The notes under the pieces were generated by a model, which did no database searches, had not been told where the DNA came from, and was given only the letters and a program-made list of their open reading frames with translations. A program made the position numbers and the translations under genes. Source: Nitrospira sp. (GTDB taxonomy: Bacteria > Nitrospirota > Nitrospiria > Nitrospirales > Nitrospiraceae). Taken from it: a stretch of 64,000 nucleotides of DNA. The DNA is taken from NCBI GenBank assembly GCA_020853775.1, contig JADYYH010000054.1:1-64000 (forward strand), read 5' to 3'. Shown here piece after piece: positions 1 to 64,000 of the stretch (within the stretch, counting starts at the first letter, position 1; every line of letters begins with the position of its first letter).

Positions 1-67
1 GAAGCTGAGGGCCTGAGTAGGTACCCTCAAATTCTAACCATCCAACCGTCTGATTATCCGATGAATT

Positions 68-143
68 TGGAGCTGGCGAGAGGAATCGAACCCCCAACCG
101 GCGGTTTACAAAACCGCTGCTCTGCCAATTGAGCTACGCCAGC
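68..143 (-). tRNA. tRNA-Thr (anticodon TGT)
   Basis: Read on the minus strand, this 76-base segment folds as a tRNA. The acceptor stem GCTGGCG pairs with CGCCAGC, followed by discriminator T and an encoded CCA at 70-68. The D arm has AGCTCAATTGGCAGAGC. The anticodon stem GCGGT/ACCGC encloses the loop TTTGTAA, so the anticodon is TGT, which reads ACA threonine codons. The T arm contains GTTCGAT. It is the only RNA gene seen and is divergent from the flagellar regulatory genes. Confidence 0.95.
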
Positions 144-436
144 CCGCAAGATGAGCTATTGATAAAGACCGTGATTATCGAGCAGAGCAGGCACCCTACA
201 ATTCTTCTTCCTGCCTGTCAAGGTACGCCTAACCACCAAAGTCTGCACAATCTTACGGGGCGGTTTTGGTGCAAATTTCCCACAAGGCCTCACTTTTACT
301 TGAATAAAGTCTGAATTCCCAATAAGCTCAATGAACGCGTGTGTACGCCAAGATCCTCATGTTTTGTTCCTATCCATGATCATCTGGGACCAACCCATCT
401 CCCAGGTTTCGGTTTTCCAGAGAGGAGTCCTTCCTT
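144..436. other. intergenic region between tRNA-Thr and first regulator gene
   Basis: About 290 bases without a convincing gene. A short plus-strand reading frame at 129-314 overlaps the tRNA, has no ribosome binding site and no recognisable content, so it is not called. A 6-bp dyad, CTGGGA at 384-389 and TCCCAG at 400-405, lies about 30 bases before the regulator start and could be an operator, but this is weak. A ribosome binding site AGAGGAG at 421-427 serves the gene at 437. No clear sigma54 or sigma28 promoter was found here. Confidence 0.5.
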
Positions 437-1852
437 ATGAGCCAGTCACATATTCTCGTGATCGACGATGATCCAGCAGTTCGCCAACTGCTGGCGGAAA
501 CACTCACGAGTGAAGGCCATCAGGTCACGGTCATGTCGAGCGGGATGGACGGGGTGGAAGCGGTGAAGGATCAACCGGTGCACGTTGTGCTGACGGATCT
601 TCAAATGCCCGGGATCGATGGACTGGAAACGATCGACAGAATCTCAAAGATCGACTCCAAAGTGATTGCGATCGTCATGACGGGATACGGGACGGTTGAT
701 TATGCCGTGCGAGCGATGAAAGCCGGCGCGTTCGACTTCATCACCAAACCATTTGAGCCCGATACGGTTGCGGTCGTCGTGCGAAAGGCATTGGACGTCT
801 ACAAACTCAAACAGGAGAATCACCTGCTGCGAAAAGCGGTGCGAGATCAGTACCGCCTTGAGCATTTGGTGGGCACCAGCGCGCCGATGCGGATGGTGCT
901 GGATTTCGTCGAGAAGGTGGCTGACAGCGATAGTACCGTCTTGATCGAAGGGGAGAGCGGAACCGGTAAAGAATTGATCGCGCGCATGCTGCATTTTAAT
1001 AGTATGCGACGAGATCGCCCGCTCGTGCCGGTCAATTGTGGAGCGATTCCTGAAACGTTGCTGGAGTCGGAGCTGTTCGGCCATGAAAAGGGAGCGTTTA
1101 CCGGAGCTGCACACACACGACTCGGTCGATTTGAACTGGCTCATGGCGGCACCATCTTTTTAGATGAAGTCGGCGAAATGAGTTTGCCCTTGCAAGTGAA
1201 GCTGCTGCGGGTGTTGCAGGAGCGATCCTTCGAACGCGTGGGTGGAACCAGGACGATTAACGTGGATGTGCGCATTATTGCCGCCACCAATCAGGATTTG
1301 GCGCAAGCCGTACAGGAACGCCGATTCCGGCAGGACTTGTATTACCGCTTGCATGTCATTCCCATTCATATTCCTCCATTACGGGAACGTCGCAGCGATA
1401 TCCCGCTCCTCGTCAATCATTTTATCGCGCAATTCAATCAACTGCGCCGGACCGAGATTCTCGGCATGGAGCCTGATGCACTGGTTCGCATGACCGAAGA
1501 GGAATGGCCGGGAAATATCCGTGAACTTGAAAATATGATCGAGCGCCTCTGCGTGTTGAAGAAGCGGGGCATGATCACGTTAGCCGATCTTCCTGAGCGT
1601 TCGTTAAAAACGGCAGGTGGAAAGGCGGTAGAGGCCCCCGAGCAGTTTATCCGCTTCTCGGAAGATGGCATCAATTTGACGAAGGAGTTGGAGCATTACG
1701 AGAATCGTCTTATCGGGGAAGCGTTGCGCAAAGCCAACGGCATAACCAGTCGAGCCGCTCAGTTGCTACAGGTCAACCGCACGACGCTGGTCGAAAAACT
1801 AAAACGGAAAGGTTTTGATCCAAAAAGTCACGGGTATTCCATTCAAAACTGA
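437..1852 (+). CDS. sigma54-dependent response regulator, FleQ/FlrA-like HTH
   Basis: Cytoplasmic transcription activator of 471 residues that should open sigma54-RNA polymerase promoters. The receiver domain (about 5-120) has acidic residues D10-D12, phospho-acceptor D54, T82 and K104, so it looks phosphorylatable. The AAA+ domain (about 143-380) has Walker A GESGTGKE at 172-179, the sigma54-contact loop GAFTGA at 219-224 and Walker B FLDE at 241-244. The C-terminal Fis-type helix contains NRTTLVEKLKRKG, which resembles the recognition helix of FleQ/FlrA flagellar master regulators. Those proteins usually lack a working receiver, so this could be a FleQ-like or a general NtrC-type regulator. 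ATG is preceded by AGAGGAG. It probably regulates the flagellar operons downstream, together with the second activator at 5479. Confidence 0.93.
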   Translation: MSQSHILVIDDDPAVRQLLAETLTSEGHQVTVMSSGMDGVEAVKDQPVHVVLTDLQMPGIDGLETIDRISKIDSKVIAIVMTGYGTVDYAVRAMKAGAFDFITKPFEPDTVAVVVRKALDVYKLKQENHLLRKAVRDQYRLEHLVGTSAPMRMVLDFVEKVADSDSTVLIEGESGTGKELIARMLHFNSMRRDRPLVPVNCGAIPETLLESELFGHEKGAFTGAAHTRLGRFELAHGGTIFLDEVGEMSLPLQVKLLRVLQERSFERVGGTRTINVDVRIIAATNQDLAQAVQERRFRQDLYYRLHVIPIHIPPLRERRSDIPLLVNHFIAQFNQLRRTEILGMEPDALVRMTEEEWPGNIRELENMIERLCVLKKRGMITLADLPERSLKTAGGKAVEAPEQFIRFSEDGINLTKELEHYENRLIGEALRKANGITSRAAQLLQVNRTTLVEKLKRKGFDPKSHGYSIQN

Positions 1853-1996
1853 CGGACCTTCATGCCGTCTCTTGCCATGTCATTTTTTTGACCGGATCCC
1901 CATCCCCGGCGTTGGTGTTTCTGACACCCTTCTGATTGTTCCACGTCGCACTGTCTAAATCATCAAGCGATGCAGCGAGTTACTGGATTCCCATAG

Positions 1997-2012
1997 GGGC
2001 ACAGGACTTGCT
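1997..2012 (+). promoter_or_regulatory. sigma54 promoter candidate before the TPR gene
   Basis: The 16-mer GGGCACAGGACTTGCT matches the sigma54 consensus TGGCACGrNNNTTGCW at most positions, with GG at 1998-1999, exactly ten bases, then GC at 2010-2011. Transcription would start near 2023, almost on the GTG start codon at 2025. The message would then be nearly leaderless, or translation begins further in. It lies between two sigma54-activator genes, which supports it. Confidence 0.5.
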
Positions 2013-2024
2013 GATTCGCCGTCT

Positions 2025-4196
2025 GTGCGATTCTTATCCCCTACATCCCACTGTGCCGCTGCTTGGACAAGCTACTGTGTCAGTTGGCTTCTGCTCGTCG
2101 GAATAGGCACTGCCACAGGCGCGGGCGGGTTACCCACGATGCGACAAGAGTTGCCGGCTATGATGCCGGAGCCAGCGGAACTCGTGCGTGGAGTATTGCC
2201 CGATCCAGGACCTCGATTTGAGCGCCTGCCGGAAATCCCGGAATGGAAGCAGTTCGAACAAGGCATGGCCCTCTACCATCATGGGCAATACCTTGAGGCT
2301 CGCCTCCATTTCACCAACATGCTTCGCGATCGACGCGAGTCGCCGCTCAGATCATCCATCCAGGCGTTTCTCGCTGAAAGTACGCTTCAGAGTCACGACC
2401 CTGATATCCGCCCGCTCGACATCATCGATCAGTACAAAACACTGATGCGCGAAAATCCCCAATCGACGAACACCAAGCGGGCAGCTTGGCGCATCGGGGA
2501 TGTGTATCGCGTCGAAGGGTGGTTTCAGGAAGCCCAGATTGCCTACCAGCATGCACTCTCCCTCTCGGAAATCGACTCATTTGATGCCAACCGGGCCATG
2601 CTTGGCTTGGGTTATGTCCAGCGCGGATTTAAGAATTGGAAGGAAAGCACACAAGCGTTCGATCATGTGTTGAAACGCACCGTTGACCCCACGCTCCTGG
2701 TATCCGCCTCCCTGGGTAAAGCGCACAGCCTCTATCGATTGGGCCGGATGAGGGATGCCGATGCGCTCTACGAAAGTATCGCCAGCCGATGGTCGGCCGC
2801 GCTTCGAAGTGATGCCTTTGCGCTGCTGCGGTATGCCGATACTGCCGGGGAAGCCAAGCGGGGCCCGGTCATGCGAGAGCAGTTGCTGCATTTTTACAAT
2901 CTGTATCCAAACCGGCCTGAAACCCCGTTCGTCCTGACCTACCTTGCCGACAGTTATAAGGAAGCCGGCCGTTGGGCTGAGTCCAGTATTTTCTACGCAG
3001 CGTTATTGAGCCAATACCCCGAGGCTCCGATGGCTGCGACGGCCCGCCTTCGGTATGCGGATGTACAGGAACATCTGGATCCGGAGGGGGAGGAGATCAA
3101 TCTTCGACATACCATCTCGGCGCATCTCGCAAATATTCCACTGAAACCGGGTGAGATGCTCAGTCCTCGCCGGCTGTTCGAGCAGAGCGCCAAAGACTAT
3201 GACAGTTCAGTCGTCGGCAGCGAGGCGTTGTTTCACCTGGGAGAAACCTTGGAGAAGGCGGGCAAACCGGAAGACGCTCTCCGTGCCTATGAACAGGTCG
3301 TGCTACGCACTGGCAAGTTTGACAATGATCCCTGGCCGGAAAAAAGCGGCGCGCAGTTGGTGCGTTTCCTGCGCCCTCGCCTGGAAGCAGCCCTCAAGGC
3401 AGAAGATGATTTCGAGCTGATCAACCTCTTCCATCGACATGGCCCATTTGCCGACAAGTTGTACGCCGGTACGGAGCTGCTGCTCACAATCGCAGAAGCG
3501 CACCGCCGTTTGGGGTTTCCCGTAGAGTCGGCACGGCTGTTCCAGTCCTTGGTTCGTGATCCCAAAGCAGAGAAGGTGCATGAAACGGCGTTGATGGGAC
3601 TGGCCTACAGCTACATGGAACAAAAAGATATGCGGGCCGCGCGGGCGGTGTTTGAGCGGTACCGGCTCGAATTTCCGACCGGCCGGTTTTCAGGAGAGGC
3701 GTTACGAGGAATTCTGAATTCGTTTGAGGGCGAAGGGAACCTCGCGGCGCTGCTCAAGCTTGGCAAGCAATGGTTGACTCACAATCCGCGGCACCCTGAT
3801 CGGACGATGGTGCAACTGAAACTCGCGGCGGTGTTGGCGCAATCAAAGCAAGACGCGGAAGCGACAGCCATCTACGACGGCCTGATCAAAGCCCGTCAGG
3901 AACTTCCCGCCGCGGACCTGCTGCGGCATGCCGATGCGCTGGCTCGGCTGAAACGCCAGGCACTGGCACTGGCCATGTACAAGGAAGCGGTCGTCGCCGG
4001 GCTCGAGCCGGAGCAGGAGGCATGGGCTCAACTGCAGATGGTCCAGCTGGCTCGCGGAGTGAAGCGTGAGGATTTTGCCCGGAACGGGCTGCGCGCACTC
4101 AGTGTGAATCCCGACAGTCTCGTCCGCCGCATGGCGGCCATGCTGGACAATGAGTTGCCGGAACCGCCGGCCGAGAAACGGGAGAAAAAACCGTGA
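2025..4196 (+). CDS. secreted TPR-repeat protein
   Basis: A 723-residue protein of unknown specific function built mainly of tetratricopeptide-like helical repeats from about residue 75 to 690, for example the segments near 75-110, 160-200 and 300-345. The N-terminus carries a hydrophobic stretch (about residues 16-33, ending ATGAGG) that looks like a Sec signal peptide, so it is probably periplasmic. The first codon is GTG and has no clear Shine-Dalgarno sequence; a sigma54 site ends only 13 bases upstream. The next in-frame ATG (2139) would remove the signal peptide, so GTG is preferred. The stop overlaps the GTG of the sensor kinase gene (GTGA), showing translational coupling. Its position inside a two-component operon suggests a scaffold or sensory role in flagellar assembly, which is inferred only. 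Confidence 0.8.
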   Translation: MRFLSPTSHCAAAWTSYCVSWLLLVGIGTATGAGGLPTMRQELPAMMPEPAELVRGVLPDPGPRFERLPEIPEWKQFEQGMALYHHGQYLEARLHFTNMLRDRRESPLRSSIQAFLAESTLQSHDPDIRPLDIIDQYKTLMRENPQSTNTKRAAWRIGDVYRVEGWFQEAQIAYQHALSLSEIDSFDANRAMLGLGYVQRGFKNWKESTQAFDHVLKRTVDPTLLVSASLGKAHSLYRLGRMRDADALYESIASRWSAALRSDAFALLRYADTAGEAKRGPVMREQLLHFYNLYPNRPETPFVLTYLADSYKEAGRWAESSIFYAALLSQYPEAPMAATARLRYADVQEHLDPEGEEINLRHTISAHLANIPLKPGEMLSPRRLFEQSAKDYDSSVVGSEALFHLGETLEKAGKPEDALRAYEQVVLRTGKFDNDPWPEKSGAQLVRFLRPRLEAALKAEDDFELINLFHRHGPFADKLYAGTELLLTIAEAHRRLGFPVESARLFQSLVRDPKAEKVHETALMGLAYSYMEQKDMRAARAVFERYRLEFPTGRFSGEALRGILNSFEGEGNLAALLKLGKQWLTHNPRHPDRTMVQLKLAAVLAQSKQDAEATAIYDGLIKARQELPAADLLRHADALARLKRQALALAMYKEAVVAGLEPEQEAWAQLQMVQLARGVKREDFARNGLRALSVNPDSLVRRMAAMLDNELPEPPAEKREKKP

Positions 4197-5482
4197 TCAG
4201 GCAGGAGGGCGACGCCACCAACAATGACCTGCTGACGCGCGCGTTTCGCGATTTTGATCAGGCTGCCACCGTCTTGCAGCAGTCGTATGACGCATTAACG
4301 ACGCGCCTGCAGCAGATGGATCTCGAACTCGCGCAAACGAATGCCAGTCTCCGCGAGCATCTCCGTGAAACCGAAGAAATGCGCGCGCATGTGACGGCCG
4401 TCTTGGAATCCTTGGACACCGGCGTCATCGTCGCCGATTCAGAGGATGTGGTGGTGCGATGCAATCATTCCACGGAGCAACTGCTGGGCGTCCCGCAGGC
4501 GCAATTGCGAGGGCGCCATGTGGGCGAGGTGTTAGCAGAGATCCGTAAGGACCATGGAGAGTACCCGCTCGTGCTTCCCAGCGGCGTCACTATTGCCTTG
4601 TCACAAACGGACTTGACCGACGAGTCGGGCCACCTGATCGGGAAACTCGTCCTGATCCACGATGTCACGCGCATTCGCCAGCTTGAAGACCGGTTGCAAC
4701 GGCGCAATCGGTTGGAAGCCATGGGGCAGATGGTGGGCAGCATTGCCCATGAAATTCGAAATCCCTTGGGCAGTGTCGAATTGTTTGCCTCCATGTTGCG
4801 TAAGGATCTTCGCGACCAGCCTCAACTGCGGAGTTATGCGGAACATATCTCCATGGCGGTTCAATCCATGGATCAGCTGCTCTCCAATCTGCTTGTGTAT
4901 ACCAGGCCGGACTGTTCGCGACTGGGATGGCATCACACGGAATTGCTGATACGCGACGTTCTCACACTGGCCAGTCACGCCATTCCACCGGATTCTGTTG
5001 AGGTCCGGTGCCAGGTGCATCCGCTGGTCCCTCAGCTCTGGTGTGATGGCCCGAAAATGAAGCAGGTCCTCTTAAATTTGGTCTTGAATGCGGTTCAGGC
5101 CATGCCTAAAGGCGGAACGCTTACCCTTACGGCCTGTCCTGCTCCCCCCGAAATCCAGGAATCGCCGGCAGTCCACCTCAGAGTGAGCGACACCGGGACG
5201 GGTATTCCCGCCGAATTGCAGTCGAGGGTATTTGATCCGTTTTTCACCACAAAAGATCAGGGGACCGGTTTAGGCCTCGCCATCGTGCACGCAGTGGTCG
5301 AAGCCCATCACGGTCGAATTGATGTCGAAAGCTATCACGGGCAGGGCACCTCGTTTCTCATCACGCTGCCGCGAGGCCCCATGCAGACGCCTTCGACGCC
5401 TGCTCCGCTTGCCACCGTGTCCAGCCGTTCGGAGAGTGCACATCAGATTACGGGCATCACAGAAGAAAAGAGGTACGAATGA
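4193..5482 (+). CDS. PAS-domain sensor histidine kinase, FlrB/FleS-like
   Basis: Soluble histidine kinase of 429 residues without membrane segments, as in the FlrB/FleS/NtrB group. Order: an N-terminal coiled coil (about 20-68), a PAS domain (about 65-165), a dimerisation/phospho-acceptor domain with IAHEIRNPLG and H186, then a HATPase domain with an N box near 295-305, DTGTGIP at 333-339 and GTGLGLAI at 357-364. It starts at GTG overlapping the TPR gene stop and ends in an ATGA overlap with the regulator gene at 5479, so kinase and regulator are co-translated partners. By analogy with FlrBC/FleSR, it should phosphorylate that regulator to turn on hook and basal-body genes; the signal it senses is not visible. 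It may also serve the receiver-FliH fusion at 10909. Confidence 0.92.
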   Translation: MIRQEGDATNNDLLTRAFRDFDQAATVLQQSYDALTTRLQQMDLELAQTNASLREHLRETEEMRAHVTAVLESLDTGVIVADSEDVVVRCNHSTEQLLGVPQAQLRGRHVGEVLAEIRKDHGEYPLVLPSGVTIALSQTDLTDESGHLIGKLVLIHDVTRIRQLEDRLQRRNRLEAMGQMVGSIAHEIRNPLGSVELFASMLRKDLRDQPQLRSYAEHISMAVQSMDQLLSNLLVYTRPDCSRLGWHHTELLIRDVLTLASHAIPPDSVEVRCQVHPLVPQLWCDGPKMKQVLLNLVLNAVQAMPKGGTLTLTACPAPPEIQESPAVHLRVSDTGTGIPAELQSRVFDPFFTTKDQGTGLGLAIVHAVVEAHHGRIDVESYHGQGTSFLITLPRGPMQTPSTPAPLATVSSRSESAHQITGITEEKRYE

Positions 5483-6897
5483 GCGCGCAACCAGCCTTAC
5501 AAGGACCATCAGCCGCTGCCGAAGAGGCCCGAATGGTCTTGATCGTTGATGACGAACCCTCGATGCGGACGGCGTTGTCGGAAACGGTGCGTCGCATGGG
5601 CTATCAGGTGCGGAGTGCCATCGACGGGGCGGATGCCATCGAGCAGGTGGAGCGGTTGAAACCCTGGTTGGTGGTGACCGACTTGAAAATGCCGCGCCTG
5701 AACGGGCTCGAACTTGTCAAAGCGCTCAAACAGAAAGCGCCCCACACCTTCATCATTCTCATGACTGCGTACGGGACTGTCGAAACTGCCGTGGAAGCCA
5801 TGAAATATGGCGCGAATGATTACATTTTAAAACCCTTCTCCACCGACCTCGTCGAGCGGGTGATCCTCAACCTGCACGCCAGTACGGAGCCGGATGAGCA
5901 GGATGCTCCTGCAGCGCTGGAAGCGCGCGCGATCTTGACGCAAGACCCGGGCATGATCCGCCTGCTCACAACTCTCGAGGGTGTCGCGGCCAGCCAAGCC
6001 ACGGTACTGATCAGCGGCGAAAGCGGTACGGGCAAAGAGTTATTAGCGCGCTACATTCATGCGAGGAGTCCTCGCGCCCATCGCCCCTTTGTGGCACTCA
6101 ATTGCGCGGCGCTTCCGGACAGTTTGCTGGAGAGCGAGTTATTCGGTCATGAGCGCGGCGCGTTTACCGGGGCGATTCAGAAAAAGTTGGGCAAGTTTGA
6201 AATGGCCCATACCGGCACGTTGTTTCTGGATGAAATCAGCGAAATGAATTTGGGCCTGCAATCGAAATTGTTGCGGGTACTGCAAGAACGGGAGGTCGAT
6301 CGCATCGGAGGGCGCGAACCGGTCCCGGTCAATATCCGTGTGATCGCGACGACGAATCGCTCGCTGTACCATGAGGTGACACAAGGGCGCTTCCGGGAAG
6401 ATTTGTTTTACCGCTTGAATGTCTTTCCCGTGACAGTGCCGCCGCTCCGTGAACGACCGGGTGACATTCCGCTCCTTGCACGACATTTTCTGCGTTCTTC
6501 GGCGCAGCGCAACGGGCTGACCGTGCCGACGCTGTCCGAGCGCGCCATCGCCGATCTCCAACAGCGGGCATGGAAGGGAAACGTCCGCGAGCTCGAAAAT
6601 GTCATGGAACGCGCCATTTTAGTGACAACCGGAAACGCGGTTGACGTCGATCACCTGATGCCGGGGGACGGAACGGTCCCCATCCAGCCGATCGAAACCG
6701 TGGAAACGCTCGTGGCCCCGTCTGCGCACGGGTCGCTGTGGGAAATGGAACGGGACCTGATCTTCAAGACCCTGGCGCGAGTGAAAGACAATCGTACTCA
6801 TGCCGCCAAGGAGTTAGGCATTAGTATTCGCACGCTGCGCAATAAATTACGGGAATATCGTGATCTGGGGTATCAGGTCGAGGCGGAAAAGTCCTGA
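5479..6897 (+). CDS. sigma54-dependent response regulator, FlrC/FleR-like
   Basis: A 472-residue NtrC-type activator. The receiver has D24-D25, phospho-acceptor D68, T96 and K118. The AAA+ domain has Walker A GESGTGKE at 180-187, GAFTGA at 227-232 and Walker B FLDE with D251-E252. The Fis-type helix-turn-helix near the C-terminus contains THAAKELGISIRTLRNKLRE. Gene order kinase-regulator directly before flgB matches FlrB-FlrC and FleS-FleR operons. Start by ATGA overlap with the kinase gene. Its likely targets are the sigma54 sites seen before flgB, fliK, fliL and flgF. It differs from the activator at 437 in the DNA-recognition helix, so the two probably bind different operators. Confidence 0.94.
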   Translation: MSAQPALQGPSAAAEEARMVLIVDDEPSMRTALSETVRRMGYQVRSAIDGADAIEQVERLKPWLVVTDLKMPRLNGLELVKALKQKAPHTFIILMTAYGTVETAVEAMKYGANDYILKPFSTDLVERVILNLHASTEPDEQDAPAALEARAILTQDPGMIRLLTTLEGVAASQATVLISGESGTGKELLARYIHARSPRAHRPFVALNCAALPDSLLESELFGHERGAFTGAIQKKLGKFEMAHTGTLFLDEISEMNLGLQSKLLRVLQEREVDRIGGREPVPVNIRVIATTNRSLYHEVTQGRFREDLFYRLNVFPVTVPPLRERPGDIPLLARHFLRSSAQRNGLTVPTLSERAIADLQQRAWKGNVRELENVMERAILVTTGNAVDVDHLMPGDGTVPIQPIETVETLVAPSAHGSLWEMERDLIFKTLARVKDNRTHAAKELGISIRTLRNKLREYRDLGYQVEAEKS

Positions 6898-7013
6898 AGC
6901 CGCTCGCTCGCTGCTGGGCAAAAAGTTCCCCCTGGGTCGTATTTGCCTGGTGACGCCAGAACGAAGATTGGCAAACAGATGCGGGAGATGCCAGGGAACT
7001 CCCGATCCGTACG

Positions 7014-7029
7014 GGGTATATAGCTTGCA
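7014..7029 (+). promoter_or_regulatory. sigma54 promoter candidate for the flgB operon
   Basis: GGGTATATAGCTTGCA has GG at 7015-7016, ten bases, then GC at 7027-7028, with a perfect -12 element (TTGCA) and a weaker -24 element. A start near 7040 would give a 25-base leader containing the ribosome binding site ACGGAG at 7051-7056 before the ATG at 7065. It sits directly after the FlrC-like activator gene. Confidence 0.5.
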
Positions 7030-7064
7030 CCGTCGAGGACCGAACTTTCTACGGAGTGTGGACC

Positions 7065-7472
7065 ATGACAATTTTTGACAGGACCATGCAGCTGCTCGAA
7101 CGTTCATTGGATCTGCGTGGAGCCCGCCAGCAGGTCATCGCCGCGAATATTGCCAACGAAGAAACGCCAAAGTACCGCGCCACCGACTTGAACTTCGGGC
7201 AAGCGCTGGCAAATGCCCAGCAGGGCAAACTGCCGATCACCTTGGTGTCAACCCATCAGCACCACATCGGCCCGAAGGGCAGTGGGTTTCAACGAGTGCA
7301 AGGGCGCATTGAAGAGGTTCCGGCCGGCGATCTGCCGCTGGATGCCAATTCGGTCAACATCGAATTGGAAATGGCCAAGATGTCGGACAACGCGCAGCAG
7401 TACAACACGTCGGCCGCCATCATCAGCATGAAATTCAAAGGCCTCCTCAATGCGATTCGTGAAGGACGGTAA
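7065..7472 (+). CDS. flgB: flagellar proximal rod protein FlgB
   Basis: Rod subunit of 135 residues; it forms part of the proximal rod between MS ring and distal rod and is exported by the flagellar type III system. The N-terminal region has the rod/hook motif AANIANEETPKYRATDLNF, and the C-terminal helix with NAQQYNTSAAIISMKFKGLL is typical. ATG at 7065 is preferred over an upstream in-frame GTG at 7056 because the Shine-Dalgarno sequence ACGGAG (7051-7056) would overlap that GTG. First gene of the basal-body operon, followed by flgC and fliE. Probably transcribed from the sigma54 site at 7014. Confidence 0.95.
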   Translation: MTIFDRTMQLLERSLDLRGARQQVIAANIANEETPKYRATDLNFGQALANAQQGKLPITLVSTHQHHIGPKGSGFQRVQGRIEEVPAGDLPLDANSVNIELEMAKMSDNAQQYNTSAAIISMKFKGLLNAIREGR

Positions 7473-7533
7473 CTCTTCGACGAGACAGTGATGCGATTTC
7501 TCGGATCACGAGCCAACCATAAAGAGGTGTGTG

Positions 7534-7983
7534 ATGGATTTATCCGATAGTCTCGCCGTCTCCGTATCGGCGCTCGATGCGCACCGACATCGGTTGAATG
7601 TGATTGCCAGCAACCTGGCGAACGCCCAATCGACTAAAACCAGCAGCGGGGGACCGTATCGTCGCCGCGATGTCGTGTTTCAGGCGGCGCCCGTGTCGTC
7701 AGCATTTCAGAAAGCGTTTACACAGGTCTCCAAAGGGGCCGGCCGGCATGCCTTGGACGGAGTGAAAGTCGCCCGGGTCATCGAGGATCAAAAACCGGGG
7801 CAGACCGTGTACGACCCGCGGCATCCAGATGCCGACAAAAAGGGATTCGTCACCATGCCGAACGTGAACGTGATGGAAGAAATGGTCAATATGATCGGCG
7901 CGTCTCGAGCCTATGAGGCCAATGTGCAAGCCGTCAATGCGACCCGCACCATGTGGAATCGCGCTCTGGAAATCGGGAGGTAA
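7534..7983 (+). CDS. flgC: flagellar proximal rod protein FlgC
   Basis: A 149-residue rod protein. It has the N-terminal motif RLNVIASNLANAQSTKTSSG and the C-terminal conserved segment NVMEEMVNMIGASRAYEANV, both diagnostic of FlgC. Two adjacent start codons, GTG 7531 and ATG 7534, follow AGAGGTG at 7523-7529; ATG is used here. The gene lies 60 bases after flgB and its stop is five bases before the fliE ATG, so the three form one transcription unit for the rod and the MS-ring-rod junction. Length is normal for the family. Confidence 0.95.
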   Translation: MDLSDSLAVSVSALDAHRHRLNVIASNLANAQSTKTSSGGPYRRRDVVFQAAPVSSAFQKAFTQVSKGAGRHALDGVKVARVIEDQKPGQTVYDPRHPDADKKGFVTMPNVNVMEEMVNMIGASRAYEANVQAVNATRTMWNRALEIGR

Positions 7984-7985
7984 TC

Positions 7986-8297
7986 ATGTCCGATCTGCAC
8001 ATCGCGGGCGCCAATCTTATCAAGCCGATCGATACGCCCGGACTTCAACAAGCTGGACAGACCGGCGAGGCCGGCGGCGCGAACTTTTTAGGCTCATTGA
8101 AAGAGGCCATCGGACATATCAACGACGCGCAAACAGGGGCCAGCCAGGCCGTGGAGTCCTTGGTGACCGGCCAAAACACCAACATTCACCAAACGATGGT
8201 GGCGTTGCAACAGGCTGACGCTTCGTTCCAGCTCATGATGCAGGTGCGAAATAAACTCGTGACGGCGTACGAAGAAATCCAACGCATGCAGATTTAG
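7986..8297 (+). CDS. fliE: MS-ring/rod junction protein FliE
   Basis: A small protein of 103 residues linking the MS ring to the proximal rod, one of the first type III substrates. The C-terminal half carries the family pattern with IHQTMVALQQADASFQLMMQ and VRNKLVTAYEEIQRMQI. The ATG at 7986 follows a GGGAGG ribosome binding site at about 7975-7980 inside the end of flgC; a longer frame starting inside flgC at 7953 is not needed. Located between flgC and fliF, the usual order. Confidence 0.95.
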   Translation: MSDLHIAGANLIKPIDTPGLQQAGQTGEAGGANFLGSLKEAIGHINDAQTGASQAVESLVTGQNTNIHQTMVALQQADASFQLMMQVRNKLVTAYEEIQRMQI

Positions 8298-8344
8298 CGA
8301 TCGGTCTCCCGCGCGGACATCACGCATAAAGGATTTCACAGCAC

Positions 8345-9901
8345 ATGTTTTCAAAATTCAGCCAGTTCACGATCAACCAACGGTTCATCATTCTGCTGGC
8401 CCTCGCCGGGTCCATTGCCGGTCTGGTGGCCGTGACTCTCTGGACACAACAGCCCGACATGCAAGTGCTGTTTGCCAATCTGGCGACCGACGATGCCGCG
8501 GGCATCATCGACAAGTTGAAAGACGCCAAAGTGCCCTATGAGACGACCAACGGCGGAACGACCATCCTCGTGCCCAATGCGCAGGTGCATGATCTGCGGC
8601 TGGAAATGGCCGGGCAAGGGCTTCCCCACGGCGGGGGAGTCGGATACGAAATATTCGATCGCACCACCATGGGTATGTCGGATTTTGTGCAGAAGTTGAA
8701 TTATCGGCGGGCGCTTCAAGGCGAACTGGCACGCACGATCACGCAGATGCCCGAAGTCGAGCGCGCGCGTGTGCACTTGGCGATTCCCGAGCGGCGCCTG
8801 TTTGCGACCGAGCAGGACCGTGCACGCGCCTCGGTGGTCGTCTCGCTCCGGGCCAACCAGAACTTATCCAAAGCTCAAGTGCAAGGCGTGGTGCATCTTG
8901 TCTCCAGCAGCGTGGAAGGGCTCCAGGCCCGTGACGTGACCGTCGTCGATGGCCATGGCAACCTGCTTTCGAACTCCTCCAGTGACGAATCGGCCGGCCT
9001 CTCCGGCACGCAAATGGAATACCAACGCACCCTGGAGAAGGACATCGAAACGCGCATTCAAAGCATGTTGGAGCGTATCGTCGGGGTGAATAAGGCGGTG
9101 GTCCGGGTGTCGAGTGTGCTCGACTTCAGGAAAATCGAGACCACCGAAGAACGATACGACCCGAACGGCCAGGTCGTGCGCAGCGAGCAGCGCGGACAGG
9201 AAAAGTCCAGCGGCATCAACGGGACCTCGGGCGGTGTACCGGGAGTGGAATCGAATGTGCCCGGCGGTGCAGAAGGCGAAGGCGGGCAAACCAGTTCGAA
9301 TAACAACCAGACGAAGAATGAGACCGTGAACTACGAGATCAGCCGGACCGTCTCGCGGATCGTCGAACCCACCGGCACAATCAAGAAGCTGTCCGTCGCC
9401 GTGCTGGTCGACGGGACGTATGAAGGCGGCAAGACAGGGGAGGCGGCGGCGGATCAGCCGAAGAAGTATGTGCCTCGGTCAGAAGAAGAAATGAAGCGCA
9501 TCGAAGAGATCGTCAAGAAAGCCATGGGGTATTCCACGGAACGCCAGGATCAGGTTGAAGTGGTGAGTATCCAGTTCGGCCTCGGCGTGGAAGAACCGGT
9601 GGGCGCAGGGGTGGAAGCTGCGGCCGACAGCACCAAGGCCTGGATGCCGTACATCCGCTACGCCGTGGGCGGACTCTTGTTCTTCCTGATTCTCTTCATG
9701 GTCGTCCGTCCGCTGATGGTCATGCTCGTCCAGTCGGCTCCGGCCGCCACCGCAGGCGACACGCCGGCGCTGCCGGCATCACTCGGACAAGTCGAGGCGG
9801 CCATCTCGGGCAAACAGCCCGGCCAGATTCTCGACATGGCGAAAAACAATCCGGCAAACACCGCCGTCGTGGTCAAACAGTGGCTGAAAAGTAACGCGTA
9901 A
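8345..9901 (+). CDS. fliF: flagellar MS-ring protein FliF
   Basis: Inner-membrane ring protein of 518 residues on which the basal body is built. There is an N-terminal membrane segment at about 14-33, two ring-building domains including MPEVERARVHLAIPERRLF, a Ser/Gly/Asn-rich insertion around 285-330, a second membrane segment at about 438-460 and a cytoplasmic tail with GQILDMAKNNP that should bind FliG. The tail and length are usual. The stop lies 5 bases before fliG. It acts with FliG, FliM and FliN of the same cluster. Confidence 0.96.
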   Translation: MFSKFSQFTINQRFIILLALAGSIAGLVAVTLWTQQPDMQVLFANLATDDAAGIIDKLKDAKVPYETTNGGTTILVPNAQVHDLRLEMAGQGLPHGGGVGYEIFDRTTMGMSDFVQKLNYRRALQGELARTITQMPEVERARVHLAIPERRLFATEQDRARASVVVSLRANQNLSKAQVQGVVHLVSSSVEGLQARDVTVVDGHGNLLSNSSSDESAGLSGTQMEYQRTLEKDIETRIQSMLERIVGVNKAVVRVSSVLDFRKIETTEERYDPNGQVVRSEQRGQEKSSGINGTSGGVPGVESNVPGGAEGEGGQTSSNNNQTKNETVNYEISRTVSRIVEPTGTIKKLSVAVLVDGTYEGGKTGEAAADQPKKYVPRSEEEMKRIEEIVKKAMGYSTERQDQVEVVSIQFGLGVEEPVGAGVEAAADSTKAWMPYIRYAVGGLLFFLILFMVVRPLMVMLVQSAPAATAGDTPALPASLGQVEAAISGKQPGQILDMAKNNPANTAVVVKQWLKSNA

Positions 9902-9906
9902 CGGAT

Positions 9907-10908
9907 ATGGCCATGAACAAAGAGCTTAGCGGCGCGCAAAAAGCCGCCATTCTGCTTCGAGCGATCGGCGAGGAGGCCGCGGCGGCGGTGATGAAAACGC
10001 TCGATCCGAAAGATATTCGGAAGCTCGGCGAGTTCATGAAAGAAACCGCGAATATCACCAAGCAGGAAGAAGACAGCGTGATCGCGGAATTCGAACAGGC
10101 CAGTTCCAACGGCGAGGTGCAATTCGAAGGACGGGAGTTCATGGAGGCCATTCTCAAAAAAGCGCTGGGCTCGGAAAAGGCCGCGCGGATGATGGAGTCC
10201 CTGAATACCAAGACCTATCCGGGCATCGACGCGCTGAAATGGGTCGATGCTCGCACGGTGGCGCAAATCCTCAAGATCGAGCATCCGCAGACCATTGCCG
10301 TCTGTCTGGGCCAAATGGAGGCCGAGCAGGCGAGCGCTGTCCTGGCGCTCTTGCCGGTGCATTTGCATGCCGACGTCTCGCTTCGGTTGGCCACCATGCA
10401 AGAGGTGCAGCCTGAAGTGCTGGCTGAGCTCAGCGACAGTCTGCAGGAGATTCTGTCGGCTTCGATGGGCATGTCGAGCATGTCGGTCGGCGGAGCGGAA
10501 CTCATGGCCGAGATCCTGACCCGCGTGGATAAAAATACCGAAGGCGCGATCATGGCCAAAATCACCGAACGCGATCAGGCCCTGGCGGAAAATATCCGCG
10601 CGTTGATGTTTGTCTTCGACGACCTGGTGGATCTGGACTCTCGCGGCATGCAGGAGCTCATGAAGGAAATCAGCAAAGAAGACCTTCCGATCGCCTTGCG
10701 GGGGGCTACGCCGGAAATCAAAGAAAAATTTCTCAAGAACATGTCGAGCCGCGCGGCAGAAATGCTCAAAGAGGACATGGAGACACGCGGGCCTGTCAAG
10801 GTCTCGGATGTCGAAAAGGCCCAACAGAACATTCTCAAAGTCTGCCGTAAACTCGAGGAAGAAGGCCGTATCGTCATCGGCGGCGGCGGAGGCGAGGAGT
10901 TGTTGTAA
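9907..10908 (+). CDS. fliG: flagellar motor switch protein FliG
   Basis: Rotor protein of 333 residues that couples stator torque to the rotor and switches direction. It starts with GAQKAAILLRAIGEE, has the EHPQT motif at 125-129 in the middle ARM domain and the torque-helix region MFVFDDLVDLDSRGMQELMK in the C-terminal domain. The glycine-rich tail GGGGGEE is slightly unusual. The following receiver-FliH gene begins on the base right after the fliG stop, so the two are tightly coupled. Confidence 0.97.
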   Translation: MAMNKELSGAQKAAILLRAIGEEAAAAVMKTLDPKDIRKLGEFMKETANITKQEEDSVIAEFEQASSNGEVQFEGREFMEAILKKALGSEKAARMMESLNTKTYPGIDALKWVDARTVAQILKIEHPQTIAVCLGQMEAEQASAVLALLPVHLHADVSLRLATMQEVQPEVLAELSDSLQEILSASMGMSSMSVGGAELMAEILTRVDKNTEGAIMAKITERDQALAENIRALMFVFDDLVDLDSRGMQELMKEISKEDLPIALRGATPEIKEKFLKNMSSRAAEMLKEDMETRGPVKVSDVEKAQQNILKVCRKLEEEGRIVIGGGGGEELL

Positions 10909-11958
10909 ATGGGGAGCACTGCCGCGGGTACGGGCGTTTCGATGGCGGTTTCGCCCGAGTCAGAGAAGAAGTTGTCGCCGCGGGCCATCTTGATCGTCGA
11001 TGACGAGCCCTCTATCTGTCTCCTGCTATCCGAGATGCTGGAGCCCACGGGACATCCTGTCCTGACCGCCGGCTCGGTACAGGAAGCCTTGACTCATCTG
11101 CGCACCCGCTCCGTGGCTGTCGTGATTGTGGATGTGCAGTTGGGCGGCGCAGACGGCATAACCTTTCTCCAGCAAGCGCTCGACATCGATAATCGCCTGC
11201 TCGGCATCGTGATGACCGGCCACGGGAACATTGAGCTGGCCGTCCGGGCCATGAAGTCCGGGGCAGCGGATTTTCTCACCAAACCGTTTCAAGTCGAGCT
11301 GGTCCGGCTGGCCGTGTCCAGATTGCTGGAACTCTACCGGTTGCGACAGGAAAATACCGTGCTCACCCGCACGTTGATTCGCTCCGGGAACATTCAATTA
11401 CGTCCCGTGCCGCTGGCGGATTTCAGTCGCGGCAATCGACCGTTTGGAACGGAGGATCTCACCGAGTTTGAGCGGGGAGTGGCGGAAGGTGAAACGCGTT
11501 CGACCCAACGGGTGGCTGCCGCGCGACAGCGGGAGCAGAGCCTGGTGACGTCGTTGATGACGCGCTTAGAGGAAACGTGGCAGCATCTGCATGAGACGGT
11601 CGAAGAAGAAATCGCCTCCCTCTCGTTCATGATTGCGCACAAGGTCGTTCGGGATGCCGTCACCGAAAAACGCGACGTGATCGTGACGCAAGTCCGAACC
11701 GCCCTCGCGCATCTGCACGAAAGCGGTCTCGTGCGAGTCCGGGTGCATCCCTCGGATCTCGCCGTCCTCGAATCGGCACGCAACGCCCTCAGCCAGACGC
11801 CGCACGGACTGTTGACCTTAAAGTTCGAGACAGACCCCGCCATCGGTCCTGGAGGATGTCTCATTCAGGCGCAAAGCCTGTTGATCGATGCGACCCTGGA
11901 CACGCAGTTGTTGCGGCTGGGCGAAGCGTTACGAAAGCGGGATGCCGGTGAAGCTTAG
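10909..11958 (+). CDS. fliH: receiver-FliH fusion, phosphorylatable regulator of the export ATPase
   Basis: A 349-residue fusion. Residues about 25-145 are a complete CheY-like receiver with D31-D32, phospho-acceptor D75 (VVIVDVQLGG), T103 (VMTGHG) and K125 (LTKPF). A linker runs to about 185. Residues about 186-349 match the FliH/YscL family: a heptad-rich segment (FERGVAEGE, then helices to about 235), then EEIASLSFMIAHKVVRDAV, VRVRVHPSDLAVLES and GCLIQAQSLLIDATLDTQLL. FliH normally forms a dimeric stalk that holds and restrains the ATPase FliI and anchors it to FliN through N-terminal tryptophans. Here the only tryptophan is W224, so that anchor is missing and the receiver takes its place. 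It lies at the normal fliH position between fliG and fliI and no other fliH is seen. The frame is continuous, with no sign of frameshift. Phospho-control of export is inferred. Confidence 0.88.
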   Translation: MGSTAAGTGVSMAVSPESEKKLSPRAILIVDDEPSICLLLSEMLEPTGHPVLTAGSVQEALTHLRTRSVAVVIVDVQLGGADGITFLQQALDIDNRLLGIVMTGHGNIELAVRAMKSGAADFLTKPFQVELVRLAVSRLLELYRLRQENTVLTRTLIRSGNIQLRPVPLADFSRGNRPFGTEDLTEFERGVAEGETRSTQRVAAARQREQSLVTSLMTRLEETWQHLHETVEEEIASLSFMIAHKVVRDAVTEKRDVIVTQVRTALAHLHESGLVRVRVHPSDLAVLESARNALSQTPHGLLTLKFETDPAIGPGGCLIQAQSLLIDATLDTQLLRLGEALRKRDAGEA

Positions 11959-13255
11959 CGAACGATTGGAACATGTCGAACCGCTCTCAGTCACGGGTAG
12001 GGTCGCCCAGGCCGTCGGCATCGTCATTGAAGCTTCTGGCCCCTTCACCTCCGTCGGGGAAGTGTGTGAAATCACGCGTGAAGGAGGGCACGGATCCGTG
12101 ATGGCGGAAGTCGTGGGCTTCCGGGAAGATCGCGTGTTGCTGATGCCATTGGGTGAGATGCAGGGCATCGGACCGGGCAGTCGCGTGGTCATGAAGGGAC
12201 ATGTCGCATCCGTCCCCGTCGGTCCTCAGATGCTGGGGCGCATCTTTGACGGCCTCGGACATCCGCTGGACGGGCTGCCGCCTCTTCGCAGCGACGTGCG
12301 GGTTCCCTTGTATGCGGCCCCGCTGAATCCCTTGCATCGAGCCAGAATCACGCAGCCCGTCGATCTGGGTATTCGGGCCATCAATGCCTTGTTGACCTGT
12401 GGCCAAGGTCAGAAGATCGGGGTGTTCGCAGGATCGGGCGTGGGCAAAAGCGTACTGTTGGGCATGATTAGCCGTTATACGCAAGCGGACGTCCGGGTCA
12501 TCGCCCTCGTCGGCGAGCGGGGCCGCGAAGTCAAAGAATTCCTGGAACGCGATCTGACGCCTGAAGCCAGGGCCCGCTCTATTGTCGTCGTGGCGACATC
12601 CGATCAACCTCCGCTGGTCCGCATCCGGGGCGCGCTGGTGGCGACGGCCATTGCGGAATATTTTCGCGATTGCGGCAAACACGTCCTGCTCATGATGGAC
12701 TCTCTCTCGCGATTGGCCTACAGCCAGCGTGAAGTCGGATTGGCTATCGGGGAACCGCCGACCACGAAAGGGTACACGCCGTCCGTGTTTGCCGTCTTGC
12801 CGAAACTCCTGGAGCGGGTCGGCCCGGCACAAAGCGGCGGCAGCATTACCGGCCTCTACACCGTCCTGGTCGACGGCGACGATCTCAACGATCCTGTCGC
12901 GGATGCGGTACGATCCATTCTCGACGGACATATCGTGCTGTCCCGGGAACTCGCCGCGCGCAATCATTTTCCCGCCATCGATATCCTCCAGAGCACCAGC
13001 CGGGTCATGCGTGACATCGTGACGCCCGCACATTATGCCGCGGCGCGGTTAGTCCTCGAACGCACGGCTCTGTATCGACGATCCGAAGATTTGATTACTT
13101 TGGGGGCGTACAAGCCCGGCACGAGCAAAGAGCTCGATAAAGCCGTGTCCGCCCATGACGGCATCACGGCGTTTCTGCGCCAAGAAACCAAGCAGGCGGT
13201 CGGATTGCCGCAATCGATCGACGCGCTCCTGACGCTGGCAGGGACGATTCAATGA
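11942..13255 (+). CDS. fliI: flagellum-specific export ATPase FliI
   Basis: Cytoplasmic ATPase of the flagellar type III exporter, 437 residues, related to F1-ATPase beta. Walker A is AGSGVGKS at 163-170; the Walker B region reads HVLLMMDSLSRLAYSQREVG, followed by GEPPTTKGYTPSVFAVLPKL. The ATG at 11942 overlaps the end of the receiver-FliH gene by 17 bases, and is preferred to an upstream in-frame ATG (11888) because family members begin at about this point. The stop overlaps fliJ (ATGA). Partner of the FliH domain and FliJ, which form the ATPase-stalk complex. Confidence 0.96.
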   Translation: MPVKLSERLEHVEPLSVTGRVAQAVGIVIEASGPFTSVGEVCEITREGGHGSVMAEVVGFREDRVLLMPLGEMQGIGPGSRVVMKGHVASVPVGPQMLGRIFDGLGHPLDGLPPLRSDVRVPLYAAPLNPLHRARITQPVDLGIRAINALLTCGQGQKIGVFAGSGVGKSVLLGMISRYTQADVRVIALVGERGREVKEFLERDLTPEARARSIVVVATSDQPPLVRIRGALVATAIAEYFRDCGKHVLLMMDSLSRLAYSQREVGLAIGEPPTTKGYTPSVFAVLPKLLERVGPAQSGGSITGLYTVLVDGDDLNDPVADAVRSILDGHIVLSRELAARNHFPAIDILQSTSRVMRDIVTPAHYAAARLVLERTALYRRSEDLITLGAYKPGTSKELDKAVSAHDGITAFLRQETKQAVGLPQSIDALLTLAGTIQ

Positions 13256-13692
13256 ACGTGACGGTCCTCAGGACCTACGCGGTACAACTGGAGGAAGTGG
13301 CGAAACTGGAACTGGCAGAACTCAGTCACGCCCTACAGCAAACGGTGGATCGGATGGCCATGTTGGAATCACGCGCCAAAGAAGACGCCGACCGGTATCT
13401 GCTTCAGGCCCGTGCCGGCAGCACCGTCGATCAGATGTATGGCCACCTGGATGCGATGGATCAGGCGATTGCGGCACGGAAACACTTGGAGCAGGTCTTG
13501 GCTGCCGAACAAACCAAGATGGAACAGAAACGCGCTGAACTGCTCGACGCGATGCAGTATCGTAAGAAATTGGATCTGCTTGAGGCTCGCGCCGCGCTGG
13601 ACCTCCGCCGCCGCCGTGAGCGCCAGGATCAGCACCTGCTCGATGAACGCGCCTGGAGACGAAGCCCATTGCATAAGGGGAAACGGGGATGA
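13252..13692 (+). CDS. fliJ: flagellar export stalk protein FliJ
   Basis: A 146-residue helical, charged, coiled-coil protein without membrane segments. Sequence similarity to FliJ is weak, as usual, but size, heptad character (for example LEEVAKLELAELSHALQQT) and the place directly after fliI with an ATGA overlap identify it. FliJ is the central stalk in the FliI hexamer and links it to FlhA. The stop overlaps the next gene start by 4 bases. Confidence 0.88.
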   Translation: MNVTVLRTYAVQLEEVAKLELAELSHALQQTVDRMAMLESRAKEDADRYLLQARAGSTVDQMYGHLDAMDQAIAARKHLEQVLAAEQTKMEQKRAELLDAMQYRKKLDLLEARAALDLRRRRERQDQHLLDERAWRRSPLHKGKRG

Positions 13693-14321
13693 CGCAGACC
13701 GGAAGCCATACTGATCCAGGCAGGTATGCCGGCACGGCCATGCGGGTGTGTTTGAGCGCGCTTTTGCTCGCGGTCGTCCCGTCGGCTCAGGCGGCAGAAG
13801 ACTCGAAGGGCGTTCCTGCGGCACAGAAAGACGAATCGAAGTCCGAGACGGTGAAAAAAGACGTCCAAGGACCGGCCACCAGCGCCCCACGGGAAATTTA
13901 TGACATGTTGGAGCAACGCAAACGTCTCTTAGACAAGCGTGAGACGGCTGTGCGCGGATCAGAGACCCACCTCCTGGAACTCAAGGCAGAGTTGGAGCAG
14001 ATTGTCACACGCCACGAACAGGCGGTGGAGGCCGAGAAAAAGCGCCGCCAGGCCGCCCAAGCCAAGGGAGCGGGCGAGGCTGACAAAGTAAAGACACCGG
14101 CCAAAGCCACTCCGGCGGTCAACGTGAATCAGGCTCAACTGGCGAAGATCTATGAAGCCATGCCGGCAGAAGAGGCGGCCGCCAGGCTGGAGCGCATGCC
14201 CGAACGCAAAGCGCTCGAAGTGCTCCGACTGCTGAAAGGCAAATCTGCCGGAGCCATCCTGGCAGAGGTCAAGCCGGAACGCGCAGCCCGGCTGACCGAG
14301 CAATTGCTGACCACCCCGTAG
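13689..14321 (+). CDS. MotE-like periplasmic protein (MgtE N-domain-like C-terminus)
   Basis: A 210-residue exported protein. Hydrophobic residues at about 18-35, ending PSAQA, look like a signal peptide or anchor. A coiled coil follows (about 75-125, EQRKRLLDKRETAV and on), and a C-terminal helical domain with YEAMPAEEAAARLERMP and GKSAGAILAEVKPERAARLT that resembles the MgtE N-terminal domain, as in MotE proteins, which act as chaperones for MotC or stabilise stator/rod parts in alphaproteobacteria. It overlaps fliJ by ATGA, so it is part of the same operon. Exact role here is unknown; MotE is the best family call. Confidence 0.75.
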   Translation: MTQTGSHTDPGRYAGTAMRVCLSALLLAVVPSAQAAEDSKGVPAAQKDESKSETVKKDVQGPATSAPREIYDMLEQRKRLLDKRETAVRGSETHLLELKAELEQIVTRHEQAVEAEKKRRQAAQAKGAGEADKVKTPAKATPAVNVNQAQLAKIYEAMPAEEAAARLERMPERKALEVLRLLKGKSAGAILAEVKPERAARLTEQLLTTP

Positions 14322-14454
14322 CGCGTCGTTTCAGGTATCCCTCATCAGGCAGCTTTTGCCGCCTTCAACTGCAGAATCTTCCTTCTCGCGATGGCCGGTT
14401 CTCCTCGTCGCATCAAAACCTCGCGTCAGACCGCATTTTTCATCACATCGCTCA

Positions 14455-14470
14455 TGGCACGGCCTTTGTA
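14455..14470 (+). promoter_or_regulatory. sigma54 promoter candidate for fliK operon
   Basis: TGGCACGGCCTTTGTA has a perfect -24 element TGGCACG (GG at 14456-14457), correct spacing of ten bases, and TTGT where TTGC is expected at -12. Transcription would begin near 14481, giving a 36-base leader before the fliK ATG at 14517. The gap of 195 bases after the previous gene also suggests a new transcription unit. Confidence 0.55.
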
Positions 14471-14516
14471 GTAGTGTCCACTGTCTATTCACGGGCTCGT
14501 CACAGACAGGAATTGT

Positions 14517-16100
14517 ATGGCCACTGATATGCACGCACTCTCCAGCGGGTTTCCCACTCAGCGCGCACCAGAGATTCAAGATACCAGGGATCGTCAGCGT
14601 GCGGTTCAAGGTTCGGATCCAGCACGGAACTTTGAGTCGGTACTCGGGCGTGCGGAGGCTCGTCACATGCCGTACAAACAGGATACCCCCACCGTTCGGA
14701 ACGGGGAGAGGACCGCACCGCACGCGCGCCAGGTTGCTCGTTCAACACAGGAGCCATCAGACCATCCATCGGACCGATCAGCCGTATCAGAAGGCGATGA
14801 TCAGCCACACAACCGTATTGAACGCAGAGAGGAAACGGCCCGACAGTCGGCGGACGACTCAGATGAAAAGAACGCGACTCAGGAATCGAAACAGAACCAT
14901 CATGAACAGGATGCCATGCGGCAGGACATGCTACTGGCCGCAATGATGGTACCGGCCGCTTCCGCGACTCCGGTGGAAGAGCAGCCGTCCCAGACGGAGA
15001 CGGCTGAGAACAGCGTTGACACACCCAGCAATGCAGTTGTGGTCCTCTCCAACGATCACGCGACAGAAGGATCTACGTCTGCCACGTCCCTGGTCGCTTC
15101 CGCACCTGGAACTGATGCAGCCACGCCAGGAGTTCCGAGAAGCGAACCGGATGCCACGGCAGCCGCAGGCAAGGAAGCGGCTCCGAGCAAATACCCCGCA
15201 GACAAGGAGACGGTGCAGTCCGAGGCGAAGGAGAGGTCATCGGTCGCCGGTCAAATTCCTGCCCCGGAAGGAAAACCGGCAGACCGCATAGACTCCGGTG
15301 CAGGATCTCGACTTGATGCGGATCATGTGAGTTCCGCCCTCGCTGCCATGACCGCGTCGAAGCACAACCCCAAGATGACGGAGCAGGGCCCTCTCGATCA
15401 GGTGGATCGTTCGACGATGTTCGATGCGGTTACGCAAGAAACCTCCCTGAACGAAGGGCAAGCAGGGACCGGCAGTGGGCGATTCCTGGATCAAGACGGA
15501 CAGAGTCTTTCCGATTCGTCTGGAGGCAGTGACCGTTCCCTTCTCAATCAGACTCCCTCAGTCGAGCAGAATGCCCGGCCGGCTTTTATGGAGAGGATGA
15601 ATGATCTGCATCAACCGGCGCCGCCCGTCAGCGAGAGTTCCTTCGGGAGGAGCGAATCGGAACAGACCACTGCGGTGCTTCGGGCTTTCGACTCCGAACA
15701 TGTGGGCGAGCTTCGAGGGATGGCCCCCCCGTCGCAGAGCGTGACGTTGGATCTGGATCCGTTGGATATGGGGCCGTTGCGCGTCCGCGTCATGATGAGC
15801 GACCAGACGGTTCATGCCCATATTCGAACGGAACATGGCGAATTGGGTCTGGGGTTGTTGCAACAGGGACAATCGTTGGAATCGTCGCTGCGCACGACCG
15901 GCCTGGAAATGGGCATGTTGCGGGTCACGGTCGATCAGCAACAGGGCCGAGGAGACAACGCCTGGATGTTTCAACAGCAGCAACAGCAAGGGCGGTCCTC
16001 GTCACCGAACATGTCCCAGGCGGGGGCGCGAGAGGATGAACGTGCGGCGAGGGGAGAGCGTCGTGCCGGATCAAACGAACGGGTGAGCTTGTTTGCCTGA
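14517..16100 (+). CDS. fliK: flagellar hook-length control protein FliK
   Basis: A 527-residue protein. The first 390 residues are low-complexity, rich in Ser, Ala, Glu, Gln and Pro, typical of the exported molecular-ruler part. The conserved C-terminal domain (about 405-480) contains LDLDPLDMGPLRVRVMMSD, HIRTEHGELGLGLLQQG and LRTTGLEMGMLRVTVD, the FliK switch domain that acts on FlhB to change export from rod/hook to filament substrates. A glutamine-rich run follows near 482-490. ATG follows AGGA; probably transcribed from the sigma54 site at 14455. It lies before flgD and flgE, a common order. Confidence 0.92.
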   Translation: MATDMHALSSGFPTQRAPEIQDTRDRQRAVQGSDPARNFESVLGRAEARHMPYKQDTPTVRNGERTAPHARQVARSTQEPSDHPSDRSAVSEGDDQPHNRIERREETARQSADDSDEKNATQESKQNHHEQDAMRQDMLLAAMMVPAASATPVEEQPSQTETAENSVDTPSNAVVVLSNDHATEGSTSATSLVASAPGTDAATPGVPRSEPDATAAAGKEAAPSKYPADKETVQSEAKERSSVAGQIPAPEGKPADRIDSGAGSRLDADHVSSALAAMTASKHNPKMTEQGPLDQVDRSTMFDAVTQETSLNEGQAGTGSGRFLDQDGQSLSDSSGGSDRSLLNQTPSVEQNARPAFMERMNDLHQPAPPVSESSFGRSESEQTTAVLRAFDSEHVGELRGMAPPSQSVTLDLDPLDMGPLRVRVMMSDQTVHAHIRTEHGELGLGLLQQGQSLESSLRTTGLEMGMLRVTVDQQQGRGDNAWMFQQQQQQGRSSSPNMSQAGAREDERAARGERRAGSNERVSLFA

Positions 16101-16112
16101 TTGGGAGGAACT

Positions 16113-16403
16113 ATGGATATCAGTAAAGTCATTACCCAGACACCTGCAGCGGATGCGTCGACGCCGACGACCGACGGACCCAAACCGCTCGGCAAGGATG
16201 ATTTTCTCAAATTGCTCGTCACGCAGCTTCAGCATCAGGATCCCTTGAAGCCGATGGAGAACGAGGCGTTTATTGCACAGACGGCGCAATTTTCGCAGCT
16301 GGACCAGATGACGAAGATGGTGTCGTTGATGGAGAGGAGCGTGGCGCTCCAAGAGGCGGCCCAGAACAAGACCACCCAGACCGGCACGACGGCGGTCGCC
16401 TGA
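16113..16403 (+). CDS. flgD: hook cap / scaffolding protein FlgD, short form
   Basis: Only 96 residues. It contains the conserved N-terminal FlgD block [19 protein letters not shown], then [22 protein letters not shown]. It ends soon after and lacks the C-terminal Ig-like and tudor-like domains seen in FlgD proteins of about 220 residues; short forms are known in some phyla. The ATG at 16113 follows GGGAGG at 16103-16108, so an upstream TTG in frame is not used. FlgD guides assembly of FlgE into the hook. Stop is followed at once by a strong hairpin. Confidence 0.92.
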
Positions 16404-16407
16404 TCGA

Positions 16408-16427
16408 GGCCGGCGTGAAGGCCGGCC
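16408..16427 (+). other. RNA hairpin between flgD and flgE
   Basis: A perfect 7-bp inverted repeat, GGCCGGC (16408-16414) and GCCGGCC (16421-16427) around loop GTGAAG, starts four bases after the flgD stop. There is no T tract, so it is more likely an RNA-processing or stability element, or a partial terminator, than a full terminator. It could allow flgE to be expressed at a different level from flgD. Confidence 0.5.
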
Positions 16428-16476
16428 GCACGAAGAGATCGAACGAGACAGCGTACGGCAACAAGGAGGAGCGATC

Positions 16477-17700
16477 ATGGGCATTTTGACTTCGATGTTC
16501 ACCGCGGTGTCGGGACTAAGTACTTACGGCAATGCCATGGGGGTCATCGGCAATAATATTGCCAACGTAGGCACAGTGGGGTTCAAGTCCGGCCGCGCGA
16601 CATTTTCGGATTTGATTTCAGCTAGCTTGGCAGGAGGGTCGGGAAGCGATCAAATCGGTCTCGGGGTCTACATGAACGATGTACAGACCAGTTTTTCGCA
16701 GGGGTCGATGACCACCACGGGAAATACCTTCGATCTGGCGATCGACGGAGACGGGTTCTATCAGGTACGTAATTCATCCGGTGCGCTTTTTTATACGAGG
16801 GCCGGGCAATTCAAAGTCGACAGCACCGGGCAGGTGATCGACAGCAGCGGTGCCCTGCTGCAAGGGTATCAGGCCGACACCAACGGCAACATCACCAGCA
16901 CCATCGGCGGAATCACCTTGACGTCGAGCGCCGTGCCGCCCGTGGCCACGACCACTGCGTCCATTCTTGGGAATCTCAATGCGAACGCCACGGCACCGAC
17001 GACAGCCTTCAGCGTAACGGATACCACATCGTACAACTTTTCCACCGGCATGACGTTTTACGATTCGCTGGGCAATTCGCACCAGATGCAATTGTATTTC
17101 CGAAAAACCGCCGCGAATGCCTGGGGCGTGTTTTCTCAAATCAACGGCGGGGCGGCGACCGCGCAAGCCAATATGACGTTCAACGCCAGCGGCGCGGTTA
17201 CTGCTGGCGGCACGCAGACCGTCACTGCGACCTTGGCGAACGGAGCCACCACCCCTCAAACCGTTACGGTGGATTTGTCTGCCCTGACTCAGTTCGGTTC
17301 AGCTTCCGGCGTTGTCAGCCAAACCCAGAATGGGTATGGTTCGGGAAGCCTTGAGCAAATTGATGTCGATAAACAAGGAAGGGTCGTCGCGCAATTCAAC
17401 AACGGTCAGTCAAGAGCTCTGGCACAGATTGTTTTAGGCCGATTTGTCAATCCAGATGGGTTGGTCAGCAATGGGAACAACCATTTCCTTGAAACGATCG
17501 AGTCAGGAGCAGCCTTGACAGGTGCGCCGACGACGAACGGTTTGGGAAGAGTTTTGTCGGAAACCATTGAGCAATCCAATGTCGACCTTGGGAAAGAATT
17601 CGTCGACATGATCATCACGCAGCGAGCGTTTCAGGCCAATTCGCGAGCCATCACGACCAGCGACGAAATGTTGCAGGAACTCGTGAATCTCAAGCGATAA
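16477..17700 (+). CDS. flgE: flagellar hook protein FlgE
   Basis: A 407-residue hook subunit. N-terminal signature AVSGLSTYGNAMGVIGNNIA, FKSGRATFSDLIS; FLG-bb-rod-type motifs, then FDLAIDGDGFYQVRN and the variable surface domain (about 140-280). The C-terminal end has VDLGKEFVDMIITQRAFQAN and ITTSDEMLQELVNLKR, typical for hook and rod proteins. ATG follows AAGGAGGAG. It is flanked by hairpins at 16408 and 17710. Size is average for FlgE. Confidence 0.95.
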   Translation: MGILTSMFTAVSGLSTYGNAMGVIGNNIANVGTVGFKSGRATFSDLISASLAGGSGSDQIGLGVYMNDVQTSFSQGSMTTTGNTFDLAIDGDGFYQVRNSSGALFYTRAGQFKVDSTGQVIDSSGALLQGYQADTNGNITSTIGGITLTSSAVPPVATTTASILGNLNANATAPTTAFSVTDTTSYNFSTGMTFYDSLGNSHQMQLYFRKTAANAWGVFSQINGGAATAQANMTFNASGAVTAGGTQTVTATLANGATTPQTVTVDLSALTQFGSASGVVSQTQNGYGSGSLEQIDVDKQGRVVAQFNNGQSRALAQIVLGRFVNPDGLVSNGNNHFLETIESGAALTGAPTTNGLGRVLSETIEQSNVDLGKEFVDMIITQRAFQANSRAITTSDEMLQELVNLKR

Positions 17701-17709
17701 TCGGTGAGG

Positions 17710-17742
17710 GCCCCGACGCGGTGCCACCACCGTCGTCGGGGC
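17710..17742 (+). terminator. strong hairpin after flgE, possible terminator
   Basis: GCCCCGACG (17710-17718) pairs with CGTCGGGGC (17734-17742), and inside it CGGTG (17719-17723) pairs with CACCG (17728-17732) around the tetraloop CCAC, leaving one bulged T. This makes a 14-bp GC-rich stem nine bases after the flgE stop. A T run does not follow, so classic intrinsic termination is not certain, but a new promoter downstream supports a transcription-unit border. Confidence 0.55.
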
Positions 17743-17975
17743 TCAACCCGGCAATTTCTACCTAGTTCACCGGCTCGTCCTCGCTGCTCCTCTTCCACGT
17801 TCGCTCGTCAACATTCTGTCGGCCTCCACTGATCACGCGTCACTACCGTGACAACACGTACATCGCGCAGGCGATGTGGCATCGTGAGTGAGACGCCGCG
17901 ACTCCAAATCATTGTCTTATCACGCGATCTCGACGCTGTTGCGTCCCACGGGACAGACCTGCTTGGCCCCGCACG

Positions 17976-17991
17976 TGGCATATGCATTGCA
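17976..17991 (+). promoter_or_regulatory. sigma54 promoter for the fliL-fliA operon
   Basis: TGGCATATGCATTGCA: GG at 17977-17978, ten bases, GC at 17989-17990. Both the TGGCA and TTGCA elements match the consensus. Start predicted near 18002, 32 bases before the fliL ATG, in a long intergenic region. This is one of the two best sigma54 sites in the window. Confidence 0.7.
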
Positions 17992-18033
17992 CAACTGACC
18001 GGCACCGGCAAACACTGTCCGCAGGAGGGTTGT

Positions 18034-18573
18034 ATGTCAGATGCAGCTGAAGAAAAGGCCCCAGCAGCACCGGCTGGTATTCCCATGAAGATGGTCATCA
18101 TCATCGTCGCGGGGGTCTTGATCCTCGCGTTGGGCGGCGCCTTTGCGATGATGAAAATGATGGGCGGATCGTCCGCCGAAAAAGCGCAGGGCGAGGGCGG
18201 GGGAGACAAGGTTTCCGCGCATGGCGCGGCTGAAGAGAAAGCCGGAGGTGAGCATGGGGCCGTCGCCGACGCGAGTGCCATCGCCGATTTGGACCCCTTC
18301 ATCGTCAATCTCGCGGATTCTCCCGAAATTCGTTACCTCAAAGTGACCCTGAAGGTAGAAGCAGACAATGCCGGGACGGTAGAACAAATCAAGGCGCGCA
18401 CACCGCAAATTCGCGATGCGATTCTTGTCCTCCTGACCAGTTTGGACTCGGCCACCGCGCGTTCTCCTCAGGGAAAACACAAACTGCGCGACGACATCAC
18501 CGAACGGATCAACGGCCTGTTGCCCAAGAAGTCGGTCAAATCCACGTACTTCACAGAATTTGTGATTCAGTAA
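18034..18573 (+). CDS. fliL: flagellar basal body-associated protein FliL
   Basis: A 179-residue inner-membrane protein that surrounds or stabilises the stator near the MS ring. One membrane segment (about 18-40, IIIVAGVLILALGGAFAMM), an Ala/Gly/Glu-rich linker, and a periplasmic domain with DPFIVNLADSPEIRYLKVTL and PQIRDAILVLLTS; ends FTEFVIQ, all typical FliL. ATG at 18034 has the ribosome binding site AGGAGGG; an open extension to 17848 is upstream leader. First gene of a long operon running to fliA. Confidence 0.93.
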   Translation: MSDAAEEKAPAAPAGIPMKMVIIIVAGVLILALGGAFAMMKMMGGSSAEKAQGEGGGDKVSAHGAAEEKAGGEHGAVADASAIADLDPFIVNLADSPEIRYLKVTLKVEADNAGTVEQIKARTPQIRDAILVLLTSLDSATARSPQGKHKLRDDITERINGLLPKKSVKSTYFTEFVIQ

Positions 18574-18597
18574 CCAGGATTCCGCGCCAAGGACATC

Positions 18598-19569
18598 ATG
18601 GACAAAATACTCTCCCAGGAAGAAATCGATGCCTTGATGGGCGGGGTCATGTCCGGCGAGGTCGAAACGGCGCCAAAGGAAGAGGAAGAACCAGGAGGAA
18701 TCAAGGCCTACAGTCTCACCAGCCAGGAGCGGATCATTCGCGGGCGCATGCCCACGATGGAAATGATCAATGACCGCTTCACGCGCCAGCAATCCGTATC
18801 CTGGACGAGCCTCCTGCGCGAAAAAATCGAGTTCAGCGTCCTCGGCACGCAAATCATCAAATTCGGAGATTTCATCCAAAAGGTACCGGTGCCGTCCTCG
18901 TTCAACCTGTTTGCCATGGAACCCTTGCGTGGCAACGGGCTCTACATTATGGACGCGATGTTGGTGTACCTGATCGTGGATTTCTTCTTCGGCGGAAAAG
19001 TGCAGACGCACGTGAAGCCGGAAGGCCGGGAATTCACCCCGATTCAACTACGGCTCATCAAGAAGCTGGTTCAGCAGGCGCTGGTTGATCTGGAAAAGGC
19101 CTGGCAAGCCGTGATGCCGGTCAAGCTCAACTATCTGCGCTCGGAGAGCAATCCGCAGTTTGCCATGGTGGTCACCACATCGGAAATTGTCGTCGTGGTC
19201 ACACTGCAGGTCCATCTCGGCGACCTTACTCGCGAGATGTTTATTGCGTATCCCTATTCCATGTTGGAGCCGATCAAGGAAAAGCTGTACTCGGGGCTTT
19301 TTGCCGATAACGTCGAGCAGGACAGCAGTTGGGGCAGCCGGTTTAAGGATTCGCTTCAGGAGTGCGATGTCGCCGTGGCGGTTCAACTGGGGAGCGTCAA
19401 GATCAACGTGCAGGACCTGATGAACTTTAATCCCGGGGATGTGTTGATGCTGGATCAACATCCCGGCGATCCGATGCTGTGTCTGGTCGAGGGCGATCCA
19501 AAATTCCACGGGCAGCCCGGGGTCTATAAAGGCAATCATGCCTGCCGCGTGACCAAGGTCTTGAGTTAG
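18598..19569 (+). CDS. fliM: flagellar motor switch protein FliM
   Basis: C-ring protein of 323 residues. The N-terminal motif ILSQEEIDALMGGV is the site that binds phosphorylated CheY. The middle domain has ERIIRGRMPTMEMINDRF and PLRGNGLYIMDAMLVYLIVD, and the C-terminal domain is FliN-like (VQLGSVKINVQDLMNFNPGD). It lies 24 bases after fliL and before fliN. An intact CheY-binding motif implies that a chemotaxis system exists elsewhere in the genome, although no che genes are in this window. Confidence 0.96.
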   Translation: MDKILSQEEIDALMGGVMSGEVETAPKEEEEPGGIKAYSLTSQERIIRGRMPTMEMINDRFTRQQSVSWTSLLREKIEFSVLGTQIIKFGDFIQKVPVPSSFNLFAMEPLRGNGLYIMDAMLVYLIVDFFFGGKVQTHVKPEGREFTPIQLRLIKKLVQQALVDLEKAWQAVMPVKLNYLRSESNPQFAMVVTTSEIVVVVTLQVHLGDLTREMFIAYPYSMLEPIKEKLYSGLFADNVEQDSSWGSRFKDSLQECDVAVAVQLGSVKINVQDLMNFNPGDVLMLDQHPGDPMLCLVEGDPKFHGQPGVYKGNHACRVTKVLS

Positions 19570-19597
19570 GTCGCGCCGAAGTAAAGGAGATGTGCGC

Positions 19598-19966
19598 ATG
19601 GGCAACGGCGATACAACCCCGCAGGCGGATGCCTTGAATGGCGCGGACATGAACCCGCAGGCGACCTCGTTTCCTCCGGTCGATAATCAGGGGGCGGTGC
19701 CGGCCAACAAAAATATCGACTTTGTGCTCGACATTCCGCTGCAGGTGACGGTGCAGATCGGCGCGACGCGCATGCTGATCCGCGAGTTGTTGCAGCTCGG
19801 ACAGGGATCCGTCATCGAGCTGAATAAACTGGCCGGGGAGCCGATGGAAGTGTTGGTCAACAACAAGTTGGTGGCGCGCGGCGAGGTCGTGGTGGTCAAC
19901 GAAAAGTTCGGCATTCGCCTCACCGATGTCGTGAGTCCCAATCAGCGCATTCAACAACTCGGATAA
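19598..19966 (+). CDS. fliN: flagellar motor switch protein FliN
   Basis: A 122-residue C-ring protein with an acidic/polar N-terminal tail (about 1-38) and a surface-presentation domain: LDIPLQVTVQIGATRMLIRE, LGQGSVIELNKLAGEPMEVL, NNKLVARGEVVVVNEKFGIR. FliN builds the lower C ring and is the docking point for FliH-FliI. This is notable because the FliH here has lost the usual N-terminal tryptophans. ATG at 19598 follows AAAGGAGA at about 19583-19590; a GTG two codons upstream overlaps poor spacing. Confidence 0.95.
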   Translation: MGNGDTTPQADALNGADMNPQATSFPPVDNQGAVPANKNIDFVLDIPLQVTVQIGATRMLIRELLQLGQGSVIELNKLAGEPMEVLVNNKLVARGEVVVVNEKFGIRLTDVVSPNQRIQQLG

Positions 19967-20001
19967 GCGCAACGTGATCCGGCGAGCCAGCCGGTACGGG
20001 C

Positions 20002-20391
20002 GTGAACAAGGTCGATCGCTCCATGGAGATGTGGGAAAGTATGGTCCGCATGGTCTCGGCGCTGGGCGTCGTGCTGGCGTTGATACTAGGCCTGCTGGCC
20101 GTCGTGAAATCCAGAGTCGGCCAACGCTTGCTTCCGGTCGGCGGTGCGCCGTTGGTGCAGGTGTTGGGCAGCGGGTCCCTGGGTGCCCGCAAGCAGGTCA
20201 TGGTGGTGGCGGTCGCCGGCGAGGTTCTGATTCTCGGCACCACGGCGACCGATCTGGTTCCACTCGGGAAAGTGACCGACCCTGAGCAGGTGAAACGGCT
20301 CCTGCTGGCTGGCTCATCGAGTGCCGTCATCCCGCCAACCGGCCCTGTCCGGTCAGACTATCGCGAGGAGATGGGACATGCCGGAAGGTAA
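20002..20391 (+). CDS. fliO: flagellar biosynthesis protein FliO
   Basis: A 129-residue membrane protein with one membrane segment (about 14-35, MVRMVSALGVVLALILGLLA) and a cytoplasmic beta-rich domain with LGARKQVMVVAVAGEVLILG, characteristic of FliO, an assembly factor for the FliP ring. GTG start at 20002; an alternative ATG at 20023 would also keep the membrane segment. The end overlaps the fliP start by 14 bases. Position between fliN and fliP is canonical. Confidence 0.9.
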   Translation: MNKVDRSMEMWESMVRMVSALGVVLALILGLLAVVKSRVGQRLLPVGGAPLVQVLGSGSLGARKQVMVVAVAGEVLILGTTATDLVPLGKVTDPEQVKRLLLAGSSSAVIPPTGPVRSDYREEMGHAGR

Positions 20392-21175
20392 TCTCGCACC
20401 GTTTCGACGTGGGACGAGGATGCGTACCGGCTGCGCTCGGAGCTTGGGATTGCTCGGGCTCGTCCTTCTCGCGGGTCTGACCGGCGCCTCGGCCGTCTAT
20501 GCGGAAGGACCATCGGTGACGCTTGACCTTGGCCAGAGCGGCACCAAACAGACCGCCATGGTGCTGCAAATTCTCGCGCTGATGACGGTTCTGTCGTTGG
20601 CGCCCGCGTTGTTCATCATGGTGACCTCGTTCACGCGCATGGTGATCGTGCTGTCCTTTCTTCGCCAGGCCCTCGGGACACAGCAGGTGCCGCCCAATCA
20701 AGTGCTGATCAGCTTGGCGCTGTTTCTCACTATGTTTGTGATGGCCCCGGTCGGGCAGGCGGTCTACAAGGATGCGCTCCAGCCCTTGCTCGCGGAACAA
20801 ATCGGCTACGAAGATGCCTGGAATCGCGGTATTCAACCGATTCGGGGCTTCATGCTGAAACAGATGCGGGACAAAGATCTCGAACTGTTTCTGGAATTGT
20901 CTCATTCCCCGAAACCTGCACAAGTTGATCAGGTGCCGACGCATGTGATCATTCCCGCGTTCATCCTCAGCGAATTGCGGATTTCGTTTCAAATCGGATT
21001 TCTGCTCTACATTCCGTTTCTCATCGTGGACATGGTCGTGGCCAGCGTCTTGATGTCCATGGGCATGATGCTGCTGCCGCCCGTCATGATTTCTCTGCCG
21101 TTTAAGCTGATTCTCTTCGTGCTGGCGGACGGCTGGTATCTCGTGGTCGGCTCCATGGTGAAGAGCTTTCAATAG
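20378..21175 (+). CDS. fliP: flagellar type III export gate protein FliP
   Basis: A 265-residue export-gate component, five copies per exporter. It begins with a cleavable signal peptide (about 14-36, ending ASAVYA), then ALMTVLSLAPALFIMVTSFT and VLSFLRQALGTQQVPPNQVL, both family signatures, and membrane helices to the end (VDMVVASVLMSMGMMLLPP). ATG at 20378 follows GAGGAG and overlaps fliO; an in-frame ATG 57 bases upstream is not supported. Works with FliQ, FliR, FlhA and FlhB. Confidence 0.95.
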   Translation: MPEGNLAPFRRGTRMRTGCARSLGLLGLVLLAGLTGASAVYAEGPSVTLDLGQSGTKQTAMVLQILALMTVLSLAPALFIMVTSFTRMVIVLSFLRQALGTQQVPPNQVLISLALFLTMFVMAPVGQAVYKDALQPLLAEQIGYEDAWNRGIQPIRGFMLKQMRDKDLELFLELSHSPKPAQVDQVPTHVIIPAFILSELRISFQIGFLLYIPFLIVDMVVASVLMSMGMMLLPPVMISLPFKLILFVLADGWYLVVGSMVKSFQ

Positions 21176-21184
21176 GACTCGATC

Positions 21185-21454
21185 ATGACCATTGAAACGG
21201 TCACGGAAATCGGACGTCAGGCCATCGAAACGACCATGCTGGTCTCGGCGCCGATCTTGGGCCTGAGCCTGATCGTCGGCCTGATGGTCAGCACCTTTCA
21301 AGCGATGACCCAGATCAACGAAGCCACGTTGACGTTCGTGCCCAAAGTGCTGGCGATATTTGCCGCCACACTGCTGTTTCTCCCGTGGATGATGGGCGTG
21401 CTCATCGCCTTCATGACCCATATCATCACCAGCATTCCGACATTGATTCACTGA
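21185..21454 (+). CDS. fliQ: flagellar type III export gate protein FliQ
   Basis: An 89-residue protein with two membrane helices (about 15-37 and 53-77), including LIVGLMVSTFQAMTQINEAT and FVPKVLAIFAATLLF, the core signature of FliQ/SpaQ. Lies nine bases after fliP and 15 before fliR. Full family length. Confidence 0.96.
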   Translation: MTIETVTEIGRQAIETTMLVSAPILGLSLIVGLMVSTFQAMTQINEATLTFVPKVLAIFAATLLFLPWMMGVLIAFMTHIITSIPTLIH

Positions 21455-21469
21455 TAGGTCGCCGACAGC

Positions 21470-22258
21470 ATGAACGCCGCGCACACCCTGCACCTCGCCT
21501 TGCCGCACTTTCAATCTTTTTCGATTCTGTTGGTCAGGATTGCCGGCTTGATCAGCGTCTTCCCCATCCTCAACACCCGCACGATCCCGATGCCGGTCAA
21601 GGCCGGGTTAGTCACCATGTTGGGCCTGGTGCTGGCGCCGATCATTCAGTTGCCGGCATTGCCGGCTGATCCGGTGCTGGTCATCGCCGGCATGGGAAGC
21701 GAATTCCTCATCGGCCTGACCATCGGTCTGGCTGTTCGGCTTTTGTTTTCAGGCTTTCAAGTCGCCGGTGAGTTGGTCGGCACGCAGATGGGGTTTAGCG
21801 CGATCCAGATGTTCGATCCCATGAGCCATCAAAATACTCCCATCATCGCGCAATTCCAACTGACGCTCGGGTCGTTGGTGTTCCTCTCGCTCAACGCACA
21901 CCTCCTGGTGGTGCATGCGATCGGCATGAGTTACGAGTTCGTCCCGCCATTCGGCGCCTCGCTGTCCGACAGCATCGCCACCGATATCATTCAGTTGGCG
22001 CAGCACATGCTGAGCGTCGCGCTCAAGATGGCGGCTCCGGTGTTTGCCACCCTGCTGATCGTTAATACCGTCCTCGCCATCCTTGGCCGCGCCGTGCCGC
22101 AGATGAACGTCTTTGTCTTGAGCTTTCCAATCACGATCGGGGCAGGCCTGTTGGCCATGAGTCTGGCCATGCCGTTTACGCTGTCGTTGTTTGAGAAAGA
22201 ATTCGAGAACCTGGTGGAGACGATCGTGAGTCTCCTGAAGGGCTTGGGTCATGGCTGA
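21470..22258 (+). CDS. fliR: flagellar type III export gate protein FliR
   Basis: A 262-residue integral membrane protein with about six hydrophobic helices. Family segments include RIAGLISVFPILNTRTIPMP, VAGELVGTQMGFSAIQMFDP and the C-terminal NVFVLSFPITIGAGLLAMSL. It completes the FliP5Q4R1 gate. The stop lies eight bases inside the flhB start region, showing coupling to flhB, with which FliR interacts directly. Confidence 0.95.
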   Translation: MNAAHTLHLALPHFQSFSILLVRIAGLISVFPILNTRTIPMPVKAGLVTMLGLVLAPIIQLPALPADPVLVIAGMGSEFLIGLTIGLAVRLLFSGFQVAGELVGTQMGFSAIQMFDPMSHQNTPIIAQFQLTLGSLVFLSLNAHLLVVHAIGMSYEFVPPFGASLSDSIATDIIQLAQHMLSVALKMAAPVFATLLIVNTVLAILGRAVPQMNVFVLSFPITIGAGLLAMSLAMPFTLSLFEKEFENLVETIVSLLKGLGHG

Positions 22259-23333
22259 CAGCGCCCAAAATCGCACAGAACAAGCAACACCGAAACGCAA
22301 AGCAGAAGCGCGGTCGAAGGGTCAAATCGCGCTCAGTCGCGATGCCGCCATGGCCGTCGCGATGCTGGGCAGTTTTGCCGCGCTCTACTGGATGACTCCC
22401 GGCATCATGGAACGACTCCGCCATGCCTTGCAGCATTGGCTCAGCCAGTCGATGGAGGAATCGACGTTGCGGGCGCTCAGCTTGGACCACTTGCATCTCA
22501 TCCTTCGCCAGATCGGGATCGACGTATTCGTGATGCTTGGACCGGTCATCGCGGGGATCGCCATCGTAGGTGTGGGCGCCAACGTGATGCAAACCGGCTT
22601 CCTGTGGAGAAAGGACGGTCTGAGTGTCGATTGGTCCCGCATCAGTCCAGTCGGAGGATTCTCCCGGCTCTTTTCAGTCCGGGCCTTGAGCGAGTTGGTG
22701 AAATCGTGGCTCAAGATCCTGGCGATCGGCAGCGTCGGCTACATCACCATTAAAGACGACATGCTCCAATTCTCGTCGCTGACGCAATTCGGGATGGAAA
22801 CCCTATTGCCCACGGTGGGATGGGCGACGTTCGAGGCCGCGCTCATGATGAGCGGCGCGGCACTGGTCATCGGCGCCATGGACTACGGGTATCAGCGTTT
22901 CGAATGGGAGCGCGGGTTGCGCATGTCCCGCGACGAAATCAAGGAAGAGAGTCGCGCCGCAGAAGGAGATCCCGGGCTCAAAGCGAAGGTGCGCAGCACC
23001 CAGCGTGAGATGTCGCGCAAGCGCATGATGGCCGCCGTGCCTAAAGCCGATGTCATCATCACCAACCCGACTCACCTGGCGGTGGCATTGAAATACGACT
23101 CAAACGCGATGGGCGCGCCGGTCGTGGTGGCGAAGGGCGCCGGTTTCATTGCCGAAAAGATCCGGGAGATCGGTCGTCAGCATGGCGTCATGATCGTGGA
23201 AAACAAACTGGTGGCCCGGACGCTCTACAAGCTGGTCGACGTGGGCAGGGAAGTTCCGGAAGATCTGTATCGCGCCGTCGCTGAGATTCTGGCCTTTGTG
23301 TACCGCGTGCGCGGCAAATTGCCGCCGGCGTAA
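22251..23333 (+). CDS. flhB: flagellar export substrate-specificity switch protein FlhB
   Basis: A 360-residue protein with a charged N-terminus (QNRTEQATPKRKAEARSKGQ), four membrane helices and a cytoplasmic domain with the autocleavage site NPTH at 272-275, followed by LAVALKYDSN. Cleavage between N and P, together with FliK, changes export from hook to filament proteins. Overlaps fliR by eight bases. All family features intact. Confidence 0.97.
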   Translation: MADSAQNRTEQATPKRKAEARSKGQIALSRDAAMAVAMLGSFAALYWMTPGIMERLRHALQHWLSQSMEESTLRALSLDHLHLILRQIGIDVFVMLGPVIAGIAIVGVGANVMQTGFLWRKDGLSVDWSRISPVGGFSRLFSVRALSELVKSWLKILAIGSVGYITIKDDMLQFSSLTQFGMETLLPTVGWATFEAALMMSGAALVIGAMDYGYQRFEWERGLRMSRDEIKEESRAAEGDPGLKAKVRSTQREMSRKRMMAAVPKADVIITNPTHLAVALKYDSNAMGAPVVVAKGAGFIAEKIREIGRQHGVMIVENKLVARTLYKLVDVGREVPEDLYRAVAEILAFVYRVRGKLPPA

Positions 23334-23354
23334 TTCCGGACGGTGGGGAGTGAG

Positions 23355-25463
23355 ATGGCGAAGGACAATACCTCGATACCCAGCACATCGCTCGTGAAGC
23401 ATCCGGACATTCTCATGTCCGTGGGCGTGGTCGGCATTCTGATGGTGATGCTGGTCCCGCTGCCGCGCTTCTTTTTGGACTTGTTGCTGAGTTTTAACAT
23501 CACCCTGTCGATCATCATTCTCCTGGTGGGCATGCAGGTCAGGCGACCGCTGGAGTTTTCCGTCTTCCCCTCGATCCTGCTGATGGTGACCTTGCTGCGG
23601 CTGGCCCTGAACATCGCCTCCACCCGTTTGATTCTGTTGCACGGAAACGAAGGCGCGGCTGCGGCAGGAGAAGTCATCCGCGCATTCGGCAATTTCGTCG
23701 TCGGTGGAAACTATACCGTCGGGCTGGTCGTCTTCACGATTCTCGTGATCATCAACTTTGTCGTCATCACCAAAGGTGCGGGCCGGGTGGCGGAAGTCGC
23801 TGCGCGGTTTACGTTGGACGCCATGCCCGGCAAGCAGATGGCCATCGATGCGGATTTGAACGCCGGCCTGATCAATGACAAGGAGGCCCGTCAGCGGCGA
23901 AAAGAAATCGCGCAGGAAGCGGACTTTTACGGAGCGATGGACGGTTCGAGCAAGTTTGTGCGCGGCGATGCCATCGCGGCGGTCGTGATTACGCTCGTCA
24001 ATATCCTGGGCGGATTAACCATCGGCGTCCTGCAGCAGGGGATGACGGTGGCCGCCGCGGCACAGACCTACACCTTGCTGACGGTCGGCGAAGGCCTGGT
24101 CGCGCAGGTGCCGGCCCTGATCGTGTCCACCGCAGCCGGTATCGTCATCACCCGCGCGGCGTCCGAGGTCAACCTTGGATTCGAAATCACGCGCCAGGTG
24201 TTGATTTCGCCGAAGGCCATCGGCACGGCATCCGGCATTCTGCTCGCCATGGGCTTGGTACCTGGCTTGCCCCATCTGGCATTTCTCGCGCTCGGCAGTG
24301 TGACCGGATGGATGGCCTTTCAACTCAACGAACATCAGAAAGCGGCCGTCGCAGTTCCCGAACCGGAAACGCCTCAAGCCAAAGCTGAGGAAGCCGCGAC
24401 CCAGGTCGTGCCGTTGGATCTCATGGAGGTCCAGGTGGGGTATGGTCTCATCGGTCTGGTTGATGGAGGGCAGGGCGGCGCCTTACTCGACCGGATCAAA
24501 GGCCTGCGGCGCCAATTTGCCGAACAGATGGGATTCGTCCTGCCGCCGATCCACATTCGCGACAATTTACAACTCAGGCCTAATGAGTATGCGGCACTCC
24601 TCAAGGGGGTCGAGTTGGCGAAATCCGAGGTGATGCCGGCCCACGTCCTGGCCATCGACCCGGGCACCGCTCAACGTGGCATCATTCATGGTCTGCCGAC
24701 CAAGGAGCCGGCCTTCGGCCTCCCGGCCATGTGGGTGCCGGAGCATCAGCGGGAGCAGGCGCAGATGGCTGGATATACCGTGGTCGACCCTGGCTCCGCC
24801 ATCGCGACCCATCTGTCGGAGTTGATCAAGCGGCATGCGCATGAATTGCTGGGGCGGCAGGAAGTGCAAGGGTTATTGGACCAGCTAGGCAAGAATCACC
24901 CCAAGCTGGTCGAGGAAGTGATTCCGAATCTGATTCCTCTCGGCACACTGGTGCGTGTGTTGTCGCATCTCTTGCGTGAAGGCGTGCCCATTCGCGATCT
25001 GCGAACCATCCTGGAAACCATCGCCGACCATGCGGCGACCACCAAGGATGCGGATATTCTCACGGAAGTCGCGCGGCAAGCGCTGGGGCGGACGATTACG
25101 AAACAATATCTCGCTCCGGATGGCTCATTGCCGATCATCGGACTCGACCCGCGCCTGGACCGCACCCTGGCCGATCAGGCTAATGCGGCCGGGCAAGGCA
25201 ATCAGTGGGTACCCGATCCGCTGGTGGCACAGAAACTGCTCAGTGCATTGAAGCAGGCCGCGGAACGAATGGTCGGACGAGGGCATCAACCGGTGATTCT
25301 CTGTTCGCCGTCACTCCGGCGCCATCTCCGGAAACTGACGGACCGTATTTTGCACTCGGTGCCGATCCTTGGATTGAACGAAGTGGATAGTGTGACGCGA
25401 TTGCAGGCCATGGAAACAGTGCGTCTCGATCTCGACGGCGGTGACACGAGGAGCTTGGCATGA
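23355..25463 (+). CDS. flhA: flagellar export gate protein FlhA
   Basis: A 702-residue ring protein of the export gate. An N-terminal membrane half (about 15-320) contains the conserved cytosolic loop with RFTLDAMPGKQMAIDADLNA and FYGAMDGSSKFVRGDA; the C-terminal cytosolic domain (about 350-700) binds chaperone-substrate complexes. ATG at 23355 is chosen over the GTG at 23343 as families start near here; both are close to GGGGAG. The stop overlaps flhF by ATGA. FlhA pairs with FliJ and FliH-FliI of the same cluster. Confidence 0.96.
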   Translation: MAKDNTSIPSTSLVKHPDILMSVGVVGILMVMLVPLPRFFLDLLLSFNITLSIIILLVGMQVRRPLEFSVFPSILLMVTLLRLALNIASTRLILLHGNEGAAAAGEVIRAFGNFVVGGNYTVGLVVFTILVIINFVVITKGAGRVAEVAARFTLDAMPGKQMAIDADLNAGLINDKEARQRRKEIAQEADFYGAMDGSSKFVRGDAIAAVVITLVNILGGLTIGVLQQGMTVAAAAQTYTLLTVGEGLVAQVPALIVSTAAGIVITRAASEVNLGFEITRQVLISPKAIGTASGILLAMGLVPGLPHLAFLALGSVTGWMAFQLNEHQKAAVAVPEPETPQAKAEEAATQVVPLDLMEVQVGYGLIGLVDGGQGGALLDRIKGLRRQFAEQMGFVLPPIHIRDNLQLRPNEYAALLKGVELAKSEVMPAHVLAIDPGTAQRGIIHGLPTKEPAFGLPAMWVPEHQREQAQMAGYTVVDPGSAIATHLSELIKRHAHELLGRQEVQGLLDQLGKNHPKLVEEVIPNLIPLGTLVRVLSHLLREGVPIRDLRTILETIADHAATTKDADILTEVARQALGRTITKQYLAPDGSLPIIGLDPRLDRTLADQANAAGQGNQWVPDPLVAQKLLSALKQAAERMVGRGHQPVILCSPSLRRHLRKLTDRILHSVPILGLNEVDSVTRLQAMETVRLDLDGGDTRSLA

Positions 25464-26743
25464 AGGTACGGACCTTTCACGTCGCATCGATGCATGAGGC
25501 CATCCGCTCCATTAAGGATACGCTGGGGCCGGATGCCGTCATTCTGTCGACGAAGCGCGTGCGATCCTGGGATAACGGGTTCGGCCTCCTGGGCGGCTCC
25601 ATGCTCGAAGTAATGGCGGCGATTGAAGACGATGCCGCGGTGCCGGACTCCGCACCGATACTCGGCGAAGATGATCGTCCCGCTCCTGCCGCCGCGCAAG
25701 CGCCAACAGTGCCGGCCGAGGAGTCACGGTTTCAGAAAACGCTCCAGGGCGCGATAGAAAAGAGAGACGACAAGCCGCGGACGCCGGCTCGCCAGGCGTC
25801 CTTCATCCCTCAAGAACTGTCCCGTACGGTGAAGGCTTCGGACGGGAACAGGGACAGTCACCCCACCACCTTCCAGTCATTCCAGCGCGTGTATGAAGAT
25901 CTCCTGGCCCAGGGTGTGGAGCATGGCACCGCCGAAGCCTGCCTGCGTGAATTACGTGAAACCTTGGTGGAGCAGGGCGCGTCTCAACGCAACTCTTCTC
26001 TGCAGTTGTTGCGGACGGTGTTGTTGGACCGCGTGACGACCGCCGGTCCGCTGTTGAGCACCGCCGGCGAACAGAAGATCGCTCTGTTTGTCGGACCGAG
26101 CGGCGTCGGTAAAACGTCCACCATTGCGAAGCTGGCGACGCACTACGGCATCGTGGAGCAGCGGAGTGTCGCCCTGATCACCATGGACACCTATCGTCCT
26201 GCAGCCGTGGAACATCTGCGGCTGTATGCCGAGGTATTGGGGATCGAACTGGCTGTGGCCGCGTCGTGCGAGGAGGCTCGCGCCGCCGTTGCGCAGGCGC
26301 GCGAAGCCGAATTGATTCTCATCGATACCGCGGGATTCAACCCCTATGAACCTATCGCGGCACAGCGGTGGAGAGGATTGGTCAACGGCGCCCTTCCCAT
26401 GGAGGTGCATCTCGTACTGGCCGCCGGTACGCGCGTGCCGGATATCGTGGTCAGTACCAGCCAGTGTGTGGACCTGCCCTCGTTACGACTGCTGTTTACC
26501 AAGCTGGATGAAACCACCGGGTATGGCGGAATTTTTGAAGCCACGCATCGGACGGGTATCCCGCTTTCTTACTGGGGCACCGGTCAACGTGTGCCAGATG
26601 ACTTAGTCCAGGCGCACGTCAACCGCCTGGGCGACCTGCTGCTTGGAGGGCAGGTTCTGACGCCGGGGGAACGCCATGGTCAGCCATGGATCAGGCAGGC
26701 CACACCGGCAGTGACGCCAGGCATCAAGACGTACACGCGATAG
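25460..26743 (+). CDS. flhF: flagellar SRP-type GTPase FlhF
   Basis: A 427-residue SRP-type GTPase that sets flagellum position, usually at the pole. N-terminal basic domain (about 1-50, KVRTFHVASMHEAIRSIKDT), a variable linker, and the NG domain with Walker A GPSGVGKT at 212-219, ITMDTYRPAAVEHL and LIDTAGFN, then TKLDETTGYG. Starts in ATGA overlap with flhA and is followed by flhG, the standard pair that limits number and place of flagella. Confidence 0.95.
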   Translation: MKVRTFHVASMHEAIRSIKDTLGPDAVILSTKRVRSWDNGFGLLGGSMLEVMAAIEDDAAVPDSAPILGEDDRPAPAAAQAPTVPAEESRFQKTLQGAIEKRDDKPRTPARQASFIPQELSRTVKASDGNRDSHPTTFQSFQRVYEDLLAQGVEHGTAEACLRELRETLVEQGASQRNSSLQLLRTVLLDRVTTAGPLLSTAGEQKIALFVGPSGVGKTSTIAKLATHYGIVEQRSVALITMDTYRPAAVEHLRLYAEVLGIELAVAASCEEARAAVAQAREAELILIDTAGFNPYEPIAAQRWRGLVNGALPMEVHLVLAAGTRVPDIVVSTSQCVDLPSLRLLFTKLDETTGYGGIFEATHRTGIPLSYWGTGQRVPDDLVQAHVNRLGDLLLGGQVLTPGERHGQPWIRQATPAVTPGIKTYTR

Positions 26744-26770
26744 ACGGCAGCGAATAACAGGGGAGAGACG

Positions 26771-27637
26771 ATGGCGATCGAACCAGACATTTTAGATCCG
26801 CAACTGAACACGTTTGACGGCAGCGTCGGTCCCTCCCGCACTCAGGTCATCACCGTCACCAGCGGAAAGGGCGGGGTGGGGAAGACCAGCGTGGTGGCGA
26901 ACACCGCCATTGCCCTGGCCCAGACCGGCAAGCGCGTGCTGGTATTGGATGCCGATCTCGGCTTGGGGAATGTCGATATTCTGTTGGGGCTCACCCCGAA
27001 ATACACGCTGGAGCATGTCCTCGCCAAAACGTGCCGGCTCGAGGACATCGCCCTGACCGGCCCCAACGGCATCGTGGTGCTGCCTGCCAGCACCGGGATT
27101 TCACAACTGACCGTGTTGACCGAGGCGCAGCAGCTCATTCTGCAGGAAGAATTAGAACGCCTGGCCTCCACTATGGATGTGCTGTTGATCGACACCGGGG
27201 CAGGCATCTCCTCCACCGTGACGTACTTCGCGGCAGCCGCCCAATCCATCGTGGTGGTCGTGTCTCCCGAACCCACGTCGCTGACGGACGCCTATGCCTT
27301 GATGAAGGTCCTGCTGCGGCAATACCGGGAACGGCGCTTTCACGTCCTTGTGAACATGGTGAAGTCACCGCGTGATGCCGCCCGCATCTACCGGAAGCTG
27401 GAAGTCGCCGTCAGCCGGTTTCTTCACATTTCCCTCGACTACCTGGGCGCCATTCCGCAGGACGACTATGTGCCGATGGCGGTCTCCCAGCAGCGTGCCG
27501 TTATCGATCTGTTTCCTCACGCGCCGGCCAGTCGGGCATTTCGAGAGCTGACCGACGCGGTGGCACAGTTGACGCCTCCGGCGCTTCCGAAGGGCACAGT
27601 GCAGTTCCTCTGGCAACAACTCTTGCGGACGCACTGA
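26771..27637 (+). CDS. flhG: MinD-like ATPase FlhG (FleN)
   Basis: A 288-residue ParA/MinD-type ATPase controlling flagellar number. Deviant Walker A KGGVGKT at 33-39, LVLDADLGLGNVDILLGLTP (typical of FlhG) and LLIDTGAGIS. FlhG binds FlhF and, in several species, the master activator FleQ/FlrA and C-ring proteins; the FleQ-like HTH protein at 437 is therefore a possible partner. Lies between flhF and fliA. ATG preceded by GGGGAGAG. Confidence 0.95.
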   Translation: MAIEPDILDPQLNTFDGSVGPSRTQVITVTSGKGGVGKTSVVANTAIALAQTGKRVLVLDADLGLGNVDILLGLTPKYTLEHVLAKTCRLEDIALTGPNGIVVLPASTGISQLTVLTEAQQLILQEELERLASTMDVLLIDTGAGISSTVTYFAAAAQSIVVVVSPEPTSLTDAYALMKVLLRQYRERRFHVLVNMVKSPRDAARIYRKLEVAVSRFLHISLDYLGAIPQDDYVPMAVSQQRAVIDLFPHAPASRAFRELTDAVAQLTPPALPKGTVQFLWQQLLRTH

Positions 27638-27656
27638 CTGAAAGGACTGTACACGA

Positions 27657-28418
27657 ATGATGGAAGCACGCAAAATGTCTGCGACCGGGAATGCCTCGCG
27701 GAAGGTGATTGCGGAAGCCGATCGTGAACGGGTCATTCAGGAATTCACCCATGTCGTGAAGGCCATGGCCCATCGGCTGGCGTTCCGCCTGCCGGCCTAC
27801 ATGGATGCCGAGGACCTGATGTCCGTGGGCATCATGGGGCTCATGGATGCGATGGACAAATACGATCCGACCCGCGAGGCCAAGTTCAAAACCTATGCGG
27901 AATTCCGGATTCGGGGCGCCATGCTCGATGAGATTCGGTCGATGGACTGGATTCCGCGATCCGTTCACGAGCGGATTTCGCTGCTCCAAAAAACTTACTC
28001 CGAGCTGTTGCATCGGTTCGGGCGTCCGCCCACAGATCAGGAAGTCGGCAAAGAGCTGAAAATGTCGGCCGACGAGCTGGACGAATTCCTGACCCGTTCG
28101 CGCGGCGCTGTGGTCATCAGCCTGGATGACCTCGGGGTGCAGGATGCGGATGGACACAAGATCATCAGCATGTTGACCGACTCCAATCAGCCGGATCCGC
28201 TCTCGGTTCTTGTGAGCGAGCGAGCCCGTCACGTCTTGGAATCGGCGATTCAGGACCTGCCTGAAAAAGAGCGTCTGGTGCTGTCGCTCTATTATTTCGA
28301 GGAGCTGACCATGAAGGAAATCGGGCAGGCACTCAAAGTCACCGAATCGCGGGTCTGCCAGATCCACTCGAAAGCCATTCTTCATCTCAAGGCCCGGCTC
28401 GAACCGGTCGATGTCTAA
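27657..28418 (+). CDS. fliA: flagellar sigma factor FliA (sigma28)
   Basis: A 253-residue alternative sigma factor. Region 2 has AHRLAFRLPAYMDAEDLMSV and FKTYAEFRIRGAMLDEIRSM-type sequence, then region 3 RSVHERISLLQKTYSELLHR, and region 4 with KERLVLSLYYFEELTMKEIG followed by the helix-turn-helix ESRVCQIHSKAI. It should read the sigma28-like sites found before the degenerate GGDEF gene, flgM, csrA, the HD-GYP gene and the PilZ gene. Inhibited by FlgM (34618). Last gene of the fliL operon; two adjacent ATG codons at 27657/27660 follow AAAGGA. Confidence 0.96.
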   Translation: MMEARKMSATGNASRKVIAEADRERVIQEFTHVVKAMAHRLAFRLPAYMDAEDLMSVGIMGLMDAMDKYDPTREAKFKTYAEFRIRGAMLDEIRSMDWIPRSVHERISLLQKTYSELLHRFGRPPTDQEVGKELKMSADELDEFLTRSRGAVVISLDDLGVQDADGHKIISMLTDSNQPDPLSVLVSERARHVLESAIQDLPEKERLVLSLYYFEELTMKEIGQALKVTESRVCQIHSKAILHLKARLEPVDV

Positions 28419-28491
28419 CCGCGCATTCGATTCCGCTCCTCTTCCTTGCTGTCCGTTGTGTGAACAGCCTCGGTGAGTCAGCCCCACCGCC

Positions 28492-28519
28492 TTTAGTTTC
28501 CCTCCGCTCTGTCCGATAC
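28492..28519 (+). promoter_or_regulatory. sigma28 promoter candidate before degenerate GGDEF gene
   Basis: -35 TTTA(GTTT) at 28492-28495, sixteen bases, -10 TCCGATAC at 28512-28519. The layout is the same as at flgM and csrA. A start near 28526 gives a leader of about 43 bases to the ATG at 28569. The -35 matches the TAAA consensus less well. Confidence 0.45.
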
Positions 28520-28568
28520 CCTCTAGACCGCAATATCCATTGGGCAACCATCAGGTCTTTTCGGGCAT

Positions 28569-29435
28569 ATGAGCGTGCCTCCGCCAGTAACCGACGAGTC
28601 GAACGCCGCCACCGGGCGTGGGCCTGCGTCTCATCATGCCTGCTCGCAGCAAACGCTCTCCCGGTCATACGATGCCGCCCGATTCGGCGTGCTGGCCTGC
28701 CTCCTGTTCATGGCGGGAGGCCTGTATTGGACGGCGGCCATCGGTCTCCTGACGATCTCCGCCTTAACGGCGTATCCCATGATGGTCTCGATCGGGGTGG
28801 CCTTCACGTTGATGATTTTCGGCGCGACCTTCTGGACCCCGCGGCCTCGCACCTCTCCCGCGCGTACGGCCTGGACTACCTCCGATCGTGATGGAACGAG
28901 CACCTACGATCCGGTCACCGGCTTACCGCTGAATCGCCTGTTTCTCTCACTGCTCAATCAGGCCCTGATCCGCGCACAGAAACAAGGCCGCCAGCTCGCC
29001 GTGCTGATGATCGAGTTGGACTATTTCACGCCCGCCGCCGCCCCTCCGGCCGAATTAAACCGTCACCTCATGTACCGGATCGAGGCGGCCCGCGTGAAAA
29101 GCGCCTTGCGCACGACCGACACCGTGGCGAGGATCGCTGAACGGACGTTTGCGGTGTTGGTCGATCAAATCACAGGTACGGATGACGTGATGATGCTCGC
29201 CAGAAAAATGCAGGGCGCGATCGCCTTGCCGATCACTCTGGATCATCACGAAGTGTTCCTGACCGGCCGGATCGGCATGGCGCTCTCCAATCAGGGCGAT
29301 CTTAATTCCATCCTGTTGCTCGAGGCGGCCACGCGTGCCCTGGAGGCGTCTCAGAACGAAGCCTCGGGAATGTCCGGCCTCGAGACCATGCTCGCACATC
29401 CATCTGCAGCTTCCACCTCGACAATCACGGCCTAA
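28569..29435 (+). CDS. membrane protein with degenerate GGDEF domain
   Basis: A 288-residue protein. Two hydrophobic segments (about 39-60 and 66-89) anchor it in the inner membrane. Residues about 112-275 follow the GGDEF fold: YDPVTGLPLNRLFLSLLNQA, LAVLMIELDYF, then TVARIAERTFAVLVDQI. The active-site GGDEF is replaced by AERTF at 190-194, so it should not make c-di-GMP. It may bind GTP or a partner, or act as a scaffold or localiser. It lies right after fliA, with its own sigma28-like promoter, so a late role in motility or pole organisation is a reasonable inference. ATG at 28569 has only a weak ribosome binding site. Confidence 0.8.
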   Translation: MSVPPPVTDESNAATGRGPASHHACSQQTLSRSYDAARFGVLACLLFMAGGLYWTAAIGLLTISALTAYPMMVSIGVAFTLMIFGATFWTPRPRTSPARTAWTTSDRDGTSTYDPVTGLPLNRLFLSLLNQALIRAQKQGRQLAVLMIELDYFTPAAAPPAELNRHLMYRIEAARVKSALRTTDTVARIAERTFAVLVDQITGTDDVMMLARKMQGAIALPITLDHHEVFLTGRIGMALSNQGDLNSILLLEAATRALEASQNEASGMSGLETMLAHPSAASTSTITA

Positions 29436-29654
29436 TCTTCCATTGCTCATCCCTGGGACCGGCTCAGGTAGGCAGGACTTTCCTACTCTGCGGTAAAGAC
29501 TTCCTCCCGTCAGCATCTTTGACAGCTCTCCTCGGCGGCTCCGTCCTGCGCGCGCGCGAATTCACAGAGCGGGTCGTCTCCATCTATCGGCAATCATTAA
29601 CGATTTCTTCCATCGTAGCCTGCAGACTACGTGGTGCCACGCAGCCCTTCGCAA

Positions 29655-29670
29655 TGGCATGTCGATTGCT
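29655..29670 (+). promoter_or_regulatory. sigma54 promoter for the flgF-flgJ operon
   Basis: TGGCATGTCGATTGCT: GG at 29656-29657, ten bases, GC at 29668-29669, with full TGGCA and TTGCT elements. A start near 29681 lies 34 bases before the flgF ATG (29715). The 279-base gap before flgF holds this promoter and no gene. Confidence 0.7.
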
Positions 29671-29714
29671 AACTCTCCCTGTGACAGACACCGAAGGGTT
29701 GGAGCCGATACCAT

Positions 29715-30482
29715 ATGAATCGAGCCATCTATCCCATACTTTCCGGCGCAGTCGCGCAAGAAAAACAGCTGCAGGTCTTCGCCAACAATTTGGCGAACGT
29801 CAATACGGCCGGATTCAAACAGGACCAACAGGGGTTTCGCGGGCTCTTGGCCCGTGGCGGGTCGGTAGGGATGGGGAGCGCATCGAGCGGCATTACGTCT
29901 ACCATTTCAACCAGACCGGCCGGCCCCACCGAGCGCGTGTTCACCGAAGCGAACGGCATGCGAACCACCTTCGAACCGGGGCGGATCCGCATCACGGGCA
30001 ATCCGCTCGACGTCGCGATCCAGACCGATGGATTTTTCGAGGTCAAGACTCCTGACGGGGTGCGGTATACCCGCAACGGCATTTTCTCCCTCGATGGTCA
30101 ACGCCGCCTGGTCACCAATTTGGGACATCCGGTCATGGGCACGAAGGGGGAGATCAAAGTGCCGGCCGGTAACATTCAGATCAATGCCGAGGGCGGCATC
30201 CAAGTCGATGGCAACGCGATCGGTACGATCAAGGTGGTGGAATTTCCCCCCAATGAGATGCCGCAGAAATTCGCCGAAGGGTTGTTTAGCGGGGGCAAGC
30301 CGACCGTTTCGACGAAACCGCAACTCCAGTCCGGGCACATCGAAGAATCGAACGTCAATTCCTTGAGCGAAATGGTGAAGATGATCCAGGGCATGCGGAG
30401 TTATGAATCGGCGCAAAAGCTCATTCAAACGCTGGACCATATGACGGATACGGCCATCCAGGATCTCGGCCGGGTGCAATAG
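29715..30482 (+). CDS. flgF: flagellar proximal rod protein FlgF
   Basis: A 255-residue rod protein. N-terminal LSGAVAQEKQLQVFANNLAN and VNTAGFKQDQQGFRGLL, middle LDVAIQTDGFFEVKTPDGVR and C-terminal ESNVNSLSEMVKMIQGMRSY. Shorter and less conserved than the following FlgG, as expected for FlgF. GGAG at about 29699 serves the ATG. First gene of the rod/ring operon flgF-G-A-H-I-J. Confidence 0.92.
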   Translation: MNRAIYPILSGAVAQEKQLQVFANNLANVNTAGFKQDQQGFRGLLARGGSVGMGSASSGITSTISTRPAGPTERVFTEANGMRTTFEPGRIRITGNPLDVAIQTDGFFEVKTPDGVRYTRNGIFSLDGQRRLVTNLGHPVMGTKGEIKVPAGNIQINAEGGIQVDGNAIGTIKVVEFPPNEMPQKFAEGLFSGGKPTVSTKPQLQSGHIEESNVNSLSEMVKMIQGMRSYESAQKLIQTLDHMTDTAIQDLGRVQ

Positions 30483-30491
30483 GAGGAGTGT

Positions 30492-31283
30492 ATGATTCGC
30501 GCAATGTGGACGGCCGCGACCGGTATGACGGCCCAGCAACTCAACGTCGACACCATCGCCAACAACCTGGCGAACGTGAACACGAATGCGTTTAAGCGTA
30601 GTCGGGCCGAATTCGGTGACCTGCTCTACCAGATCCAACGCTTGCCAGGTACGAACGCGTCGAACGTCGGCGTCTTCCCCGTGGGCGTCCAGGTCGGAGG
30701 CGGCGTCCGTCCCATTACCGTGGCCAAGGAGTGGATGCAGGGGAACATGCGGCAGACCAGCAACGACCTCGATCTAGCCATCGACGGCGCAGGCTTTTTT
30801 CAAGTCGCGCGACCGGACGGCACGATCATGTATACGCGTAACGGGTCCTTCAAACGCGATAACGTCGGTAATTTGGTCACCGGCGACGGTGATCAGCTCA
30901 CTCCGGTCATTACGATCCCGTCCGGCGCGCTCAAAATCGACATCGGTCAGGACGGCACCGTCTCGGTGTTGCTCCCCGGCGTGACCCAGGCGTCGCAGGT
31001 GGGACAAATCCAGCTGGTGCGTTTCGACAATCCGTCCGGTTTGGTCGCGATGGGCGGCAATCTATTCCTCGACAGCTTTGCCTCGGGACCGGCGCAGCAA
31101 GGAACCGGCGGATTTTCCACCGGCTTCGGCACGCTGCAGCAAGGATTTCTGGAAAGCTCCAACGTTAATCTGGCGGAAGAGATGGTCAACATGATCATCG
31201 CGCAACGCAGTTACGAAATTAACTCGAAGACGATCCAGGCGTCCGACGAAATGATGCAGATCGCCAACAACCTGCGCCGGTAA
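30492..31283 (+). CDS. flgG: flagellar distal rod protein FlgG
   Basis: A 263-residue distal rod subunit. Contains MWTAATGMTAQQLNVDTIAN, NVNTNAFKRSRAEFGDLLYQ, DLDLAIDGAGFFQVARPDG and the C-terminal LEESSNVNLAEEMVNMI-like segment (ESSNVNLAEEMVNMIIAQRS) with YEINSKTIQASDEM. Nine bases after flgF with AGGAGG ribosome binding site. Fully typical. Confidence 0.97.
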   Translation: MIRAMWTAATGMTAQQLNVDTIANNLANVNTNAFKRSRAEFGDLLYQIQRLPGTNASNVGVFPVGVQVGGGVRPITVAKEWMQGNMRQTSNDLDLAIDGAGFFQVARPDGTIMYTRNGSFKRDNVGNLVTGDGDQLTPVITIPSGALKIDIGQDGTVSVLLPGVTQASQVGQIQLVRFDNPSGLVAMGGNLFLDSFASGPAQQGTGGFSTGFGTLQQGFLESSNVNLAEEMVNMIIAQRSYEINSKTIQASDEMMQIANNLRR

Positions 31284-31316
31284 TCGGCGCCGTACCTTGA
31301 ACGAGGGGTGACACCT

Positions 31317-32114
31317 GTGATTCGAGCCGGCCTTATCTCTCTGGCGACCATCAGCTTGTTGGCAAGCGCGGTTCTTCCCGCGACGGCAGGGGAGCGGGCT
31401 CCGATCAGGCCCCTGTTCCGGGTGCATGAAGCGCTTGTGCACAGTGTCCATAGTCTTCCGCTGGCCCGCGGGAAACGCACCATTTATCCGGATCAGATTC
31501 GCGGGGTCATCCGCGATTTCGTCAAGCGGGAACTCGCCGGACGAGCCGTCGATTGCCAGGTGGCACTGGGCGATCCCCAACAGCCGATCACCGTGCCGTC
31601 CGGAACGATGGACCTGCAAGTCAACGGGAGTCATGCGGATGAACCGCTCGGTCGCCGGGTGTTTCAGATACATCTGACGGTCAACGGCCGGTTTATCAAA
31701 ACCATCGAGGCCACAGCGGACGTCGCCGCCGTCGTCGAAGTGGTGGTCCCGGTTCGCTCGATTAAAGTCGATGAGGAGATCGCGGCCGACGACGTGGCGA
31801 CCGAACGCCTCGTGCTCTACGACCTCAAACAATCGTTTGCCACCAATCCGACAGATGTCGTGGGTAAAGCGGCGATCCGTCCCTTGCCGCCTCAAAACGC
31901 GATCCGGCTGGCCTCCCTGCGCCGTCCGTTTGCCGTGCACAAAGGCGATCGGGTGACGATCGAGGCCCGGCAGGGTGGACTCTCCATTCAGACCGTGGGT
32001 GTCACGAAATCGCATGGTGAACTGGGCCAAACCATCACCGTGTCCAATGTCGATTCCGGCAAGGATCTGCGCGCAACCGTCGTGGGTCCGGGGGTGGTCC
32101 GTGTCAGCTTTTAA
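31317..32114 (+). CDS. flgA: P-ring assembly chaperone FlgA
   Basis: A 265-residue periplasmic chaperone for FlgI. GTG at 31317 with GAGGGG about eight bases upstream gives a clean signal peptide (about 1-25, ending PATAG); an in-frame GTG three codons earlier overlaps the ribosome binding site. SAF-type domain near the C-terminus: VPVRSIKVDEEIAADDVATE, LPPQNAIRLASLRRP, GDRVTIEARQGGLSIQTVG. The end overlaps the flgH start by 14 bases. Confirms a diderm envelope. Confidence 0.93.
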   Translation: MIRAGLISLATISLLASAVLPATAGERAPIRPLFRVHEALVHSVHSLPLARGKRTIYPDQIRGVIRDFVKRELAGRAVDCQVALGDPQQPITVPSGTMDLQVNGSHADEPLGRRVFQIHLTVNGRFIKTIEATADVAAVVEVVVPVRSIKVDEEIAADDVATERLVLYDLKQSFATNPTDVVGKAAIRPLPPQNAIRLASLRRPFAVHKGDRVTIEARQGGLSIQTVGVTKSHGELGQTITVSNVDSGKDLRATVVGPGVVRVSF

Positions 32115-32817
32115 TTCCACGTTCACCATTCATCAGAAAATCGGATTCCTGCTCTGCGGGCTTGCGCTCTGCATCCTGCCGGGCTGTTCGAGTTCGTCCC
32201 CCGCGAAGCCCACGAAGGCGGAGCTGGCGAAAATGCCGCCTCCTAAGACGACCGGCTCATTGTGGCAGGAAGAGAATGGGCGAGCCTATCTCTACGAAGA
32301 CCTGCGCGCCATGCGCGCCGGCGACATCATCACGATTTTGATCTCCGAAAAACACAAGGGGTCGAAGAGCGCCGACACCAGCGCGGAAAAAGATTCCACC
32401 GTGTCGAACGGGATCGGCGGCACGGGCATGGGCTATCTCGGCCTTCCGGGTATTCGACTCGGGGGAGAGGCCAAGCGGGGATTCGGCATCGACGCCAGCG
32501 CCAAAAACAAGTTCGGCGGCAAAGGCGCCACGAATCGCGAAGACACCTTGACCGGCACGATCTCAGCCATCGTGACGGAAGTGCTGCCCAACGGTGATTT
32601 GCGGATCGAAGGGCGGCGCGAAGTGACGGTCAATTCGGAGCGGCAGATCATGACGATCGCCGGCATCGTTCGCCGTGTCGACGTCAATACCAAGAACACG
32701 GTGCAATCCAGCGCCATTGCCGACGCGAAAATTGAATATTCCGGCCTGGGCGTGGTGGACGACGTGCAACGGCCTGGCTGGTTCGTCAGGATTCTGGATT
32801 GGGTCTATCCCTTTTAA
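32101..32817 (+). CDS. flgH: flagellar L-ring lipoprotein FlgH
   Basis: A 238-residue outer-membrane ring protein. GTG start at 32101 gives a lipoprotein signal peptide with lipobox LPGC (cysteine about 28), followed by a Ser/Pro linker. Family segments include LYEDLRAMRAGDIITILISE, LTGTISAIVTEVLPNGDLRI and the C-terminal YSGLGVVDDVQRPGWFVRIL. A much longer frame opens upstream inside flgA but lacks a signal peptide. Overlaps flgA by 14 bases, so translation is coupled. Confidence 0.95.
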   Translation: MSAFNSTFTIHQKIGFLLCGLALCILPGCSSSSPAKPTKAELAKMPPPKTTGSLWQEENGRAYLYEDLRAMRAGDIITILISEKHKGSKSADTSAEKDSTVSNGIGGTGMGYLGLPGIRLGGEAKRGFGIDASAKNKFGGKGATNREDTLTGTISAIVTEVLPNGDLRIEGRREVTVNSERQIMTIAGIVRRVDVNTKNTVQSSAIADAKIEYSGLGVVDDVQRPGWFVRILDWVYPF

Positions 32818-32860
32818 TGACCGAGTGAGCAGGGCACACAGGAGCGAGACAGGAGTCATC

Positions 32861-34171
32861 ATGACGAGGCCACGCAAACAACAACGGGCGATGATCATGC
32901 AGTGTTTTCGTCTCATGCTGTCGAGCGGAGTCCTTCGGACGCCCTCGATGGATCCGGAGCTTCTGACCCGTCCATGGACGCCGCCGACCGCCAAACCGGT
33001 CCCGGTCGCCGAGCCACGACAGCAGATGAGTCCCTGGTTTCGCCGCACCGCGGTAGGGATGCTGGCCTTCCTGACCATCTCCTTCTTCAGCGCGTCGTTG
33101 GCCCATGCCGTCCGTGTCAAAGACGTCGCGACCATTGAAGGCGTGCGGGAAAACCAATTGATCGGATATGGATTGGTGGTCGGTCTGGATCGTACGGGCG
33201 ACCAGGTCATCGGCGGCCAGTTCACGATTCAGGCCATGATGTCCATGTTGAACAAGATGGGCATTAATCTGGTCATCGACCCGATTCAGCTGCTCACGAG
33301 AAATATCGCGTCCGTCATGGTCACGGCCAAGCTGCCGCCGTTCGTCAAGCCCGGCATGACGCTCGACGCGGTGGTCTCTTCCATGGCGAACGCCAAGAGC
33401 CTCCAAGGCGGCACCTTGCTGTTGACGCCGCTCAAAGCGCCGAACCAACAAGTCTTTGCGGTCGCGCAGGGGCCGGTGTCCATCGGCGGGTTTTTAGGCG
33501 GAACGGGCGGCGCGGGCGGCGCCACGGTCACGAAGAATCACCAGGCCGCGGGCGTCGTCCCGGCCGGCGCCATCGTCGAAAAAGAATTGGTCGTGGATAT
33601 CGACCAGTGGGATACCGTATCGGTCCTCTTGCGGCATCCGGATTTCACCACCGCGATTCGCACCGCCGAAGCCATCGACGGGACGTTTGGAAAGGGTACC
33701 GCGGTCCCGGTCAATGCCGGTCTCGTCAAAACCACACTGCCGTCGACGTTCCAGGGGCGGGTGGTGGAGTATATCGCGACAATGGAAGGGCTGGATGTGC
33801 GTGTCGATGTGGCGGCCAAGGTGGTGGTGAATGAACGCACTGGCACGGTGGTGCTGGGTGAACATGTCCGCCTGTCCACCTGCGCCATTTCGCATGGCAA
33901 CCTCACCATTTCCGTGAAGAACACGCTCAACGTGTCGCAGCCTCCGGCTCCGGTGATCGGCTCCACCCAGGGCCAAACGATCGTCACCCCGGATGTGCAG
34001 ACCGATGTGGCTGAGGAGCAGTCCCGGCTAATTGTCGTCGATCAAACCGTCACGCTTGGAGAAGTGGTTCGTGCGCTCAACGCGGTCGGCGTGACACCGC
34101 GTGATCTGGTTGCCATCTTGTCGGCCCTCCGCGCGGCCGGCGCACTTCAAGCCAATCTTGAGATCGTATAA
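32861..34171 (+). CDS. flgI: flagellar P-ring protein FlgI
   Basis: A 436-residue periplasmic ring protein. Mature part begins near VRVKDVATIEGVRENQLIGY and contains LVVGLDRTGDQ, DAVVSSMANAKSLQGGTLLL and ends with ALNAVGVTPRDLVAILSALR. The ATG at 32861 has a good AGGAG at 32851, but places 55 polar residues ahead of a typical signal peptide (from M56, ending SASLAHA). An internal ATG at 33026 would start directly at that signal peptide but lacks a clear ribosome binding site. The true start is therefore open. Confidence 0.92.
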   Translation: MTRPRKQQRAMIMQCFRLMLSSGVLRTPSMDPELLTRPWTPPTAKPVPVAEPRQQMSPWFRRTAVGMLAFLTISFFSASLAHAVRVKDVATIEGVRENQLIGYGLVVGLDRTGDQVIGGQFTIQAMMSMLNKMGINLVIDPIQLLTRNIASVMVTAKLPPFVKPGMTLDAVVSSMANAKSLQGGTLLLTPLKAPNQQVFAVAQGPVSIGGFLGGTGGAGGATVTKNHQAAGVVPAGAIVEKELVVDIDQWDTVSVLLRHPDFTTAIRTAEAIDGTFGKGTAVPVNAGLVKTTLPSTFQGRVVEYIATMEGLDVRVDVAAKVVVNERTGTVVLGEHVRLSTCAISHGNLTISVKNTLNVSQPPAPVIGSTQGQTIVTPDVQTDVAEEQSRLIVVDQTVTLGEVVRALNAVGVTPRDLVAILSALRAAGALQANLEIV

Positions 34172-34187
34172 GGAAGACGCGACCGAT

Positions 34188-34517
34188 ATGAATATCAAAA
34201 ATCTGCTGAGCGGTCAGCTTGATCTGGCCCAGATGAACGCGACCCAGCCCACCGGGCTCGACCGGGTTCAAGGGCAGGGGCAGGCAGGACAAAAATCAAC
34301 TGAAGCGATGCATAAAGCCGGACAGGAGTTTGAAGCCTATTTCATCTCTTATCTTATTGGAAAAATGAGAGAAACGGTTCCGGAAGGCTTGCTGGACAGG
34401 AAAAACGAACAGGTGTGGTACTCCTTTTACGATCAGGAGATTGCCAAGCTGGCGACACAGGCGGGAGGCATCGGCCTCACGGCCTTTGTGGATGCCTACG
34501 TCGAAAAAAACAAATAA
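34188..34517 (+). CDS. flgJ: rod-binding protein FlgJ, N-terminal domain only
   Basis: A 109-residue protein corresponding to the rod-cap half of FlgJ: GQEFEAYFISYLIGKMRETV, then YDQEIAKLATQAGGIGLTAF. It lacks the C-terminal muramidase domain of gammaproteobacterial FlgJ, so peptidoglycan opening for the rod must rely on another enzyme. ATG at 34188 follows AAGGAAG; reading further upstream into flgI is not supported. Last gene of the flgF operon. Confidence 0.9.
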   Translation: MNIKNLLSGQLDLAQMNATQPTGLDRVQGQGQAGQKSTEAMHKAGQEFEAYFISYLIGKMRETVPEGLLDRKNEQVWYSFYDQEIAKLATQAGGIGLTAFVDAYVEKNK

Positions 34518-34532
34518 ATCGACCGGTTCTCC

Positions 34533-34560
34533 TAAAGTTCCCGGCCGACCCCGCCGATAG
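34533..34560 (+). promoter_or_regulatory. sigma28 promoter for flgM-flgN-flgK-flgL
   Basis: -35 TAAA (34533-34536, extended TAAAGTTC), sixteen bases, -10 GCCGATAG (34553-34560). This is the closest match in the window to the sigma28 consensus TAAAGTTT and GCCGATAA, except that the spacer is 16 rather than 15 bases. Start near 34567, about 50 bases before the flgM ATG. Confidence 0.72.
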
Positions 34561-34617
34561 AGTACTCGACGAGGGGAAAGCCTACGGAACACCCTGCACA
34601 GGGGAGGAGAAGCAGTC

Positions 34618-34923
34618 ATGGAGATCTCTCATAATGGCCGGGCCGCAGATCTCGCGAAAATTCTCTTAGGCGTCCAGGAGACCGACCGGACACAGAACAA
34701 AACAAGCCCGTCTCAGACCACGCAGTCGCAAGACCGCGTGCAGATTTCGGAGCAAGCCAAGGAACTCCAGCGTCTGAGGGCGGCGGCAGAGCAGCCGGAT
34801 CACGAACGTGACGCCAGAGTCGGCCAGATTCAGCAGTCAGTCGAAGGGGGCACCTACAACGTCGACGGCAAAAAGGTTGCGGATGCCATCATTCGTAACG
34901 TCTTGACGGACGCGGTCCTGTAA
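34618..34923 (+). CDS. flgM: anti-sigma28 factor FlgM
   Basis: A 101-residue protein. The C-terminal half matches FlgM: DRVQISEQAKELQRLRAAAE and RVGQIQQSVEGGTYNVDGKK-like sequence, then VADAIIRNVL, the FliA-binding helices. The N-terminal half is polar and probably disordered, suited to export through the flagellar channel. ATG follows GGGGAGGAG. It should hold FliA inactive until hook completion; a sigma28-like promoter before it would give negative feedback. Confidence 0.93.
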   Translation: MEISHNGRAADLAKILLGVQETDRTQNKTSPSQTTQSQDRVQISEQAKELQRLRAAAEQPDHERDARVGQIQQSVEGGTYNVDGKKVADAIIRNVLTDAVL

Positions 34924-34998
34924 CGGGTCGCTTCACCGGCTCAACCCTTCGCTCGCTGTTCTCGTAGACCGGAACGTCACTGTCGAGGAGGAAGCACG

Positions 34999-35442
34999 GT
35001 GTCGACCCTCGCCCAACAGACTCCCACACAATCAGATCTGCTCGTGCAGGGCATGCTCGACAAAATGCTTGCGTTTCAGTCCTTACTGCTGGAGGAACAG
35101 GACGCGATCCGCTCCCTGTCGTTCGGCCAATTCACCTCTGTCACGACGCGCAAAGCTCAACTTCTAGATGAGATTCGAGACTTGGAGCAACAGCGGCGCC
35201 ATCGACCCTCGCCCGAACGGCCTCACCAAGCGGCGCACACCACGATGGAAGAGAAGTTGATCGCGGCCATCGGCGAGACTGACCGATTGAATCGATTCAA
35301 CGCCACACTCATCGGACAGTCCCTTGAATTCTTGCACGGGGCGCTCAAGCGTTGGCAGCGGTCCCCGGAATCCGCAGCACTCTATTCATCGTCCGGCACC
35401 GCGGTGGCCGCAGACGCCGGTTTGGTCAGAGCCAAAGGATAA
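34999..35442 (+). CDS. flgN: FlgN-like export chaperone for FlgK/FlgL
   Basis: A 147-residue mostly helical protein: FQSLLLEEQDAIRSLSFGQF, VTTRKAQLLDEIRDLEQQRR and TDRLNRFNATLIGQSLEFLH are the FlgN-type helices. FlgN carries the hook-junction proteins FlgK and FlgL to the export gate. The first codon is GTG with GAGGAGGAAG upstream. Placed between flgM and flgK, the standard order. Middle segment (about 68-82) is Pro/His-rich and unusual. Confidence 0.87.
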   Translation: MSTLAQQTPTQSDLLVQGMLDKMLAFQSLLLEEQDAIRSLSFGQFTSVTTRKAQLLDEIRDLEQQRRHRPSPERPHQAAHTTMEEKLIAAIGETDRLNRFNATLIGQSLEFLHGALKRWQRSPESAALYSSSGTAVAADAGLVRAKG

Positions 35443-35453
35443 CGAGTCGTCGT

Positions 35454-36848
35454 ATGTCAGGACTGAACGGATTATTCGGGGTGGGCTCCAACGCGCTGGC
35501 CAGCTATCAGCGCGCAATGTCCGTCACGGGACAAAACATCGCCAACGTCAGCACTCCCGGTTATTCGCGCCAGGAGGCGATTCTCACCCAAACCCTTCCG
35601 GAAAACGGACGCCCCGGACAGATCGGAACCGGCGTCCAGGTATCGGAAATCCGCCGGTCCGTCGACAGCTTTGTTGAACAGCAACTCTTGAGTTCCAATG
35701 AGCGAATCGGGCAGTTCGGCGCGTCACAGAAGGCTCTCTCGCAAATTCAAATTCTGTTTAATGACGCAAACGATCAAGGGATCGCGGCAGGGCTCAACGA
35801 GTTCTTCAAGGCCTGGCAAGATGTGGCGACCAACCCGGCCGATCTGACAGCGCGCACGGTGCTGTTGACCAAGGCCGACGGGTTAACGAAACTTCTCAAC
35901 CAGGCATCATCGCAGCTGTCGACGCAACGGATTTCCCTGGACGGGCAAGTCGGAAGCAGCATCAACGACATCAATTCGCTGGCCAGCAAGATCGCCGACC
36001 TCAACGCCCAGATCAAGTTGACCGAAGTGGGCGGGCAGCAAGCGAACGACCTCCGGGACCAACGCGGCCGGTTTCTGAACGACCTTGCCGGCCTGGTCGA
36101 TATTTCTTCGATCGAAGACGGAAACGGGCAGGTCACCGTGTTCGTCGGCGTCGGCCAGGTCCTCGTGACAGATCACACGGCGTTCAAGCTCACGGGCGTT
36201 CCCGACGCGACCAATGGCGGATTACTCGACGTGCGGTACGACGGCGGGACCGGCCCCAACACGGATATCACGTCATCGGTCAACGGCGGCCGGCTCAAGG
36301 GATTGCTCGATGCGCGGGATACCACGGCCCCAGGCCTGCAAACGTCTCTCGATACCCTCACGTCGCAACTCGTCTCGCAAGTGAACACCCAGCATAAATT
36401 GGGGTATGGATTGGACGGGTCCACGACGCAGGACTTCTTCACGGCGACGGGAACGACGGCGGGCACGATCAGCATGGCGCTGACGGACCGGCAGAAAATC
36501 GCCGCCTCGTCCACAGCCGCCGGCGTGCCGGGCAACAACGTCAACGCCCTCGCCTTGGCGAATCTGCAAACGGCGTCCGTCGCGGGCCTGGGCAATACGA
36601 CGTTTCAAAGCTACTACGGTGCAATGGCCGGGAGCTTCGGCGCAACCCTTCAAGGCGCCACGCGGGATCTGCAAGGGCAGGAGATTCTGCACGATCAACT
36701 GCTGGCCCATCGGGCAGAAGTCTCCGGCGTCTCGATGGACGAAGAGTTAATCAATATGTTGAAGTATCAGCGTGCGTTTCAAGCTGCTTCGAAGCTGATC
36801 ACGACCAGCGACGAAATGCTGCAGACCATCTTGTCGTTGAAGCGGTAA
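35454..36848 (+). CDS. flgK: hook-filament junction protein FlgK (HAP1)
   Basis: A 464-residue junction protein. N-terminal FGVGSNALASYQRAMSVTGQ, NIANVSTPGYSRQEAILTQT; FLG-type middle; C-terminal SMDEELINMLKYQRAFQAAS and LITTSDEMLQTILSLKR. ATG at 35454 fits the family start; an open extension back into flgN has no meaning. Full length for the smaller FlgK forms. Transcribed with flgM, flgN and flgL. Confidence 0.96.
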   Translation: MSGLNGLFGVGSNALASYQRAMSVTGQNIANVSTPGYSRQEAILTQTLPENGRPGQIGTGVQVSEIRRSVDSFVEQQLLSSNERIGQFGASQKALSQIQILFNDANDQGIAAGLNEFFKAWQDVATNPADLTARTVLLTKADGLTKLLNQASSQLSTQRISLDGQVGSSINDINSLASKIADLNAQIKLTEVGGQQANDLRDQRGRFLNDLAGLVDISSIEDGNGQVTVFVGVGQVLVTDHTAFKLTGVPDATNGGLLDVRYDGGTGPNTDITSSVNGGRLKGLLDARDTTAPGLQTSLDTLTSQLVSQVNTQHKLGYGLDGSTTQDFFTATGTTAGTISMALTDRQKIAASSTAAGVPGNNVNALALANLQTASVAGLGNTTFQSYYGAMAGSFGATLQGATRDLQGQEILHDQLLAHRAEVSGVSMDEELINMLKYQRAFQAASKLITTSDEMLQTILSLKR

Positions 36849-36879
36849 CCGTCGTCTCACTTTACCGGGAGCAGGTCTT

Positions 36880-37770
36880 ATGAGAGTCGCCGACCAACAA
36901 ATGTACAACACCCTGCTCGGCAATCTCCAGCGTTCACGGTTGCAGATGCTGACCTCTCAGGAACAGGTCTCCAGCCAAAGACGGGTTTCGACTCCCGAAG
37001 ACGATCCGAGCTCCTATGGCCAGATTGTCCTCGACAAGTCCGCCTTGTCCCAGACCAAGCAATGGATTCGCAATATCGATTTCGGGACGTCGCGAGTCAA
37101 CGCCGCCGACCAGGCGCTCGGCCAGGTCCAGACCCTCATCACACGCGTACGAGAATTGACCATTCAAGCCAGCAGCGATACGACCTCCGCGGAAGGCCGC
37201 CAATCGATCGCCAAGGAGGTCCGCCAACTTCAACGGCAATTGGTCCAATTGGGGAATACCGAAGTGGCGGGACAAGCGGTGTTCGGCGGGACGAAAACCA
37301 ATGCGACGCCCTACGTGATTACCACCGGCGATACGGTCACGTATCAAGGCAACACGGAAACCCAGTCGATCGCGGTGGGTGAAAATCAGACCGTCCAAAT
37401 TCTGATTCCCGGCAGCAGCATTTTTACCGGCGGCACCACGAACATGTTCGATTCACTCCGGGACTTGCTCACGGCGCTCGAAAGCAACAATCGCTCGGGC
37501 ATTCAAACAGGAATCGGCAATCTTGACCTGGCGACGGCGCAGATCAGCGATGCGCAGGGGACGGTGGGGGCGTTAGCCAATCGTTTGCAGGTCACCCACG
37601 ATGCGCTGGACACGGCGACTCTGACGATTTCCAAGGCCATCTCCGACAATCAGGATGCCGATCTCGCCACGGCCATCAGCCAATTGAGCCTTCAGCAGGT
37701 CGCCGTGCAGGCCGCCAGCCAAACCTTCAGCAAGATTTTTGATTCCTCGTTACTCAACTATCTGCGGTAA
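36880..37770 (+). CDS. flgL: hook-filament junction protein FlgL (HAP3)
   Basis: A 296-residue flagellin-like junction protein: MRVADQQMYNTLLGNLQRSR, the region QVSSQRRVSTPEDDPSSYGQ, VNAADQALGQVQTLITRVRE; C-terminal helix LSLQQVAVQAASQTFSKIFD and ending SLLNYLR. It caps the FlgK ring and seats the filament. No flagellin gene follows; csrA does. Confidence 0.95.
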   Translation: MRVADQQMYNTLLGNLQRSRLQMLTSQEQVSSQRRVSTPEDDPSSYGQIVLDKSALSQTKQWIRNIDFGTSRVNAADQALGQVQTLITRVRELTIQASSDTTSAEGRQSIAKEVRQLQRQLVQLGNTEVAGQAVFGGTKTNATPYVITTGDTVTYQGNTETQSIAVGENQTVQILIPGSSIFTGGTTNMFDSLRDLLTALESNNRSGIQTGIGNLDLATAQISDAQGTVGALANRLQVTHDALDTATLTISKAISDNQDADLATAISQLSLQQVAVQAASQTFSKIFDSSLLNYLR

Positions 37771-37777
37771 GTAAGGC

Positions 37778-37805
37778 TTAAGTTCATTCTCTCCTGTACC
37801 GATAT
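37778..37805 (+). promoter_or_regulatory. sigma28 promoter candidate for csrA-fliW
   Basis: -35 TTAA (37778-37781, extended TTAAGTTC), sixteen bases, -10 ACCGATAT (37798-37805). Same extended -35 (AGTTC) and spacer as the flgM site. Start near 37812, about 33 bases before the csrA ATG. Confidence 0.6.
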
Positions 37806-37844
37806 ACCTCATGTACCCGTATTCACACGCCAAGGAAGGCTTGT

Positions 37845-38090
37845 ATGCTGGTCTTAACACGACGTCGGGGAGAGGGCGTCACCATCGGTCCCGATGTCCG
37901 CATTGTGGTGCTTGGCATCAAAGGCGGGCAGGTCAGACTGGGAATCGAAGCGCCGCCCAATGTGCAAGTCCATCGCGATGAAGTGCATGCGAGGATTCAA
38001 GACGAGAATCGCATTGCCGCAGGCCCCGGAGTGATTCCTCTGGAAGCCTTTCGCCAGCTGTCGAACAAAATGGGGCGCCGGGGAAGCTGA
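37845..38090 (+). CDS. csrA: RNA-binding global regulator CsrA
   Basis: An 81-residue protein, with the core MLVLTRRRGEGVTIGPDVRI and VRLGIEAPPNVQVHRDEVHA, including the RNA-binding residues of strands 1 and 5. CsrA binds GGA motifs at ribosome binding sites and, in FliW-bearing bacteria, represses flagellin translation until FliW frees it. Its own leader carries AAGGAAGG just before the ATG, which could allow autocontrol. The C-terminal tail (about 62-81) is longer than in the 61-residue E. coli protein. Confidence 0.96.
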   Translation: MLVLTRRRGEGVTIGPDVRIVVLGIKGGQVRLGIEAPPNVQVHRDEVHARIQDENRIAAGPGVIPLEAFRQLSNKMGRRGS

Positions 38091-38099
38091 GAACTAACC

Positions 38100-38579
38100 A
38101 TGAAGTGTCAGTCGACCAGATTCGGAACTTTCGAAGTGAACGACGACACGTTGTTGGTGTTTCCATCCGGCATTCTGGGATTTCCCGACTGGACCACATA
38201 CGTCATGCTCGACCATGATACGGATGCGCCGTTCAAATGGTTGCAGTGCGTCGAGGAACCTCAGTTGGCCTTCGTCATTCTCGATCCGGCGCTCTTCAAA
38301 CCGGACTACCAGGTGACCATTCCTACGGATGCACTGATCGAAATCCAGAAGCAGGACAACGACGAGTTGTCCGTCGTCACGATTTTGACCATTCCTTCCG
38401 ATGACCCGACCGCGGTGACGGCCAACCTGCGCGGCCCACTGGTCATGAACCACCGCACCAGGCTGTGTAAGCAATTAGTGTTGCCGGAAGATTTGCCGAC
38501 CCGCTATCCGCTCTTTGCCGCTGCCTCCGCCTCGAGCACTCCGTCACCTTCCCGGTCTCTGCAAGTGTCAGCCCGTTAA
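38100..38579 (+). CDS. fliW: flagellar assembly factor FliW
   Basis: A 159-residue protein with FGTFEVNDDTLLVFPSGILG, FPDWTTYVMLDHD, PFKWLQCVEEPQLAFVILDP and LTIPSDDPTAVTANLRGPLV, all characteristic of FliW. It antagonises CsrA by direct binding and is itself sequestered by flagellin, coupling flagellin translation to export. Nine bases after csrA. The flagellin gene itself must lie elsewhere. Confidence 0.95.
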   Translation: MKCQSTRFGTFEVNDDTLLVFPSGILGFPDWTTYVMLDHDTDAPFKWLQCVEEPQLAFVILDPALFKPDYQVTIPTDALIEIQKQDNDELSVVTILTIPSDDPTAVTANLRGPLVMNHRTRLCKQLVLPEDLPTRYPLFAAASASSTPSPSRSLQVSAR

Positions 38580-38688
38580 GCCACGTTGTCTCCGGTCTCC
38601 TGCAAGCTTCATCGAATCTTCTGACATTGTTGGTCGGCTCGGAGGAGGGCAGTCGCATCCGTGGATCTCGTGCGGGTTCAGGGAAGCG

Positions 38689-41529
38689 TCACTGCGAGTC
38701 AGTGGGATTGATCTGGCGGGATAAGACCGCCACTAGTTCCTGGACGGTGCGGTCCAAGCGGACAAGCAGGCCGGGGGCTTCGGTGAGAGTTCCCAGGCGT
38801 CCCGACGCTTCCAGCTGACTCGCCAGCAACACCACATCGGGTGCGCACAAATTCCCCGCCGTGCCTTTGAGACTGTGAGCGGCTCGCTCGAGCGCTACGG
38901 CATCACCCTGGCCGATGGCGGACTCGATTTCCTTCATCATGACGCTATGGCGGTCCAGGAACAGCCGAATCAATTGATCGAACAATTCGGCGTCTCCACC
39001 GATATTCGCCAGCATGGCGCCCGCGTCGAACACGCGCGCGTCTGTCTTGCTGATCTCGCGGGCAGGAGCGGGGGGGGCCACATCGGCAGCGGCCTTCGCC
39101 GGGGCCCACCGTTGCAGGATGAGGCCGAGATCATCCGTCTTCACCGGTTTGGTGAGATAGTCGTCCATTCCGGCGGCCTTGCAGCGTTCGCGGTCGCCGG
39201 GCAACGCATTCGCCGTCAGTGCGATGATCGGAATATGCGCGCGCGTGCGCGACGCGTCCGGTCGTTCTTCCTGAGCACGGATGAGCCTCGTGGCTTCGTA
39301 CCCGTCCATCGTCGGCATCTGGCAATCCATGACGATTGCCGCATAGGATTCGCGTTCGAACGCTGTCACGGCGTCCTGCCCATTGGACACCACGTCCGGT
39401 TGATATCCGAGGCGGTCCAACATGCGAACGGCCAGCTTCTGATTGACCACATTGTCTTCGGCGACCAGAATTCGCGGGCGGGGGGATTGTTCGGCCAGGG
39501 TGTGGCGCGTGATGAGTGTCGGCGAGATCGGTTGACCCTTGCCGGTACCCGCCTCTGCGGTCGGTGCCTTGTGCTGCAATCCGAACACCACGCGAAGGCA
39601 CCCTTGGAGCTGATCGTGCCGGACCGGTTTCGTCAGATAGGCGGTGAATCCGGCGCGGCGCGCCCGTTCCGCATGACCGGGCTGAATCAGCGAGGTCAAG
39701 ACCACCAGTCGCACGCCGGCGCCATGTTGGTTTGCCCGGATGTCCTGGGCCAATTGGAGCCCATCCTTGCCGGGCATCAACATATCGAGCACGGCCGCAT
39801 CATAGGGTTCACCCTTGGCCGCAGCCTGCTCCAGGAGCTCCATCGCTTCAGCGGCATTCCGGGCCTGCCCATCGCGCATGCCCCATCCCGAGACCAGGTG
39901 ATGCAGAATCGTTCGATTCGACTCATTGTCATCCACGATCAGAATGCGGCGACCGCTCAGCTCGGCCGAGGGAACGATCGCGGGTGAACAGACGGCTTGT
40001 TTCTGGAAGAGGGCCGTGCACCAGAAGGTGGTCCCTTCGCCAGGACGGCTGCGGAGGCCGACCTGACCGCCCATCAGTTCGACGAGTTGTTTCGAAATGG
40101 CCAGGCCGAGTCCTGTGCCGCCGTATTTGCGGGTCGTGGAACTGTCGGCCTGGGTAAAGGCCTGAAACAGGCGTCCCTGTACTTCTTCGCTGATGCCGAT
40201 GCCGGAGTCCGTTACTTCAAACTTGATCGACACCCCGTCGGGCGTGTCGCTCTCCAGGAACGCCTGTAGCGTGACTTCGCCTTGCTCGGTAAACTTCACC
40301 GCGTTTCCAACAAAGTTGGTCAACACTTGCCGCAGACGGCCCGGGTCTCCGCGTAAGGCATTGGGCACGGCGGCGTGAACCAGCCCGGTAATTTCCAGAC
40401 CTTTCCGCTGCGCCCGCTCCGCAAACTGCGAGAGCACGTCTTCCACCGTGGTGCGCAATTGGAAGTCGAGCATCTCGAGTTCCAGTTTCCCGGCTTCGAT
40501 TTTGCTGCATTCCAACACATCATTGATCAGGGAGAGCTGCGCTTCGCCGCATTGCTGAATCGTTTGGGTAAACGAGCGTTGCTCCTCCGTCAGCGAGGTA
40601 TCCAGCAGCAGGCTGGCCATGCCGATTACCCCGTTCATGGGCGTGCGCAACTCATGCGTGATCATCGCGAGGAAGGACGACTTCGCGCGGGCCGCGGCCT
40701 GCGCCTGCTGCAACGCCTGGTCCAATTGGCGATTGCTCTCTCGAAGATGATCGGCGGTCGCGTTCAGGGCGCGATGCGTCGCATGGACCTCACCGAGGTC
40801 GATGCCATAGGCGCGCACGAGGTGATTGCTGGGAACAGGGCACAGCGTCCAGCTGTAACAGGCCTCGCCTCTGACGACTTCCTGTGACGTCAGCGTGCGT
40901 CCTTCCAGAAGGCATGTGGCCACCAGCGCGGGAAGATTTTCGGGAAGGATGTCCGGTTTTCCGTTCGGGTCATATCCGAATCGGCACAGCACCTCCACCA
41001 TCGCAGGATTCACATACAGGATATTGCCGTCCCGGTCGATTTCGACAATCGGGTAGGGGCTTTCGTCAGCCACGGTGGCGAGACGGTCCCGATCCTTTTC
41101 CAACTCGCATTCCCGTGAGATATCCCTCAGCGTCAGAAGGGTGGAGACGGACGGAATGCCTGAAAGACGGAGCTGCTCCCACTCGATCACGGTCAGTGCC
41201 GCCGCCTCATCTGTCTCGCAAGCTTGGTCCTCAACCGGTGCGCCCACGTGACCGGCCTGGAGTTTCAGGACGCCGGTTGAATGCAAGGAGTCGTTCAGTT
41301 CGAGCGGCTGCCCGATCAGATCCGACAACATCTTTCCGGCACAATCGGCCGCCGATCGGCCGAGCAGCCTGGCAGCGATCCGGTTGGCGAAGACGATGCT
41401 GTGATCAGGAGCCAGCAGACAGATTCCCAGCGGGACCGCATCCCAGAGGAGGCCCATTGCTTCAGGCGTCGGCCTAAACCCCGTCGGGGGTTGTGAGTGA
41501 TCTGAACGGGACTGTGATGGACGGCTCAT
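38689..41529 (-). CDS. hybrid sensor histidine kinase (PAS-PAS-HK-REC-REC-HPt)
   Basis: A 946-residue soluble hybrid kinase. PAS domains at about 25-135 and 148-240, a short coiled coil, HisKA with [18 protein letters not shown] and H292, HATPase with the N box ([11 protein letters not shown], about 405-415), DSGIGI at 441-446 and GTGLGLAI at 471-478, receiver 1 (about 527-650, D582), receiver 2 (about 686-810, D735) and an HPt domain with [11 protein letters not shown]885. Architecture as in BarA-like phosphorelay kinases, but with no membrane segment. It lies three bases after the HD-GYP gene on the minus strand, so the two are co-expressed. The HPt could pass phosphate to the HD-GYP pathway, to the receiver-FliH fusion or to other regulators; targets cannot be read here. 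Confidence 0.93.
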
Positions 41530-41531
41530 AC

Positions 41532-42782
41532 TTACGCCCCGCCTATGGCGACATCGAGGTATTGTGGGAGATCGATCTGTTCCTGCCCTGGATCCAAGGC
41601 ACGGAGGATCGTGCGCGCCGGCTGATCGGCAGCCTGGTTTTGGAGATCGCTCTCGATGGGAGGATTCTGGATCTCCCCATCGGGACCTCTGATGATCCGG
41701 ATACGCGGTCGCAACCGGTCTTCATGATTCAGCCCGACGACGACCGCGCACTCGTTGGTATTGAGCTTGATGAGGCTTCCGAGCGGGTAGACGCCCAACA
41801 TCTTGATGGCGACTTCCACCAGATTTTTGTCGTATCGGCCTTTGGCCCCCAACACGAACAGTTGTCGAATGGCGTCGTGAGGCAACAACGGCGCGCGACC
41901 GTAGCGCGACGTGACCAGATCGTCATACGTATCCGCCAGGGCCATCAATTGCGCCAGCGGCGAGAGGGCGCCCGCTTTCACCATCTTCGGAAAACCGCTT
42001 CCATCCTGACACTCGTGGTGCTGCGCGATGATGTGAGAGACCGTCTCGGGGAGCGAATCGATTTTCGACAAGACTGTGGCGGCCAACTGCGGGTGTTGCC
42101 GCATCAGCACCTGTTCCTGCTCCGTGAGGGGCGAGGTTTTCCGGTACACATTGCGCGGCAGCCGGACGAATCCGATATCGTGCAGTAATGCCCCGAGCCC
42201 GAGCGATTCCATGTCACTTTCCGTGCAGCTGTTTTCCACAGCCAGGATGAGCGTGAGCACGCACACGTCCATGCCGTGATTGGCAAGCGTTCCATCGAAG
42301 CGGCGCATTTTATCCAGGCAAAACTGGATCATCATGGCTTCCGGTTGTTCGATGATCTGCTTCAACAGTTTGCTCACCACCGGTTTGAGTGTCGCGATCT
42401 TCGGGGGCTGGCCGGCTTCAATGTCGGTAAACACCCGTTCGACGGCTTGCATGGCTTCGCGATAGGTCGCCGCCGCTGCGGCGGCAGGCGAAGCATGGCC
42501 GTTCGAAGGTGCGTCTATCGTGTCAGTCTGGGCCGACGAAGCTTCAGGCACAGAAGGAGGCACCTCCGGGGGAGCGACAGGGGCTGCCCCTACGTCCAAT
42601 CCTCGTTCCGTATCAATCGTGACGATCTGAATCCCGTGCCGTTTCAGTTGCACGATGTCATCGGGATTGGAGACCAGCCACTTATGGAGGAGAAACGGCG
42701 TCCTGTACCAGGGTTGATCCAAACCCGCGATAAACATGCCGACGGTGAGTTGTTCTATGGGGATACGTTTTGTCGAAGCCAT
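41532..42782 (-). CDS. HD-GYP-type domain protein with DUF3391-like N-terminus
   Basis: A 416-residue protein. The N-terminus (about 5-60, [17 protein letters not shown] and [15 protein letters not shown]) is the DUF3391-type domain often found before HD-GYP. A Pro/Ala linker follows (65-105). The HD-GYP region (about 155-340) has H169, LLHDIG at 199-204 and [11 protein letters not shown] at 255-265. The usual HDIGK lysine is phenylalanine (HDIGF) and GYP is GFP, so c-di-GMP phosphodiesterase activity is likely but not certain. ATG at 42782 is chosen as the family begins there; a TTG eight codons upstream is an alternative. A sigma28-like promoter lies upstream on the minus strand. Linked to the kinase at 38689. 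Confidence 0.88.
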
Positions 42783-42851
42783 GTCAGAGTTATGCCCAAT
42801 CCTCAAGAAGCCTGTGATGAGAGCAAATAGGGAACGATTTCTGTCCTTTAC

Positions 42852-42879
42852 CTATCGGTCGATGTGAGACTGGTCTTTA
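42852..42879 (-). promoter_or_regulatory. sigma28 promoter for the HD-GYP/kinase pair (minus strand)
   Basis: Read on the minus strand: -35 TAAA (42879-42876, extended TAAAGACC), sixteen bases, -10 ACCGATAG (42859-42852). Start near 42845, about 63 bases before the HD-GYP ATG at 42782. It shares the 16-base spacer with the other sites and faces away from the PilZ promoter. Confidence 0.65.
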
Positions 42880-42907
42880 CTGAGGGGGAACGCCCGAGCT
42901 GGACACC

Positions 42908-42926
42908 GGCTTCAGATTCTGAAGCC
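42908..42926. promoter_or_regulatory. 8-bp perfect dyad overlapping the PilZ gene promoter
   Basis: GGCTTCAG (42908-42915) and CTGAAGCC (42919-42926) form a perfect inverted repeat around ATT. It covers the -35 region of the PilZ gene's sigma28-like promoter (42911-42938) in the divergent control region. Its position before the predicted start of transcription argues for a protein-binding operator rather than an RNA hairpin. Confidence 0.45.
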
Positions 42927-42938
42927 GTCTGCCGATAG
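42911..42938 (+). promoter_or_regulatory. sigma28 promoter candidate for PilZ gene
   Basis: -35 TTCA (42911-42914, extended TTCAGATT), sixteen bases, -10 GCCGATAG (42931-42938). The -10 is identical to that of flgM; the -35 is poorer and lies within a perfect dyad. Start near 42945, about 44 bases before the ATG at 42989. Confidence 0.5.
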
Positions 42939-42988
42939 GGCTGACAGGGGTATGTCTATGCCTTGCCTGGCCTGCGTGGGGAGACCTC

Positions 42989-43702
42989 ATGAATAATCTG
43001 ATCCTACATCGTCATCCAGCGTCGTTCCTCGAAGTGGGGCTCTCGCTGCAGTTGAGTCTGCCCACCGAGGGCACGGGAGCGCAGTATGGCGGCTCAGTCC
43101 TGGGATGGAAAGAGCGTAGCTGGATTGTGTGTGAATGGCCGTTTCACTTCGGGCAACCTATACCTTGCGTGGCGGGCATGCCCTGTCTGTTGCGATACAT
43201 CTACAATGGAAAAATGATCGGATACCGCACGGACGTGTTGCATGCGCAATTGCAGCCGTTTCCTTTTTTGCTGTTGGCGTTCCCTTCCACGCTGGAAGAA
43301 GTGCCGCTCCGTAAACACGGGCGAGTGACGGCTCAAGAACCCATTGTGCTGTTGCAAGTGGATCAGAACCAGCGCGCCCACCCAACCGGCAGTCCCTCCC
43401 GCATCGGCGGGCTCTTAACGGACCTCAGCGCGTCCGGGTGCGCCGTGCTTCTCCAACGGCCGATGCAGGACTTTTTCCCAGGCATGGTCATGCGCGCGGA
43501 ATTCGAAATCGTGGGGACAGGCCACGTCAACAATCTGACAGGGGTCGTCCGAAACGTGTCAACGCAGGCAGAGGGAACGCATCTCGGCCTGGAGTTCCGA
43601 TTCGACGGGAAGGAAACCATCGAGTACCGCGGGTGGGGAGGATCGGTCAGAAAAGCGCTGGAATCCTTCGTCCTTCAGAAACATTCCTTCGAGTCCGCCT
43701 AG
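42989..43702 (+). CDS. YcgR-like PilZ domain protein (c-di-GMP effector)
   Basis: A 237-residue cytoplasmic protein. The N-terminal part (about 10-100) resembles the YcgR-N/PilZN beta domain. The C-terminal PilZ domain carries the c-di-GMP motifs RKHGR at 108-112 (RxxxR) and DLSASG at 145-150 ([DN]xSxxG), so it should bind c-di-GMP. YcgR proteins act as a flagellar brake by touching FliG/FliM or MotA. Late-class promoter and the divergent HD-GYP gene support a role in c-di-GMP control of swimming. ATG follows GGGGAGA. Confidence 0.88.
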   Translation: MNNLILHRHPASFLEVGLSLQLSLPTEGTGAQYGGSVLGWKERSWIVCEWPFHFGQPIPCVAGMPCLLRYIYNGKMIGYRTDVLHAQLQPFPFLLLAFPSTLEEVPLRKHGRVTAQEPIVLLQVDQNQRAHPTGSPSRIGGLLTDLSASGCAVLLQRPMQDFFPGMVMRAEFEIVGTGHVNNLTGVVRNVSTQAEGTHLGLEFRFDGKETIEYRGWGGSVRKALESFVLQKHSFESA

Positions 43703-43811
43703 ACTACAGCGGTTGCCGGGGACTGGGAATTTTTTGCCTGGTCGCAGCGCCCGCATCAGTTCTCCAACTAAGAAATCCTACGGTGTCACATCCTCCGCCT
43801 GACAGCCTCAG

Positions 43812-43827
43812 TGGCATACATCTTGAT
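43812..43827 (+). promoter_or_regulatory. weak sigma54-like site before the glycan operon
   Basis: TGGCATACATCTTGAT has a good TGGCA element (GG at 43813-43814) and exact spacing, but TTGA at -12 in place of TTGC. A start near 43838 would lie 62 bases before the ATG at 43900. If real it would tie the glycan operon to flagellar timing; the -12 mismatch makes it uncertain. Confidence 0.35.
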
Positions 43828-43899
43828 TAGTCTCCTGGTGCGGTGCCTGGTCTGCTGACAGACGCAGGCTTCCTTTTTGGCGCGAGAGGGACCACTACC

Positions 43900-45093
43900 A
43901 TGACGCTTCATGCACACAGTACCAAGCTCAACCCGCGATGGTGTCTGGCTCAGGATACGATCGACCGGCAGGACATTGATCGTTTGGTCGACTGGCTGCG
44001 GACCTATCCGCGGCTGACGAAAGGCGCGGTGACCGTCGAGTTCGAGCGGCAGTGGTCCGAGTGGCTCGGGCGCCCCTATTCGGTGCACTGCAATTCCGGG
44101 TCATCGGCCAATCTCCTCATGTACTACGCCTTGCTGCGGTCGGGGAAGTTGCGCAACACCAACGTCATCGTTCCGAGCGTCGGGTGGGTCACGTCCATCG
44201 CTCCGGCCATTCAATTCGGGTTTACTCCATTTATGTGCGAGGCGGATCCCGACACCTTCGGCCTCGATCTCAACCACCTTGAAGACCTGTTGAAGCGCCA
44301 TCAGGCGCAGACGGTGCTGCTGGTTCAGGTGCTTGGCGTGCCGCATCGAATGCGCGAGCTGCAGACGTTGAAAGATCGATACGGTTTTTATCTGCTCGAA
44401 GACGCCTGCGCCGCGATCGGAGCCGAATACGGCGGCAAAAAGGTTGGGACATTCGGCGACATGGCGAGCTTTTCGTTTTACTTCGGGCATCAAATGTCCA
44501 CGATCGAAGGCGGCATGGTGTCGTCCAGCGACAAAGCGCTCACGAACCTCCTCCTTATGTTGCGCAGCCACGGCTGGAGCAAGGATGTCGATCCGGCGCG
44601 GCATGAGGAATTGGTCGAACAGTATCAGGTGGACGACTTTCATTCGCCCTTCGTGTTTTACGAACCGGGCTTCAATTTGCGTTCGACCGATCTGAATGCA
44701 TTCATCGGCCTCGAGCAATTGCGCAAGCTGGACTGGATGACCGGTCGGCGACAAGCCAATCACGATCTCTACCTCGCACAACTGGGGAAGCGGTTTTATA
44801 CGCAGCGGCCGCCGCAAGGCAGCAAGGTGGCGAGCATATCCTTCGGCCTGCTGGCCGATAGCCAGGAACAACGGACACGCATCGTCCGGGCGTTGGTGGC
44901 CGAGGGAGTGGAGACACGCATTTTTTCAGCCGGGAATCTGGGCCTGCATCCGTTCTGGATGAATCGCTACGGGAAAGCCAGTTTTCCTGTGGCGGACCGG
45001 GTGCATCACTGCGGATTGTTTCTGCCGAACCACGCCTCGATGACCGACCAGGACGTCCGGCATATTTCCCGTATCGTCCTGGAGGCCGCATGA
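43900..45093 (+). CDS. DegT/DnrJ/EryC1-family PLP enzyme with His in place of Lys (3-dehydrase-like)
   Basis: A 397-residue fold-type I PLP protein of the sugar aminotransferase family: HCNSGSSANLLMYYALL near 67-83, LLEDACAAIGAEYGGKKVGT near 166-185, and SFYFGHQMSTIEGGM. The lysine that normally forms the internal aldimine is replaced by H197. Among known family members this substitution marks the sugar 3-dehydrases (RfbH/E1 of CDP-sugar pathways and ColD of GDP-colitose), which remove the C3 hydroxyl instead of aminating. So a deoxygenating role on a nucleotide-linked keto sugar is more likely than transamination. ATG at 43900 follows GAGAGGG; an in-frame upstream start is not used. First gene of the glycan operon. 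Confidence 0.85.
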   Translation: MTLHAHSTKLNPRWCLAQDTIDRQDIDRLVDWLRTYPRLTKGAVTVEFERQWSEWLGRPYSVHCNSGSSANLLMYYALLRSGKLRNTNVIVPSVGWVTSIAPAIQFGFTPFMCEADPDTFGLDLNHLEDLLKRHQAQTVLLVQVLGVPHRMRELQTLKDRYGFYLLEDACAAIGAEYGGKKVGTFGDMASFSFYFGHQMSTIEGGMVSSSDKALTNLLLMLRSHGWSKDVDPARHEELVEQYQVDDFHSPFVFYEPGFNLRSTDLNAFIGLEQLRKLDWMTGRRQANHDLYLAQLGKRFYTQRPPQGSKVASISFGLLADSQEQRTRIVRALVAEGVETRIFSAGNLGLHPFWMNRYGKASFPVADRVHHCGLFLPNHASMTDQDVRHISRIVLEAA

Positions 45094-45145
45094 GCAGGGG
45101 AATGGGCCGGCACGAGTGGCATAACCAGAGGGAGCTCGTTCGACT

Positions 45146-46093
45146 ATGACCACAGGTTCAACACATGTCCTCATCACCGGAGGCGCCGGATATCTGGGTT
45201 CCGTCCTGACCAGACGATTGCTGGATCGCGGGTATGCGGTCACCGTCCTCGACAATTTTATGTACCGGCAAAACAGCCTGATGGATTGTTGCGCCGAAGA
45301 GAAGTTTCAGGTCGTGCGCGGAGACTGCCGGGATGAACGGCTGCTGACTGATTTGCTGCGCAAGGCCGATATCATCATCCCGCTGGCCGCGCTGGTCGGA
45401 GCGCCGCTCTGCGACAGAGACCGCGTCGGCGCGTACACGGTGAATTTCGAGGCCGTGCAACTGCTCTGCAAACTGTCGTCTCCTCGCCAGCAGATCATTT
45501 TCCCTGTGACCAACAGCGGGTATGGCATCGGACGACCTGGTGTGCCATGCACCGAAGATTCGCCGCTTCGGCCCATCAGTCTGTATGGGGAAACCAAGGT
45601 GAAGGCTGAACGCGTCGTCTTGGACCGAGGCAATGCCATCACCCTGCGGTTAGCGACCGTCTTCGGCGTCTCGCCGAGAATGCGCATGGATTTACTCGTG
45701 AACGATTTCGTCTGGCGGGCAGTGCATGATCGAGCGGTGGTGGTGTTTGAAGGCCACTGCAAACGGAACTACATCCATATCCGTGACGTCGTACGCACGT
45801 TTCTCCATGCGATCGATCACTTCGACGACATGAAAAACCGTCCCTACAACGTCGGGTTGGACGACGCCAATCTCTCGAAACTCGAACTCTGCCGCGAAAT
45901 CCAGCGCGTGCTGCCGCAGTTCGTGTCCTTCGAAGCGCCGATCGGGGAGGATCCGGACAAACGCGATTACATCGTCTCGAATCAACGTCTGCTGGAAACC
46001 GGGTTCAAGCCGGAATGGTCGCTGGAGCGGGGGATCCGCGAGTTGATCAAGTGCTACACGGTCGTCAAAGCCGGTCAATATGCCAATGTCTGA
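45146..46093 (+). CDS. NAD-dependent sugar epimerase/dehydratase (extended SDR)
   Basis: A 315-residue extended short-chain dehydrogenase. Nucleotide-binding GGAGYLG at 12-18, aspartate of LDNF, catalytic Y147 and K151 in YGETK, and TNSGYG just before. These families act as 4-epimerases, 4,6-dehydratases or C4 reductases of nucleotide sugars; which one cannot be decided by eye. Follows the 3-dehydrase-like gene and precedes the heptose kinase, so GDP-heptose derivatives are a possible substrate. ATG preceded by GAGGGAG-like sequence (cagagggagctcg). Confidence 0.87.
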   Translation: MTTGSTHVLITGGAGYLGSVLTRRLLDRGYAVTVLDNFMYRQNSLMDCCAEEKFQVVRGDCRDERLLTDLLRKADIIIPLAALVGAPLCDRDRVGAYTVNFEAVQLLCKLSSPRQQIIFPVTNSGYGIGRPGVPCTEDSPLRPISLYGETKVKAERVVLDRGNAITLRLATVFGVSPRMRMDLLVNDFVWRAVHDRAVVVFEGHCKRNYIHIRDVVRTFLHAIDHFDDMKNRPYNVGLDDANLSKLELCREIQRVLPQFVSFEAPIGEDPDKRDYIVSNQRLLETGFKPEWSLERGIRELIKCYTVVKAGQYANV

Positions 46094-46123
46094 GTTGAGC
46101 GCAAGGCGGCAGGGAGGGCGAGG

Positions 46124-47194
46124 ATGATCATCAGCCGGACGCCGTTCCGTATCTCGTTTTTCGGTGGTGGGACCGATTATCCCGTCTGGTTCCGGGAACA
46201 TGGCGGAGCAGTGCTGGCGACGACCATCGATAAATATTGCTACATCAGCTGCCGCCAGCTGCCCCCGTTCTTCGAGCATCGGACCAGGATTGCCTATTCG
46301 CGCATCGAGCTGGTGAACAACAATCAGGAGATCGAGCATCCTGCCGTGCGCGGCGTGCTGAAGTACCTCAACATCGACGACGGGCTGGAGATCCATCACG
46401 ACGGCGACCTGCCGGCACGAACCGGGTTGGGATCCAGTTCCTCCTTCACCGTCGGGCTACTCCATACACTCTACGCCTTGCAGCACATCATGCCCAGCAA
46501 AGCGCAGTTGGCTCAAGCGGCGATCCATGTCGAACAGGATGTGCTCGGCGAGGCCGTGGGATGCCAGGACCAAGTGCTCGCGGCGCATGGCGGCCTGTGC
46601 AAAGCCACGTTTTTCCAGAACGGGGACATCGGACAGGCGCCGATCATCATGCGGCCGGAGCGGCTCACGGCGTTTCAAAGCCATCTTCAACTGTACTTCA
46701 CCGGATTTTCGCGCATCGCCTCGGAAGTCGCGCGCGAGCAGATCGATCGCACAGCACAACGGCAGTGTGAATTGTCCACGATGTTGCAGATGGTCGATGA
46801 GGGTGTATCGATTCTGACGGGCGACCGAGATTTGGCCGACTTCGGCGCCATGCTGCATGAGGCCTGGATGCTCAAACGGCGGTTGACCTCGCGTATCACC
46901 ACGCCGGCCATCGATGCGATTTACGCGGCCGCCAGAGAAGCAGGCGCACTCGGAGGAAAACTCCTGGGCGCCGGCGGAGGCGGCTTCATGCTGCTCTTCG
47001 CCAGGCCGGAAGATCATGAGCGGATTCGTCTGGCGCTTCCGGGCTTACTCCAGGTGCCGTTTAAGTTTGAGGGGTTGGGCACCCAAATCGTGTTTTATCA
47101 GGAAGATCAGCTGATGCTGGATGACGTGTGGGCGCAAAGCTCCGCACAGACCGCAGCCCAGTTGAAGGCTACTCTCCTTGGAAAGGCGGCCTGA
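46124..47194 (+). CDS. hddA: GHMP kinase, D-glycero-D-manno-heptose 7-phosphate kinase-like (HddA)
   Basis: A 356-residue GHMP kinase. N-terminal ISRTPFRISFFGGGTDYP, the ATP loop PARTGLGSSSSFTVGLL near 101-117 and the C-terminal GGKLLGAGGGGFMLLF near 281-296 match the HddA branch, which phosphorylates D-glycero-alpha-D-manno-heptose 7-phosphate at C1. The next gene, a nucleotidyltransferase (HddC-like), overlaps by one base, exactly as in GDP-heptose clusters. GmhA and GmhB genes needed to feed the pathway are not in the window. Fucokinase-like members share the fold, so substrate is inferred. Confidence 0.85.
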   Translation: MIISRTPFRISFFGGGTDYPVWFREHGGAVLATTIDKYCYISCRQLPPFFEHRTRIAYSRIELVNNNQEIEHPAVRGVLKYLNIDDGLEIHHDGDLPARTGLGSSSSFTVGLLHTLYALQHIMPSKAQLAQAAIHVEQDVLGEAVGCQDQVLAAHGGLCKATFFQNGDIGQAPIIMRPERLTAFQSHLQLYFTGFSRIASEVAREQIDRTAQRQCELSTMLQMVDEGVSILTGDRDLADFGAMLHEAWMLKRRLTSRITTPAIDAIYAAAREAGALGGKLLGAGGGGFMLLFARPEDHERIRLALPGLLQVPFKFEGLGTQIVFYQEDQLMLDDVWAQSSAQTAAQLKATLLGKAA

Positions 47195-47958
47195 TGGCTC
47201 AGTTTGCCGACTGTGATGTCATCATTCTCTGCGGGGGATTCGGAACCAGGCTGCAATCCGTCGTATCCGACCGCCCGAAACCGATGGCGGAGATTCACGG
47301 CCGTCCGTTCGTGTCGTTGCTGGTCGAACACTTCCTGCGCCATGGCGCGCGCCGTTTCATTTTCAGCACCGGACATTTTGGAGAGATGATCGAGGATTGG
47401 TTTCTCCGCCACCGCGGGCCCTATGAGACGGTGTTCGTGCGTGATCCGGTCCCTCTAGGCACCGGTGGGGCGCTGGCGCATGCCATGCCGCTGGTGCGGA
47501 GCAATCCGTTTCTTCTGCTGAATGGCGATTCATTCTGCGAGATCGATCCGGAACGATTGTTGCGGTTCCATACTCGCAAACGGGCGGGCGCGACGATTGC
47601 CGTCACCCACGACGACACCCGAGAAGACACCGGTGCGGTGGTGTTAGGGGAGGGCGACCGCCTGTTGTCGATGGTTGAAAAGCCACGAAAGCGGACATCG
47701 ACCTATCACAATGCCGGGGTCTATCTGTTCGATCGCGCTGTCACCACGCTGTTTCCGGACCGGCCGGTCTGGTCCCTTGAGCGGGACCTCTTGCCGCGTC
47801 TCGCCACGAAGCAGTGTTATGGCTTCGTCACCGCCAGTCCGCTGTACGACATCGGAACTCCGGAACGCCTGGCGCATTTCCGTGACACCTGGAAGGACAC
47901 ATCGGCCTATTTCCCGACCTCGCTCCTCCATCAGTCACAAGGATCGATGTCACGATGA
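47194..47958 (+). CDS. hddC: sugar-1-phosphate nucleotidyltransferase, HddC-like
   Basis: A 254-residue nucleotidyltransferase. The signature CDVIILCGGFGTRLQSVVSD with RPKPMAEIHGRPF is at the N-terminus, followed by LLNGDSFCEID (metal-binding D) and EKPRKRTSTYHNAGVYLF. Together with the upstream kinase this fits D-glycero-alpha-D-manno-heptose 1-phosphate guanylyltransferase, giving GDP-heptose. The ATG shares its A with the hddA stop (TGATG). The end overlaps the aminotransferase gene by ATGA. Confidence 0.85.
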   Translation: MAQFADCDVIILCGGFGTRLQSVVSDRPKPMAEIHGRPFVSLLVEHFLRHGARRFIFSTGHFGEMIEDWFLRHRGPYETVFVRDPVPLGTGGALAHAMPLVRSNPFLLLNGDSFCEIDPERLLRFHTRKRAGATIAVTHDDTREDTGAVVLGEGDRLLSMVEKPRKRTSTYHNAGVYLFDRAVTTLFPDRPVWSLERDLLPRLATKQCYGFVTASPLYDIGTPERLAHFRDTWKDTSAYFPTSLLHQSQGSMSR

Positions 47959-49175
47959 GCCAGCAGAGAGTGCCGATGCCGCAGACTCTCAGCAGACCGG
48001 CCTTTTCCGCACGAGGCGAACGATTGATCGGGCAGGAAATGTTTCGCGTACTGGATCGCGCGCAAACGCTGGAACGCCAGGGGCATCGGATGTATCACCT
48101 GGAACTCGGCAACCCGCGCATGCCTCCGCCCTCTGAGATTCTTGAGGCGGCCATAGGGGAACTGCAGGCCAGGCAAGTCGGATACGCCCCGATGGCCGGC
48201 GTTCACGAACTGCGCACAGCGGTGGCCGGGCGCTACGCCGCGTTGACCGGGCAACCGATGACGGCCTCCCAGGTCGTCATCAGCCCGGCGAATATGCTCA
48301 TTCACCAGTTTCTGGATATCACCTGCAATCCGGGAGAGCGGGTGGTGCTCTTTACGCCGGCGTTTCCTTCCTATTGGGCGGCGGCGACACACCTCGGGCT
48401 TCAGGTCGTCCCCATTCCTCTGTCGGCGCGCGACGGCTTTCACCTGTCACGGGTCGCCGTTGATTCGGCGGTGGCGGCAAAACCCAGGGCGATTATTGTC
48501 AACAGCGCAAATAATCCGACAGGGGCTGTCTATGACCCGGCGATCCTTCATGAGCTGGTGGCACGTTGCGGAAAGGAAGGGATCTGGCTCCTCAGCGATG
48601 AAACCTATGCCGATCTGGCCTTCGATGGTTCGCACGTTACGCTGGCGGCTCCGCAGGTCGGACATGTCGTCGCCATGTCGTCCTTTTCCAAGGTGTTGTC
48701 CATTCCGGGGTTTCGCAGCGGCTATGCCCTGGCGCATGACGCGGTGATTGCCAAACTCGCACTATCCAATTCCACTTTGTATTCGTGCCTTCCCGGCTTT
48801 ACGCAGGTCGGCTGCGTCGCAGGCTTGTCTGTGCTCGACGCCTATGCGCAGGAGGTCCGCGCTCGCAACCGACGTCTCATCGCGACCTGTCATGATCGTC
48901 TCACTCAGGGAGGACTGTTGCACGGCCACCATCCGGAAGCAGGCTTTTATCTCTTTGTCGATATCACCGGGACCGGCCTCGACGATATGACGTTCTGCCG
49001 ACGTCTGCTGGAAGAACAGCACACGGCGGTGACGCCGGGACGCTGCTTCGGGGACACCTTCGCATCTCATATCCGACTGGCCCTGTGCGGGCAGGAAGAA
49101 GACGTGCTGGAGGGCGTGTCGCGCACCATCGTCTTTGCGCAAAAACTGGGAGGTTGCCGTGTCCAAGCCGCTTGA
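47955..49175 (+). CDS. class I/II PLP-dependent aminotransferase
   Basis: A 406-residue fold-type I aminotransferase. Features: YHLELGNPRMPPP near 47-59, NPTG at 187-190, SDETYADLAFDG near 214-225, and PLP lysine K246 in SSFSKVLSIPGFRSGY. It resembles aspartate/tyrosine-type transaminases rather than sugar aminotransferases. In this operon it could provide an amino acid- or amino-modified glycan substituent, but the substrate is unknown. It overlaps both neighbours (ATGA with hddC, and 17 bases with the radical SAM gene). Confidence 0.85.
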   Translation: MSQQRVPMPQTLSRPAFSARGERLIGQEMFRVLDRAQTLERQGHRMYHLELGNPRMPPPSEILEAAIGELQARQVGYAPMAGVHELRTAVAGRYAALTGQPMTASQVVISPANMLIHQFLDITCNPGERVVLFTPAFPSYWAAATHLGLQVVPIPLSARDGFHLSRVAVDSAVAAKPRAIIVNSANNPTGAVYDPAILHELVARCGKEGIWLLSDETYADLAFDGSHVTLAAPQVGHVVAMSSFSKVLSIPGFRSGYALAHDAVIAKLALSNSTLYSCLPGFTQVGCVAGLSVLDAYAQEVRARNRRLIATCHDRLTQGGLLHGHHPEAGFYLFVDITGTGLDDMTFCRRLLEEQHTAVTPGRCFGDTFASHIRLALCGQEEDVLEGVSRTIVFAQKLGGCRVQAA

Positions 49176-50667
49176 CGTCCTGCTGGTGACGCCACCCAGC
49201 CGGGTCCAGGTCTATCAGGAACTGAGCCGCGACTTCGCCGCCATCGAACCTCCGGTGTGGTCGGGCTTGATCGCCACCTACCTTCGGCAACACAGTTGTT
49301 CCGTGGCGATCCTGGACGCTGAGGCCCAGGGGCTCACGCATCAGCAAACCGCCGAGCAGATCGCAGCCATCGCCCCTAGGTTGGCGGTCTTCGTCATTTA
49401 CGGGCAACAACCATCCGCCTCCACCCAGTGCATGCCCGCAGGCCGGAAGGTCTGCGAGATTCTCAATACCCTCGCCGACATTCCCACACTCGTGATGGGG
49501 ACTCACCCGTCAGCCTTGCCGAAACGTACGTTGCTGGAGGAGCCCTATACGTATGTCTGTCAGGGGGAGGGACCGGCGACCATTCTCGGTCTCATCGTCG
49601 CCTTGCGGGCACCTCAACATTCGCTCCGCGACGTTCCCGGATTGTGGCACATGGAAGAGGGGAATGAGGTCGGCAATGCGCCCGCGCCGCTCCTCACGAA
49701 TCTGGACCGGGACCTGCCGGGGCAAGCGTGGGACCTGCTCGATATGAGCCGGTATCGCGCCCACAATTGGCATTGTTTTGGAAATCCTGAGACACGATCT
49801 CCCTACGCCTCGCTCCAGACCAGCCTGGGATGTCCGTTTACCTGTTCGTTCTGCTGCATCAATGCGCCGTTCACCACACCGATGTTACGTGTCTGGAGCC
49901 CTGACAATGTCATCGGCCAGATCGACCGCCTGGTGCATGAGTACGGCGTCTCGAATATCAAAATTCCGGATGAGATGTTCGTCTTGAACCGGCGCCACGT
50001 CATCGGCATTTGCGACCGGATCATCGAACGGGGTTATCACCTGAACATCTGGGCCTATGCGCGCGTCGATACGGTGCAGGATGAAGTGCTGGAGAAGCTG
50101 GCGCGCGCCGGATTTACGTGGTTGGGGCTCGGCATCGAGTCCGGCAGTCAACATGTCCGTGACGGGGTCGAGAAGGGCCGCTTCGGGGAACGAGAGATCG
50201 TCGCCACGGTGGGCCGCATCCGTTCCCACGGCATCCATGTTGCGGCGAATTACATCTTCGGCCTACCGGACGACACCCTGGAGAGCATGCGCACCACGCT
50301 CGACTTAGCGCTGACGCTCAATACCGAATGGGCAAATTTCTATTGCGCCATGGCCTATCCCGGCTCGGCGTTGTATAGCCTGGCGAAACAGAAGCGATGG
50401 ACATTACCGGACGATCAGGGCGGCCCTGGCTGGATCGGCTACTCACAACATGCCTATGAATGCCTGCCGCTGCCGACCGATAGTCTCACGGCCACCCAAG
50501 TCCTGTCTTTCCGCGATCACGCGTTCCTGGAGTACTTCGGCCATCCCGGTTATCTGACCATGTTGCAACGAACGTTCGGCCCACGCGTCGTCGCTCACGT
50601 AGCGGAGATGTGCCGGCATCAGGTGCGCCGTCGCCATCACGATCAGGCGGCCAATCGGGCGGCGTAG
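49159..50667 (+). CDS. B12-binding-domain radical SAM protein (first of two)
   Basis: A 502-residue protein. The N-terminal half (about 1-150) is a cobalamin-binding-like Rossmann domain (DVLLVTPPSRVQVYQELSRD) though no clear DxHxxG is seen. The radical SAM core (about 215-430) has the iron-sulfur motif C225-x3-C229-x2-C232 (LGCPFTCSFCC) and GLGIESGSQHVRDGVEKG. Members of this group methylate or rearrange unactivated carbons. GTG at 49159 with GGGAGG at about 49148-49153 is preferred over an upstream frame. Likely modifies a sugar or lipid in this glycan pathway. Confidence 0.87.
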   Translation: MSKPLDVLLVTPPSRVQVYQELSRDFAAIEPPVWSGLIATYLRQHSCSVAILDAEAQGLTHQQTAEQIAAIAPRLAVFVIYGQQPSASTQCMPAGRKVCEILNTLADIPTLVMGTHPSALPKRTLLEEPYTYVCQGEGPATILGLIVALRAPQHSLRDVPGLWHMEEGNEVGNAPAPLLTNLDRDLPGQAWDLLDMSRYRAHNWHCFGNPETRSPYASLQTSLGCPFTCSFCCINAPFTTPMLRVWSPDNVIGQIDRLVHEYGVSNIKIPDEMFVLNRRHVIGICDRIIERGYHLNIWAYARVDTVQDEVLEKLARAGFTWLGLGIESGSQHVRDGVEKGRFGEREIVATVGRIRSHGIHVAANYIFGLPDDTLESMRTTLDLALTLNTEWANFYCAMAYPGSALYSLAKQKRWTLPDDQGGPGWIGYSQHAYECLPLPTDSLTATQVLSFRDHAFLEYFGHPGYLTMLQRTFGPRVVAHVAEMCRHQVRRRHHDQAANRAA

Positions 50668-50692
50668 CATGAGCGCAGGGAAAGGAGCATCC

Positions 50693-52531
50693 ATGATCAA
50701 GGTCGCAGACTTCATCATCAATACGCTGGCCGACCGTGGCATCGACAAAATGTTCGTCGTGTATGGCGCGGCCAACGGCGATTTGATCGATGCGTTTACC
50801 CGCACCGCCGCGACCCAATATGTCGCCGTCATGCATGAACAGGCCGGCGGGTTTGCCGCTGAAGCCTATGCCAAGGTGAAGGGCATTCCCGGGGTTGCCA
50901 TTGCGACCAGCGGCCCGGGCGGAATGAATCTCCTCACCTCGATGGGCAATTGCTTCTACGATTCCATCCCCTGCGTCTTTCTTACCGGACAGATTAACTC
51001 GCGGTTCCTCCGCCCCGATCCGTCGATCCGGCAAATCGGGTTTCAAGAAACGGACATTGTGGCGATGGCCGCGCCGGTGACCAAATACGCCAAGATGATC
51101 CTGAACCCTGAAGACGTACGGTTCGAGCTCGAAAAAGCCCTGTGGATGTGCCGGGAGGGCCGGCCCGGACCGGTGCTGTTGGATATTCCGCTCAATGTGC
51201 AAAAAGCCCTGGTCGATGCGAAACAGCTGATGGGGTTCGAGCCGCCCGCGGCGATGCGTTTCGATCTCACGGTCGTGGACCAGCAGATCGCCAGCTTGAT
51301 CAATGACCTTCAACAGGCGGAACGCCCGGTGATTCTCGTTGGCGGGGGCGTGCGCCTGGCCGATGCCCAAGACGATGTCCGGGCTTTGGGCCGCCGTTTG
51401 AACGTGCCCTGTTTTCCGACCTGGAACGCGCTGGATGTGATCAGTTCGGACTATGAGAACTACGGCGGGCGGGTGGGGACCTATGGTGGCGCCGGCCGTA
51501 ACTTCGGTATTCAGAACAGTGATCTGCTGCTGTCCATCGGAAGTCGCATCTCCGGACGCATCACCGGCGGCAACGTTCAAAGCTTCGCCCGGCAGGCCAA
51601 GAAGTACCTGGTCGAGATCGATCCGGCCATGGTGCAGCGGAAGTTTCAACAAGTACCGTTCGACGTCAACATCCTCTGCGACGCGAAAGCATTTACGCAG
51701 CGCTTGCTGATCGCACTCGATCGACGCAGCAAACCCTTGCCGGACTTCTCAGCCTGGACGAGCCGCGTCATGGAATGGAAACGGCAGTACGACCCCGTGC
51801 GGCCGGAATTCTTCGCGCAACGCGAGCGCGTGCATCCGTATGCGTTCATGCGGCGCTTGTCCGAGAAAATGGGCGCGACCGATATCCTGGTTGGCGACTG
51901 CGGCGGCAATATCGTCGTCAGCAACCATGCCTTCGAGACCAAGTACGGCCAGCGCAACCTGACGAACAACGGCAATTCTCCCATGGGCTTCTCCTTCGCC
52001 GGCGCGATGGGCGCCTGGTTTGCCGATCCCACGAGACAAGTCGTCTGCACCATCGGCGACGGCGGCTTCAACATGAACCCGCAGGAATTGCAGACGTTCG
52101 TGAACTATGGCATCAAAGTCAAAACGTTCATCCTGAACAACCACATCTACGGCATTACCAAGGCCTATCAGGAAACCAATTTTCAGGGACGCGCCGAGGC
52201 CTGCGGTCCGAAGGGATACAACCCGCCGGACTTCCTCAAGATCGTCCAGGCCTACGGCATCAAGACGGTCGCCATCGCGAATCATGCCGAGATGGACGCC
52301 AAGATCGAGGAAGTGCTGCGGTTCGACGGGCCGGTCGTCTGCGATGTGGACATGCACGAGTTCCACACCTACGAGCCGAGGATCTTCGGTTGGAAGACGC
52401 CCATCGAAGATATGTATCCCTATCTGCCTCGCGAAGAATTCCGCGCCAACATGGTCATCGAACCGGCCGAAGGATGGATGAATCCCGAGTATCCCGACGT
52501 GGTGCGCCGGACGGATCAGTCCCAGCCGTAG
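50693..52531 (+). CDS. thiamine-diphosphate enzyme of the acetolactate synthase family
   Basis: A 612-residue ThDP enzyme. N-terminal pyrimidine domain with catalytic E49 (AVMHEQAGGFAAEAYAK), middle domain, and C-terminal pyrophosphate domain with GDGGFNMN at 455-462 followed by ILNN. A C-terminal tail with GWKTPIEDMYPYLPREEF is unlike housekeeping acetolactate synthase. Lying in a glycan operon beside a 3-dehydrase-like PLP enzyme, it recalls YerE, which adds a two-carbon branch to a 4-keto-3-deoxy sugar. That function is inferred from context. ATG at 50693 follows AAAGGAG; an ATG eight codons earlier overlaps it. Confidence 0.85.
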   Translation: MIKVADFIINTLADRGIDKMFVVYGAANGDLIDAFTRTAATQYVAVMHEQAGGFAAEAYAKVKGIPGVAIATSGPGGMNLLTSMGNCFYDSIPCVFLTGQINSRFLRPDPSIRQIGFQETDIVAMAAPVTKYAKMILNPEDVRFELEKALWMCREGRPGPVLLDIPLNVQKALVDAKQLMGFEPPAAMRFDLTVVDQQIASLINDLQQAERPVILVGGGVRLADAQDDVRALGRRLNVPCFPTWNALDVISSDYENYGGRVGTYGGAGRNFGIQNSDLLLSIGSRISGRITGGNVQSFARQAKKYLVEIDPAMVQRKFQQVPFDVNILCDAKAFTQRLLIALDRRSKPLPDFSAWTSRVMEWKRQYDPVRPEFFAQRERVHPYAFMRRLSEKMGATDILVGDCGGNIVVSNHAFETKYGQRNLTNNGNSPMGFSFAGAMGAWFADPTRQVVCTIGDGGFNMNPQELQTFVNYGIKVKTFILNNHIYGITKAYQETNFQGRAEACGPKGYNPPDFLKIVQAYGIKTVAIANHAEMDAKIEEVLRFDGPVVCDVDMHEFHTYEPRIFGWKTPIEDMYPYLPREEFRANMVIEPAEGWMNPEYPDVVRRTDQSQP

Positions 52532-52549
52532 TTTCACATGAGGTGATGT

Positions 52550-54175
52550 ATGAACGTCTTGTTGCTGTATCCCACATGGACCGGTGCCTACGGACTGTTC
52601 GGCCATTTCGCCCGCCGGAACTCAACCTGGCCGCCGCTGAACCTTGCGCTCCTGGCCGCGATTGCCGAACGTCATGGCCACAATGTCACGATCCTCGACG
52701 GTGAATCCGAGCAGGTGCCGTTGGATGACATGGTCAAGCGCGCGGTGGCAATGAAGCCCGACCTCATCGGCTTTACCGCGACAAGCCCGTTTTTCCATCT
52801 GAGCAAAACGGTCGCGGAAGGCATCAAGCGTCTGGCTCCGGAGATCCCCATCGCCGTGGGTGGTCCTCATATCACCATCATGAAGGAGCGGGCGTTGCTA
52901 GGCTGCTTCGACTATGCCTTTATCGGCGAAGCGGAGGAGTCCTGGCCGCAATTCCTGAATGCCTATGAGCAACACAAGGACCTGTCGACGGTGCCTGGCA
53001 TCATGTATCGACGGAACGGAGAACTCGTCTCGACCGGCCAGCCGGCCGACATCACGGATCTCGACGCCTTGCCGATTCCTGCGCGGCATCGACTGCCGAT
53101 GTCCCGGTACAAGCTGGGGACCCTCCGCGGACGTCTGCCGTTCACTTCGATTCAAACCATGCGCGGCTGCCCCTGGAAATGTATTTTCTGCGCCTCGGAG
53201 GCGTTGAAGACCACCGAGATGCGTGTGCGTTCTCCGCGATCGGTCGTCAATGAGATGAAGCAAGTCGTGGAGATCTTCGGCACCCGGCATTTCTATATCG
53301 TCGACGATGTGATGACGCTCTGGAAAGACCACATTCTGGAGATCTGTGACTTGATCGATCAGGAAGGCTTGCAGATTACCTTCGAAGGCAGCACCAGGGC
53401 CAATCTTGTCGAAGAAGAGGTGATTGCCCGTCTCGTCAAGAGCGGCCTCATCCGCTTGTCGTTCGGACTCGAAACCGTCGACCCCGAAATACGGCGGACG
53501 ATGAGAAAGCAGGTCCCCCTGGAGCATTACGTGAGAGCGAACGGGATCTGTAACGCCTACGGAGTTGAGGCGTTGAATTCCGTGATGATCGGATTACCAG
53601 GGGAGACCCGCGAGACGGTGCGGGCGACGCTGAAATTCCTGCGGCAAGCCAGAGAAGTCAAACAGGCCAATTTTGCCATCGCGGTGCCCTATCCGGGGAC
53701 CGAGTTTCACAAACTCGCGGTGAACGGTGAGAAGGGCGTCCGACTGATGACCCAGGACTTCTCCGAATACCGGCGCTATGGGTCGGCGGTCACCACGGTG
53801 GGGGAGTTGACGCCGCATGACCTGATCGACCTTCAGAATGAAGGATTCGTCAGCATCTATTCTGCACCCTGGCGCTGGATTCCCATGTTGCAGAAACACG
53901 GAGTGATCGGTGGTTCACTCATGCTGGTTCGTGTGGCACGCCTGCTGTCAAAAAAGTTGTTCTCCGGCCATGGGCAAGCCTCACAGGAGCAGCTGATCAG
54001 TCTGGGAGATGGCGCGTTCGGTCGCATTCAGGAATCGGCCATGAGCCCACAGCCCGTTGGAGTCGATTCGACCGGCTCCAGCAGCACGACTCCGTTGTTG
54101 ACTATCGCCTCCGCATCACGAGCGGGGGTCGCGCCGGCCGGGCATTTCGGTCATCCCACGAACCCCAATGGCTAG
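52550..54175 (+). CDS. B12-binding-domain radical SAM protein (second of two)
   Basis: A 541-residue protein. Cobalamin-binding-like N-terminal domain (about 1-140) with LLLYPTWTGAYG, LIGFTATSPFFHLS and IAVGGPHITI. The radical SAM core (about 195-400) has C207-x3-C211-x2-C214 (GCPWKCIFC), LIRLSFGLETVDPEIRRTM and MIGLPGETRETV. The tail after about 450 is polar and low in complexity. It is distinct from the first radical SAM protein (49159). Both could install methyl or other carbon modifications on a sugar or lipid. ATG follows GAGGTG. Confidence 0.88.
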   Translation: MNVLLLYPTWTGAYGLFGHFARRNSTWPPLNLALLAAIAERHGHNVTILDGESEQVPLDDMVKRAVAMKPDLIGFTATSPFFHLSKTVAEGIKRLAPEIPIAVGGPHITIMKERALLGCFDYAFIGEAEESWPQFLNAYEQHKDLSTVPGIMYRRNGELVSTGQPADITDLDALPIPARHRLPMSRYKLGTLRGRLPFTSIQTMRGCPWKCIFCASEALKTTEMRVRSPRSVVNEMKQVVEIFGTRHFYIVDDVMTLWKDHILEICDLIDQEGLQITFEGSTRANLVEEEVIARLVKSGLIRLSFGLETVDPEIRRTMRKQVPLEHYVRANGICNAYGVEALNSVMIGLPGETRETVRATLKFLRQAREVKQANFAIAVPYPGTEFHKLAVNGEKGVRLMTQDFSEYRRYGSAVTTVGELTPHDLIDLQNEGFVSIYSAPWRWIPMLQKHGVIGGSLMLVRVARLLSKKLFSGHGQASQEQLISLGDGAFGRIQESAMSPQPVGVDSTGSSSTTPLLTIASASRAGVAPAGHFGHPTNPNG

Positions 54176-54196
54176 CCTGTGGAGTGGAAAGGCCTC

Positions 54197-57100
54197 ATGA
54201 CATCACGTCCACCCACGAAAGTTCTTCTCTTGCAGCTGGAGTTTCCCACGTGGAAACAAGCCCGCGCGTGGACGTATCCGGCCTGTTTTGGAGTCGCTGA
54301 AGGCTTACGAGCGAGCGGTGTGGAATGTGTCACACTGCCCCTCATTGCCGATCCGCCCTATTCCAGCGCCGCCTGGCTCACGCACATGAAGCGGATCATC
54401 AACGGCCAACGTTTTGACCAGGTGTGGGTGTGGCTGGTTCATGCACCTCTCGATGACGCGATTCTCAATTGGTTGAGCGAGTTGGCGCCGATCCGGGTCG
54501 GCATCATCATGGAATCGTTGCAGTACAGCGAAGACGATTACGCCTGGGCCCCTCATCTTCGAGCGCGCCAGGGATTCGTTGAACAACAGGCCCGTGCGTT
54601 GACTCACGTGCTCGTTCCCGATGAATGTGATGTCGAGCGAACGGCTGCACGCACCGGCGTTCCTGCTCTCTGGTGGCCGCCGATGGTGCCTGAACGTTTC
54701 ATCAGCACCCCGTCGAGCCCTGCCGCTCACCGGGTCGGCGTCTTCCACGGCGTTCCCTACGGTCCCCGTGAACAATGGATCCATCGGATCCATCATCCCG
54801 CACTGAAATCTCGTCTGACCTTTGCCCGTTCATCGGCTCCAACGTTGTTTCAACAACTGTTCGATCGGCTGCAGCAATCGGCCATCCAGCGTCTTGCCAC
54901 GCCTGTCGGGATGTCTGCCGGTGAGCTCACTCACTATACGACGATGTGGCAAGAGCTGCGCGAAGGCGAATTCACAGAGTGGATGGCCCAATTGCCACAA
55001 TGGGCGGCGATCGTCAATCTCCCCAGTCTGGCAAGATTTTTCGGGGGGCGCGTCTTTGAAGGGATCGCTGCCGGTCGCCCGATGGTGTCGTATGCGGTAC
55101 CAGGCCATCCAATGAACAACGGGTTGTTTGTGGAAGGGGAGGAGATCCTCTATTTTTCGCCAAGCCGGCCGGAGTCTTTAGCGGAAGTCCTGGACCGTTT
55201 ATTATCGAACGACGCATTGGCGGCACGACTGGCCGGTAACGCGCAGCGCAAACTTCAGACCTACCACACCAGCGAGCGACGACTTGCGGAGACACTCGTT
55301 TGGATTCAGTCGGGAACCAAGCCTGTCTATGGTGAACGAGAGACCGGTGCCGCCTACGCACTGTCTTCCGCAAAGGCGGGATCAGCCTGGGCAAATGTTC
55401 CGGGCCACGCCGGTTCCACTATTGATCCGCAATACCCGGCAACCGCCGGACGGACGGACACCACAATCTTTGTCCTGACGGTCGGCGACCCTGCCTATCC
55501 CGCCTGCAAGGCGGCCGTGGATGCGCAGCAGGGTGGACCCTTTCACGTCGAGATCATCCGCAATGTCGCACCCTTCAGCGCGGCGGCCCAACGCATGATC
55601 GCAGACTGTCGAACTGAGTTCTTTATCCAGGTCGATGAGGACATGATCCTCAACTCCGACGCGGCGTCGAAGATGGCGGACCTGATGCGCCGTGCCCCGG
55701 CCGACATCGGCATGATCTGTTTTCATCTCTACGATGCGGATCGCGCCTGTCGGATCCAGGGCATCAAGATCTATCGCACGGCGGCCATGAAGCCCTTCGC
55801 CTTCCAGAATGTCAAAGCGAGCGAGATGGATCTGCTCGAACAGATGGGCCAACGAGGTGTCCGGTGGGTGCTGCATCCGGAGGTCAGGGGTCGGCATGGG
55901 ACGCTGTATACGCCGGAGACCATCTATCGCCGCTATAAGACGATGTATGAGAAAGACATCCGGCAGTGGAATACCCTGACCTCGGATATCCGTCGGAAAG
56001 CCGACCAGTTTCGAGCGACAGGAGACGTGCTTGCGCTCTTTGCACTGCTCGGGGCCGCGCATGGAATCATCGAAGGACCGCGATCGGCTGACCGAGAAAA
56101 GGATGCGCGGGCGTATGGATTGGACGAACTGGAGATCTTCGCCCGGCTCTTCCAGCAAACGCCGCCCGCAAGCCAACCTTATGATCCCAAGCGAAGCGGA
56201 ACGTCCGTATCCAATAGCCCGTTAGCGCCCGAGGAGGTGCGTTGGTTGGGGGAGACGACGTTCGAGAAGGCATCCGAGAAGCAGGCACGGCAGGGTGCTG
56301 CCTCGGCACCGCAGGCGCAGCGGCAGCCTGCCGCGCGAATTCTCATTATCACCCCGTATTTTTGGCCCTCCGTTGGCGGTGTCGAAAAAGTGGCGGAAAG
56401 CTTAGCCATCGGCTTGCAGTCACGTGGACATGCCGTCGAGGTGGCGACTTATGCGCTCACTGAGCGCTCGGCGACATCGCATCGTGGCATTCCCATCATT
56501 GATCTCACATTCCCGGCCGACTTTGAAACGACCAGTCCCTATTCCATGCTGGAAGTGAAACGCCTGATCGAGTCGGGGCAATACGGCTGCTGTATTCTCC
56601 TGGGCGCCCCGCTGCATCTGATGTTTTATGCCGCGCTCGCCATTCCGAAGGATCGTCCGGTGCGGTTCATTCTTCAGCCGACCATCAACAAAGAGATTGC
56701 TGAATCGTTGGAGGGAAGCGAGCAGGGGCGCACCATGTTGTCTCAATTGGGGCAACGCGTGAACGCCGTCGTCACGTTCGGCGGCGATGGATACGATGAA
56801 CAGTTCTTTCGAGAACGCCGCATTCCGACCTGTGTGATTCCGAACGGCACCCCGGCCCTGGCGCCCAAGGCGGATTTCAGGCAACGCTACGGGATTGCCC
56901 GTGAAACCTTCCTCGTGATCCACCTCGCCAATCTCTACAAGGTCAAAAATCATCTGGGATTACTCGATTCCTTGGACAACCTGCCAAGCGACATTCAACT
57001 CGTTTTGATCGGGAATGACACCCATGAAACCGAGTATGTCGAGGCCGTGAAGGCCCGCCTCGCCGCACGACCGGATGTCCGGCTGCTTGCAGGATTGGAC

Positions 57101-60100
57101 TCCGCCGATGTCGCCTCCGCCCTGGCGGCGGCCGATCTCGTGGTGTTGGCTTCCCATGCCGAAGTCTCGCCCCTCTGCCTGCTGGAAGCGATGAGTGTCG
57201 GTCGGCCCTGGCTCGCGACGCCGGATTGCGGGACTGCGACGGAACATGCAGGCGGACTGGTGCTTCCCTTGTCCCAATTCGCCGCTGCAGTACGGCTGCT
57301 GAAGAGCCATCCGGAGTTCTACGCCGAGCTGGGACAACTCGGCCGTGAGAATTGGGCTCAGTCGCATGACTGGGCGGCCGTCCTGACGGCTTGGGAGGAC
57401 TTGATCGAAGGGCGGCCGGTCTCGCATTCATTTGCCACACCTGTCTCCATTGCCGAACGACGAGAGGCTCTCCGCGAACAATTCCGTCGTCTTCTGGCAC
57501 AACAAGGCACTGTCGAAGCGTCGCCTGCATCACCGCTGCAGATCGAAACGAAAGGGGTCGTGATGGACGGGTTGAATCGTGCACCGCTGAACTCGGCAGC
57601 CCACCACGCCGTGCCGAACTCCGCGCCAACGCTACAAGAACAGAAACAGCAGGATCAGTTTTACATCGACATGTTTGTGAATAGCTGCGGCTGGTCATCC
57701 CCCGGGCCCAATCATGACGAGGCGGCTCGGTGGAGCAAAATCGCGGCCTTTCTGGAGTATCTGCTCCGTCGCGTGCGTCAGGCAGATCCCCAGCGACAAC
57801 TGCGCATGCTGGATGTCGGCTGTGGGCGCGGCTGGCTCACGAATTTGGCAACGGCGTATGGCACATGCGAGGGCATCGAACCGGTAGCCGGGGTGATCGA
57901 ACACGCGCGACGGTTGTTTCCTCACCTGCGATTTGAAGCAGGCACGGCGCAAAGCGTGCTCAGCCGACCGGATTTTGCTCCGTACGATGTCATTCTGTGT
58001 TCTGAGGTCATCGAACATATTCCCCACGGCCGGAAAGAAGGCTTTGTCGCCGAACTCGCCATGCTCCTGAAGCCGGATGGCTACGTCATTCTGACGACAC
58101 CCCGCGGTGAAATGTGGGAACAGTGGAAAACCATCGCGCCACCTTGTCAACCGATCGAGGATTGGGTCACGGAAGCGCAACTGCGCGCCATCTTCACAAC
58201 GCAAGGGTTTTGCGAACTCGGCCTGGAACGAGTGCACTGCGAAATTCCCTCGCTGCGATATGTTCCCGCACCGACCCCGGCTGATTTCAACAAACTGAAG
58301 CTGGTTCCGATCTATCAGATATGGGCCTGCCAGCGTCGGGGCCCCACTCCCGTGCCTGCGTTCACGCGCCCGCCGATGGTCTCCGTCATTGTGCCCACCT
58401 ACAATCGGCCGGACCGCCTGCAGGTGGCCCTCTCCAGCATCTTGGCCCAGACCTATCAGGATTTTGAGATTATCGTCGTCAACGACGGCACGGTCGATGT
58501 GAGTGAGGTGGTCTCGCCGTTGAACCGGGACGGTCGTATTACCACGATCCGGCACGATCACAACCGTGGACTGGCCGCGGCTCGCAATACCGGCATCCGG
58601 GCCGCCAAAGGCACGTACATCGCATACCTCGATGACGACGACACCTACCTCCCGGACCATCTGCAGACCCTCGTTACGGCTCTACAGAGCGGCGAGCACA
58701 AGGTCGCATACACAGACGCCTGGCGTATCCACGAAGTGCGACAGGGCGACCAATACGTGGTGACCGGACAGGATATGCCGTACTCCCACGATTTCAACTG
58801 CATCGATCTCCTGTTGTGCAACTATTTCCCGGTGCTCTGTGTCATGCATGAGAAAGCGTGTCTTGAACAGGTCGGCGTCTTCGATGAATCCCTGTTCGCG
58901 CATGAAGATTGGGATCTCTGGATCCGGATGGCGACGATCTATCCGTTTCTCCACATCAAGCACACCACGGCGGCATTCACCTGGCGTCGCGATGGCTCGT
59001 CGATGACCAGCAGCACCAGCGACACCTACCGGCGCACGACCGAGATCATCTACAGAAAATACCGGCCGTATGCGGAACGCATCGCCGGGGTTCTGGAGGC
59101 GCAGCAAAAGAAATTGGACGGCATGCGATCCGACGCCAAGGCCAAGACATTCGATTGCTCCATTATCATTCCGGTGTGGAACAACCTGGCCCTCACCACC
59201 CAGTGTTTGACGGCTCTGGCGGAGGTCACGCAAGGAGTCACCTATGAAGTCATCGTGGTGGACAACCACTCGACGGACGACACCCCGGCGTTTCTCGCCG
59301 GACTCGGCGGCGATGTCACGGTCATCACCAATGAGGACAATCTCGGGTTTGCCAAGGCCTGCAATCAGGGGGCTCAGGCGGCCAAGGGCGAATACCTGGT
59401 ATTCCTCAACAACGACACGATTCCTCAGGCCGGGTGGCTGAGCGCCCTTGTTGACGAGGTGAAGGCCCATTCCGACGTGGCGGTGGTGGGAAGCAAGCTG
59501 TTGTACGAAGACGGCACGATTCAACATGCGGGAGTCGCATTCTCCCGTGAGTTCCTGATGCCATACCACATGTATCCGGGAGTGCCGGCCAATGCGCCCA
59601 TGGTCACGCGCCGCCGTGAGCTGCAATGTGTCACTGCCGCCTGCATGCTCATCCGCCGGCAGGTCTTCGCGCAGGTCGAGGGATTCGACGAGGCGTACAG
59701 AAACGGATTCGAAGACGTCGATCTGTGTCTCAAAATCGGTGAAAAGAACTGGAAGATCGTCTACCAACCGCAAAGCACCGTCATTCATCTGGAGAGCCGA
59801 ACGCCCGGACGGAAAGCACATGAGGACGAGAACACCTCCCGTTTCCGGGAGCGATGGGGCCACTGCTGGTGGATTACGGACGAAGACCGGCTGCACTTTG
59901 AAGACGGCTATTCCGTCCACACCCACCTCAAAGATGGCCTTCTTGGGTACACGCTGTACCTGATTACCGACCCAGCCGTTCAAACGGAACGGGCACTGAT
60001 CGCAGATCTGCAGCGAGCGACGGCCCTCAGGGATCAGGACAAGATGGTCGCTTTGCTGAAACGCATCGATCAATGGCCCGCCGATGCATGGATTCTTCGT

Positions 60101-60766
60101 TGGAGTGCCTCACTGAGCGAGAGCATCGGCCACCCAGAACTGGCCCTTCAATTCTGGAAACGGGTGCTGCCGCTCAAAAACGATCCTCAAGCCAACCTGG
60201 CTCTGGCGAAGCACGCGTTGGAGACAGGGGCCATCAAAGAGGCGAATGATCACCTGACGGCGCTGCTCCAGGCTGAACCTTCTCATGGAGAAGGATGGCT
60301 GCTGCGCGGCATTCTCGCCATGCAGCTCAACGCGTATCGCGATGCGGAGCAGGCGTTCGAACAGGCGAAACAATCCGGCGCGAATCCGCGGAAAGCCACG
60401 CTCGGTCTAGTCATGGCGGCGATGGGGGAAAACCGGACTGAGGCCGCCTGGTCACACGTGGCGAGGCTCTGCGCGGATCATCCTGATGATGAAGAATGTA
60501 TGCACTGGATGCTCAAATGCGGCACGCTGCTCCAGCGTTGGGACGCCCTCGCGTCGCGACTGTCCTCGTTTGTCGTCCGCAATCCGGCCAATACTGCTAT
60601 GCGATTTGCCCTGGCGGGAGTACTGTTGAGAGCAGGCCGTCGAGCGGATGCGCAGCGGGAATATGATTGGTTACGCGCCATGGTGCCGACGTTCGAAGGC
60701 ATGGACGAGTTGGGGAAACAATTGGCCGGATCAGAACGCCCCTTGGTACCGAATCATGCCGCATGA
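54197..60766 (+). CDS. giant multi-domain glycosyltransferase (GT1/4-like, GT-A, GT4, methyltransferase, two GT2, TPR)
   Basis: A single frame of 2189 residues. Modules in order: a GT-B-like domain (about 5-385, with RFFGGRVFEGIAAGRPMVSY); a GT-A-like domain (about 422-610, QVDEDMILNSD); a GT4 domain (about 714-1085, ITPYFWPSVGGVEKVAESLA and AEVSPLCLLEAMSVGRP); a SAM methyltransferase (about 1140-1380, LDVGCGRGW at 1205-1213); a GT2 domain (about 1394-1650, VSVIVPTYNRPDR, DDDD near 1478); a second GT2 (about 1652-1905, IIIPVWNN, LNNDT near 1737); and TPR-like repeats (about 1930-2189). It could build several linkages of one glycan processively, perhaps on flagellin. ATG at 54197 follows AAAGG; a GTG six codons upstream is an alternative. 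Its stop lies inside the start of the GT9 gene. Confidence 0.9.
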   Translation: MTSRPPTKVLLLQLEFPTWKQARAWTYPACFGVAEGLRASGVECVTLPLIADPPYSSAAWLTHMKRIINGQRFDQVWVWLVHAPLDDAILNWLSELAPIRVGIIMESLQYSEDDYAWAPHLRARQGFVEQQARALTHVLVPDECDVERTAARTGVPALWWPPMVPERFISTPSSPAAHRVGVFHGVPYGPREQWIHRIHHPALKSRLTFARSSAPTLFQQLFDRLQQSAIQRLATPVGMSAGELTHYTTMWQELREGEFTEWMAQLPQWAAIVNLPSLARFFGGRVFEGIAAGRPMVSYAVPGHPMNNGLFVEGEEILYFSPSRPESLAEVLDRLLSNDALAARLAGNAQRKLQTYHTSERRLAETLVWIQSGTKPVYGERETGAAYALSSAKAGSAWANVPGHAGSTIDPQYPATAGRTDTTIFVLTVGDPAYPACKAAVDAQQGGPFHVEIIRNVAPFSAAAQRMIADCRTEFFIQVDEDMILNSDAASKMADLMRRAPADIGMICFHLYDADRACRIQGIKIYRTAAMKPFAFQNVKASEMDLLEQMGQRGVRWVLHPEVRGRHGTLYTPETIYRRYKTMYEKDIRQWNTLTSDIRRKADQFRATGDVLALFALLGAAHGIIEGPRSADREKDARAYGLDELEIFARLFQQTPPASQPYDPKRSGTSVSNSPLAPEEVRWLGETTFEKASEKQARQGAASAPQAQRQPAARILIITPYFWPSVGGVEKVAESLAIGLQSRGHAVEVATYALTERSATSHRGIPIIDLTFPADFETTSPYSMLEVKRLIESGQYGCCILLGAPLHLMFYAALAIPKDRPVRFILQPTINKEIAESLEGSEQGRTMLSQLGQRVNAVVTFGGDGYDEQFFRERRIPTCVIPNGTPALAPKADFRQRYGIARETFLVIHLANLYKVKNHLGLLDSLDNLPSDIQLVLIGNDTHETEYVEAVKARLAARPDVRLLAGLDSADVASALAAADLVVLASHAEVSPLCLLEAMSVGRPWLATPDCGTATEHAGGLVLPLSQFAAAVRLLKSHPEFYAELGQLGRENWAQSHDWAAVLTAWEDLIEGRPVSHSFATPVSIAERREALREQFRRLLAQQGTVEASPASPLQIETKGVVMDGLNRAPLNSAAHHAVPNSAPTLQEQKQQDQFYIDMFVNSCGWSSPGPNHDEAARWSKIAAFLEYLLRRVRQADPQRQLRMLDVGCGRGWLTNLATAYGTCEGIEPVAGVIEHARRLFPHLRFEAGTAQSVLSRPDFAPYDVILCSEVIEHIPHGRKEGFVAELAMLLKPDGYVILTTPRGEMWEQWKTIAPPCQPIEDWVTEAQLRAIFTTQGFCELGLERVHCEIPSLRYVPAPTPADFNKLKLVPIYQIWACQRRGPTPVPAFTRPPMVSVIVPTYNRPDRLQVALSSILAQTYQDFEIIVVNDGTVDVSEVVSPLNRDGRITTIRHDHNRGLAAARNTGIRAAKGTYIAYLDDDDTYLPDHLQTLVTALQSGEHKVAYTDAWRIHEVRQGDQYVVTGQDMPYSHDFNCIDLLLCNYFPVLCVMHEKACLEQVGVFDESLFAHEDWDLWIRMATIYPFLHIKHTTAAFTWRRDGSSMTSSTSDTYRRTTEIIYRKYRPYAERIAGVLEAQQKKLDGMRSDAKAKTFDCSIIIPVWNNLALTTQCLTALAEVTQGVTYEVIVVDNHSTDDTPAFLAGLGGDVTVITNEDNLGFAKACNQGAQAAKGEYLVFLNNDTIPQAGWLSALVDEVKAHSDVAVVGSKLLYEDGTIQHAGVAFSREFLMPYHMYPGVPANAPMVTRRRELQCVTAACMLIRRQVFAQVEGFDEAYRNGFEDVDLCLKIGEKNWKIVYQPQSTVIHLESRTPGRKAHEDENTSRFRERWGHCWWITDEDRLHFEDGYSVHTHLKDGLLGYTLYLITDPAVQTERALIADLQRATALRDQDKMVALLKRIDQWPADAWILRWSASLSESIGHPELALQFWKRVLPLKNDPQANLALAKHALETGAIKEANDHLTALLQAEPSHGEGWLLRGILAMQLNAYRDAEQAFEQAKQSGANPRKATLGLVMAAMGENRTEAAWSHVARLCADHPDDEECMHWMLKCGTLLQRWDALASRLSSFVVRNPANTAMRFALAGVLLRAGRRADAQREYDWLRAMVPTFEGMDELGKQLAGSERPLVPNHAA

Positions 60767-61949
60767 GCCCGCGCCGGAGCATCGCGATCTGGTGATACAG
60801 ATGGCTCGACTGGGTGATCTGGTGCAAACGCTTCCGGCCATCGAATCGTTGCACGAAGCCTATCCGGAACGCACGCTGGATATCCTCTGTGCGGCACCGT
60901 TGACAGTGATCCTTGCCGGAGCCGGCCATATCGGCCGGGTGATTCCCTGGGACGGGACACAATGGCAAGCATGGGCCAATGGCTGGCAGGCGAATCCGAC
61001 TGCGACCCTGCAGGCCATGCAGAGCTATATCGCGTCGCTTGGCGAGATGACCTATGAACGGGTGTATCCGCTGAACCAGCACGCACGAAGCCGCCTTATG
61101 ACGCAGCTGTTTTCAAGCCATTCCTTCCACGGTCACGATCAAGACGACATTGAGACGGCCATGCGTCCATGGAGGCAGCATCTCCGGCAAGTGGCTCAAG
61201 AACGGGGGGCGAACCGCATTCATCTCGCTGACGTCTGGTGCGGCATGTGCGGAGTTCGGCCGCGAGGGCAGGCGCCGTTGCTGGCGCCACCGGTCGTCGA
61301 ACTCCCAGAGGATCTTGCCGAGATCGGCGAGCGCCCTGGGCTCTGGATTGCGCTGGCCACCGGCGCAGGGGAGGCGGATCGTTGCGTCGCGCCGGCCGTC
61401 TGGCGCCAATGGATTCGTGAATTCCTGGCGCAGACTCAGGACGGGCAGGTCGTGCTGATCGGAAGCGGCACGGAGCGCGAATCCGCGCAGGCCATCGTCG
61501 AGGCGCTTCCCACGTTGCTCCACGGCCGTATCTGGGATGCAACCGGTCGCACGACCCTGTCTCAATTGATGCGTCTGCTTCATAGATGCCAATGGGTCAT
61601 CGGAGCCGATACCGGTCCGCTCCATCTCGGCACGCTGGTGGGCACTCGAGCCCTGGGTTGGTATTTTTCACGCGCCCGGCTGCACGAAACCGGTCCCTAC
61701 GGCGAGGGGCATTGGGTCTATCAGCATGCCACGCCGGCGCAACCTCAACAGTGGCCGATCATGGAAAGCCTCGCGCTGATGTGCGGCGACCAGGGTCGTC
61801 ATACGACCGATTGGACCGTCTGGAGAAGTCGCATGGATCGATGGGGAGCCTATTTTGATGACGGCTCGGGAAACAACGGTGTCGAGCACTCGCGTGCCGA
61901 CATCTGGCGAGCCTGTGCACCGGACCTTTGCGAATCGATGGCGGCATGA
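60756..61949 (+). CDS. glycosyltransferase family 9 (heptosyltransferase-like)
   Basis: A 397-residue GT-B protein of the ADP-heptose:LPS heptosyltransferase family: VIQMARLGDLVQTLPAIESL at the N-terminus and CQWVIGADTGPLHLGTLVGT near the C-terminus, where the donor binds. Family GT9 transfers heptose. It overlaps the end of the giant glycosyltransferase by 11 bases and has no clear ribosome binding site, suggesting translational coupling. With the HddA/HddC-like genes it supports a heptose-containing glycan. Ends in ATGA overlap with the next gene. Confidence 0.88.
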   Translation: MPHEPAPEHRDLVIQMARLGDLVQTLPAIESLHEAYPERTLDILCAAPLTVILAGAGHIGRVIPWDGTQWQAWANGWQANPTATLQAMQSYIASLGEMTYERVYPLNQHARSRLMTQLFSSHSFHGHDQDDIETAMRPWRQHLRQVAQERGANRIHLADVWCGMCGVRPRGQAPLLAPPVVELPEDLAEIGERPGLWIALATGAGEADRCVAPAVWRQWIREFLAQTQDGQVVLIGSGTERESAQAIVEALPTLLHGRIWDATGRTTLSQLMRLLHRCQWVIGADTGPLHLGTLVGTRALGWYFSRARLHETGPYGEGHWVYQHATPAQPQQWPIMESLALMCGDQGRHTTDWTVWRSRMDRWGAYFDDGSGNNGVEHSRADIWRACAPDLCESMAA

Positions 61950-63763
61950 ATATTCTTCACGACAACCTCGCCCGCCTGGCCTCACGCCATCAGGACCTGG
62001 CGACAGGGGTGAAGACCGCAACCGGCGGCGTGCTCACGATTGAACCGGCTCGAACCGGGGTTCCCTCGGCACGTCGATCCGGCCGCTGGATTCATAGTGC
62101 CTACGATCCCCTCCGTGAAGCGCAGACCTGGGCGGATACCCATGCAGCGGCCTGCCAATCGGGAGAAATGGTCGTCGTGGCCGGGGTCGGGCTCCTCTAT
62201 CATGTCGAGGCGCTGCGAAACAAATTGCCTCCCGATGTCTCTCTGGCTGTTGTCATTCCCAATCTCGATGAATTCCACGATGCTCTTGCAGCTCGCTCCT
62301 TCGGGGCATGGAGCGAGTCTGTGCTCTGGCTGCCAGGAGCGCCGGCTGAGATTGCCGCGACATTGACGAAGCTCGGCCGACCGCTACGCTGCCTGTCCTA
62401 TGCGCCGGCCACCCTGGCCGATGCCGATTTCTATCGGGCCCTCGAAGACGCGTTACGACGGGGCATTGCCCGCCAGCGCGGCGGCCAGTTAACGATTGCC
62501 CTCGTGGGACCGATTTATGGAGGATCGCTCCCGATCACCGGCTATGTGAAACGGGCACTGGAAACCCTTGGTCACAAGGTCCGGTGGATCGATCACAGCG
62601 TGCATGCGGCGAGTTATGACGCGATGGGAACCCTGAAGGACCAGCGCAACCGGCAAATGATGCAAGGGCGGATGGCCGAAGTTTTGAGCCAATGGACCCT
62701 GGCCAGCCTCGCAGAGTCGCCTCCCGACCTCGTGCTCTCGATGGCGCAGGCGCCCATGACGCTGCCGGTGCTCGAACATCTCCGGAAGAAGAAATTTCTG
62801 ACGGCGATGTGGTTCGTCGAAAACTACCGGCATTTGACCTACTGGCGGCAGATGGCCCCGGGATACGAATTTTGGTTTGTGTTCCAGCAGGGAGCCTGCC
62901 TGGAGGCGTTCCGCCAAGCCGGCGCGCGGCAGGTGAATTACCTCCCGATGGCGGCCGATCCAGAACTGCATGGTCCCATGTCTTTATCGGAGGCAGACCG
63001 CCGCACATTCGGCTCCGATGTATCGTTTGTGGGCGCAGGATACGCCAATCGCCGGAAGCTGTTTCCCGCGCTGCTCCATCAGCCCTGGTCGTTCAAACTC
63101 TGGGGCAATGAGTGGGAGGGAGCCGACGACCTCCGTGCCGTTCTCCAATTGGAAGGGGCCCGGATCGACACGGCCACCTGCATGAAGGTGTTTAACGCGA
63201 CGGCGATCAATCTGAACCTGCATTCCACCACCGGCACAGGCCTGGATCCCCAAGCTGATTTTGTTAACCCACGCACGTTTGAACTGGCTGCCTGTGGAGC
63301 ATTTCAGTTGGTGGACCATCGCTCGGAGCTGCGCCAGTTTTTTAGTGAGCAGGAGATGGTGTCGTTCAAGGACTTTGGTGACGTTCCCGGGTTGGTTCAC
63401 CACTGGCTGCATGATTCCGACGCCCGTCAGGCCGTGGCCGATGCCGCTCGCGCCCGTGTGCTGAGTGAGCACACCTACGTGCATCGGATGCGGGATTTGC
63501 TGGGACACATCGGCTTATCGCAACCGGATCGTGTCGGCTCCGTGCTGCGAGGGGAACGTCAGCAGGAAGCCTTGTTGGCGCGTTGCGCCGATGATCGTCC
63601 CCTGGAGGCTCTCCTCAAAGACTGCCCGAGCGGGCAGCGAATCGAACTGAAAGACGTGGCTGCCCGGATTCGCAGCAAGGGTCCGACCTCGACGCTCAAG
63701 CGTGAAGAATTGATGGTGCTGATGTTGGATGAATACCGGAGCGAGACACGCGACCTGTTATGA
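61946..63763 (+). CDS. CgeB-like glycosyltransferase
   Basis: A 605-residue protein. The C-terminal half (about 175-520) has LVGPIYGGSLPITGYVKRAL, the CgeB-type segment VSFVGAGYANRRKLFPALLH, and the donor-site region DFVNPRTFELAACGAFQLVD typical of the CgeB/DUF3880 glycosyltransferase group. The first 150 residues are less clear and may bind the acceptor. ATGA overlap with the GT9 gene before and the one after. CgeB-like proteins are often found in flagellin or spore-surface glycosylation clusters. Confidence 0.82.
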   Translation: MNILHDNLARLASRHQDLATGVKTATGGVLTIEPARTGVPSARRSGRWIHSAYDPLREAQTWADTHAAACQSGEMVVVAGVGLLYHVEALRNKLPPDVSLAVVIPNLDEFHDALAARSFGAWSESVLWLPGAPAEIAATLTKLGRPLRCLSYAPATLADADFYRALEDALRRGIARQRGGQLTIALVGPIYGGSLPITGYVKRALETLGHKVRWIDHSVHAASYDAMGTLKDQRNRQMMQGRMAEVLSQWTLASLAESPPDLVLSMAQAPMTLPVLEHLRKKKFLTAMWFVENYRHLTYWRQMAPGYEFWFVFQQGACLEAFRQAGARQVNYLPMAADPELHGPMSLSEADRRTFGSDVSFVGAGYANRRKLFPALLHQPWSFKLWGNEWEGADDLRAVLQLEGARIDTATCMKVFNATAINLNLHSTTGTGLDPQADFVNPRTFELAACGAFQLVDHRSELRQFFSEQEMVSFKDFGDVPGLVHHWLHDSDARQAVADAARARVLSEHTYVHRMRDLLGHIGLSQPDRVGSVLRGERQQEALLARCADDRPLEALLKDCPSGQRIELKDVAARIRSKGPTSTLKREELMVLMLDEYRSETRDLL

Positions 63764-64000
63764 AAAAGCGCGTCCTTCTCATCAATATCACCAGGATGGG
63801 CGATCTCGTGCAAATGGGCACGCTGCTTCAGCGCCTCCAGCACGAGTGGCCAGGGGCGGAAGTGGATCTGGTCGTGGATCACCGGTTTGCTCCGGTGGCC
63901 AAGCTGCTGCCGCACCTCCGGCACATAGTCGCATACGATTTTCATCGCCTCGTGGATGAGAGTCGCGCCCAAACCAAGGACGTGGTCGCTCTCTACCAGG
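63760..64000 (+). CDS. glycosyltransferase family 9, partial (cut by window end)
   Basis: The first 80 codons of a second GT9-type gene, starting by ATGA overlap with the CgeB-like gene and running off the window. N-terminus MKKRVLLINITRMGDLVQMG with LLQRLQHEWPGAEVDLVVD is the heptosyltransferase pattern (GDLV loop). It continues the glycan operon beyond the window. Confidence 0.85.
   Translation, partial: MKKRVLLINITRMGDLVQMGTLLQRLQHEWPGAEVDLVVDHRFAPVAKLLPHLRHIVAYDFHRLVDESRAQTKDVVALYQ

Follow-up and report, generated by a model that had tools for sequence, protein, structure and literature searches.

The single fliH gene of a Nitrospira genome, examined here within a window of 64,000 nucleotides (the whole stretch of DNA that was analysed), encodes a FliH protein preceded, in the same polypeptide, by an NtrC-type receiver domain (REC). 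This combination of receiver and FliH in one protein, hereafter REC-FliH, is a new variant of FliH; no description of it was found in the open-licence literature searched, a body of work outside which most subscription journals lie. The receiver is confined to one clade of Nitrospira among the genomes sampled, probably stems from a sigma-54 activator encoded in the same flagellar locus and may place the type III export apparatus within reach of two-component signalling.

The REC-FliH gene (10909..11958, forward strand) is a single uninterrupted frame that runs from ATG to stop and is translated into 349 amino acids. The receiver spans residues 27–134 (10987..11310), as delimited by Pfam PF00072, the nearest structures and conservation, and is followed by a coil at residues 135–156 (11311..11376) that ends with LLELYRLRQENTVLTRTL and is recognizable both in the BLASTP alignment with the activator RR1, described below, and as a helix in the structural model. 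The subsequent linker, residues 157–212 (11377..11544), apparently keeps the ancestral FliH N-terminal tract, judging from the model and from N-termini compared by eye. The FliH C-terminal domain, which by family is the FliI-binding part, occupies residues 213–336 (11545..11916) and is assigned by PF02108 and by the structure 5B0O. A receiver followed by a FliH domain in one frame is what the original prediction had read, and scoring the C-terminal half as FliH was a check that it proposed; the Pfam matches agree with it on both counts. Response_reg (PF00072) matches residues 27–134 with an E value of 2.7e-22 and 79.5 bits against a curated cut-off of 30.2, and FliH (PF02108) matches residues 213–336 with an E value of 8e-22 and 78 bits against a curated cut-off of 24.1, each score thus being more than twice its cut-off. 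Furthermore, the C-terminal 142 residues match, at E 8e-5, the FliH whose structure was solved as 5B0O. NCBIfam returns NtrX/AtoC/NtrC-type receiver matches together with FliH/YscL matches; all fall short of the full-length equivalog cut-offs, which is what a fusion should give. The FliH model NF004270, 223 residues long, scores 73 bits against a cut-off of 180; the last two thirds of the model alone match. An equivalog score is not essential for FliH membership here, given the Pfam match and the gene position.

An AlphaFold monomer model built with 23 sequences has a low overall pLDDT of 62.7. The receiver is modelled with pLDDT values mostly between 65 and 90, and a helix extends from alpha5 through residue 147; a low-confidence linker (148–180), a long helix (186–230) and the FliH alpha/beta domain follow. 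The best Foldseek matches of the model are the receivers of NtrX, NtrC1 and DctD.

The gene lies at the fliH position between fliG and fliI, as had been predicted. Gene order along the locus is RR1, an NtrC-type sigma-54 activator at its head (437..1852); a TPR protein whose position between RR1 and the kinase gene is conserved (2025..4196); a FleS-like histidine kinase (4193..5482); a FleR/FlbD-like sigma-54 response regulator, RR2 (5479..6897); flgB, flgC, fliE and fliF; fliG (9907..10908), supported by profile matches that include TIGR00207; REC-fliH; fliI (11942..13255); and fliJ (13252..13692), the genes with coordinates all being on the forward strand. On the 3' side of fliJ are fliK, flgE, fliL, fliM, fliN, fliP, fliR, flhB and flhA. 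The TAA stop of fliG directly abuts the REC-fliH ATG at 10909, and at the other end REC-fliH overlaps fliI by 17 bases if fliI begins at ATG 11942, which is more plausible than the listed open reading frame start at 11888. Packing this tight could not accommodate a separate receiver gene, and the single frame together with the abutting fliG stop rules out both such a gene and a frameshift at 10909. The locus had been said to contain no other fliH, and a profile search extends this statement to the whole genome, in which no second FliH exceeds the Pfam cut-off and three stray matches have E values of 0.07 to 0.75. REC-FliH is therefore FliH by domain, gene position and uniqueness in the genome, its front part has the fold and the active site of a receiver, and the protein most plausibly serves the flagellar type III export apparatus as its functional FliH. 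Elsewhere in the window, a hybrid histidine kinase with a PAS domain, two receivers and an Hpt domain is encoded on the reverse strand (38689–41529); it adjoins an HD-GYP/DUF3391 gene (41532–42806), and a flagellin gene (36880–37770) is close by. A very large open frame of 2195 residues is found at 54179–60766 on the forward strand.

All genomes of the window's genus in which FliH is present (28 of 29, counting G000) carry the fusion, in frames of 338–349 amino acids, and the complete Candidatus Nitrospira defluvii chromosome (FP929003.1) encodes the same architecture at locus L044; hence the fusion is not an assembly artefact. A census of FliH frames in 396 genomes of the phylum revealed lengths of about 340 amino acids or more in the Nitrospira family f1, and mostly 200–280 amino acids in the sister family f2 and the other classes. 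When fetched loci were tested for a receiver, 90 harboured REC-FliH, all of them in family f1 and distributed over seven genera; they correspond to 68 distinct sequences, some loci coming from the same genomes. A further 50 tested loci have no receiver on FliH, and these include three f1 genomes of the genera g3 and g6. In a tree of concatenated FliF, FliG and FliI, the REC-FliH genomes form one clade (37 of 37, support 1.0), the receiver-less g3 and g6 constitute its sister group and f2 falls outside. This topology indicates that the receiver was gained once, in the ancestor of a large Nitrospira clade, and no loss was seen among the FliH-bearing genomes of that clade. One genome, G007, has two REC-FliH loci on different contigs (L006 and L032), probably the same as L034 and L047, whose identities with the window protein are 96% and 78%; it represents either a mixed metagenome-assembled genome or a genome with two flagellar loci.

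Beyond the phylum, four others were sampled with about 840 genomes in all, and inspection of their longest listed FliH frames brought no REC-FliH to light. The sample comprises 247 genomes of the phylum of G405, a Desulfarculaceae genome (143 of them with FliH), 199 of Acidobacteriota, 95 of Methylomirabilota and 299 of Pseudomonadota. Frames of about 300 amino acids upward, in Pseudomonadota among the matches listed, were inspected one by one as candidate fusions: neither the 21 loci from the G405 phylum nor the 40 from the other three phyla contain a receiver, and the extra length consists of long linkers or stop-free upstream sequence.

The receiver has a close relative at the head of the same locus. 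BLASTP aligns residues 22–156 of REC-FliH with residues 1–135 of RR1 at 39% identity (E 3e-32), ungapped, and the alignment runs through the coil (LRQENTVL/LKQENHLL), whereas with the FleR-like regulator at 5479 the receiver alone aligns (34%, E 9e-17). Maximum-likelihood trees recover the FliH receivers as monophyletic (UFBoot 98), inside the RR1 receivers and apart from those of FleR. The group of FliH receivers and part of RR1 has a UFBoot value of 92, and that of all RR1 of the order a value of 76; tree support for an origin from RR1 is accordingly moderate to good, and support for the exact branching within RR1 is moderate. RR1 occupies the same position in REC-FliH genomes, in the receiver-less g3 and g6 and in f2, and being conserved with and without the fusion it must predate it. 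The receiver and coil of RR1 are thus the probable source of the front part of REC-FliH. The adjacent FleR-like regulator was considered as a donor and is ruled out by the tree and by the recognition residues discussed below. The order RR1–TPR–FleS–FleR–flgB and onwards is kept in two families of the order, RR1 usually lacking a neighbouring kinase; its own role is presumably flagellar. In the genus g7, RR1 (L235:1855-3330, G205) has lost the canonical acidic pair (VENEE), which suggests a degenerate receiver.

The original prediction had named the kinases at 4193 and 38689 as candidate phosphodonors. The kinase at 4193 adjoins the FleR-like regulator and is also present in relatives without the fusion. 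Positions in alpha1 and in the loop after beta5 are known from other systems to govern which kinase a receiver pairs with; in the FleR-like regulator M36, A39 and A104 (FliH numbering) are invariant, whereas the FliH receiver and RR1 have mostly I/V36, L39 and G104. The kinase at 4193 is therefore improbable as a donor for REC-FliH. Two complete genomes from the window's genus (g1) were read, and neither has a kinase beside RR1; G264 and G320 have a hybrid kinase and a free receiver at that place. A search by homology to the hybrid kinase of G264 singled out no cognate kinase, several paralogues in the genome under study being similarly close to it.

The active site is complete in the window protein, as had been described: the acidic pair for Mg2+, D31 and D32 (codons 10999–11004), is present together with the phospho-acceptor D75 (11131–11133), T103 (11215–11217) and K125 (11281–11283). 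Across the 68 distinct sequences, D75, T103, K125 and P126 are invariant; position 31 is D in 66 and E in two; position 32 is D in 59 and replaced in nine (six A, two H, one G), the losses being located in a subgroup of g2 and in g5. Replacement of D32 by A, H or G is seen in some of L052–L055, L142–L144, L147, L153, L157 and L163, all with D75, T103 and K125 kept. Since D32 is half of the acidic pair that binds the metal, some lineages may have a reduced capacity for phosphorylation or none at all, and these nine losses are the main warning against presuming it in every lineage. Estimates of dN/dS within the window's genus are nearly identical for the receiver (0.068) and the FliH domain (0.069) and reach 0.087 for the linker: the receiver is under strong purifying selection, equal to that on the FliH domain. 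REC-FliH could plausibly be controlled by phosphorylation.

Receivers of the NtrC family dimerise via a coil and pair when phosphorylated, and the coil transmits the change (NtrC1/DctD type). FliH functions as a dimer, which binds FliI and recruits it to the C-ring by way of FliN (PMC3139655). The two properties combined lead to the prediction that phosphorylation would change the geometry of the FliH dimer. The likeliest reading, which we put at about an even chance, is that REC-FliH is a phosphorylation-switchable FliH dimer, in which phosphorylation alters dimer geometry and thereby the activity or docking of FliI; the kinase input, the switching of the dimer and its effect on FliI are inferred. 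On such a scheme, the receiver and its dimerisation coil would have been added once to FliH by copying the front of RR1. D75 would be phosphorylated by a histidine kinase whose original partner was probably RR1; the receivers of the FliH dimer would alter their pairing, and the change would run through the coil into the FliH stalk. The dimer's grip on FliI or its release, or the docking of the complex at the C-ring and export gate, would be altered as a consequence, and the signal that controls flagellar transcription would also gate the export of flagellar parts. More tentative, at a little below an even chance, is the broader proposal that the export ATPase complex of Nitrospira is under the direct control of a two-component phosphorelay, that FliH phosphorylation gates secretion and that one kinase coordinates transcription and export, the last element following from the copying of the receiver from the locus's own sigma-54 activator.

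The same observations allow a reading that dispenses with signalling, in which the receiver acts only as a structural spacer or as a module for constitutive dimerisation, and its active site is kept by the constraints of the fold. In its favour, an NtrC-type receiver and its coil together form dimers, at least two lineages no longer have D32 and the homology search pointed to no particular kinase. Nevertheless, D75, T103 and K125 never vary in the 68 sequences, though they serve phosphorylation rather than folding, and the constraint on the receiver is as tight as that on the FliH domain; we regard this reading as unlikely.

The original prediction envisaged the receiver as a replacement for a tryptophan-containing N-terminus by which FliH docks on FliN. 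Such a motif is indeed absent from REC-FliH. FliH of f2 begins with a K-W-S-K-V-type motif; in several other lineages of the phylum FliH starts with an L-S-K-I-I-K-type sequence, and many FliH proteins of the phylum lack the tryptophan motif, which is not defining for them. In the receiver-less f1 genera g3 and g6, FliH starts with Q-D-F-A-x-I-L-K, also without tryptophan, and the residue was probably lost before the fusion, as these N-termini suggest. REC-FliH itself has V-L-K-x-A-V-V-R-x-G and then a motif that resembles, by eye, the rest of the FliH N-terminus, so the FliH N-terminal tract apparently persists past the coil and just the first few residues are displaced. Of the earlier argument, then, the missing tryptophan stands, its attribution to the receiver is weakened by g3, g6 and the retained tract, and replacement of the FliN anchor by the receiver is possible.

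This bears on a further alternative, also put forward at the outset, in which the receiver would dock on the C-ring at FliM/FliN under the control of its phosphorylation, much as CheY does. In known flagella it is FliN that places the FliH complex at the C-ring (PMC3139655), REC-FliH lacks the N-terminal W-S-K-V motif of f2 and FliM in this locus retains a LSQEEIDALMGG type N-terminus. Against these points, the best matches of the FliH receiver are the receivers of NtrC, NtrX and DctD, and it does not group with CheY; being NtrC-type and nested among RR1 receivers, it gives docking by analogy with CheY no sequence support. The lack of tryptophan in g3 and g6 and the apparent survival of the N-terminal tract likewise count against it, and we consider it quite improbable.

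Very unlikely, in our estimation, is a role of the receiver as a phosphate sink or competitor for the kinase of RR1, whereby unassembled REC-FliH would report the assembly of the export apparatus to transcription. The copying of the receiver from RR1 of the same locus, partner-recognition residues closer to those of RR1 than to those of FleR, and the conservation of RR1 at the head of the flagellar locus are consistent with it; however, sinks are usually free receivers, the search singled out no cognate kinase, and sequence cannot separate a sink from the switchable dimer. The prospect that the fusion is an artefact or chance event (a frameshift, a misassembly or an internal start yielding a normal short FliH) is negligible: AGGAAA does precede a GTG at codon 151 in the window, but this codon is GTG in just 24 of the 68 sequences, the absence of any conserved start codon near the junction speaks against an internal start, and the same fusion is present in many genomes, including complete chromosomes.

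Regulation of flagellar export is known mainly via gene expression, secreted anti-sigma factors and hook-length control. If REC-FliH is a switchable dimer, flagellum building in nitrite-oxidising Nitrospira may be controlled directly by signalling, beyond gene expression. A receiver in the ATPase regulator, kept through the diversification of these globally important nitrifiers, points to post-translational two-component gating of type III export. D75 offers a specific testable residue, and the sister genera without the receiver provide a natural before-and-after comparison.

Compared with known systems, REC-FliH resembles other FliH proteins (PF02108, 5B0O) in its C-terminal domain, its position between fliG and fliI and its single copy, and differs from all FliH examined outside its clade in carrying an N-terminal receiver and an NtrC-type coil. 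Its C-terminal half is homologous to YscL/SctL (HrpE family) of injectisomes, with NCBIfam matches below cut-off; REC-FliH, by contrast, is encoded in a flagellar locus, and we know of no receiver in the YscL/SctL family. CheY acting on FliM/FliN is likewise a phospho-receiver that works on the flagellar motor, a likeness that is one of functional analogy alone, since the receiver of REC-FliH belongs to a different subfamily, is covalently fused and is tied to export rather than rotation. With the NtrC-family regulators (NtrX, NtrC1, DctD and RR1 itself) REC-FliH shares the receiver fold, the full active site and the coil that follows; whereas their output is an AAA+ sigma-54 activator with a DNA-binding domain, that of REC-FliH is a regulator of the type III export ATPase.

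Follow-up and report, generated by a model that had tools for sequence, protein, structure and literature searches.

In OGT, TPRs lie ahead of a GT-B domain. In chondroitin polymerase K4CP and heparosan synthase, which produce repeat polymers and are not known to be linked to flagellin, two glycosyltransferase (GT) domains stand in tandem. GmaR of Listeria, a flagellin O-GlcNAc transferase and antirepressor, carries a GT2-like domain followed directly by TPRs; at 637 residues, it has a single GT and, in addition, an antirepressor domain (PMC9638930). FlmG of Caulobacter is described as modular, with an N-terminal TPR-containing flagellin-binding domain and a GT domain (PMC7591256); its single GT module belongs to the GT-B superfamily, and it is tied to the pseudaminic acid pathway. 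WsaE of Geobacillus stearothermophilus joins two GT domains to an N-terminal methyltransferase within a single protein (PMC2943079) and serves an exported S-layer glycan chain, and neither TPRs nor module exchange are described for it in the accessible part of that source.

The gene reported here lies in a 64,000-nucleotide stretch of Nitrospira DNA (the window) and encodes a 2189-residue protein. As in GmaR, a GT2-like domain (GT2b) precedes the TPRs; however, the chain ahead of GT2b contains four further GT modules and a methyltransferase, and the protein ends after the TPR helices without an antirepressor C-terminal domain. The first-pass annotation had drawn a parallel to O-GlcNAc transferase, but the OGT order is not found here and GmaR is the closer parallel in layout. 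The FlmG/OGT (GT41) type was ruled out, as the TPRs are C-terminal and follow a GT-A-fold GT2. The methyltransferase-GT2a-GT2b portion has the WsaE arrangement of a methyltransferase and two GT domains in one chain, and K4CP and heparosan synthase are the top matches over GT2a-GT2b in both sequence and fold. Among the open-access PMC titles listed, none covers this Nitrospira system, and no biochemistry was found for any family member. We consider that the protein is probably a modular flagellin O-glycan synthase, soluble and located in the cytoplasm.

Module organization

The frame runs to a stop at 60766 without interruption from either ATG 54197, with AAAGG just 5' of it, or GTG 54179; the residues are counted from the ATG. 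The gene and its modules are as follows.

54197..60766, + strand: multi-module glycosyltransferase, 2189 residues, defined by open frame, domain mapping and homologues
54197..55351, + strand: module 1, GT-B-like (Glyco_trans_1_2); E288 invariant (27/27); swapped between lineages
55454..56146, + strand: module 2, divergent GT-A/GT2-like; QVDEDM motif; D480 and D482 invariant (27/27)
56330..57496, + strand: module 3, GT4, GT-B fold; E989/E997 invariant (27/27)
57644..58351, + strand: module 4, SAM methyltransferase; DVGCGRGW motif
58358..59131, + strand: module 5, GT2a; DDDD and HEDWDLW motifs; nearest solved relatives are sugar-to-sugar transferases
59132..59836, + strand: module 6, GT2b; LNND and FEDVDLC motifs; leans toward polypeptide glycosyltransferases; constant end
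59837..60763, + strand: TPR tail; ~7 helix pairs in the model; constant end

The order from the N- to the C-terminus is GT-B, divergent GT-A, GT4, SAM methyltransferase, GT2a, GT2b and TPR tail. Pfam matches cover residues 274–366 (Glyco_trans_1_2), 726–1046 (GT4), 1192–1338 (Methyltransf_23), 1396–1640 and 1654–1870 (both GT2), and ~1997–2102 (TPR); Pfam and the model combined place GT2b at residues 1646–1880 and TPR helices up to ~2177. The earlier order and count (five GT-like modules, one methyltransferase and a TPR tail) were right, with the GT-A-like module (residues ~420–650) being weak by sequence: PF00535 matches the window copy with an E-value of 0.0072 and 21 of 28 homologues, at best with 1.5e-5. 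Part of this module is of low confidence in the predicted structure, and its profile gave nothing convincing against solved structures (four weak matches). GT4 entries occupy the fold lists for the N-terminal half, which leaves modules 1 and 2 barely tested in this way.

The catalytic motifs recognized at the outset stand. Every module is under purifying selection, with dN/dS of 0.03–0.11 between the window copy and five near relatives; the linkers between modules gave 0.18–0.72 with the same relatives. The strongest Kyte-Doolittle (KD) hydropathy window (2.0) falls within GT4; therefore, no membrane anchor is suggested.

The same full layout occurs in seven further genomes at 73–91% identity, among them a single contig of 4,229,538 bases (G015) whose full-length copy is 90% identical. 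These independent genomes rule out an assembly or frameshift artefact, which the first-pass annotation had wished to see checked; nothing was found in favor of such an origin, and it can be dismissed with near certainty.

Constant and variable parts

Within the genus, 28 of 29 genomes carry a homologue, and at family level 112 of 175 do; the one genus member without the gene (G009) also lacks flagellin. Of 110 loci, 106 were counted, and four without the GT2b-TPR end (L038, L040, L041, L042) were dropped. The constant part comprises GT2b-TPR together with the genes that follow it: GT9, CgeB-like, GT9, a small unknown gene and then fliC. Between the window's genus and others, GT2b is ~59–73% identical to that of the window, and the TPR tail ~32–51%.

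Everything upstream of GT2b is variable. About a dozen layouts were distinguished, with swaps and gains located at the linkers, and variability increases from the C-terminal toward the N-terminal end. The tree over loci contains 102 rows, 98 of them labeled by layout by hand, with some labels taken from contig-cut or split genes. Homologues with both the same and split module orders were found, as the first-pass annotation had proposed to look for. Proteins of the L096 and L093 types are set apart mainly by a GT-A/GT4 cassette of two modules. A short form of 1051 residues has methyltransferase-GT2a-GT2b and TPRs without the front modules (L095, L100, L101), and natural split forms break either between the methyltransferase and GT2a (GT-B to methyltransferase, then GT2a onward; L264, L131) or between GT4 and the methyltransferase (L219).

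In two loci (L059/L060), the GT-B module is only 43–44% identical to that of the window and has its closest kin in another genus, while the other six modules are 76–93% identical. This divergence and kinship rule out the idea that the gene is passed on whole, as an unchanging block. Grouping of the eight same-genus full-layout rows as one clade was rejected in the GT-B tree (p-AU 5e-40), a quick tree in which the clade was chosen after the identities had been seen. The anatomy of the fusion agrees with the earlier reading; the constant end with front modules swapped between genomes goes beyond what a single sequence could reveal.

Linkage to flagellin and alternation with Maf

The gene is linked to flagellin both by position and by exchange with Maf. 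In 91 of 106 loci, a fliC gene on the same strand follows the core at a distance of 5196–6453 bp (91/91 where found), and 14 of the 15 remaining stretches stop short of that distance. In the window, the flagellar setting is marked by flgK/flgL-like genes (35352–37770) and fliW.

38100..38579, + strand: fliW

Full-length flagellin was identified in 119 genomes; a partial match in G073 was set aside, as were genomes whose matches were all of the weaker, FlgL type. It is short in 106, of which 103 have the gene and three a contig-cut copy, and long in 13, all of which have Maf and lack the multi-module gene. Above the cut-off, Maf and the multi-module gene never occur together (0/112 genomes with the gene). 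All four long-flagellin loci inspected have an MptE-like (Maf) gene fused to TPRs upstream of fliC, fused to a methyltransferase as well in two of them, with a catalytic domain unrelated to the Nitrospira multi-module protein. The protein itself is not a Maf flagellin glycosyltransferase, given these counts and the lack of a PF01973 (MptE-like) match in the window's genome (G000). A link to flagellin is strongly supported by this position and exchange, and flagellin, whose direct glycosylation was raised in the first-pass annotation, is the likely acceptor.

Relatives of the two GT2 modules

Profiles were built from every second sequence (54 rows of 105 for GT2a and 38 of 73 for GT2b, plus the window). 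Against solved structures, the GT2b profile matched the GT domain of GmaR (22ao, E 3.2e-8), ppGalNAc-Ts and SunS, none of which was found with GT2a at E<=1e-3. The GmaR similarity is a lean rather than proof, because it spans ~106 residues and better scores go to chondroitin synthase (4.8e-21) and several other GT2 proteins. In the fold comparison, nearly all matches listed for GT2b alone were ppGalNAc-Ts (best Z 23.2, rmsd 3.3, 242 aligned), and GmaR was not among the matches listed. GT2b, unlike GT2a, therefore appears to lean toward protein-glycosylating enzymes including GmaR.

Neighboring genes

43903..47958, + strand: activated-sugar genes (DegT aminotransferase, NAD-dependent epimerase, HddA-like kinase, HddC-like nucleotidyltransferase)
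47955..49175, + strand: class I/II aminotransferase
49162..50667, + strand: B12-binding radical SAM enzyme rSAM1
50693..52531, + strand: ThDP-dependent, acetolactate-synthase-like enzyme, probably serving donor-sugar synthesis
52550..54175, + strand: B12-binding radical SAM enzyme rSAM2, a separate gene here
60756..61949, + strand: GT9 (heptosyltransferase-like), constant neighbor
61946..63763, + strand: DUF3880 plus Glyco_trans_1_2 (CgeB-like) glycosyltransferase, constant neighbor

The GT9a and GT9b queries each match 103 of 106 loci and the CgeB-like query 101, with the GT9 queries cross-hitting where a stretch is cut. None of the 14 loci whose protein has a Methyltransf_24 fused at its N-terminus contains rSAM2, within the limited upstream reach of the stretches. 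No module was always paired with one donor gene, since rSAM2 accompanies several GT-B types. No transporter (ABC export) was found among the annotated neighbor genes.

Discussion

In the proposed mechanism, the constant GT2b-TPR unit would act like GmaR, its TPR superhelix gripping unexported flagellin while GT2b places a sugar on it or acts right beside that step. GT2a and the GT4, GT-A-like and GT-B-like modules may add further sugars, one of which the methyltransferase would alter; the upstream genes would supply unusual donors, and the constant GT9, CgeB-like and GT9 proteins would contribute shared residues. It is plausible that the fusion assembles and caps a whole oligosaccharide. Recombination in disordered linkers could swap N-terminal modules between lineages, and the outer glycan would therefore differ by species while the flagellin-facing end is conserved.

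A bolder version, which we offer tentatively and hold to be possible rather than probable, is an assembly line of exchangeable parts. Starting at the flagellin-bound C-terminus, the modules would work one after another toward the outside, and linker recombination would swap, add or drop modules together with donor genes, giving rise to glycan types on Nitrospirales flagella. The glycan might replace the D2/D3 surface domains missing in short flagellins, the long-flagellin relatives using Maf.

The first sugar could instead be attached by the constant GT9a, CgeB-like or GT9b protein, with the multi-module protein extending that glycan and its TPR tail scaffolding a complex rather than recognizing flagellin. 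These downstream genes are as constant as GT2b-TPR, and within the constant end the TPR tail is less well conserved than GT2b. However, GT2b leans toward polypeptide glycosyltransferases, the GT2-TPR order is that of GmaR, and the replacing Maf genes likewise bear TPRs, which makes this arrangement rather unlikely. We give about the same weight to a fusion that merely co-expresses independent enzymes and has no mechanistic role or order. Split forms with differing breakpoints fit such a fusion, but the fused state prevails across the layouts and a bag of unrelated fusions does not predict variability rising from the C- to the N-terminus.

Considerably less probable is a surface polysaccharide or lipopolysaccharide product, with the place beside fliC a relic of operon history. 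Giant GT2a-GT2b tandems in other phyla (Brocadia, Kuenenia and others) mostly lack fliC in the retrieved DNA, and HddA/HddC-like genes also work in LPS and S-layer heptose pathways. Against this stand the strict position upstream of fliC, the joint absence of gene and flagellin from G009, and the exact alternation with Maf. A modular flagellin O-glycan synthase remains the preferred reading.

With a dozen or so natural layouts built on one constant end, the rule relating modules to sugars, and their order, can be tested through flagellin masses among Nitrospira cultures. This would reveal how bacteria diversify a surface glycan within one gene, and would tie flagellin size to glycosylation machinery in nitrogen-cycle bacteria.

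Domain Architecture and Sequence Conservation

The reading frame at 54197–60766 (plus strand) is uninterrupted and encodes a 2189-residue protein. The first-pass annotation had described at least five glycosyltransferase (GT)-like modules, a methyltransferase and TPRs; Pfam assigns a GT-B-like module, GT4, methyltransferase, two GT2 modules (GT2a and GT2b) and TPRs. Module 2 (GT-A-like) has a weak sequence signal, but an invariant DxD and a GT2 match in 21 of 28 homologues. The further claim of recognisable catalytic motifs in each module was borne out: modules 1–3 retain their key catalytic residues in 27/27 sequences, and modules 4–6 in 64 or 65 of 65. The AlphaFold2 model has a mean pLDDT of 88 for the C-terminal half and 78 for the N-terminal half, with values below 50 at residues 382–419 and 686–711.

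Between the window copy and five near relatives, dN/dS is 0.03–0.11 in all modules, and linker values span 0.18–0.72, with a single one undefined. For a sixth relative (locus L059), the modules give 0.05–0.11, except for 0.25 in the exchanged GT-B module of L059, where dS is close to saturation.

Genomic Context

Homologues (E≤1e-60) are found in 28 of the 29 genomes of the window's genus, Nitrospira. The gene is preceded by fliW and donor-sugar genes, and followed, partly outside the window, by genes for a GT9, a CgeB-like protein, a second GT9, an unknown 180-residue protein and a 275-residue flagellin (fliC). Two features of this region are:

38689–42806, minus strand: large hybrid sensor kinase and HD-GYP-type protein (named by eye from the translation), separating fliW from the glycan genes
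G000:C54:65480–66022 (L030:5480–6022): the 180-residue protein between the last GT9 and fliC, kept in 92/106 loci, with no clear Pfam match

The GT2b-TPR end is present in 106 of 110 fetched stretches, on which the linkage counts are based. fliC lies downstream on the same strand, at 5196–6453 bp, in 91/106 loci, and 14 of the other 15 stretches stop before that distance. The true exception is L097 (genome G137), in which the second GT9 is cut short. Nine genomes contain the gene and no full flagellin match; among seven such loci read (G026, G088, G104, G105, G114, G137 and G041), all except G137 stop near the gene. The same end and downstream block up to fliC were found in 6/6 loci read from another family of the order (L259–L264).

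Constant C-terminal End and Variable Front

GT2b-TPR persists over the 106 loci, while the front modules vary.

Layouts of the multi-GT protein (labels assigned by hand; Pfam scan on representatives only)
Full form of the window: 28 loci, window included
N-terminal Methyltransf_24: 14 loci
Without the GT-A/GT4 cassette: 15 loci
Additional GT2: 4 loci
Radical SAM and GT2, fused: 11 loci
FkbM- or MT24-type with GT2: 11 loci
GT-B and GT2: 6 loci, including N. moscoviensis
GT2 and one or more GT4: 2 loci
Minimal 1051-residue form: 3 loci
Three further, smaller groups

The search for homologues with the same or split module order, proposed in the first pass, returned both, the split versions being L131, L264, L217 and L219. 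The 12 layout labels require at least 35 changes on the GT2b-TPR tree (98 labelled rows; least possible, 11), and layouts differ between well-supported sisters (e.g. L048/L049, L092/L132 and L111/L118). L096 and L093 share ~90% identity over the methyltransferase to TPR region and ~80% in GT-B; L093 lacks only the GT-A/GT4 cassette, and the join falls in a linker. L059 and L060 have the window's layout, yet carry a GT-B module of another lineage.

In L137 and L147, from another genus, the protein carries a radical SAM module fused at its front; such an enzyme is separate in the window. A Nitrospirales contig (L234:8017–18516) contains a 3500-residue frame with three consecutive GT2b-TPR units, followed by a GT9. 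Genome G008 has a second, different copy (L042, contig G008:C57), which shares an identical GT-B module with G023 (L045). As G008 is listed as 8% contaminated, this copy is probably foreign.

Alternation with Maf

Among 175 genomes of the family, 112 contain the gene and 16 a Maf domain (MptE-like flagellin glycosyltransferase) above cut-off, without overlap; in G113, the gene is accompanied by a sub-cut-off Maf match. Because the genomes are related, a Fisher value for this alternation cannot be read as a fair probability. Genera g15 and g17 each include both states. Full-length flagellins were read in 119 genomes. The gene is present in 103 of the 106 with short frames (239–341 residues), the other three having a contig-cut gene end. 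The 13 with long frames (626–787 residues) all have Maf and never the gene; in 11 of them, Maf and flagellin are 2–5 kb apart on one contig. In 4/4 long-flagellin loci read in detail (L253, L254, L255 and L256), an MptE-like TPR protein, two with a methyltransferase also, is encoded upstream of fliC.

Comparison with Known Systems and Likely Function

Known related systems are the GT-TPR flagellin transferase GmaR of Listeria (PMC9638930), the TPR-GT protein FlmG of Caulobacter (PMC7591256), the methyltransferase-GT-GT protein WsaE of Geobacillus stearothermophilus (PMC2943079) and Maf (PMC11339370). No description of five GTs and a methyltransferase in one protein, with a GmaR-like end and module-wise exchange beside fliC, was found in the open-access literature searched. 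Large size and multiple GTs alone do not set this protein apart, since giant GT2-tandem proteins are present in Brocadia, Syntrophales and others. On a Nitrospinae contig (L248:13957–14775), a GT2a-GT2b giant lies ~2 kb ahead of a flagellin; therefore, the link of such giants to flagellin may extend beyond the phylum.

GT2b-TPR has the same domain order as GmaR. Profile matches of GT2b include GmaR, polypeptide GalNAc transferases and the peptide glycosyltransferase SunS, although general GT2 enzymes score higher. In the fold comparison, the listed matches that cover GT2b by itself are almost exclusively polypeptide GalNAc transferases. GT2a has a different set of matches: PglI-type, chondroitin synthase and TarS/TarP enzymes. 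GT2b is therefore the best candidate for sugar transfer onto protein. Alternatively, the glycan may be started by one of the three downstream enzymes (GT9, CgeB-like and GT9), which are as constant as GT2b-TPR. In the proposed scheme, flagellin would be the acceptor, GT2b would act first, and the outer modules would act after it.
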